In this document: piece by piece, positions 1-26,093 of the stretch
How positions within the stretch are numbered: the first letter of the stretch is position 1
How the letters are laid out: every line of letters begins with the position of its first letter
Virus record (IMG/VR): IMGVR_UViG_3300042319_000601
Location: 1-26,093 of that record
DNA: 26,093 bases
Reading direction: 5' to 3' (one strand)
From: a virus
The notes under the pieces: model-generated
The model's input: only the letters and a program-made list of their open reading frames with translations
Told to the model about the DNA's origin: nothing
Databases searched by the model: none
Translations under genes and position numbers: made by a program

Positions 1-15
1 CCCCTTGCCCGGTCT

Positions 16-352
16 ATCGGTGCCCCCATCGGTGCCCCTTAGGTGCCGCCCCCATCGGTGCCCCCCTCCCATCCCCTGCCCGGTGCCCCATCGGTGCCCC
101 CATCGGTGCCCTAGCGGTGCCCCCCCTTGGGTCGCGGCTTAACAGATCACCCATCGCAAGGGAAACAAGGTCAATGTTTCTGACCTATCGAAAAACCATG
201 CCCGGTGCCCCCCTTTCGGTGCCCCATCGGTGCCCCCTAGGCCTGCAATCGGATTAGATATGCCATTGCCACCCCTTGTTTCCTTGGGGTTTTCCGCAGG
301 TAGTGACGCGAAACGGTGACGCGGTGCCCCATAAGGTGCCCCATCGGTGCCC
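16..352. repeat. Clustered short direct repeats, core GGTGCCCC
   Basis: About fourteen copies of GGTGCC, mostly in the form ATCGGTGCCCC, fall in three clusters at 16-123, 203-237 and 321-352. Copies begin at about 19, 31, 42, 57, 82, 93, 105, 116, then 204, 218, 229, then 323, 335, 346. Most neighbours are 11-12 bases apart, close to one DNA turn. All copies point the same way; on the coding strand they read GGGGCACCGAT. T7 carries arrays of a 7-base repeat beside its terminal repeats, and this array occupies the comparable place. Binding by terminase or another end-processing factor is inference. Confidence 0.85.
161..283. repeat. Inverted repeat GGAAACAAGG / CCTTGTTTCC
   Basis: GGAAACAAGG at 161-170 is matched by its exact reverse complement CCTTGTTTCC at 274-283. 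The arms lie about 100 bases apart and enclose the middle cluster of GGTGCC repeats. The arms are short and could be chance, but they frame part of the presumed packaging end. Confidence 0.4.
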
Positions 353-691
353 GTTGCGGTGCTTTGGAGGGGGGCACGGGGGGACTGCGCGGGCCGCAGA
401 TACTATCTCTGGGTCTCACAAATGTGCGGTGAAATATTCCGTGACCCCTGAGTGGGTTGACCCTCGGGGACGAGTGGGCGTCAGCCCGCGAGGAGCCGAG
501 GGTGCCCCTGCGGTTGGGGGAGACCCACAACTGGTCGAACAGTCTGAGGCTAGACGGTGTGGGTGCAGCAGGAAGATGGGGTCTTGGGCGGCGTGACCGC
601 CGTCGTCTCCCACCCTCACTGCCACTTCTACTCCATTCTGAGGCTATACCCTCAGGGTCACCTTTAAGGGGAACCTTACATATCACTCTCT

Positions 692-709
692 CTATGGTGT
701 GGGTTAATT
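692..709 (-). promoter_or_regulatory. Phage RNA polymerase promoter, phiOR-like
   Basis: The minus strand reads AATTAACCCACACCATAG followed by AGAGAG. The same 18 bases recur exactly at 20212-20195. The T3 promoter core AATTAACCCTCACTAAAG matches at 15 of 18 positions, so initiation is expected at the last G (692). The site lies past the last gene and fires into the repeat region and genome end, which is where T7 has phiOR. T7 phiOR is linked to replication and concatemer processing rather than to expressing a gene, so a similar role is plausible here. Confidence 0.85.
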
Positions 710-726
710 GTAACCCATTGATTTCC

Positions 727-996
727 CTACACCTGCCCCGAAGGGGAGGAGAGGGTCTCGACTGCGGCCCCAGCCGCCTTCCTGAACACCTGATAGTCCC
801 CGATATGCAGCCCCTCAGGGGTGAACACTTGGGGCACAGTGTCGAACCCGGCGTCCCTCAGGGCAGCCCTCTGGGCACCGTCTCGGTGAATGGAGTGGAA
901 CGTGAAAGAGAACCCGAGGAGGGTCAGGAGGGTCTTGAGGTTTGTGCAGGCAGGACAGCCATCGGCGTAGCCCCAGACGTGTAGGTGGGTGGTCAT
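727..996 (-). CDS. Glutaredoxin/thioredoxin-fold protein
   Basis: This is an 89-residue redox protein of glutaredoxin size. It has a CPAC active-site pair at residues 14-17 after a beta strand, the TVPQVF strand with the cis-proline at about 53-58, and the GDY turn near 66-68. The start at 996 is chosen because AAGGAACCCACC lies directly before that ATG; a longer frame from 1032 runs through a terminator hairpin. Such proteins reduce disulfides, for example in ribonucleotide reductase. It is the last gene before the genome end, with a terminator upstream and a phage promoter downstream, so it looks like an accessory addition. A link to the DNA polymerase processivity site is speculative. Confidence 0.85.
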   Translation of the reverse strand: MTTHLHVWGYADGCPACTNLKTLLTLLGFSFTFHSIHRDGAQRAALRDAGFDTVPQVFTPEGLHIGDYQVFRKAAGAAVETLSSPSGQV

Positions 997-1010
997 GGTG
1001 GGTTCCTTGG

Positions 1011-1050
1011 AAAAAAGCCCCACACGGGCCATAGGAGGGCCGTGCAGGGC
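1011..1050 (-). terminator. Intrinsic terminator after the large terminase gene
   Basis: On the minus strand GCCCTGCACGGCC (1050-1038) pairs with GGCCCGTGTGGGGC (1030-1017) around a 7-base loop. The stem has about 13 pairs with two G-T wobbles and one bulged C. Six T residues (1016-1011) follow at once. It lies between the terminase stop (1076) and the glutaredoxin start (996), so the glutaredoxin gene needs read-through or an unseen promoter. Confidence 0.8.
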
Positions 1051-1075
1051 GTGTTAGGTGTTGGGGGTGGTGGGA

Positions 1076-2797
1076 CTACCAGCGACCCTGAGAGGACCGT
1101 GGGCGCGTGAATTTGCCCCGTCCTGCGGCACCTCCTTTGACCTCCTTGATGAAGGCCTTGTAGGTGTCGTCGCGGAGCTTCTCTTGGTGCCGCTCGAAGG
1201 CGTTTGCCGTGTCCTGCGCCATCTGCTCTGCCCAATACGCCACAGCCATTGAGAGGGCGTCCAGACGGTCGTCATGGGGGAGGCAGCCCCTATCCCGCGT
1301 GAGGCGGGTAAGCTGCCAGAACAGGCTGTATGAGGCCTCGGCGGCGGTCTCGTAGTCCCGGTTGATCACCGTCTGGCACATGACCAATCGGTGCTGCTGC
1401 ATGACAGGCTCCAGAGTGTCCGCGATGCGGGCCTCCTTCTGCTTCGAGTGGTTCACCTCTTCGACCTGACAGCGATACTGGCCGCGCTTGAGGGCCGACT
1501 GCAGGAGCTTGGCGAACATGCCGCCGCCGAAGTTGCCTTCCACGAGGATGACGTTGACCTTCTGCGCCTTGGCGATGTTGACCAGCTTATCCAAGGTGGC
1601 GTCCTCATAGCCACCGTCGAGGCCCCCGGCTGCGGTGCAGAAGATCGTCCCCGCGAGGTGCTTGACCACGGCGTAGGCAGTCTCGTCCTTGCCCCGGCCC
1701 GAGGGGTCGATGGCCATCACGCTGCCGCTGTAGGGCTGGAACTCCTTGGAGATGAACATCGGGCGGAAGAACTTGTCGCCGGGGAGGCCGCAGATGTGGA
1801 CCCCTTCGACCGAATACTCCTGAGACCCGGCCCACGCCAACTGCATCGGCCCCATGTGAGGGTCGAGCGGCATCGTGATCAGGTCCGACAGCTTCAAGGG
1901 GAACCTGTTGGCATCGTTCAGGGCAGTGTTCAGCATGAACTGGAGGGCGAAGCCTGCCAGCCCATACGACCGGGCGCGCTCTGCAAGGTCCACATCGGTG
2001 AACCGCTTGGGGTCCGTCGAGCTTCCTGCAGGTTGCCCCTTCTCGATCAGCCGGAAGATGTAGGGGGCGAGTTGCCCTTGGTAGACCGAGGGGTCATCAG
2101 GGATACGGGCGGGCCAGATGCGGATGGTGTAGCCCCGCTCAGGGAGCTTGGCATACATCGTCATGGCAGACTGCGGGGTGCCCAGATAGGTGATGATACC
2201 GTTGGGCTTGAGGACCGCGTCGAACTCCTTGACGCTCTCGGAGAGCTTCTCACGGGCACCCTCGGTGGCAGAGTTGTTGAGGGACTCCACGTCGTCAGCC
2301 AGAATTTCATCCGCACGGGAACCCGTGATCTGGCCGAAGATGCCGACGGACTTCATCGACGGGTCTTTCGAGGGGCGCGAGGGGCCGACATCGAAGAACA
2401 CGTTGGAGTCCCGCTGGCCGTCACCGGGCTGCAGGTGGTGCAGGAGGGGCATCTCTGCGATCAGCCGCTTGACGAACCGGGAGAAGTCGTCGGCGGTGTT
2501 CTTGGTCGCGGAGACAACCATGATCTTCCACTCGGGATTGCAGTAGAAGCGCCAGCACACGAAGGCGGCATAGACCCACGTCTTGCCCACACCCCGGAAG
2601 GCTTGGACCATCTTCCGGCGCGGGCCGTGCTGCATGAAGTGAGCGATGTCGTATTGGACCGGGGTGGGTTCCGGCAGGCCGAGGTGCTTCCAGACGAGGA
2701 ACAGGAACGCCCTAAAGTCCTTCCGAAGTGTATCCTCGACGGTCCTTTCCTTGGCCCTCCGCTGTTGGCGGGGGAGGTGATCGCTTTCAGGTATCAT
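1076..2797 (-). CDS. terL: Terminase large subunit (T7 gp19-like)
   Basis: This is the packaging motor ATPase and nuclease that cuts the DNA concatemer and drives genome into the prohead. The 573 residues closely follow T7 gp19 (586). The Walker A motif FRGVGKT lies at about 67-73, the Walker B region SRADEILADDVE at 160-171, and the LGTPQ coupling motif at 205-209. The RNase H-like nuclease residues are D364 in AIDPSGRGKDET, E420 in VEGNFGGGMF and the aspartates of HDDRLDAL (508-515). The start at 2797 is preferred because GCGGAA precedes it and it overlaps the end of the HNH gene by 11 bases. A frame from 2848 would add 17 residues of no known match. Confidence 0.97.
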   Translation of the reverse strand: MIPESDHLPRQQRRAKERTVEDTLRKDFRAFLFLVWKHLGLPEPTPVQYDIAHFMQHGPRRKMVQAFRGVGKTWVYAAFVCWRFYCNPEWKIMVVSATKNTADDFSRFVKRLIAEMPLLHHLQPGDGQRDSNVFFDVGPSRPSKDPSMKSVGIFGQITGSRADEILADDVESLNNSATEGAREKLSESVKEFDAVLKPNGIITYLGTPQSAMTMYAKLPERGYTIRIWPARIPDDPSVYQGQLAPYIFRLIEKGQPAGSSTDPKRFTDVDLAERARSYGLAGFALQFMLNTALNDANRFPLKLSDLITMPLDPHMGPMQLAWAGSQEYSVEGVHICGLPGDKFFRPMFISKEFQPYSGSVMAIDPSGRGKDETAYAVVKHLAGTIFCTAAGGLDGGYEDATLDKLVNIAKAQKVNVILVEGNFGGGMFAKLLQSALKRGQYRCQVEEVNHSKQKEARIADTLEPVMQQHRLVMCQTVINRDYETAAEASYSLFWQLTRLTRDRGCLPHDDRLDALSMAVAYWAEQMAQDTANAFERHQEKLRDDTYKAFIKEVKGGAAGRGKFTRPRSSQGRW

Positions 2798-3176
2798 GGG
2801 AATGTTCCGCATGTGGATGCGATAGGGCCAGCGAAAGCCGGACCACATCTGCGTGGGTGTTGTTGTTCTTTGCGAGGTTGTAGATACTGACCACGACTTG
2901 TGTGTTCTCTGGTGTGTATCCCTTCCCCGGCTCGATCTGATCTAAGGAGGGGACGAAGGGGCGTGTGCGCCCGGAACCTCGCTGAAAGTCGAAGGGAAGG
3001 CCTGAGACCTGACAGACACCCGCCTCGACGATCTGGTCTACCCAATCTTGGGTGATTGAGAAGGGGAGACCTGCGGATGCTGATCGCTGACGGGCATTAT
3101 TCCAAAGTCGGTAAGTGAAACGGGAGGGGCGCTCATGGGGCGGGATGCCGTATTCGGCGCTTCTCGGTGTTGGCAT
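2787..3176 (-). CDS. HNH homing-type endonuclease, copy 1
   Basis: The 129-residue protein carries a compact HNH-like core: CQVSGLPFD at about 55-63, then SLDQIEPGKGYTPENTQVV at 77-95, ending IYNLAKNNN. This SLD-GY-N layout is typical of small phage HNH nucleases. An AGGA ribosome binding site precedes the start, and the gene ends inside the beginning of terL. It sits between small and large terminase, where T7 encodes its spanins (18.5/18.7), and directly after a terminator. A second protein with the same core follows the DNA polymerase gene (22450-21995). Free-standing homing endonucleases often settle next to conserved phage genes. Target and activity are unknown. Confidence 0.85.
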   Translation of the reverse strand: MPTPRSAEYGIPPHERPSRFTYRLWNNARQRSASAGLPFSITQDWVDQIVEAGVCQVSGLPFDFQRGSGRTRPFVPSLDQIEPGKGYTPENTQVVVSIYNLAKNNNTHADVVRLSLALSHPHAEHSHDT

Positions 3177-3191
3177 GGGGTGTCCTGAATG

Positions 3192-3217
3192 AAAAAACCC
3201 CCGCCGAAGCGAGGGTT
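3192..3217 (-). terminator. Intrinsic terminator after the small terminase gene
   Basis: On the minus strand AACCCTCGC pairs with GCGGGGGTT around a TTCG tetraloop, giving nine pairs with one wobble and a C(UUCG)G closing. The T-run is at 3197-3192. It starts 25 bases past the small terminase stop and ends just before the HNH ribosome binding site. HNH and terL are therefore downstream of a strong-looking stop signal. Confidence 0.88.
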
Positions 3218-3241
3218 ATGGGGTAGTCTTGAGAGATCAGA

Positions 3242-3529
3242 TCAGTTGTAGGTGGGCCGATCTTCGTGTTCTTCCTCGTCAAAGACGGGGAGATCGGATA
3301 CGGCACCTGCCGCGTTCTTGAGGCGGTCACTGTCGGGTTCTGCCGTCACACCGTTGTCCTTGAGGAACTTGATGGCGGCGGCGATGTAGGCGGCGGGGGC
3401 AGGCATACGGACGGCATTGCCTTCCTTATCAATGGCTTCCACCCCGTTCCTGATGATGTCCGCGAGGGTCTCGGCGGTGATCAGGTGGAGTTGGTCCATC
3501 AGGTCGTCTTTAGCGCGCGACATGGTCAC
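3242..3529 (-). CDS. terS: Terminase small subunit (T7 gp18-like)
   Basis: This 95-residue protein has the size and position of T7 gp18, the DNA-recognition partner of the large terminase. The segment MPAPAAYIAAAIKFLKDNGV at about 42-61 is a common signature of small terminases in T7-like phages, and the C-terminus is acidic (FDEEEHED). The GTG at 3529 overlaps the stop of the preceding gene as GTGA, which suggests coupled translation. An ATG two codons later (3523) is an equally possible start. Confidence 0.88.
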   Translation of the reverse strand: MTMSRAKDDLMDQLHLITAETLADIIRNGVEAIDKEGNAVRMPAPAAYIAAAIKFLKDNGVTAEPDSDRLKNAAGAVSDLPVFDEEEHEDRPTYN

Positions 3530-3807
3530 ATAACTCCCATGAGCTTGAGGATGGTGGGGAACGTCGCCTGACCGAAGAACCCGGCTGCCAGACCCACGCC
3601 GATGGCGATGGCCCCGATGCGGAGCTTGAGGTCTTCGAGGGTCTTGAGGCGCTGTTCGATGTTGGAGAAGCGGGCGTCTGAGGCGTCCTCGACCGCGTTG
3701 ATGCGGGCGTCGTAGGCCGTCAGGGTCTTGAGGATGTTCTTCACGTCCCCCTTCACCTCACCGAGGATGAGTAGGACGGAAGCCTCTTGTGGGCTGGGGT
3801 GTGTCAT
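3526..3807 (-). CDS. Coiled-coil plus single-membrane-helix protein, possible holin or lysis protein
   Basis: The 93-residue protein has a charged helical N-terminal half likely to form a coiled coil (about 18-60, including NIEQRLKTLEDLKLR). A hydrophobic helix rich in Gly and Ala follows at about 63-88. It occupies the T7 gene 17.5 (holin) position between tail fibre and small terminase. The layout resembles XhlA-type membrane-associated lysis proteins. AGGAAACCCCA precedes the ATG, and the gene ends overlapping terS. A better holin match is encoded at 17079-16876, so this one may be a holin, an antiholin or another membrane partner. Confidence 0.7.
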   Translation of the reverse strand: MTHPSPQEASVLLILGEVKGDVKNILKTLTAYDARINAVEDASDARFSNIEQRLKTLEDLKLRIGAIAIGVGLAAGFFGQATFPTILKLMGVM

Positions 3808-3824
3808 TGGGGTTTCCTGAGGGT

Positions 3825-3850
3825 GCCCCTCCGGGGTTAACCGAAGGGGC
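3825..3850 (-). other. GC-rich hairpin without U-tract
   Basis: GCCCCTTCGG and CCGGAGGGGC on the minus strand form a 10-pair stem around a 6-base loop, in the 56-base gap between two genes. No T-run follows, so it is not a classical terminator. It may be an RNA processing or mRNA-protecting structure. Confidence 0.6.
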
Positions 3851-3863
3851 CTCTGTTGTGGGG

Positions 3864-4373
3864 TCAGATCGCGGCGTAGACCCGGAAGAACTCGTCAAGG
3901 TCAGCCTCGGTCGCCTTCCGCATGGATGCCATGAGGAGCAGCAACTGGTTGGACCTGTGGATTTCCGAGGGGCGAAGCGCGCGGGCGCGGGCACGAAGGC
4001 GGGGCATGGAGCCATCCGGGGCGGTGGCCGGGAGGGTGTTGATCGCGGCCTCCACGGCAGCCGGAAGGGAGTTGGCGGAAAGCCATCCCTCTGCCTCGGC
4101 GGGGGTAATCCACTTCTGTTCCACCAATCCCACCACGAGTTGTGAGAAGGAGATGACCTCAGGCACAGGGTTACTCTCTTGAGGTGCGACAACGATAGGT
4201 CCCGTCGCGCTCCACAGCCAATCGGACGCGGGCGGCAGATCGTCGCTGTCGATGATGCGGTGCGGGGTGTCGGCAGGAACCACGGCGGCGGCTACTTCGG
4301 CAATGTCGGCATCAGGCGCGGGGGACACGATGACGATTTTGCCGAGGGGGTTGGGGTAGATGATGATTTGCAT
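3864..4373 (-). CDS. Tail-fibre-linked protein of unknown function
   Basis: This 169-residue protein begins MQIIIYPNPLGKIVIVSPAP and has the segment DTPHRIIDSDDLPPASDW at about 50-67. That pattern recurs in small proteins encoded next to phage tail fibre genes, some annotated as tail assembly chaperones. The C-terminal third is helical and charged (SMRKATEADLDEFFRVYAAI). The start at 4373 follows GAGGACACACCC, ten bases after the tail fibre stop; a longer frame into the fibre gene is rejected. A role in fibre assembly is inferred from position only. Confidence 0.75.
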   Translation of the reverse strand: MQIIIYPNPLGKIVIVSPAPDADIAEVAAAVVPADTPHRIIDSDDLPPASDWLWSATGPIVVAPQESNPVPEVISFSQLVVGLVEQKWITPAEAEGWLSANSLPAAVEAAINTLPATAPDGSMPRLRARARALRPSEIHRSNQLLLLMASMRKATEADLDEFFRVYAAI

Positions 4374-4383
4374 GGGTGTGTCC

Positions 4384-5652
4384 TCAGCGGAAAATGGCGA
4401 CGTTGACGAATTGCGCGTCCTGACCAACTCCGGTCGCACTGTCCCCGGTTCTGATGCGAACAGACCCAGCAAGGGGAGCATATCCGTTGCCCGCTGTCAG
4501 GATGCCCGCCGTTGCCGCGCCCGGCCCATAATTCGCAAAGCCCGCCACCGCATAATTCGCATCCGGCATCGCAGTGGAGAAATTCACAGTATAATCCCCC
4601 ACGCCATTCCGCACGACCGACGACACGTTGCCCGATGCGCGGATGGAGCCGTTGGTGCCGTTGAAGTTCACCCATGCGCGGCAGTCGAATTTGGGGAGCA
4701 GGGTGGCAGGCGCACCCTGATGGGCGGTAAACTGCGCCCCGTCGCTGTTCACCTGATAGGCCGCGAACCTGCGATCCCCATCAGAGCCGCCAGTGCGGTT
4801 CGCCAGAAGCCTGACAGCTGTTCCCCAAAAACCCGTGTCCTGCACATGCAGACCGCCGACAATCGCGCCGCGAATGTTAGCATCGAATGCGACAGCAGCT
4901 TGGCCACTGCCGTCATTCCGCAACTGCAAGCCGCCCGCAAACCCGCCGTCTTGAGTGGCTTGGGTGGACAGGAATGTAGGGTTTGTGGATTGCGCCCCGA
5001 TTGCCAACCGCGCCGCCGCCGCATCAGCAGCCGTGAACACCGCCGCGCCGACTGTGGTAGCGCCTAGCGCAGTCCGAAACGCGGGCTTATTGGGGATGTC
5101 CGCGCCGTTCTGTGCTTTCTCAAGCCGACCAGAGACCGCCGTAGAAGCTGCGTTTCCGGCATCATTCGCAAAGGCTTGAGCTTGGTTTCTGGCTGTAATC
5201 GTTTGTGCTAGAATGGAAGTTCCGCTCGTTTCGGCCCACTCCTTGGTGACAGCGTCGCGGGAGTTGGTGGGGTTACCCAGATCAGCCAAGCGGCGGAAGC
5301 CTGCGGAGTATGCCCCGTTCTGGTCGATCAGGAGCGAACCGCTGGCGGCGTCGAGAGCCTCTGCGGCGATGTGGATGGCCTGCAGTTGGGCCACGTTCAG
5401 GTCACCTGCGAGAAGCACAGAGCCGTCCACGAAGGTCACCAGACGGGCACGGTCGGTGTCCCGACGGATGATGATCACTTTGTCCACGGCGGGGGCCGGG
5501 ATGATCTTGATGGTTTGGGGGGTGTGGAAGGTGAACGGCACTTCGGCCCCATCGACCAGCACCTTGACGAACTCCTTGCGGAGATAGTCGAAGCTGAACG
5601 TGAAGTCGGTCTGTGCGCCGTTACCAACGTAGGTGGCGATGGTGGTGGACAT
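4384..5652 (-). CDS. Tail fibre protein (T7 gp17-like N-terminus)
   Basis: This 422-residue protein is the likely receptor-binding fibre. Residues 1 to about 120 match the T7 gp17 N-terminal virion-attachment domain: DFTFSFDYLRKEFVKVLVDG, RRDTDRARLVTFVDGSVL, DLNVAQLQAIHIAAEALD. A helical stretch (about 140-200) follows, then a beta-rich distal part with FNGTNGSIRASGNVSSVVR and DYTVNFSTAMPDANYAV, common at fibre tips. It is shorter than T7 gp17 (553). GAAGGAGAACTC precedes the ATG, below a dedicated promoter at 5716-5700. The codons change sharply near residue 140, from GAC/TTC/ACC-type to AAT/TAT/TTT/GCG-type, which suggests a swapped receptor-binding module. Confidence 0.93.
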   Translation of the reverse strand: MSTTIATYVGNGAQTDFTFSFDYLRKEFVKVLVDGAEVPFTFHTPQTIKIIPAPAVDKVIIIRRDTDRARLVTFVDGSVLLAGDLNVAQLQAIHIAAEALDAASGSLLIDQNGAYSAGFRRLADLGNPTNSRDAVTKEWAETSGTSILAQTITARNQAQAFANDAGNAASTAVSGRLEKAQNGADIPNKPAFRTALGATTVGAAVFTAADAAAARLAIGAQSTNPTFLSTQATQDGGFAGGLQLRNDGSGQAAVAFDANIRGAIVGGLHVQDTGFWGTAVRLLANRTGGSDGDRRFAAYQVNSDGAQFTAHQGAPATLLPKFDCRAWVNFNGTNGSIRASGNVSSVVRNGVGDYTVNFSTAMPDANYAVAGFANYGPGAATAGILTAGNGYAPLAGSVRIRTGDSATGVGQDAQFVNVAIFR

Positions 5653-5664
5653 GAGTTCTCCTTC

Positions 5665-5688
5665 GACGGCCCCCGAGAGGGGACCGCC
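5665..5688 (-). other. GC-rich hairpin in the tail fibre leader
   Basis: GGCGGTCCCC pairs with GGGGGCCGTC around TCTC on the minus strand, about 10 pairs with two wobbles. It lies between the promoter at 5716-5700 and the fibre ribosome binding site and has no T-run. It would form near the 5' end of the fibre transcript, as a stabiliser or processing site. Confidence 0.6.
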
Positions 5689-5699
5689 GTTGTTGGGTT

Positions 5700-5716
5700 C
5701 TAGGGTGTGGGTTATT
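5700..5716 (-). promoter_or_regulatory. Phage RNA polymerase promoter, phi17-like
   Basis: The minus strand reads AATAACCCACACCCTAG, a variant of the AATTAACCCACACCATAG core found exactly at two other sites. One T is missing in the upstream part and one A is replaced by C near the start point. It overlaps the stop codon of the gp16-type gene and lies about 50 bases upstream of the tail fibre ATG, matching the location of T7 phi17. Its departures from the core suggest a weaker promoter. Confidence 0.72.
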
Positions 5717-8700
5717 GGCTGAACCGGGGCAGGCTACCCACGGCCATTGCCAAGCCGTTCCTGATCACGAAGGCGTTCTGGAACGGGATGATGTTGATGG
5801 CCGACCGGGCATCTTGCTGGCTGAAATCGTAGTCCTCATTGACCATAGCCTTGAGGGTGCCCTTCACGGCGCGCGAGGCGTTGTCCAACAGGTCAACGGA
5901 AGGGTTCCCGAAGATGCCCGTGGAGAGGTCCGTGGTGCGATAGGCGAAGATCGGCTCGTCCGTGAACGGAGCCGCGCCCATGTCGATCAGCATCGGGGCG
6001 AAGGTCGAGAACCCGGCGCGCTGGAAGGATGCTTTGCCGATGCTCTCTGCAGACAGGCGTTCCTCCAGCCACTGCTCTTGGTCTTGGCGACCCACGCTGT
6101 TGACGTAGGTCTGGCCGACGTAGAACAGGCCACCGAAGAACATGGATGCGAGGAAGGACGAGAAGGTCTCCCAATCCCGCTGACGCACCCCGCCGAGAAC
6201 CTGCTTGGTATAGGCTCCCAGCATGAAGCTACGGAACTGGCCGATGGTCTTCCCCATCTCTTTCGACATGAAGGCAGGCATCGTCCCGGCGCTGTTCTCC
6301 TGCACCGACCGCCGCGACCAGCGGCTCAAGCCGTTGATGAAGGCGTTCTTCGCGTCGATGTCATCCCACATCTGGATGTCGAGGTGCTTGACCTTCTTCC
6401 CAATCAGGCCGTCCCGCGTTGCCGCGTGTTTCCTGATCTGCTCGTTGATGCGCTCGGCCATGTCGGAGTTGATGCCCAAGGCCTCATACCGCTTGGTGTT
6501 GATGCCTTGCCGGGAGATGAGGCCCTTTTGCCCGAAGGCTTCATCCACGAACCGCTGGGTCAGCACCCGCGCGTTGAGGCGCTGGAGCATACGGTTGATG
6601 TGGGTCATCCCCGAGACAGTGGCGACGGCCTGCTTGGCATTGTTCAGGGTGTAGTCGAACACCTGAGTGCGGGTTGCCTTGCCCCCGCGAACAGCCGAGG
6701 AAACGGCGCTGCCGTCGTCCAAGCGGACATGCGGGCTATGTGCCAGCACATCGAGACCCACCGACATGATGGACTCCAGCTCATCCGTCAGGGCATCGCT
6801 CATGTTCCCCTTCTTGGCCTCAAGGACGAAGTCCCTGAACCGGGGCATGTGGTAGATCATCCCCCGCATCCCCCCGTTTCCGAGGGCCATGCCGAGTTCC
6901 GACAACTGTGCCACCCCAAGCTGACCCATCACGCGCACGAAGTTCCAGCTACGGACGCGCCGCAGGGTGTTGTTCCATGCCGTTTCGGGTTCCTGAGGGA
7001 TGCCCTTGAGTGCCCGGTAGAGGATGTCGAGGTTGCGAAGCTCGGCGTTCACCACTTCGGACGGGCGCTTGTCCGCGTCGGTGATGAGGCGCTTCATCCT
7101 CTCGTAGCTCGGAGCGTAAAGCTCGTCGATTTCCCCGTCATCGTTGGGCAGGCGGAGGTCGCGGAAGACCCGCTGATAGGCTGCCTCACCCATGAGGCTG
7201 TCAACGTAGCTCCCGAAGAGGGACTCCACGTCGTTCTCAAGGAAGTCTTCGAGGGCCATCCCGGTCTTCGGGTCGCGCCACGTCTCGTCGAGGATGACCC
7301 GGTGACGGGCATTGCCGATCTTCCCGGTGTTCGGGTCTTTCGGCTTCGAGAGTTTGGCCACGATGTCCGAGGCGCGCGAGGTGCTGATGCCGCTGTCGAG
7401 CAGCATCTCATGCAGGGCGTCGAGGTTGTAGCCTGCCAGCCCGCGCTCCACGTCCAGCGCCTGATACTTGCGGGCGCGGATGGAGGTGACGAGTGCCTTC
7501 GCCAGATCGAGGGCGTCGGTGCCGTCGAGGTCTTCCAGCGCAGAGGTCTTACCGGGGTTGGCCAGCTTGAACTTGCGGGTGCCTTCGACCATCGAGTCGG
7601 CAATCATCCTGTAGAGGGGACCAGCCCGGTCGGCCCCAAGGGCACCGCCGGAATAGGAGTTGATGAAGTCATCCAGAGCTTGGATGTTCCACTGGCGTGA
7701 CAGGTAGGTGTCGTTGGTGTTCAGTTCATCGAACCCCTTGATGCCATACTCCTTCCCCTTCTGGATGAGACCCGCGTATTCCTGACGGAGACGGGCCGCG
7801 ACCTTCTGAACATGCACGTTGTCGGAGGCATCCTCAGGGCGGCGAACCGCCTTGCCGACGAGGGTGTTGAACTCGGCGCGAACCGCCGGGTCGAACCACC
7901 GCCGGGTGCCCTTCCCGCTCTCCTTCGCCCACGCTTTGAAGGCGGGGTTGTAGTCGCGGTAGAACCGGGTCGTGATGTTCTTCACTTCGCGGGTCTTGAT
8001 TTCCATCGCGGAGGTGACGGTGACCACACCGGGGCGGTTGCCCACGGCGTCTTCGTCGAAGCGTTCAGCCACCCACCGCATGATCGGGTTCTCCGACTGC
8101 TTGAGGCGACCGACAACGTCGATGCGGGCCTTGCCATACATAGAGGTCGGGGCGTCACCCACGATGTCCAGCGCCTTGGAGACAGCCTCAGGGGCCACAT
8201 CCATCGGCACCGCACGGGCAGCACCAACGCTGCCATCAGGGACAGCCGCCGGGGTCACCGGGTCGGTGACCACACCGCCAGACCGCTCCACCTTCCGCAT
8301 GTGATCTGCGAACTCGGCATCGACCGGGGACTTTGCCCATGCACCCGAGGCACCCCCGAGGAGGAACCCTGCGGCTGCACTGTAGGTGAGATCGGACCAT
8401 TCCCCGACGGGGTCTTGGGAGATCAGGTAGCTGTCCAGCGCCACGTTGGTGGCAGCCGCAGCGGTCCCTGCACGAAATGCCCGACTGAGTTTGGTCAGCT
8501 TGGCACCGTAGATGACAGGGGCACCCACGCCCGTGGTCAGGGCAGAGGCAGCGATGGCGACCGGGTCCGCAATGGATGCGCCCATCTGGAGACCCACGCC
8601 CGTCCAGCCCCATTGGGCCAGCCCTTGGTCCCTCTTGAAGGACTCTCGGGTGGACGCAGCGAGGGCCTTTGCGTGGGCCGGGGAGACTGCATCCTCGAAG

Positions 8701-9587
8701 ACCTCATGGTAATCCGAGGGCAGACCTTCGGTGACCTCTTTCCAGAGGCCCTCGTCGAACTGGAACCCCGGCTGCGGGGCGAAGTCTTCCTTGCCCATCT
8801 GGCGCATCGCGTTGCTCAGAACCCACTGCTCATCGACAGCCATCGCGGCGGCTTCCATGAAGCCCACCTCGGGGTTCTCTGCGGCTGCAGCCTGTTCGGC
8901 ATCCTGACGTTCCCAATCGGAAACAGGACGGATACCGGGGACGGTGCCAACCTCAGTGATGCTCATCCCGTTGACCTGAGAGGGGTCTTGGATTTGAGCC
9001 ATGCGGGTCTGTTGAGCGGCCCCTGCGGCAGCGCCGCCCCCTGCCCCACCTGCGACAAAGACCTCGTCGCCGGGGGCGATGTTGGACATGTCGATCATCT
9101 CGCCATTGCGGGCGGCGTTGAGGGCACCGAAGAGGTCCGTGGTGGAGACCGTGGCGGCGTTCAGGCCGTCGCCGTGGTAGGCAGACTTACCGTTGGCCTT
9201 GGGCAGGGCAGCCCATTCGTTGGCGAGGTTGTCCGCGAAGTGCTTGTCGGTGATCTTGCCTTGTTTCCAAGCGTTGTATCCCCGGCCTTCCAGCAGGGCC
9301 ATGCCCATCCTGTCCTGCATCTCGGTGTCGAACATCTCATCCCCGGTGAGGCCCATGCGGCTCACCAAGCCGTTGAAGGTCTTGCGGATGATCTGGTAGC
9401 CGCCGACGGCGGAAGACTTGGACCCGGCGCGGACGCTGGCGTTCTGCCATTCCTGCACTTCGCGGATGGTCATCTGGGTGACGGGTTTCGGGGGAGCGAT
9501 CACGGAGCCACGGAAATAGTCCTCGTAACCGCGTGAGGTCTCAGCCCCCCTGATGAAACTCAGGAGGGCAACAGGTTTATCGGACAT
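5712..9587 (-). CDS. Internal virion protein with murein-degrading domain (T7 gp16-like)
   Basis: This 1291-residue protein matches the size and position of T7 gp16 (1318), which is ejected into the host and helps carry DNA across the envelope. Residues 1 to about 150 look like a lysozyme-like fold: an early glutamate (E16 in FIRGAETSRGY), then SSAVGGYQIIRKTFNGLVSR, EMQDRMGMALLEGRG and NEWAALP. These segments resemble the lambda R lytic transglycosylase (GH104) more than the goose-type domain of T7 gp16. A Gly/Ala-rich hydrophobic region follows at about 335-425. The rest is long and helical with many charged residues. AAGGAACTCCC precedes the ATG. Confidence 0.92.
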   Translation of the reverse strand: MSDKPVALLSFIRGAETSRGYEDYFRGSVIAPPKPVTQMTIREVQEWQNASVRAGSKSSAVGGYQIIRKTFNGLVSRMGLTGDEMFDTEMQDRMGMALLEGRGYNAWKQGKITDKHFADNLANEWAALPKANGKSAYHGDGLNAATVSTTDLFGALNAARNGEMIDMSNIAPGDEVFVAGGAGGGAAAGAAQQTRMAQIQDPSQVNGMSITEVGTVPGIRPVSDWERQDAEQAAAAENPEVGFMEAAAMAVDEQWVLSNAMRQMGKEDFAPQPGFQFDEGLWKEVTEGLPSDYHEVFEDAVSPAHAKALAASTRESFKRDQGLAQWGWTGVGLQMGASIADPVAIAASALTTGVGAPVIYGAKLTKLSRAFRAGTAAAATNVALDSYLISQDPVGEWSDLTYSAAAGFLLGGASGAWAKSPVDAEFADHMRKVERSGGVVTDPVTPAAVPDGSVGAARAVPMDVAPEAVSKALDIVGDAPTSMYGKARIDVVGRLKQSENPIMRWVAERFDEDAVGNRPGVVTVTSAMEIKTREVKNITTRFYRDYNPAFKAWAKESGKGTRRWFDPAVRAEFNTLVGKAVRRPEDASDNVHVQKVAARLRQEYAGLIQKGKEYGIKGFDELNTNDTYLSRQWNIQALDDFINSYSGGALGADRAGPLYRMIADSMVEGTRKFKLANPGKTSALEDLDGTDALDLAKALVTSIRARKYQALDVERGLAGYNLDALHEMLLDSGISTSRASDIVAKLSKPKDPNTGKIGNARHRVILDETWRDPKTGMALEDFLENDVESLFGSYVDSLMGEAAYQRVFRDLRLPNDDGEIDELYAPSYERMKRLITDADKRPSEVVNAELRNLDILYRALKGIPQEPETAWNNTLRRVRSWNFVRVMGQLGVAQLSELGMALGNGGMRGMIYHMPRFRDFVLEAKKGNMSDALTDELESIMSVGLDVLAHSPHVRLDDGSAVSSAVRGGKATRTQVFDYTLNNAKQAVATVSGMTHINRMLQRLNARVLTQRFVDEAFGQKGLISRQGINTKRYEALGINSDMAERINEQIRKHAATRDGLIGKKVKHLDIQMWDDIDAKNAFINGLSRWSRRSVQENSAGTMPAFMSKEMGKTIGQFRSFMLGAYTKQVLGGVRQRDWETFSSFLASMFFGGLFYVGQTYVNSVGRQDQEQWLEERLSAESIGKASFQRAGFSTFAPMLIDMGAAPFTDEPIFAYRTTDLSTGIFGNPSVDLLDNASRAVKGTLKAMVNEDYDFSQQDARSAINIIPFQNAFVIRNGLAMAVGSLPRFSQ

Positions 9588-9596
9588 GGGAGTTCC

Positions 9597-11648
9597 TTAC
9601 TGGTTCTCTTTGATGGCCTCGTTGGTCGCCGCCATTGTCCTCTGAGAGAGGTAGGTGGAGAGTTCCGAGACGTGGATGCGAGGGGCGTTCCGCAGCGGGG
9701 CACCCCACTCATCTGTGAGGGTCCAGTAGTCTTGGCTGCGGTCGGGGACGAAGAAGGCTTCGTCGTAGGTGGGGTTGGCTTTGAGGAAGTCCTCGACGTA
9801 GGCGTTGCTCACGCCTTCGATGTCAGCCGGGACGAAGCGGTCGCGGGTGTTGACGTAGACCCCGTTGACCTTGGTGAAGCTGGTCTCGAAGGCCGAGATG
9901 GCTTTCTCGATGGCTTTGTCCTGAGGGAGGTTGAGGTCCATGTAGATACGGGCCTGCTCCTCAATCGCGGTCTTCACGATCTGCCCGTTGATGGGGTCAG
10001 ACCCGAAGAGGCCACCAGACATGTAGCCGTCCACCGCATCGCTGAACTTGTCCCGGTCCACCGCCGAAGCGAGGCTCGTGCGGCTGGACTTACGGTCGAT
10101 GCTGGCGGATGCAGTCAGGGCTTCCTCGGGGGTCATCCCGCCGATCTCTTCGAGGACTTCGGCATCACGGTAGATCGCCGCCGCCGTCGAGTCCTTGACG
10201 TGCTGGTTCCGCAGGCTTTCAGCCCCGGAGAGTTCACGCCAGAGGCCATAGGCGTTCTGGGCTGCCGGGGGGATGGTGACCTTGCCGTCCTTGTCAGGCT
10301 TCGTCAGGGCACCCGTGAGGGCCAGATACCCGGTGGACAGGCTGTCCTCCCAAGGCTTGTAGGTTTCCCCGATAGCCCAACTGGACATGTGCTGGGCCGC
10401 GACCGCGACCGAGGCATCTTCCCGCGACAGGAGGGCCGTGACCTGTTCGTTGATCACCGTCTCCCGCAGTTCCTTCCCGGTCACCGTTTTGGTGGACCCA
10501 TCGGGCAGCGTGACGGTGGTATCCTGAACAGCAGCCCCCTGCCCCGCGAGGATGAGATCGGTGGCGCTTCCCAGCAGCGTGGTCTTCACGTTGGCCTCGG
10601 TGGCGTCCATGAGACGGCGCTGTTGCGCTGCCTCGTTCTGCATGACGAGGGACTCATACTGGTCGGGAGACATTTGCTTGGTCTCCATGAAGACCCGCAT
10701 CTGTTCCTTGTCACCGTCATCCAGCAGGCCAGCCGCAGCGCGACCCTCAAGGGCAGCCCGAGGTTCCACATTGGCGACCCGGAACTTGTCCCCTGCGGTG
10801 GCCTTACCCTGCTCAAGGAGGGTCTGTGCCTTGACGGCGAAGCCGCCACGCGAGAGGAAGCTGCCGCGCCCATAGGGGTCAGCGTTCAGGACAGCCTCAA
10901 GGGACGCGGTGTCCCCGGTCGAGGCATACTGCTCGGCCAGCCCCAGCAGCGCAGCGTCAGCCTTGTCTTGGTCGATCAGGCCCGCAGCGATGTGCTGAGA
11001 GGTGACCGCCGTGATGGCCGCGTTGACATCCCCGCCGCTTTCGACAGCCGTGGCCACCGCGTCATTGGCGATGGTGTAGAACTGCTCGGCGGCGCGGGTT
11101 TGAAGCTGGCTGTCTTGGAACTCGGCGTGTTGGTTTCGGACGGTGTTGAACACCCCATCCATTCCCTCACGGATGCCCGAGGCGATGAACTCCGACCCAC
11201 CGAAGGCCTCATAGTCCTCCTGCGCGAAGCGGGCGAGGAACTCGTCGATGTTGCCGTTCTGCTTGTCGAACTCGGTGTTGTAGGCCGTGATGATCTGGCG
11301 ACGGCGGTTGGCAGCGTGGGCCATCCCGAATTGCTTCTGGAAGGCTGCACGGAACCACGGGCTTTCGGTGCCCCTCATGGTACCATTGGCGACAGCTTCC
11401 TTGGCCTCGTCGTAGGTCATCCCTTGGATGGTGTCGTAGGCGCGGTTGGCTTCGCGTTCCCGGTAGATGTCCTTGGACTCTTCGAGGAACCCGTTCAGTT
11501 CCGGCTGGATGGCCGACAGGCTGCGGGCCAGAGCCATCGCCCCGGTCTCTTGGACGGTTGCCACAGGCGCGCTGATACCGCTGGGCGCGGCCATCGGGCG
11601 GGGCATCTCACCGCCGCCGAGGTTCATGTTCACAGGGACACGGGCCAT
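9597..11648 (-). CDS. Internal virion protein (T7 gp15-like)
   Basis: This 683-residue, mostly helical protein stands between the gp14-type and gp16-type genes, the place of T7 gp15 (747). In T7, gp15 joins gp14 and gp16 in the internal core and the trans-envelope channel. The sequence shows long amphipathic helices, for example residues 45-75 (FLEESKDIYREREANRAYD), and no membrane segment. I rely on order, size and helical character, since family motifs are weak. AAGGAAACCAC lies before the ATG, and the downstream gene begins ten bases after the stop. Confidence 0.88.
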   Translation of the reverse strand: MARVPVNMNLGGGEMPRPMAAPSGISAPVATVQETGAMALARSLSAIQPELNGFLEESKDIYREREANRAYDTIQGMTYDEAKEAVANGTMRGTESPWFRAAFQKQFGMAHAANRRRQIITAYNTEFDKQNGNIDEFLARFAQEDYEAFGGSEFIASGIREGMDGVFNTVRNQHAEFQDSQLQTRAAEQFYTIANDAVATAVESGGDVNAAITAVTSQHIAAGLIDQDKADAALLGLAEQYASTGDTASLEAVLNADPYGRGSFLSRGGFAVKAQTLLEQGKATAGDKFRVANVEPRAALEGRAAAGLLDDGDKEQMRVFMETKQMSPDQYESLVMQNEAAQQRRLMDATEANVKTTLLGSATDLILAGQGAAVQDTTVTLPDGSTKTVTGKELRETVINEQVTALLSREDASVAVAAQHMSSWAIGETYKPWEDSLSTGYLALTGALTKPDKDGKVTIPPAAQNAYGLWRELSGAESLRNQHVKDSTAAAIYRDAEVLEEIGGMTPEEALTASASIDRKSSRTSLASAVDRDKFSDAVDGYMSGGLFGSDPINGQIVKTAIEEQARIYMDLNLPQDKAIEKAISAFETSFTKVNGVYVNTRDRFVPADIEGVSNAYVEDFLKANPTYDEAFFVPDRSQDYWTLTDEWGAPLRNAPRIHVSELSTYLSQRTMAATNEAIKENQ

Positions 11649-11657
11649 GTGGTTTCC

Positions 11658-12266
11658 TTACTTTCTGGTGCCGAGGTTGGTGGTGCGGTTCACCCTCGCG
11701 GAAGTGCGAAGGTCATCCTTGTAGGCCCCATAGATGCCCGTCCCGGCTTCCAGCAGGGCACCAAACTTGGACGGCTTGGAGACCGAGGGTCGGGTGGCGA
11801 GGGTGTTCTTGAGGGACCGGGCGGTGTTCGCTGCGGTCGTGTCCAGTTCCGCCTTGGTGGCTTCGAGGTTCTGGTTCACGCCATCGCGGATGCGGGCTTC
11901 CTGACCGTAGATGTCAGTCAGCAGGGCGGTGACCGAGAGGCCCCCGATGTTGCCCTCAGAGGCGGATGCCTCGGCGCGGGACACGGTCTTCTTTCGGTCG
12001 AGTGAGGTTTGGAACAGCTTGGCCCCGGCAGCCTCTTTCTCTTGCTGGCCACGACGGGTGATCTGGTCGTAGTCGGAGATTGTCTGCTGGCGGGCGTCTT
12101 CGTTGGCGGCTGCGATGGCGGCGCTTTCCGCCTTGGCCGCTTGGTTCTGGGCCGTGAAGTTCAAGGCGGTGGAGCCAAGGGCAAGGCCAGCTTGCAGCGT
12201 GGAGCCGAGCGACCCCAAGGCCCCGAAGGCAGCCTTCAAGGGTGCGATAAGTGCGGGCAGGCTCAT
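11658..12266 (-). CDS. Internal virion protein (T7 gp14-like)
   Basis: The 202-residue protein matches T7 gp14 (196) in size and place. An N-terminal hydrophobic, Gly/Ala/Leu-rich stretch (about 5-38) precedes a long charged helix (ESAAIAAANEDARQQTISDYDQI). This fits the T7 gp14 role of inserting into the outer membrane during ejection. The segment ASASEGNIGGLSVTALLTDI at about 100-119 is typical of gp14-type proteins. Its ATG overlaps the previous stop as ATGA, so translation is probably coupled to the gp13-like gene. Confidence 0.9.
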   Translation of the reverse strand: MSLPALIAPLKAAFGALGSLGSTLQAGLALGSTALNFTAQNQAAKAESAAIAAANEDARQQTISDYDQITRRGQQEKEAAGAKLFQTSLDRKKTVSRAEASASEGNIGGLSVTALLTDIYGQEARIRDGVNQNLEATKAELDTTAANTARSLKNTLATRPSVSKPSKFGALLEAGTGIYGAYKDDLRTSARVNRTTNLGTRK

Positions 12267-12730
12267 TGGACTATCCTGACGAATTGGTGGAAGGGTGACC
12301 CGCTGCCCCCGTAGTTCTCATCCGTGCGGATGAAGACGAAGCCGAGGCGACGGAGCCAGTTGATCTGTTGGGTGTTGCGGGCGTCCTTGTAGTTGGACAG
12401 CAGGAGGTAACCCTCAGAGAGCCACCTTAGGGCACCCTCTGTGTTCCTGACGGCGAACCGCCAGCGAGGCAGGGCGTGGTGCGAGGCGATGGCCCAGATA
12501 CAGCCCACCTCAGGGGTCTCTCCGGGGGTCACCCCTAGGACAGCCACAGGCCCCCGCTCGGTGTCCCAAGTGGTGAGCTTCTGGCGTATCCCAAGGATGA
12601 AGTCCTCGACGATGACGGGGTCATCCATCCCCATCGTGCGGTATTCCCTGAGGTCTTCGGGGCGCAAGTCCCGCCATACCTTGAGGACATCGCCCCGTTG
12701 GTAAGGGCGGAACTTGTTCCATTGTGTCAT
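12263..12730 (-). CDS. gp13-like protein with acetyltransferase-type fold
   Basis: The 155-residue protein lies between tail tubular B and the gp14-like gene, as T7 gene 13 does. The sequence resembles GNAT-type folds: an initial RPYQRGDVLKVWRDLRPEDL segment, a central beta strand VGCIWAIAS, and a late NTQQINWLRRLGFVFIRTDE segment that parallels the NTSHIRFLKTIGAVF segment of T7 gp13. T7 gp13 is needed to assemble the internal virion structure. Whether this fold still acetylates anything is unknown. The start lies just after the preceding stop. Confidence 0.85.
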   Translation of the reverse strand: MTQWNKFRPYQRGDVLKVWRDLRPEDLREYRTMGMDDPVIVEDFILGIRQKLTTWDTERGPVAVLGVTPGETPEVGCIWAIASHHALPRWRFAVRNTEGALRWLSEGYLLLSNYKDARNTQQINWLRRLGFVFIRTDENYGGSGSPFHQFVRIVQ

Positions 12731-12731
12731 A

Positions 12732-15125
12732 TCAGACCCGTCTTGCTCTGGTGTGGTAGGTTGCCTCCCACTCGGCGCTGGTGAAGGCGCAGGGGAGGAA
12801 GTGATCGCTCTCGATCTCGATGGAGACCCCCTTGTTCCGGCCCATCACCGGGAAGGAGAACCGCCCATCGGACAACTCGACCTGACCCAAGGTGGCGCTG
12901 GAGGCTGCCAGCCGCCGCCCGGTGAACTCCCTGACCGACGGGGTGCGCCCTTCCGGGGTCACCGTCGTCTTGAAGTATCCAGCCCGCGCAAAGTTGACCG
13001 ACATGCGGCGAACCTGCAGGCGTCCGTCGTCCATCGCCAGAACCCCGCCCCCGGTCTCTTGGGTGCGAAGGAACAAGGTCGAGAACTTGTAGTGGCTGCG
13101 GAAGCGGACCCCGGCGAACAGCTTCCGGCCCACCCAATTCCCCGCAAGGAGGACGGTGGTGGGCGACGGGCGGGCCAAGATCGGCGGGACGTGGGTCTCA
13201 GGGAACACCCCATCGCCACCCCCGACGAACACCCAAAGGTCTTCGTTGGTGGCAAACGGCAGGGTGAACGTGGTGGTGTTTGCCGAGGCGTTGAAGGTGC
13301 CCCCCGTGAGGAAGGTGCCGCGATCAACGTGGTAGTAGATCGTTGCCTCGTCATCCAGCGCACCGCTCTCGATGTCCAGCCGCTCGATGTAGGTGCCATC
13401 GTCGCGGGCCACCGTGAGGTAAAGCTCGGACTCGATGAACTCAGCCGACAGCAGGCGATCTTCGGTCGAGAAGTCCCAGCGCGACCATGCCGACTGCAGC
13501 TTGCCGCCTTCGCCATAGTAGAACTTGTAGACCCAGAGGGTGTTCGGGGCGGCTGCGGAGATCGCAACCACCAAGTCCTCGGAGGTCGAGGCAGACAGCC
13601 GGAAGATGTCCTTGGGCACATACCGGGGGCAGTGAGAGGTCACGTCCAGAGCGTCGTTCTGCTCGTTCCCTTCCTCGACGTAATACTCCCGCAGGCCCGT
13701 GAAGGAACCTCGGGGCACCGGGAAGTAGACATACTGGCCCACCCCCACGGGTCGAACCCCAGCCGTGCTTTCAAACTCCGTCGCCTGTGCCACATAGGCG
13801 GTCTCGGCAGAGAGGATGTCCCCAGCTTGCAGCATGAACTGCGCGCCATCGGAGAACAGCAGGAGGCTCTGGTTGAACGGCAGAGCGTGGTTGAGGATGG
13901 ACACCTTGGTGTTCGATACGGCCAGATCGAGGGGGTCAGTGTCGAGGACCGTGGTCGCGGTGTCGCGCCAGAAGTCGAAGAACTCACCCTGCTTGGACAA
14001 GATCACGTTCTCATCGGCCAGCAGCCCGAGGCGGTTGCGGAAGAAGAACACGTCGCTGATCTTCCGCCCGATGAACGAGGCGTTGGGGATGCGCTCCTGA
14101 TCGCCCACCTTTCTGTCAGCCCACTCGGCAGCCCTGAACGTGAACGTACCGTTGGTCTCACGGACGAGGATGTGGGGCATCGTGGTGGGGTTGAACCTGA
14201 ACTGCTCCCCACCCTTGGCGCTCTCTTGCCAGACCCCAGCGGAACCCTCGGACTCGAAGGTGACGTGGTAGTTGTCGAAGTTGGAGGTGTTGTCCCCCAC
14301 GATCTCGACCGAGAACCCATTGGGCGCGTTCCGGGGCAGATCGGTGAACCGCTGCGTCTTGGACACGACGGCCACAATGGCGGTGCCCCCGGTGTCATCC
14401 TGAACGGTGACCGTGAAGGGCGTCGGGCTGGAGGACGTGATGATGACCGTGTCGGCCAGAAGCTGGTAGGTGAACGAGGTGAAGGAACCAGCCCCTTGGG
14501 TGGTGCCTGCGGGCATTGCGATGGTCCCCGAGAGGGTGCCATGAAGGCGATCTGCGATGAACCCCGTGCGGACGGAGTCGATGTGGGCAGGCTGGGAGCC
14601 ATCGGGGGTATCGAAGCCACCCCGGAGGATGCCGTTGATGAACACCCGATACTTCTTCCCGTAGTTCCCGGCGCGCACGTTGATGATGGCGCGGTTCTGG
14701 CGGGCGGGCGTGGTCGCGGCGTCCATCTGGGCGATCTTGTCGCGGTTCACGATGAAGGTGTAGTCGGCCACGGTCACGGCGCGGAAGGAGTTCTTCGCTC
14801 CCCCGGTCAGATATGAGAAGCCGCCCGGTGCATTGACGGTGCGCTGGACCCCGGTCTTGGCGTCATAGACGGTCAGCAGGCCGTCCCTGATGGCGACCAG
14901 ATAGCGTTCCGTCCTGTCACGGTTGATGGTGTGGAGGAAGGCATCATCCCACGAGGAGTTGGACACCTTGGCGAGGAAGCGGGAACCGGGGCGGCGCTTG
15001 AGGCCGTCAGTCACCGAGGACAGGAAGTTGGATTGTTCCTCGGCCTGAGAGGCGAGGCGCAGGGTCGCGGGCTGTTGAGACACCCCGTTGATCAGGTTGG
15101 GGATGGCCGACGTGATGAGGGTCAT
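12732..15125 (-). CDS. Tail tubular protein B / nozzle (T7 gp12-like)
   Basis: This 797-residue protein matches T7 gp12 (794), the nozzle of the short tail. The N-terminus ITSAIPNLINGVSQQPATLRLASQAEEQSNFLSSVTDGL, read in its parts, shows the conserved GVSQQP motif and the ETGL-like KRRPGSRF segment. The body is beta-rich, consistent with a beta-propeller nozzle, with a middle section around KISDVFFFRNRLGLLADENV that is highly conserved in the family. GGAACTGCC lies before the ATG, directly after the tail tubular A stop. Confidence 0.95.
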   Translation of the reverse strand: MTLITSAIPNLINGVSQQPATLRLASQAEEQSNFLSSVTDGLKRRPGSRFLAKVSNSSWDDAFLHTINRDRTERYLVAIRDGLLTVYDAKTGVQRTVNAPGGFSYLTGGAKNSFRAVTVADYTFIVNRDKIAQMDAATTPARQNRAIINVRAGNYGKKYRVFINGILRGGFDTPDGSQPAHIDSVRTGFIADRLHGTLSGTIAMPAGTTQGAGSFTSFTYQLLADTVIITSSSPTPFTVTVQDDTGGTAIVAVVSKTQRFTDLPRNAPNGFSVEIVGDNTSNFDNYHVTFESEGSAGVWQESAKGGEQFRFNPTTMPHILVRETNGTFTFRAAEWADRKVGDQERIPNASFIGRKISDVFFFRNRLGLLADENVILSKQGEFFDFWRDTATTVLDTDPLDLAVSNTKVSILNHALPFNQSLLLFSDGAQFMLQAGDILSAETAYVAQATEFESTAGVRPVGVGQYVYFPVPRGSFTGLREYYVEEGNEQNDALDVTSHCPRYVPKDIFRLSASTSEDLVVAISAAAPNTLWVYKFYYGEGGKLQSAWSRWDFSTEDRLLSAEFIESELYLTVARDDGTYIERLDIESGALDDEATIYYHVDRGTFLTGGTFNASANTTTFTLPFATNEDLWVFVGGGDGVFPETHVPPILARPSPTTVLLAGNWVGRKLFAGVRFRSHYKFSTLFLRTQETGGGVLAMDDGRLQVRRMSVNFARAGYFKTTVTPEGRTPSVREFTGRRLAASSATLGQVELSDGRFSFPVMGRNKGVSIEIESDHFLPCAFTSAEWEATYHTRARRV

Positions 15126-15133
15126 GGCAGTTC

Positions 15134-15721
15134 CTATCGGGCGAGGATGTTGGCCACCGAGGAGCTATCCGAGAGGAAGCGACGGCGGCGCACCCGCACG
15201 TTGTTGCGCTGGTGGACCCACCGAGCGGTCTGCTCGTCGGCGTTGGTGAACTGGTGGAGGAGGTCCGAGGCGGTGGTGCGGGCCTGAAACAGACGCGCGG
15301 CGCGGACAGCGATGTATTGGCGGGTGACCTCAGGGAGTTCCTCGAAGGTCATCTTCCAGACGATCTTGCAGGGCACCGCTCCGTGACCTTGGAAGTCATA
15401 GCTGCGGCGCTGCGTGTCATAGAGGCGGTTGCCCCTGACGGTGATGTGTTCAAACTCCCGCGAGGGGAGACAGACCATAGCGTTGGGCGGCACCGTGATG
15501 GCGAAGGGGGCGAACCCCTCAGGGAACAGCGGGTATTCCTCATCGGTGTTGAAGGCCCAGCCGTCCACAAGGATGGCGCGGGTGACATCGTCGAGGGCAC
15601 CTTTGGCCACCGCAACGTCCACCAGAGAGGTGTCTTCGAGGGAGTTGATCGGGGCTTCGCCAATGGTGGCCAGCATCCCGTTGACGGCGGAAAGGCGTGT
15701 CGTGGAGTCGAGGTCCGACAT
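15134..15721 (-). CDS. Tail tubular protein A / adaptor (T7 gp11-like)
   Basis: The 195-residue protein matches T7 gp11 (196), the gatekeeper ring between portal and nozzle. Family features include TTRLSAVNGMLATIGEAPIN near residue 7, AILVDGWAFNTDEEYPLFP in the middle, and VTRQYIAVRAARLFQART toward the C-terminus. The start at 15721 is chosen because AGGACTTCCCCC precedes it; a longer frame from 15808 would run through the terminator after the capsid gene and is rejected. It begins just past that terminator, so its expression depends on read-through. Confidence 0.94.
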   Translation of the reverse strand: MSDLDSTTRLSAVNGMLATIGEAPINSLEDTSLVDVAVAKGALDDVTRAILVDGWAFNTDEEYPLFPEGFAPFAITVPPNAMVCLPSREFEHITVRGNRLYDTQRRSYDFQGHGAVPCKIVWKMTFEELPEVTRQYIAVRAARLFQARTTASDLLHQFTNADEQTARWVHQRNNVRVRRRRFLSDSSSVANILAR

Positions 15722-15748
15722 GGGGGAAGTCCTGATGTTTGGGGTATG

Positions 15749-15785
15749 AAAAAAACCCCCCCAAGCGGTTAGGCCTGAGGGGGTT
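15749..15785 (-). terminator. Intrinsic terminator after the capsid gene (Tphi-like)
   Basis: On the minus strand AACCCCC (15785-15779) pairs with GGGGGTT (15760-15754), around a loop containing AGGCCTAACCGC, and seven T residues end the signal (15755-15749). The position, 35 bases past the capsid stop, and the AACCCC...GGGGTTTTTT pattern both match the T7 Tphi terminator after gene 10. It would raise capsid output relative to the tail genes. Confidence 0.92.
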
Positions 15786-15788
15786 GAG

Positions 15789-15811
15789 GAGGTTGGCCCG
15801 AAGGCCACCTC
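15789..15811 (-). other. UUCG hairpin just before the capsid-gene terminator
   Basis: GAGGTGGCC and GGCCAACCTC pair on the minus strand around a TTCG tetraloop, nine pairs with one bulged A. It begins nine bases after the capsid stop and is followed immediately by the terminator hairpin. It may protect the capsid mRNA 3' end or be cut by RNase III. Confidence 0.65.
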
Positions 15812-15819
15812 TAGGTCGA

Positions 15820-16773
15820 TCAGAACAGAGCCAGTTCGACAGCAGCTTCCGGGCGCAGAACGCCGTGGCCGACGGCCAGCTTCGACAGAACCTGCGTCCC
15901 GAGACGGCGCGGGTCGTAGTCCATGCGGGTGGACAGGTCCATCAACTGGACGGTGCCCACGGCGGACTTGTGCATGAACAGGCCAGCGGTCTTCGTGAAG
16001 TTGCCGACATACTTGTTGCCCGTCCCGGCCTGCACACCAGCGGTGATGTTGGTGTTCGGCAGGTTGTTGGTCTTCACGATCTCGATGCCAGCGATCTCGA
16101 AGATCGTGCCCTTCGTCCGGTCGCCCGTGCCGCCGAAGTCACGCGACACGACGTTGTTCGACTGGATGAGACGCCAGTAGCGGGCCGGGTCGAGGTAGCA
16201 GACGCGGTCATACTCGGGGATGTTCTTCTCATCCATGATCTGCGCGGCCTGATAGAAGGCGGCAGCCAGAGTGTCGGCGTTCAGGAAGGCGTTGGCAGCC
16301 GATTCCGTGATCACCGAGCCAGCCGGGGATTGGCCGGGGATGTTGGCGACCGTGGTGCGGGCGGCGAGAACACCAGCCTGCAGAACCTGACGGTCCCAGA
16401 CCTGAGCCAGAACACGACCCACTTCTGCCGAGTAGTGCGAACGCACGTCGTAGTGGGCCTTGGCTTCGTCGATCTCAGCGATGAACACGGGCGACACCAG
16501 AACGTCGTCGATGGTGATCACGCGCTCGTTGTGCTGGATCGATCCGCCCAGAATTTCGTTGCCGGGGACATGGTAGAAGGCCGACGCGCGGCCCATGATC
16601 GGGAACTGAGCCGAGCGGCCATTCGTGATGGCGCGGTTCATGGTCCGGCCTTTGGTGACGTTCTCAGCTTCGAAGATCGTCATCACTTCGCCAGCGAAGA
16701 CTTTCAGGAAGAGGGCTTCGGCATCACCTGCGCCGTTGATCTGACCGAGGCGCGATGCAGTTGCGTTGGACAT
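15820..16773 (-). CDS. Major capsid protein (T7 gp10-like)
   Basis: This 317-residue HK97-fold shell protein is a little shorter than T7 gp10A (345). The N-terminal FLKVFAGEVMTIFEAENVTK, the RSAQFPIMGRASAFYHVPG segment and ITIDDVLVSPVFIAEIDEA are the familiar pattern of T7-type capsids. The C-terminal part (DYDPRRLGTQVLSKLAVGHG, then RPEAAVEL) is also typical. AAAGGAAATACC precedes the ATG. I see no slippery site or extended frame for a gp10B-type product. A 100-base leader separates it from the holin-region gene, and a terminator follows, as expected for the most abundant protein. Confidence 0.97.
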   Translation of the reverse strand: MSNATASRLGQINGAGDAEALFLKVFAGEVMTIFEAENVTKGRTMNRAITNGRSAQFPIMGRASAFYHVPGNEILGGSIQHNERVITIDDVLVSPVFIAEIDEAKAHYDVRSHYSAEVGRVLAQVWDRQVLQAGVLAARTTVANIPGQSPAGSVITESAANAFLNADTLAAAFYQAAQIMDEKNIPEYDRVCYLDPARYWRLIQSNNVVSRDFGGTGDRTKGTIFEIAGIEIVKTNNLPNTNITAGVQAGTGNKYVGNFTKTAGLFMHKSAVGTVQLMDLSTRMDYDPRRLGTQVLSKLAVGHGVLRPEAAVELALF

Positions 16774-16880
16774 GGTATTTCCTTTACAGGGATAGTCCCG
16801 ATTGTGGATGCTTTGGGACGTGAGAGGGGGTTCCCCCGGCTCCGTGGAACCGAGGGTGGGCCTAAGGACGCACCTTTAGG
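16774..16880 (-). promoter_or_regulatory. Capsid gene leader with short hairpins
   Basis: This gap of about 100 bases is long for this compact genome. It holds CCTAAAGGTGCGTCCTTAGG (16880-16861), a bulged hairpin across the preceding stop codon, and a GGTTCC/GGAACC inverted pair. T7 has promoter phi10 here, but I could not find the AATTAACCCACACCATAG core. A diverged promoter or an mRNA processing site remains possible. Confidence 0.35.
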
Positions 16881-17079
16881 CGGGGGACAGGGTCAGCCTG
16901 CGATAAAAGGCCTTTGCAGCCAGCTTGCGCTCGACCAGATACCAGCCGAGGGTGACCAGCGACATGCCAGCGCCAACGACCAGTTCAACGCCAGCGGCGT
17001 CGATCACGCCCTTGGCAACGAGGGCACCAGCGCCAAGCTGGATGAGGTGACGCAGAGCGCCGATAACAGCCACTTGCAT
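16876..17079 (-). CDS. Holin (nested in frame)
   Basis: An internal ATG preceded by AAAGGAACCCACC, one of the best ribosome binding sites in the window, opens a 67-residue protein. Residues 3-29 (VAVIGALRHLIQLGAGALVAKG) and 31-50 (ELVVGAGMSLVTLGWYLVERK) are hydrophobic helices joined by a short DAAG turn, and the tail is basic. The RHL-GG-LVAKG-DA pattern is that of small two-helix phage holins, and T7 holin gp17.5 is also 67 residues. Holins form membrane holes that time lysis. Lying between scaffold and capsid is unusual for a T7-like phage. Confidence 0.78.
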   Translation of the reverse strand: MQVAVIGALRHLIQLGAGALVAKGVIDAAGVELVVGAGMSLVTLGWYLVERKLAAKAFYRRLTLSPA

Positions 17080-17295
17080 GGTGGGTTCCTTTCGGGGTTT
17101 GGGTTTAGGCACGGCCTTCGGGGCGACCCTTGGGGTCACCTTCGGAGTTGGCCGAGGGGTTGGTTTGGGGGCCACCTTAGCGGGGGCCGAGGCGGCAGGC
17201 TTTCGGGTCATCACCTTGATGATGGCCTTCTTCGCCTGCCGTTTCAGGACTTCTCTTGCGGCGGTCCTGACGAGGCCACGCACGAGGCGCTTCAT
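16876..17295 (-). CDS. Cationic Pro/Lys-rich protein with C-terminal holin-like domain (long form)
   Basis: The 139-residue frame starts at an ATG overlapping the scaffold stop as TGATG, a sign of coupled translation. Residues 1-32 are strongly basic (KRLVRGLVRTAAREVLKRQ). Residues about 33-70 are a PKPTPRPTPKVTP-type linker. The last 67 residues are a two-helix membrane domain with its own ribosome binding site (see the nested gene). The long form would attach a charged, possibly nucleic-acid-binding arm to a holin. Alternatively the upstream part and the holin were once separate genes that became continuous. The function of the N-terminal part is unknown. Confidence 0.65.
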   Translation of the reverse strand: MKRLVRGLVRTAAREVLKRQAKKAIIKVMTRKPAASAPAKVAPKPTPRPTPKVTPRVAPKAVPKPKPRKEPTMQVAVIGALRHLIQLGAGALVAKGVIDAAGVELVVGAGMSLVTLGWYLVERKLAAKAFYRRLTLSPA

Positions 17296-18053
17296 CACAT
17301 GATGGACGAGCGTGACAGCTTCGCTTCGACGGCGGCACGGAAGGCCGGGTCTTTGGCGTAGCGCGGGTCACGCATATCTTCCATCATCTGCGGAAGGGAC
17401 TCGTAGACATCCGTCGCGCCACCGCTGCGGCCACCGCCAATGAGGGCTGGGGTGTTCCGGCCAGAGGCAACGAACTTGGACTTGAGGCCGTCGAGAGCCA
17501 GCTTGATCTGCTCCTCGCTGCCCGAGTCGATGACGCTGTTGAACGCCTCGGCTTCGGCTGCGGTGATACCACCAGCGGCAGCCCACGAGACCATCTGGTC
17601 GAACACTTCCTTGCCACCGACGTGGCCCTGAACGCGGGCCGTGAGGGCTTCCCCGAGGGCCTTCTGGCCTTCGATGTAGGCGTCAGCCATTGCGCGGGGG
17701 ATGCCTGCCTTTTCGAGGGCGGCGTAGTCCGCATCTTCCAGAGTTCCGCTTTCCAGAACCTTCGCTTCCAGCGTGGCCAAGTCCAGACCCGCAGCCTTCA
17801 CCGCATCAGCGGCAGCAGCATTGGCGTCGGCATTGTCAGCCGGGGCGGCGTCAGGCTTCTTCGTGGCAGCCGCATAGGCAGCAGCCAGTTCTTCCGGGGT
17901 GTTGAAACCCTCGGGCAGCCAAGCGGGACGCTCAGGGGTGTCACCCTCAGGGGACTTCGCTTCCGGCTCACGGCCTTCGGCTTTGGCCACCATCGCTTCG
18001 ATGTGTGCCGGGTCTTCTGCGGGCTTGGCCGACTTGATGACGACTTCGGTCAT
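17295..18053 (-). CDS. Capsid assembly scaffolding protein (T7 gp9-like)
   Basis: This 252-residue acidic, Ala/Glu-rich protein lies just upstream of the capsid region, as T7 gene 9 (307) does. It has the typical disordered N-terminus (EDPAHIEAMVAKAEG, PEGFNTPEELAAAYAA) and helical middle. The C-terminal VYESLPQMMEDMRDPRYAKD and PAFRAAVEAKLSRS segments are the clearest match to T7-type scaffolds; this end contacts the capsid protein. AGGAAGTAACGC precedes the ATG, three bases after the 54-aa gene ends. Confidence 0.93.
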   Translation of the reverse strand: MTEVVIKSAKPAEDPAHIEAMVAKAEGREPEAKSPEGDTPERPAWLPEGFNTPEELAAAYAAATKKPDAAPADNADANAAAADAVKAAGLDLATLEAKVLESGTLEDADYAALEKAGIPRAMADAYIEGQKALGEALTARVQGHVGGKEVFDQMVSWAAAGGITAAEAEAFNSVIDSGSEEQIKLALDGLKSKFVASGRNTPALIGGGRSGGATDVYESLPQMMEDMRDPRYAKDPAFRAAVEAKLSRSSIM

Positions 18054-18056
18054 GCG

Positions 18057-18221
18057 TTACTTCCTGATGTAGAAGGAAAAGCCATTGGCGGCTTCGGTCA
18101 GAACGCCGCGATCTTCGGAAGCATCCTTGGCTTTGCCACGGGCTTTCTTTGCGGGTTCCGTTTCGGTGACCTCGGTGACCACTTCGGTGACCTCGGGCGC
18201 GGGGGTGTGTTCATCACTCAT
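18057..18221 (-). CDS. 54-residue protein between portal and scaffold
   Basis: A short frame codes for 54 residues: an acidic, Val/Thr/Glu-repetitive N-terminus (PEVTEVVTEVTETEP), a basic stretch KKARGKAKD, and the C-terminus GVLTEAANGFSFYIRK. It overlaps the portal stop by eight bases and contains the scaffold ribosome binding site at its end, so it fills an otherwise gene-free 160 bases in a coupled chain. Codons match its neighbours. I recognise no family. It is probably a minor head-related protein. Confidence 0.72.
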   Translation of the reverse strand: MSDEHTPAPEVTEVVTEVTETEPAKKARGKAKDASEDRGVLTEAANGFSFYIRK

Positions 18222-19761
18222 CGGTTTGCTTCATTCCTGCTTGGGCCATGCCGCCCATTTGGTTGATCATGTTGGGTCCGAGACGGTTCATCATCTCCAT
18301 CTGCATCCGCTGTTCGGCTTCCGCCTGCTTCTGCTCCGGGGACTTGACGAGGCCGTCGATGTTCAGCCCGAGGGCCGCAGCGCGGCGCTGGACGTAGTCA
18401 CCCACGTTGGTCTCTTGGGCCAAAGCCTCGGGGCCATAGAGATCACGAAGACCCGCAACGAGGCGGTCCATCTTCGAGAGGTCGTTGGCACGAGACAGGG
18501 CGTCGAGACCCGTGGTTACGGTCGGAGACACAATCCCTTTGGGCAGGGTCGGCAGCCGCTTTTCCTTCGTCATCTGGTCCATAAGGATGCGGACGTAGGG
18601 AAGCTGCAGTTCCTGAGCCAAGAGGGCGTAGACAGCGCCGATGGTGGCTTCTAGTTCGGAGGCCATGAAGCGGATTTCTTCCGCCGTGACGCGCTCACCT
18701 TGACGCTGGATCGAGCTTCCCATGAGGAAGTTCTGAGCCACCCGTCGGGTCAGATCGTCGGCCATCTGCTTGGCCACTTGGAGGTCGGCATACTTCTCGA
18801 TGCGGAGGAAGGACACGTCCTGCGCCACACCAGAAACGAACTCGAAGTTCTCTGCCTTGGCGAGATCGCTCTCGTCCGTGACACCGTTGGGGTTCACCAG
18901 AGGGATGACCTTTGCGGCACCTGCTGCGTATTCGAGGATGGCCTTCGAGAGGCCTTCAAGGGACTTGAGGTCGCCAAGGAAGGCTTCGGCATGGCCACGT
19001 CCGTAGCTCTCCCCGTCCACCCGGTTCCAGCGCAGCGCAAGCCACGGGAACAGGTCAGTCGGATAGCCACCACGGGTGCCCTCGATTGGGATGTCGTCGA
19101 TGAATTGGATCGCTTCCCAACGCTTCTCATTCACCCGCGTCAGTTGGGTGTAGAGACTGTGGATGCGGGGGTTCCCCTTACGGGGCCGCTTCTGTTTCTC
19201 GGGAAGGAGAGCCTGAATGTCCGAAGGGAGGGCCTCAAAGGCGACCTGTTCCTTCGTGAGGATTTCGACGGGGTTCCCTGCGGGGTCGCGGAGGACAACA
19301 AACTGGTCGAGACCGAAGACCCGGAGAGTGTTGTCGGGGCGAAGGTGGACGAGGCAGTTGCCGCCCACGATCAGGTGCTGCAGGACTTCATGGAACGAGA
19401 CCCGAGCCGCAGTTGCTTCGAGGGTTTGAGAGACAGTGCGCTCAATCATCGACAGCGCGGACTCGATTGCAGTCCGCATCTGGGGGTTCTGGGTCAGTTC
19501 CTTGTAGGTGAACTCTTCGATGTCCAGCCGGAAGAACGGGGTGTTCGGAGGCAGGATGGTCGTGACGGTCTTGGCCGAAAGGGCAATCACGCCCTGTGCG
19601 CCAACGCTCTGATACGGGGTGGGGAGCTTCTGCCCCTCGGTCGTCCCCTCAGGAGGGATGAGATAAGGGAGCGTGAGCTTCGCACACTCCCGCGCCCGGT
19701 CGAGGACAGGCTGCCGAATGGAAGCCAGCGCCATATACCGGGCTGCTGCGGAGGTGGTCAT
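18214..19761 (-). CDS. Portal (head-tail connector) protein (T7 gp8-like)
   Basis: This 515-residue protein matches T7 gp8 (536), the twelve-subunit portal ring through which DNA enters and leaves. Recognisable segments are RARECAKLTLPYLIPPEGTT near 23-42, TPYQSVGAQGVIALSAKTV near 48-66, PPNTPFFRLDI, and SYGRGHAEAFLGDLKSLEGL in the middle. The C-terminus is helical and Gln/Met-rich (QKQAEAEQRMQMEMMNRL), as in the family's crown region. AAGGAACATGAC precedes the ATG. Confidence 0.96.
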   Translation of the reverse strand: MTTSAAARYMALASIRQPVLDRARECAKLTLPYLIPPEGTTEGQKLPTPYQSVGAQGVIALSAKTVTTILPPNTPFFRLDIEEFTYKELTQNPQMRTAIESALSMIERTVSQTLEATAARVSFHEVLQHLIVGGNCLVHLRPDNTLRVFGLDQFVVLRDPAGNPVEILTKEQVAFEALPSDIQALLPEKQKRPRKGNPRIHSLYTQLTRVNEKRWEAIQFIDDIPIEGTRGGYPTDLFPWLALRWNRVDGESYGRGHAEAFLGDLKSLEGLSKAILEYAAGAAKVIPLVNPNGVTDESDLAKAENFEFVSGVAQDVSFLRIEKYADLQVAKQMADDLTRRVAQNFLMGSSIQRQGERVTAEEIRFMASELEATIGAVYALLAQELQLPYVRILMDQMTKEKRLPTLPKGIVSPTVTTGLDALSRANDLSKMDRLVAGLRDLYGPEALAQETNVGDYVQRRAAALGLNIDGLVKSPEQKQAEAEQRMQMEMMNRLGPNMINQMGGMAQAGMKQTDE

Positions 19762-19771
19762 GTCATGTTCC

Positions 19772-19987
19772 TTACTTGGTCGGGACGTTCACCCCGGTCT
19801 GCCCAGCCGACAGGCCAGAGCCGCCGTGCTGCAGGTCAATGCGGAGAGCCGAGCGGCCCTTCTTGCGCTTGTTCAGCTTGTCGGCGGTCGGGTTCTCCGA
19901 GCCGATGCGCTGCTCTGCGGGGTTCAGGTCGGGGGTCGGCGGCGCGGCGGCGGGCGGCGGCGGAATGTTCGGTTTGCTCAGTGACAT
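19772..19987 (-). CDS. gp7.3-like tail-associated protein
   Basis: The 71-residue protein has a Pro-rich N-terminus (KPNIPPPPAAAPPTPDLNP) and a basic C-terminus with the pattern KRKKGRSALRIDL, GGSGLSAGQTGVNVP. The end of T7 gp7.3 (KKSLSVARSSGGGINI) has the same basic-SLR-GG-G-N layout, and the gene lies just before the portal, as 7.3 does. T7 gp7.3 is a virion protein needed for tail assembly and adsorption. The start overlaps the stop of the preceding gene. Confidence 0.78.
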   Translation of the reverse strand: MSLSKPNIPPPPAAAPPTPDLNPAEQRIGSENPTADKLNKRKKGRSALRIDLQHGGSGLSAGQTGVNVPTK

Positions 19988-20178
19988 CAGAGGCTCCGAT
20001 GGGTTTGTTCCTGTTGTTCCAACTTGCGCTGGAGAAAACGGATGATGCTCTGCCGCCCAATCAGGGCAGCGAACTCAGCCGGGGGAATGGCGGGGTCATC
20101 TGGGAGCCTGTCGGGGAAGGCTTCTTCGAGGGCCTTGACGAGGTCAGGAGGCACGAAGGGGAAAGGCACTTTCTTCAT
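19987..20178 (-). CDS. 63-residue conserved phage protein (gp6.5-7 region)
   Basis: The protein begins MKKVPFPFVPPDLVKALEEA and continues FPDRLP, IPPAEFAALIGRQSIIRFLQRKLEQQ. The PFPFVPPDLV and GRQS-IRFL motifs are known to me from small proteins in many T7-like genomes without assigned function. The start at 20178 is fixed by AAGGAGCCGCGC before it and by the promoter at 20212-20195, whose transcript begins 17 bases upstream. The helical C-terminus could mediate oligomerisation. Confidence 0.85.
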   Translation of the reverse strand: MKKVPFPFVPPDLVKALEEAFPDRLPDDPAIPPAEFAALIGRQSIIRFLQRKLEQQEQTHRSL

Positions 20179-20194
20179 GCGCGGCTCCTTTTGG

Positions 20195-20212
20195 CTATGG
20201 TGTGGGTTAATT
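20195..20212 (-). promoter_or_regulatory. Phage RNA polymerase promoter, phi6.5-like
   Basis: The minus strand carries AATTAACCCACACCATAG, identical to the site at 709-692 and 15/18 identical to the T3 promoter core. Initiation is expected at the last G (20195), leaving a leader of 16 bases that is mostly ribosome binding site. It opens the head gene block, as T7 phi6.5 does. Confidence 0.9.
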
Positions 20213-20214
20213 GG

Positions 20215-20236
20215 GAGGAGGCCCGAAGGCCCCCTC
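20215..20236 (-). other. UUCG hairpin upstream of the head-gene promoter
   Basis: GAGGGGGCC pairs with GGCCTCCTC around a TTCG tetraloop, nine pairs with one wobble, on the minus strand. It separates the DUF3310 gene from the promoter and has no T-run. It may protect or process the 3' end of the replication-gene transcript. Confidence 0.65.
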
Positions 20237-20242
20237 TCAGGG

Positions 20243-20656
20243 TCACAAGCGCTGGTCCTTTCGGTGCATGTCGCGCATCCGATCAAGGAACCACTGGAGC
20301 TTGTTCAGGTCATACTCCACGTCCGTCCCGGCTTTCTTCCCGAGGCGGAACAGGGCCTTGAACATGTTGCCCCGTGCGAAGGACATCTCTTCGGCCTCAA
20401 TCAGGTCCATCAGATCGGTCGCCTCAGGAGGCAGCTTGTAGTAGGCCGAGGAACCACCATCAGACTTCACCGGGCCGTCATCCAAAGTGGGACCGCCGTT
20501 GTCCTGACGGGTGACCATGAGGTCGCTGGCGGGGATGTCGGCATCCTCTGGCTGCCAGTTAGGGTATTCTTCGGATGGACCATAAAGGCAGGTAGACGGA
20601 CAGTTGTCACTGCCACGGAGGCGGCAATTCAGGCAGGTTTTCTCGGTGGTTGCCAC
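20243..20656 (-). CDS. DUF3310 protein with N-terminal cysteine cluster (T7 gp1.7-type domain)
   Basis: The 137-residue protein has two parts. Residues 8-23 hold four cysteines (C8, C11, C19, C23), a possible zinc knuckle. Residues about 68-127 fit the DUF3310 pattern: YYKLP, DLIEAEEMSFARGNMFKALFR, LGKKAG and DLNKLQWFLDRM. T7 gp1.7, which carries this domain, is a nucleotide kinase, so nucleotide metabolism is the best guess. The GTG start at 20656 follows AAGGAACCCATCCT and overlaps the exonuclease end by 28 bases. A longer frame inside the exonuclease gene is rejected. Confidence 0.82.
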   Translation of the reverse strand: MATTEKTCLNCRLRGSDNCPSTCLYGPSEEYPNWQPEDADIPASDLMVTRQDNGGPTLDDGPVKSDGGSSAYYKLPPEATDLMDLIEAEEMSFARGNMFKALFRLGKKAGTDVEYDLNKLQWFLDRMRDMHRKDQRL

Positions 20657-21489
20657 AGGATGGGTTCCTTCTTCTGGAAGTCGTAGTCGGAGGTGCGGAG
20701 GATGCGGGCGACTTGGAACTGGACGAGGGCGTCCTCCGGGGACACGCCTTCCTTGGCGAACAGGGAGAGGATGCACTCCCACAGGTCGTCACATTCCTGA
20801 CGGACCCAGCGGGTCTTCACCGTCCCGGCGTTCTTACCGCGATGGATGGTGTATTCCTCGGGGACCAGCTTGTAGGGGTCTTCAAGGAACTCTTCGGCGG
20901 TCTTCATTCCCCAGCCGGGGCAGCCGGAATACCCATCGGTCGGGTCGCCAGCGATGCCCTGCCGCAGGTGGAACAGGTCGGCTTCCTCAAGGGTCACCTC
21001 GAAGACACCGAGGATGGACCTATGGGGGCGGTAATGGAGACCCGGCAGGGTGGACATGTCCTTGTCCAAGGTGACCATCACCTTCTCGCCGGGGAACCGG
21101 GAGTGCAGCCCTGAGAGGATGCCAAGGAGATCGTCGCCTTCCAGCGTCGGGCGCTGCCATGCCTGATACTTCTCGCGCACATACTGGCGCACCTGCGGGA
21201 GAATGATCGGTCGGCGGGCGGTGGAGCGGTTGTGCTTGTAGGTGGGGAGAACCGACTTTCGCCAGTTCTCCGCGTCCGACAGGGTGATGACCAGATCGGT
21301 GCCGTCGAGGTTCTCCATGAGTTCCTCGAAGGCGTTGTCCACATAGCGGCGGGCCACGGCTTCATCAGCCGTCACAATCCACTTGCAGCCGTCGTCGTCA
21401 TCGGTGCCCCAGTTGGTCACCTCTTCTGCACCAGCCGCCCCCTGAAATGCGTAGATGTCGCCATCCACAATCAGGGTGCGTTTGGTCAT
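20629..21489 (-). CDS. 5'-3' exonuclease (T7 gp6-like)
   Basis: The 286-residue enzyme matches T7 gp6 (300), which degrades host DNA and removes RNA primers during replication and recombination. FEN-type metal ligands are visible: D9 and D11 in VDGDIYAF, the YKHNR arch at 84-88, LEGDDLL at 116-122, TLDKDM at 140-145, and the helix-hairpin segment GDPTDGYSGCPGWG at 181-194. It follows the Lys/Pro-rich gene by three bases and overlaps the DUF3310 start. Confidence 0.95.
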   Translation of the reverse strand: MTKRTLIVDGDIYAFQGAAGAEEVTNWGTDDDDGCKWIVTADEAVARRYVDNAFEELMENLDGTDLVITLSDAENWRKSVLPTYKHNRSTARRPIILPQVRQYVREKYQAWQRPTLEGDDLLGILSGLHSRFPGEKVMVTLDKDMSTLPGLHYRPHRSILGVFEVTLEEADLFHLRQGIAGDPTDGYSGCPGWGMKTAEEFLEDPYKLVPEEYTIHRGKNAGTVKTRWVRQECDDLWECILSLFAKEGVSPEDALVQFQVARILRTSDYDFQKKEPILWQPPRKPA

Positions 21490-21492
21490 GGG

Positions 21493-22002
21493 TCAGCCTC
21501 GCTCTTTCGCTTTGCGTTCCCGCTCCCACTTCCCGGCCAGACCACCTCCATTGAAGAAGTCCTTGATGGCTTGGAGCTTGCCGCCCGAGGCAGCGGGTTT
21601 GGCTGCGGGCTTCGGCTTCGGTTTCCCGTCGGTGATGCCAGCAGCTTCGCGGGACTTGGTGCGCCGCGCTGCAGCCTCGGCCTTGGCCGCTTCCATGCGG
21701 CTGGCGTTGGTCTCAGCGGGTTTCGGCTTGGGGCCTTGGGTCGGCTTGGTCGTCGGCTCGAACTGCGCTTGGCGGGCCGTCGGCTTGGCTGCGGGCTTCG
21801 CCGGGGCTTTCGCTTCGGGACGGGGCTTGGGCTTCGTGGCCGGGGCCTTGGCCTCAGGGCGGGCCTTGGGGCGCGTCGGGGAGGACTTCGCGGTGTCCTC
21901 CTTGGTGTTCGTGGAGTAGGACTTGCCACCCCACTTGAAGGTCTTCCCCGGTCCCATTTTCTTGCGGGCGGCGGCGAAGGCCTGAGCGAAGGTCTCAGCC
22001 AT
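21493..22002 (-). CDS. Lys/Pro/Ala-rich protein of unknown function
   Basis: The 169-residue protein starts with a structured segment, ETFAQAFAAARKKMGPGKTF then KWGGKSYSTN, a motif I have seen at the ends of other phage proteins. It continues as a long low-complexity linker of PEAKAPA and KPKPAAKPA repeats, then ends with a helical basic tail (KLQAIKDFFNGGGLAGKWER). It is strongly basic and may bind DNA. AAAGGAACAGCCA precedes the ATG, which overlaps the HNH stop. The function is unknown. Confidence 0.8.
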   Translation of the reverse strand: MAETFAQAFAAARKKMGPGKTFKWGGKSYSTNTKEDTAKSSPTRPKARPEAKAPATKPKPRPEAKAPAKPAAKPTARQAQFEPTTKPTQGPKPKPAETNASRMEAAKAEAAARRTKSREAAGITDGKPKPKPAAKPAASGGKLQAIKDFFNGGGLAGKWERERKAKERG

Positions 22003-22450
22003 TGGCTGTTCCTTTCATCCAGTTGGTGTTGATGTGGCGCTCGAAGAACTCAGCCACCAGCCGAAGCTCTTGGATGGTTGCGTTGTTCTTGATGCGGTTC
22101 GCCCGGTTGCTGATCACCAGCACGTTCCCCGGCACATAGCCGAGAAGGGGGACGACCCGGTCGAGCGAGGGTGAATTGTCCGAGGCCTGAGACTGCCCAA
22201 CGAGCAGAGGCAGACCCAAGACAGGGCAGAGTTGCGGGATGGTGATGTCATCAGCGGTGAGGCTGAACGGCACCCCTGCGGTGGCAGCACGGGCTTTGGC
22301 AGCCCGCACCATCTTCACAGCCACGTCCCGAAGGTTAGTGGCACTCTGCCCAGTTCGAGCCGATCTTGTATTCGGCGTCGAGGGGGCAGCGGAAACCGTA
22401 GTAACGCTCGGTCTCTCCGATTGCCCATTTCGAGATTTCCCCGATTTCAT
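21995..22450 (-). CDS. HNH homing-type endonuclease, copy 2
   Basis: The protein carries AKARAATAGVPFSLTADDI, CPVLGLPL, then SLDRVVPLLGYVPGNVLVIS and NRANRIKNN. These line up with the core of the HNH protein at 3176-2787 (SAGLPFSIT, CQVSGLPFD, SLDQIEPGKGYTPENTQVV). The start is uncertain. An ATG at 22450 has GAGGAACTGGCCC before it but lies inside the polymerase gene, giving 151 residues. Starts at 22324 (GTG) or 22312 (ATG) would leave only the domain. The position directly after the polymerase gene fits a homing endonuclease. Confidence 0.8.
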   Translation of the reverse strand: MKSGKSRNGQSERPSVTTVSAAPSTPNTRSARTGQSATNLRDVAVKMVRAAKARAATAGVPFSLTADDITIPQLCPVLGLPLLVGQSQASDNSPSLDRVVPLLGYVPGNVLVISNRANRIKNNATIQELRLVAEFFERHINTNWMKGTANG

Positions 22451-24380
22451 GGGCCAGTTCCTCGGTGCGGGCGGCGATCTGGTATTCGTCGTGGACCCAC
22501 GCCATGAAGGCGAAGTCCCCGTCCCACCCGTGGCGATAGCCCCGGCGCAGGAGTTCCTTCTCGATCAGCACACCCCACCGTTTACAGATGAGTGCCCCGG
22601 CAGATTGCAGGAGCGTGTTCAACGCCGAGTGGTCGGACCTGACATGCAGGGTTCCGCCATCCAGCGCGGTGAGGGACTTGTGGTGTTTGGCCTTGGTCTT
22701 GACGGCCTTCACCAGTTCACCGAGGGCGGGCAGGCCTTCCATGAACTTGGTCTTGAGACGCTTCCCATCGGAGGCGTCCCCCTTCACGATGCTGCCGATC
22801 TTCCCGTCGCCTGCCCCATAGAGGAAGGCATAGATGAAGGTCTTGGCATCGTTACGGGTCGGCAGGCCTGCGGCGATCTGGTTCTCTGTGTGGATGTCTC
22901 CTTCCAGCAGAACCTTGCCATAGGCCCCGTCGTCCCAACGCCCCATGAAGTGGGCAAGGCAGCGAAGCTCCAAGCCCGAGGCGTCGGTCCCAACCTGAAA
23001 CCACCCTTTTGGCACCCCGAAGAGTTCCCGACATTCGGTCCCCCAGCCTGCGGCCTTGCCGTAAACCGGGTTGTGTTCCTTGTCGAAGGTGGCACCGGGC
23101 ACCTGCCCGATGTTGGGATTGCTGTGCGTTGCGCGACGGGTCACCGCGCCGACGGTGTTATAGCTGCCGTGGATGCGGCCCTCGCGGACCAGCTTGAGCC
23201 AACCCTGCTTGCCTTCCGCCAGTTGCCCGACCCGTTTCGCTACGGTGAAGTAGTCGATCAGCAGCGGGGCAGCCTCGAAGGTCAGCCCTTGGAGAACCTC
23301 TTCGTCCACCTTGGGTTCACCATCGGGGGTGAAGGCCTCAGGTTCCCAGCCGTAGAGGGCCTTGAGGCGGTTGGCGATGTGGAACCGGGAGGTCGGGTTG
23401 AACTCGATGATCTTGATGGGCGTGAAGGGATAGCCCTCGAAGACCCGGCGCACACCACGGTTCTTCGCGGCGGCGTTGGGCAGGCCACCCTTGGTGAAAT
23501 CCTCAGGGGACAGGTCTGTTTCATCGTCGAGGTAGACCCACCGGGTGTTCCCCCAATACCCGATTGAGGCGTTGCTGATGGTGGGGGTCTTCACCTCCCC
23601 TGCCCTCTCGACCCACATCCCGAAGAAGTCCCGCAGTTGGTCAGCGAGGACAGCCCGTTCTTGGCCGAGGGTGATGTAGAGGTTCTGTGCGCCACCTTCA
23701 TCGAACGGATAGCCGTTGGCTTCGATCTTCTGGCACAGGATGGCCATCGCCATCTCGTCGTCGAAGGCGCGCTGGGCGTAGTCCTTCTTGCGGATGTGGC
23801 CGTAGAGGGTGGCGTTCACGACCACGTCTTGGTCGCAATAGTCCTGCATCTCTTGGTTCCACCTACCCCAGACGTAGGCGGCGATCTCGTCCTTCGTCGG
23901 GGGTTCCATCCCGGCAGCCTCGTGGTGCGCCTTGAGGGCAGCCTCACGGACCTTCGAGTAGTCACCCTTCCAGCTACCGAGGCGCTGGCCCCAAGCATCC
24001 AGAGAGTGAGACCCGATGCTGCGCCCGTCGAGGGTTCTGCGGGCGACCCGGCCCTTGTCGCTGTCTGCGATGTTGGGCCAGATCAATCGGGTGGCGATCA
24101 GGGTGTCGAAGACCACCCCCTCCCGGTTGGGCCGGAAGAAGGGGTAAATCTTGGCGATTGCGGGTTCATCGAACTTGATGATGTTGTGGCCGATACGAAG
24201 CTCTGCCTCATCCAGCATCCGCACCGCGTCTTCCAGAGCCTTCGCGTTGTCGGGGTTGCCGTCATTACGGAAGGACAGAAGCTCTTGGGTGTCCAAGTCC
24301 CAGAGGACCAGACAGTGGACGCGGGTCATGGTGGCGACAAAGCCGTCCGACTCGATGTCATAGACGAAGCGTTTCCGCAT
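22335..24380 (-). CDS. DNA polymerase, family A with 3'-5' exonuclease (T7 gp5-like)
   Basis: The 681-residue replicative polymerase parallels T7 gp5 (704). Exonuclease motifs are D8/E10 in VYDIESDG, GHNIIKFDE (65-72) and YCDQD (181-185). Polymerase motif A is TDASGLELR (465-473), motif B RNDAKTFIYAFLYG (509-522) and motif C VHDE (629-632). The C-terminus NWAECH parallels T7 NWAICH. Residues about 255-328 form an insertion where T7 gp5 binds host thioredoxin, of similar length but different sequence. GCGGAGACGGTG precedes the ATG, which overlaps a 37-aa gene's stop as TGATG. Confidence 0.96.
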   Translation of the reverse strand: MRKRFVYDIESDGFVATMTRVHCLVLWDLDTQELLSFRNDGNPDNAKALEDAVRMLDEAELRIGHNIIKFDEPAIAKIYPFFRPNREGVVFDTLIATRLIWPNIADSDKGRVARRTLDGRSIGSHSLDAWGQRLGSWKGDYSKVREAALKAHHEAAGMEPPTKDEIAAYVWGRWNQEMQDYCDQDVVVNATLYGHIRKKDYAQRAFDDEMAMAILCQKIEANGYPFDEGGAQNLYITLGQERAVLADQLRDFFGMWVERAGEVKTPTISNASIGYWGNTRWVYLDDETDLSPEDFTKGGLPNAAAKNRGVRRVFEGYPFTPIKIIEFNPTSRFHIANRLKALYGWEPEAFTPDGEPKVDEEVLQGLTFEAAPLLIDYFTVAKRVGQLAEGKQGWLKLVREGRIHGSYNTVGAVTRRATHSNPNIGQVPGATFDKEHNPVYGKAAGWGTECRELFGVPKGWFQVGTDASGLELRCLAHFMGRWDDGAYGKVLLEGDIHTENQIAAGLPTRNDAKTFIYAFLYGAGDGKIGSIVKGDASDGKRLKTKFMEGLPALGELVKAVKTKAKHHKSLTALDGGTLHVRSDHSALNTLLQSAGALICKRWGVLIEKELLRRGYRHGWDGDFAFMAWVHDEYQIAARTEELAHEIGEISKWAIGETERYYGFRCPLDAEYKIGSNWAECH

Positions 24381-24493
24381 CACCGTCTCCGCACATGGGG
24401 GACGACATGCCAGAACAGGAACCAAGCCGCCGCATAGTCGGCAGGCATGGATGAGCGGACAAAGCTGTCCACCCACTTACGCAGGAGTTTCAT
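24380..24493 (-). CDS. 37-residue protein between helicase and polymerase
   Basis: A short frame codes for a basic start (MKLLRKWVDSFVRSS), an aromatic hydrophobic segment (YAAAWFLFWHVV) and a basic end (VRRR). AAGGCCTGACCC lies before the ATG, and the stop overlaps the polymerase ATG, so it may serve translational coupling as well as code for a small membrane-associated peptide. It fills the only gap between the helicase and polymerase genes. I recognise no family. Confidence 0.6.
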   Translation of the reverse strand: MKLLRKWVDSFVRSSMPADYAAAWFLFWHVVPHVRRR

Positions 24494-24505
24494 GGGTCAG
24501 GCCTT

Positions 24506-26093
24506 TCAGAAGTCCTGCACCTTCGCCTGTCCCGCGAACTCGTCGTCTGCGACGGGTCCGAATTGCGAGATGATGGCCGGGTCAATCCCCGGCTCGAAGG
24601 TGCCTGTGAGCTTGTTGAAGAAGACGAAGTCACCCGGCCCCGTGTCCCCGGTGTATCGGGACTTGAGGACGTGGACTTGCGCGGTGTTGCGTTCCATCTC
24701 GGTGTCAGCCTGTTGGTTGCGGCTGATCGCGTAGACGGAGTCGGACAGTTGCTTGATGCCCCCGGAACCCCGGAGATCATCGAGCGAGGGCACCGCGCCC
24801 TCTTCAAAGGACGTGTTGCCACCCGCCTTTTTCAGGTGGGAGATGAGGCCGATGTAGATGCCAAGCTCGACCGTGAGGGTCTTGAGGTTGTGCATCAGGG
24901 CGTCGATGCGCCGCCGTTCATCGCCATCTTCACCCATGTCAGAGACAAGGATGGAGAGGTGGTCGATCCAGATGAACTTGCAGTTGTGGGCGTGGGCGTA
25001 ATACCTGATGCGGTTCATCAGGTTCTCATCCGACCCCATCGACCCGAAGGCGTCATGGAGGTAGATGCGGTTGTTGCCCACGTCGTCGGTCGCCAAGAAC
25101 AACTCCTTGGCGGCATCCTCGATCTGCTCCTCGGTCACCTCTTCGCGCACCTGAGGGAGGTTCAGGCGCTTCTCCATCAGCACACCGACAAGGGTCTCGG
25201 CGGTGTCCTCAAGGGGTTCTTCGAGGTGGATGATGGCTTGGTTGAACTCCGTCGTCTTGAAGACGTGAAGCTGCAGTTGCTTGATCAGGGTGGTCTTCCC
25301 CATGCCAGACCCGGAGGTCCAGACATCAAGGTTCCCCAGCCGCATCCCGAGAACCTTGCGGTTGAACTCGGGCATCCAGTTCGGGAAGGGATACGACACC
25401 ACCTTCGGCCTGTTCTTGAGGCGGTCCATGATGGCCTGCCCGAAGAGAACCGAGGCGGGCGCATAGGGCTTGGCGTTGTAGACCCCAGACATGATGGCAT
25501 CGACCCGGCCCGCGACCAGACACTCGTTGGCGTCCTTCATCGGGAGCGAGGCGACGAACACCTTCTGCCCGGTCAGAACTTCGGCGGCTGCCTCAACGGC
25601 AAGGCGACCGGGTTCATCCATGTCGAACATCAGGACGATCTCGTCGAAGTTGGCCAGATACTCCAGCGCCCCGGCGATGTCCTTGCGGGCACCGTCGGCA
25701 CCATTGCGGAGGGACACGGCAGGCCACTTGTTGCCGAAGGCCTGAGCCACGGACATGGCGTCGATCTCACCCTCGGTGATCACGATGCGCTTGCCCTTGC
25801 CGTAGAGGTGGGCACCAAACAGGGTCGCGGCTTTCTTGTCGCCAACCCAAGGCATCCCTTCCTTCTTGTCCGCGAACCGCAGCTTCTGGGCGACCGGGGT
25901 GCCAGCCGCGTCGTGATAGGTGGCGATCTGGCAGGGCTGGCCGTTGAAGGTGCCGATCTTGTATTGATACCGCTTGGCGGTTTCTTCGCTGATCTTGCGC
26001 TTGGTCAGGGGACCGAAGGTGCCATTCAGGAGACCCTTCGATGCAGCCTTCGGGCGGGACTGTGCGGCTTCCCGGCTGCCGTCAGTCGGCGGC
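24506..26093 (-). CDS. Primase-helicase, 5' end cut by the window (T7 gp4-like)
   Basis: The frame is open to the right window edge and 528 residues are visible, lacking only the N-terminal zinc-binding part expected from T7 gp4 (566). The TOPRIM primase core shows VITEGEID (codons near 25783-25760) and FDMDEPG. The hexameric helicase domain has Walker A TSGSGMGKTT (about 25318-25289), the Walker B segment IWIDHLSIL, and DLRGSGGIKQLSD, ERNTAQVHVLKSRYTGDTG in the later motifs. The protein ends QDF; T7 gp4 also ends in an acidic tail with a terminal Phe that contacts the polymerase. It would unwind DNA and make primers at the fork. Confidence 0.96.
   Translation of the reverse strand, partial: PPTDGSREAAQSRPKAASKGLLNGTFGPLTKRKISEETAKRYQYKIGTFNGQPCQIATYHDAAGTPVAQKLRFADKKEGMPWVGDKKAATLFGAHLYGKGKRIVITEGEIDAMSVAQAFGNKWPAVSLRNGADGARKDIAGALEYLANFDEIVLMFDMDEPGRLAVEAAAEVLTGQKVFVASLPMKDANECLVAGRVDAIMSGVYNAKPYAPASVLFGQAIMDRLKNRPKVVSYPFPNWMPEFNRKVLGMRLGNLDVWTSGSGMGKTTLIKQLQLHVFKTTEFNQAIIHLEEPLEDTAETLVGVLMEKRLNLPQVREEVTEEQIEDAAKELFLATDDVGNNRIYLHDAFGSMGSDENLMNRIRYYAHAHNCKFIWIDHLSILVSDMGEDGDERRRIDALMHNLKTLTVELGIYIGLISHLKKAGGNTSFEEGAVPSLDDLRGSGGIKQLSDSVYAISRNQQADTEMERNTAQVHVLKSRYTGDTGPGDFVFFNKLTGTFEPGIDPAIISQFGPVADDEFAGQAKVQDF

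Follow-up and report, generated by a model that had tools for sequence, protein, structure and literature searches.

We propose that the large terminase gene (TerL) of a T7-like phage lies behind a terminator, T_L, that is resident in the TerL leader of a whole clade, that read-through of this terminator limits TerL expression, and that an HNH-like nuclease gene entered between the two at a later time. We give this reading a probability of about 0.7. It concerns a 26 kb IMG/VR virus record, a fragmentary contig hereafter called the window, which carries a T7-type late region on its minus strand. If it is correct, T7-like phages that lack a local promoter would have a simple way to tune how much terminase motor is made relative to the other late proteins; the junction would also display a clear order of events, with the terminator first and the nuclease second.

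A terminator hairpin between the terminase genes

The minus-strand order is portal, capsid, tube proteins, internal virion protein, tail fibre, a small gene, small terminase (TerS), T_L, the HNH-like gene, TerL, a further hairpin and glutaredoxin (Table 1). Family searches named four of these, TerS, TerL, the HNH-like gene and glutaredoxin; the other names follow gene order, supplemented for capsid, tube and fibre by resemblance to annotated proteins of LUZ100. The most likely TerL start is 2797 (MIPESDHLP...) and not the longest-ORF start, 2848, because the TerL proteins of near relatives begin with MIPE or MVPE, and this start places the stop codon of the HNH-like gene (2789-2787) within the first TerL codons. 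Directly behind TerL and its terminator-like hairpin is the glutaredoxin-like gene (727-1032, minus strand; Pfam Glutaredoxin, E 1.2e-9), which is also found in relatives L002, L006, L027 and L031. Repeats of GGGGCACCGATG lie within positions 1-370, close to the probable end of the genome; in the corresponding region behind TerL, relative G001 carries at least nine tandem copies of a 13-base unit, likewise close to the probable genome end.

Table 1. Positions of genes, hairpins and promoter-like motifs in the window
Feature	Position	Strand	Basis and remarks
Large terminase, TerL	1076..2797	-	Pfam Terminase-T7_RNaseH-like; start inferred from relatives
Small terminase, TerS	3242..3529	-	Pfam DNA_Packaging_2
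Small gene before TerS, T7 holin position	3526..3807	-	Identity by position only
HNH/endonuclease-VII-like gene, 129 aa, between T_L and TerL	2787..3176	-	Homologous to LUZ100 gp52 and BB8 p56
Intrinsic terminator T_L	3192..3217	-	9-pair stem, UUCG loop, T6; hairpin scan, sequence read and folding
Strong terminator directly after capsid gene, counterpart of T7 Tphi	15754..15785	-	Hairpin scan
Terminator-like hairpin, imperfect stem, between TerL and glutaredoxin gene	1017..1050	-	Hairpin scan
Phage-promoter-like motif CAATAACCCACACCCTAG, phi17-like position before tail fibre	5700..5717	-	Inferred promoter
Phage-promoter-like motif AATTAACCCACACCATAG, phiOR-like position after TerL	692..709	-	Inferred promoter
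Phage-promoter-like motif AATTAACCCACACCATAG, upstream of portal gene	20195..20212	-	Inferred promoter

On the minus strand, T_L reads AACCCTCGC-TTCG-GCGGGGGTT (3217-3196) followed by TTTTC. Two residues of the T6 run belong to the stem, so that stem, loop and T6 together span 3217-3192. The hairpin is real and is placed exactly as in the preliminary description, which had read nine pairs, a UUCG loop and T6 from the letters and had set them between the small and large terminase genes; the Pfam assignments of both genes bear this out. GC pairs make up 6 of the 9, and the hairpin alone folds at -14.0 kcal/mol. For a 47-nt stretch containing it the minimum free energy was -15.4 kcal/mol (z -2.9), and 2 of 200 shuffles folded equally well. 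T_L thus combines a stable, GC-rich hairpin with a U-run directly behind the stem, the two marks of an intrinsic terminator, and would be expected to stop the phage polymerase.

A loose consensus scan for hairpins over positions 1-20000 had no discriminating power (12 sites, against a shuffle mean of 14.3). A stricter test required -13 kcal/mol or lower and a TTTT tail, with 40 first-order Markov sequences as control. When imperfect stems were allowed, four sites were obtained on the late strand and one on the other strand, compared with a Markov mean of 0.425; with perfect stems only, the late strand retained two, T_L and the hairpin behind the capsid gene (15785-15754), while the other strand had none and the Markov control 0/40. 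An Rfam search of the whole window gave no match at gathering scores.

Conservation of the hairpin in front of TerL

Relatives were collected by TerL and TerS searches, and six contigs hold the junction (TerL 85, 81, 81, 77, 76 and 74% identical to that of the window). A terminator was found 21-29 nt before TerL in all six, and an HNH gene at the TerS-TerL junction in none. With the window, where it stands before the HNH-like gene, the terminator directly precedes TerL in 7/7 distinct clade contigs, which form one clade and are not independent. An eighth contig, L006 (TerL 79%), was left out as it is without a TerL start; inspected by eye, DNA-polymerase-like sequence runs into TerL at about 3900-4420 of this contig, probably an assembly join. 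The hairpin of the nearest relative, L002/L024, is almost identical to T_L. Two others, L003/L025 and L004/L030, carry different inserts between TerS and the terminator that widen the TerS-TerL gap to about 1.5 and 1.4 kb, and in both the terminator adjoins TerL; it therefore stays with TerL. The L025 insert (5312-6730) is a 473-aa gene with no PHROG match at E<=0.01 and, by eye, looks unlike the insert of L030.

Because MAFFT had shifted one hairpin by a base, a script aligned the stems on their loops and counted the pairs. Six hairpins were compared; L028, whose stem is longer, was excluded. Among the stem cells 53 of 54 pair, as against 23-30 of 42-48 when one arm is slid, and 5 of the 9 stem positions have changed on both sides; the hairpins were originally found by folding, so the high pairing is partly built in, and the count establishes no more than sequence differences between the stems. 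That they differ, yet a strong hairpin is held at the same place, supports selection on the hairpin, although it is not proof, and the sequence changes themselves may reflect neutral turnover. From the hairpin end to the start codon the six leave 19-29 nt, and thus little room for a promoter.

The strict scan described below found no terminator at the junctions of L031 (TerL 66%) and L033 (62%), and none was found before TerL in five contigs checked apart (L133, with fewer than 200 readable bases, and L135-L138). TerL therefore does not generally need a terminator in front of it.

The wider survey started from 112 loci, 108 of which had a TerL match; with the window added, 84 were kept after removal of identical copies and of loci that had fewer than 400 bases upstream of TerL or lacked the TerL N-terminus. 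An initial junction scan matched 7/84 loci and 89/1469 random stretches; the window, L005 and L028 escaped it because the scanned interval stopped too soon or at too great a distance. A second scan (-8 kcal/mol or lower, 330 bases before TerL), which could miss hairpins nearer TerS, gave 15/84, seven of them in the clade, against 103/600 random stretches; in LUZ100 its match was an imperfect hairpin inside the nuclease gene. The strict scan ran from the TerS end to TerL in the 83 of 84 loci with a TerS match and required a TTTT tail and -10 kcal/mol or lower. It identified 12 of 83 junctions, namely 7/7 in the clade and 5/76 among other T7-like loci: Limnohabitans phage YIMV22061, L081, Desulfovibrio phage ProddE, L013 and L074, the last with a 4.9 kb gap. 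Since random 390-base stretches of the clade loci matched at 33/480, the junction is not enriched outside the clade. At the looser cut-off, too, non-clade junctions (8/77) had a hairpin no more commonly than the random background (103/600). A terminator before TerL is thus a character of this clade, with few similar cases elsewhere.

Promoter-like motifs and late terminators of known phages

The motif TAACCCACACC, with similar flanks, occurs on the late strand at three sites in the window and five in G001. The scoring matrix was built from these eight sites, so their high scores (26.7-28.2) are expected; sites outside the matrix were found in G002 (26.7) and, at the phi17-like place, in G004 (18.1), and the maximum in shuffled genomes was 14.3 (one shuffle per strand, five genomes). 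The window sites at 5717 and 709 correspond in position to T7 phi17 and phiOR, and we take the motif matches to be putative phage promoters. In the window, the interval from 5700 to 709 holds no match scoring above 12, and a sigma-70 scan found no promoter behind T_L, which upholds the initial remark that no promoter core follows the hairpin, both for sigma-70 and for the derived phage-promoter-like motif. With no motif above threshold in this interval, transcription of the HNH-like gene and TerL probably comes from the phi17-like site by read-through.

A phi17-like site is absent from G001, G002 and G003, and G004 has a weaker one. In G001 and G003, the genes that follow the capsid terminator would for this reason all depend on read-through, and transcription into TerL would have to pass a second terminator as well. 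G003 has a different motif, TTTTCCCCACCTTATGC, in place of the TAACCCACACC of G001, though their TerL proteins are 85 and 81% identical to that of the window, hinting at a change of polymerase specificity. A T7-type RNA polymerase was found in three of the eight records searched (G001, G003 and G008, of about 40 kb each; the other five are shorter), and the same three encode a tyrosine integrase.

Serial terminators in a T7-like late operon have a precedent in LUZ100, a distant relative. The LUZ100 study (PMC10134795) gives 22 termination sites mapped by long-read sequencing of primary transcripts, five of them predicted to be intrinsic. In the phage record (OP329100, 19000-37343) two terminators are marked rho-independent: T16, which follows the capsid gene, and T19, which precedes the tail fibre gene. 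No phage promoter is annotated between phi7, in front of the capsid gene, and phi8, behind TerL, so the arrangement is already documented. A scan of the kind applied to the window recovers T16 and T19, along with one further hairpin for which the record has no terminator.

In T7, the terminator Tphi is a hairpin with a T-run in the late operon, after the major capsid gene, and its read-through feeds the genes behind. T_L resembles Tphi and LUZ100 T16 as a hairpin and T-run inside a late operon, probably with read-through to the genes behind; those two stand after the major capsid gene, a place taken in the window by the separate hairpin at 15785-15754, whereas T_L is an additional hairpin before the HNH-like gene and TerL. 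T19 is closer in being a second late terminator, marked rho-independent, within the promoter-free annotation from phi7 to phi8, but it lies between the genes for internal virion protein D and tail fibre, and LUZ100 has none annotated between TerS and TerL; nor does the T7 annotation place one at that junction. ProddE (MZ666938) does have a terminator annotated at the same junction, although this phage is distant (TerL 50%), its hairpin is weaker (-10.3 kcal/mol), and the terminator is known from annotation, with no sign of mapping. A limited check of the literature brought no described terminator directly before TerL to our notice. The terminator right at TerL is a clade-level variation on the known late-terminator scheme.

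The putative junction nuclease and alternative readings

The HNH-like gene matched PHROG endonuclease families (PHROG 3322, E 3.4e-28), with no Pfam family at E<=0.1 and no NCBIfam endonuclease at E<=1. At the site of the first HNH motif, that of the catalytic histidine, where a DH pair would be expected, four aligned relatives read PSLD[RQ]. A search of solved structures with the protein returned only FhuA-type chains (E 0.58-0.62), and a search of viral contigs with this protein alone returned no relatives. Its best matches among 38 phage-collection records were LUZ100 gp52 and Bordetella phage BB8 p56 (BLASTP, 43% over 119 and 49% over 96 residues); the window's own second HNH-like gene is more distant from it (39% over 72 residues). 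In both phages the homologous gene also lies between TerS and TerL and reaches or overlaps the TerL start; unlike the window, neither has a terminator that we could find in the gap between TerS and the nuclease. The leader of the HNH-like gene in the window, TTTTCATTCA-GGACACCCCATG, resembles the TerL leader of L004, TTTTTCATTCAAGGACACCTAATG. Together with the relatives that have no HNH gene, this likeness suggests insertion of the nuclease gene into the interval from terminator to TerL, and the order looks like terminator first, nuclease gene second. A homing endonuclease would cut nuclease-free relatives and copy itself into them; the observation that bears on this is the presence or absence of the gene at the junction.

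In the mechanism that we favour, the clade consists of T7-like, Autographiviridae-type, probably temperate phages with a resident terminator in the TerL 5' leader. The phage RNA polymerase would initiate at the phi17-like site (5717-5700), or at some point before it, and its transcript would cover tail fibre, the holin-position gene and TerS and mostly end at 3192. The next genes would be carried only on read-through transcripts, which would hold TerL below the genes before it. The nuclease gene, inserted later, would use what appears to be the old TerL leader and share the lowered transcription, and as TerL starts inside its end the two may be translationally coupled. The degree of read-through, the lowered TerL output and the coupling are all predictions from sequence. 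More tentatively, the TerL dose throughout this temperate clade might be set by a dedicated leader terminator, through one read-through step (window) or two (G001, G003), with the nuclease that settled behind it inheriting low expression.

The preliminary description had offered two origins for the arrangement, TerL deliberately kept low by read-through or a terminator that arrived with the HNH gene. Arrival as one mobile unit would suit the adjacency of T_L and the HNH-like gene in the window, but it is very improbable. The check proposed for it, whether relatives lacking the HNH gene also lack the terminator, refutes it: of the relatives that lack the gene, share at least 74% TerL identity and have a readable junction, 6/6 retain a terminator at the same place; conversely, LUZ100 and BB8 carry the homologous junction nuclease without a terminator in the gap before it. 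The read-through suggestion fared better: conservation in the clade, the lack of a promoter-like motif between T_L and TerL and the mapped late terminators of LUZ100 all speak for it indirectly, and the lowering itself is what we infer from them.

Its main rival is that T_L serves chiefly as a lysogenic insulator, blocking stray prophage transcription into TerL while the lytic phage polymerase largely reads through. The tyrosine integrases of G001, G003 and G008 fit such a role, as do the terminator-like hairpins that flank TerL on both sides in the window, G001 and G003, but G008 has its integrase without a terminator before TerL, and we regard insulation as the less likely function. It is improbable, if somewhat less so than joint arrival, that the hairpin chiefly stabilises the tail fibre-TerS messenger, as its 3' end or as a processing structure, and hardly affects TerL. 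Terminator hairpins do generally protect 3' ends; however, a 9-pair stem with a U-run has the form of an intrinsic terminator, for an RNase III site it seems short, and the hairpin adjoins TerL, not TerS, when other genes intervene. Read-through control of TerL is thus probably the best available explanation.

The TerS-TerL junction may be a repeated landing place for one nuclease family in distant T7-like phages (the window, LUZ100 and BB8). A clustering of nuclease genes near terminases is described in PMC10448857, which also gives a hot spot upstream of the terminase in HK97 relatives and mentions that the HK97 HNH protein works with its terminase. By analogy, the HNH-like gene of the window may have a packaging role. 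The second HNH-like gene (21995-22450, minus strand) adjoins the DNA polymerase gene and, unlike the junction gene, is common to G001 and G003 (73 and 70% identical). In L085, a stretch between TerS and TerL (3133-3369) weakly matches the N-terminal part of LUZ100 gp52 (30% over 81 residues) and is perhaps another junction nuclease.

Follow-up and report, generated by a model that had tools for sequence, protein, structure and literature searches.

Two in-frame starts are a known device of holin genes. In phages lambda and 21, an antiholin is made from a start a few codons upstream of that of the holin, adding positive charge (PMC9636201). In TcdE of Clostridioides difficile, a lineage-specific extension of 24 residues, present in low amounts, inhibits lysis (PMC6200909). 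The position of lysis genes is likewise described for phages of the T7 type: in JG068 they lie at the right end, an order that its authors call syntenic with T7 and phiKMV (PMC3765740).

How does the present locus compare? The window, by which we mean the whole 26,093-base IMG/VR virus record, covers part of the genome of a T7-like podovirus, the early region excluded, and has its genes encoded on the minus strand. Like lambda S105/S107 and phage 21 S68/S71, its holin gene has two in-frame starts and a longer product with extra N-terminal positive charge. Those extensions measure two to three residues, however, whereas the arms in the window phage and two relatives, L003 and L004, measure 42-72, and the long start of the window lacks a Shine-Dalgarno (SD) sequence and overlaps the scaffold stop. 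TcdE is also a holin with an N-terminal extension from an upstream start, but that extension has 24 residues, the protein has three transmembrane segments, and it works in bacterial secretion without scaffold coupling. With JG068 the window shares the T7-like gene order and a second holin-like gene before terS, as JG068 gp42; it differs in carrying a further holin gene between scaffold and capsid. Arm length, arm variability and scaffold coupling are thus what is unusual here among dual-start holins. Our best explanation, to which we give an even chance, is a two-start holin gene whose scarcer, scaffold-coupled long form delays lysis.

The holin reading frame and its two starts

Family matches in the window cover portal, scaffold, a 139-aa holin ORF, capsid and nozzle/tail tube proteins. 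The nearest named capsids in INPHARED, from Pseudomonas LUZ100, Bordetella BB8, Rhizobium phages and roseophages, are at most 56% identical. The locus contains the following features.

17295..18053, minus strand: scaffold gene for capsid assembly (PF05396), with a stop that overlaps the long holin start
16876..17295, minus strand: long ORF (139 aa) composed of the cationic arm and the holin; ATG 17295 shares TGATG with the scaffold stop and lacks a Shine-Dalgarno
17080..17295, minus strand: 72-aa arm with a helix predicted for residues 2-29 (low-confidence model) and a Pro/Lys-rich linker after it; net charge +20
17080..17095, minus strand: internal ribosome-binding site CCGAAAGGAACCCACC; CGAAAGG-N8-ATG kept in L003 and L004
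16876..17079, minus strand: 67-aa short holin with two hydrophobic helices; matches PF23987 Phage_holin_10
15820..16773, minus strand: major capsid gene, PF21703, downstream of the holin

The initial annotation had proposed a holin nested in frame within a longer cationic ORF at 16876-17295. The coordinates are correct, the strand being minus, and the nesting is borne out. PF23987 matches residues 76-124 with E 2.6e-14 (53.4 bits) in the long form and 5.3e-15 (55.6 bits) in the short one, against a curated cut-off of 27 bits, and the short form is almost certainly a holin. Members of this family, that of Pam3 gp28, have two hydrophobic helices in a core of about 50 residues; the proteins of the window, L003 and L004 differ from them by the 42-72-residue N-terminal arm, which falls outside the Pfam domain. 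A structure model of the long form, indicative at a mean pLDDT of only 59, has a helix at 2-29, an unstructured linker, and helices at 73-94 and 100-135, the former starting with the internal Met. In line with these two model helices the holin has two hydropathy peaks, of 1.66, which gives the two membrane helices of class II; an N-in, C-in topology, as suggested by the basic N- and C-termini only, would go with that class. In Foldseek, the best BFVD match was a 54-residue holin (TM-score 0.86 by target length, E 0.078). A sequence search of the PDB returned only two engineered proteins over 18 residues, which we judged to be composition matches.

Which of the two starts would ribosomes prefer? 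The upstream ATG (17295) overlaps the TGA of the scaffold gene (ATGTGATGAAG), and the in-frame internal ATG at 17079, with AAAGGAACCCACC, yields 67 aa; it is preceded by CCCCGAAAGGAACCCACC and reads GAAAGGAACCCACC-ATG. SD pairing at the internal start amounts to -5.6 kcal/mol, equal to that of the capsid gene, and at the long start to +1.2 kcal/mol, that is, no SD, in a region where nearly all neighbouring genes have one of the AGGA type. For the window, L003 and L004, respectively, the short starts score -5.6, -5.4 and -3.9 against +1.2, -3.3 and -2.4 for the long starts. Of the two starts that had been called well supported, then, the internal one is, and the long one relies on stop/start coupling. 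This contrast in SD strength predicts the short form as the chief product. Synthesis of the long form would require re-initiation after the scaffold stop, and, as its start lacks an SD, the long product is probably minor. That it is made we consider likely.

In the predicted RNA folds the internal SD is unpaired or only weakly paired, and folds around both starts are no better than those of shuffled sequence (z −1.3 to 0.5), which leaves a regulatory hairpin of the lambda type unsupported. These signals bear on a second reading, in which only the short holin matters: the upstream ATG would be a coupling relic or a leader, ribosomes leaving the scaffold gene would hold the transcript unfolded as far as the internal SD, with the arm peptide as a neutral by-product. 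The contrast between an SD-less long start and a strong short start is what such a leader predicts, but there is no RNA structure masking the internal SD for upstream translation to open.

Conservation and coding signal of the arm

The capsids of L003 (a 39.8 kb contig) and L004 are 77% and 76% identical to that of the window, and both phages repeat its layout. The scaffold stop overlaps an ATG (TAATG in L003, TGATG in L004), the frame then runs free of stops for 49 and 42 codons, respectively, and CGAAAGG-N8-ATG and a Holin_10-like protein follow. The holin parts are 38% and 48% identical to that of the window; against PF23987, L004 scores 48.3 bits, and L003 falls under the cut-off of 27 at 18 bits. 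Together with the window this gives three arms, 72, 49 and 42 codons long, each in frame with its holin and free of stops. In base-shuffled sequence a stop-free arm arises with a chance of 0.13-0.24 per phage, the frame requirement not yet counted, and since the same layout recurs in L003 and L004 we regard it as more than chance. A third relative, L020 (a 39.7 kb record), carries a Holin_10-like gene in the same slot (18.6 bits, again under the cut-off), with an in-frame stop just upstream and no arm. Both starts are therefore conserved in two of the three relatives with this holin type in the slot. A frameshift between arm and holin, named beforehand as grounds for discarding the dual-start idea, is absent from L003 and L004, and L020 merely lacks the arm, which indicates that the arm is dispensable.

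How far does this design extend? Searches of INPHARED phages by tblastn with the long form, the short form and the L004 holin gave no matches. Profile A2 found no relative among genome contigs, and among viral contigs it recovered only L003 and L004; A4 diverged too far to be searched as a pattern. Neither the L004 long form nor alignments of scaffold and portal, used as queries, brought an additional arm-bearing phage. Arm-bearing genomes were thus found in three cases only, the window, L003 and L004. The two-start design is conserved in a small clade; its function we infer. On an unrelated contig, L002 3998-4213 (plus strand), a Holin_10 protein has two Met residues 13 residues apart with basic residues between them (MGLFKRNPNKPNLM), which could be a short dual start within this family.

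Is the arm translated? With the SD region left out, GC3 is higher than GC at codon positions one and two when each of the three arms is read in the holin frame (z 2.1, 1.4 and 3.3; combined z 3.9, p about 5e-5). Codon scores of the arms (full score) exceed 98–100% of off-frame windows; they are low against real genes in general and, in the window and L004, below nearly all real gene windows. This fits a translated but little-constrained segment. The longer form carries extra N-terminal positive charge in each phage: +20 in the window (p 0.002 against shuffled sequence), +12 in L004 (p 0.008) and +6 in L003, the last within chance. The arm sequences are mostly unrelated, and their length is not conserved either. 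One element is shared: the linkers APAKVAPKPT (window) and APTRVAPKPT (L004) are homologous in the same frame (protein shuffle p 0.001, DNA p<0.001), and their distances to the internal ATG differ by a multiple of three.

For a neutral leader peptide, one would expect an arm that is little conserved, missing in L020 and weak in codon usage, as observed; one would not expect in-frame GC3 periodicity in three phages, an in-frame homologous linker, or the cationic bias of the window and L004 arms. Taken as a whole, we see the reading in which only the short holin matters as a possibility of the lesser kind. A modular arm of variable length could also be an independent small gene fused in frame, or both forms could act as holin with no regulatory difference between them; the arm as a separate gene was found in no relative, and we think this very improbable.

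A proposed delay of lysis by the long form

Under our preferred explanation of a lysis-delaying long form, the internal start at 17079 with its strong SD would supply the working 67-residue two-helix holin, and ribosomes ending the scaffold gene would re-initiate at the overlapping ATG 17295 to give a smaller amount of the 139-residue form, with its cationic, partly disordered arm on the cytoplasmic side. This form would enter holin oligomers and be slow or unable to trigger, so that lysis is delayed, and its supply would follow scaffold translation. The proposal builds on the holin family match, both starts, the strong internal SD, the design in three phages and the coding signal of the arm, and would add to these the topology, translation of the long form, inhibition and a role in timing. 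By analogy with lambda, phage 21 and TcdE, slowing of the holin is the most likely effect of the long form, although we rate actual inhibition as evenly balanced. If the holin is of class II (N-in), a cationic N-terminus would be no bar to insertion as such, and TM1 held inward, or interference with oligomers, would more plausibly be the cause. The arm may keep TM1 cytoplasmic, crowd the oligomer or bind the inner leaflet. Against the proposal stand the armless Holin_10-like gene of L020, the weak codon usage of the arm in the window and L004, the L003 charge within chance, the finding of only three arm-bearing genomes, and a second holin-like gene.

In its full form, in which a holin is inhibited by its own long isoform through termination-reinitiation from the scaffold gene and the delay of lysis tracks scaffold synthesis and, through it, head assembly, the idea is speculative and rather doubtful. 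Such coupling would let lysis timing sense head production simply. That three phages retain an in-frame arm of 42–72 residues whose sequence varies almost freely would point to bulk charge, and not a specific sequence, as sufficient for control.

The scaffold–capsid gap and a second holin-like gene

Does the position of the gene call for an explanation of its own? The initial annotation had noted the place in the structural block and suggested that the arm could tie lysis timing to head assembly. In 70 loci where one contig carries both scaffold and capsid, the gap holds an SD-preceded hydrophobic ORF in at least 25, compared to 1 in the antisense control; the threshold for such ORFs misses some three-helix holins, which makes the count a lower bound. 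We therefore reject the view that the location alone is anomalous, and since the gap carries lysis genes in many relatives, no such link is needed. Its contents include a GTA-type three-helix holin (PF11351, phrog_3427) and short two-helix proteins. Read by eye, the gaps of L021, L023 and L155–L160 hold whole lysis cassettes of a two-helix holin and an Rz-like protein with an embedded lipoprotein (in L155 at 3613-4199), and L129 5733-6491 is a muramidase-like ORF. Lysis genes thus recurrently occupy the interval between scaffold and capsid in these phages. In the part of the literature that was searched, no paper describes them there for this group. Seen as a slot for exchangeable lysis genes, the gap offers a useful annotation rule for metagenomic T7-like phages.

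The same comparison weighs on a further reading, in which the long form is itself the working protein, a holin tethered by its arm to nucleic acid, scaffold or inner leaflet, so that hole formation is tied to head assembly. A long start coupled to the scaffold gene, the basic arm of the window with its amphipathic helix, and separate small basic proteins in the same gap of other relatives would suit a tether. The arms, however, are mostly unrelated and offer no conserved binding surface, and the gap carries unrelated holins and whole lysis cassettes without arms; we consider this reading unlikely.

Our preferred explanation of a long form that delays lysis must also accommodate another gene.

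3526..3807, minus strand: second holin-like gene, directly before terS (phrog_891); coiled-coil-like N-terminus, one hydrophobic helix

Its place just before terS we take to be that of T7 gp17.5. The positional counterpart in the L003 phage matches the phrog_689 holin (E 2.8e-4). Lysis here may involve two membrane proteins, and the presence of this gene weakens the claim that the ratio of long to short form alone sets the timing. In the L003 phage, whose record is near-complete, the endolysin is a T7-type amidase (phrog_822) with no evident signal or SAR segment (peak hydropathy only 1.2), so that a hole-forming holin would be needed.

The gaps of roseophage-like and marine phages contain small, very basic proteins with a common start such as GLYANI.

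L013 3738-3872: small very basic gap protein (phrog_16028)
L014 3401-3565: small very basic gap protein
L031 4107-4274: small very basic gap protein
L052 3609-3767: small very basic gap protein

We considered the arm as a fusion with these roseophage proteins (phrog_16028) and dropped the idea, as there is no sequence match. Elsewhere in the window, a 169-aa protein at 21493-22002 (minus strand) has long linkers rich in Pro, Lys and Ala, with a composition like that of the holin arm, and has no PHROGs match. Two ORFs, 2787-3176 and 21995-22450 (both minus strand), look by eye like small HNH-type endonucleases; one of the two lies between terS and terL and overlaps the terL start.
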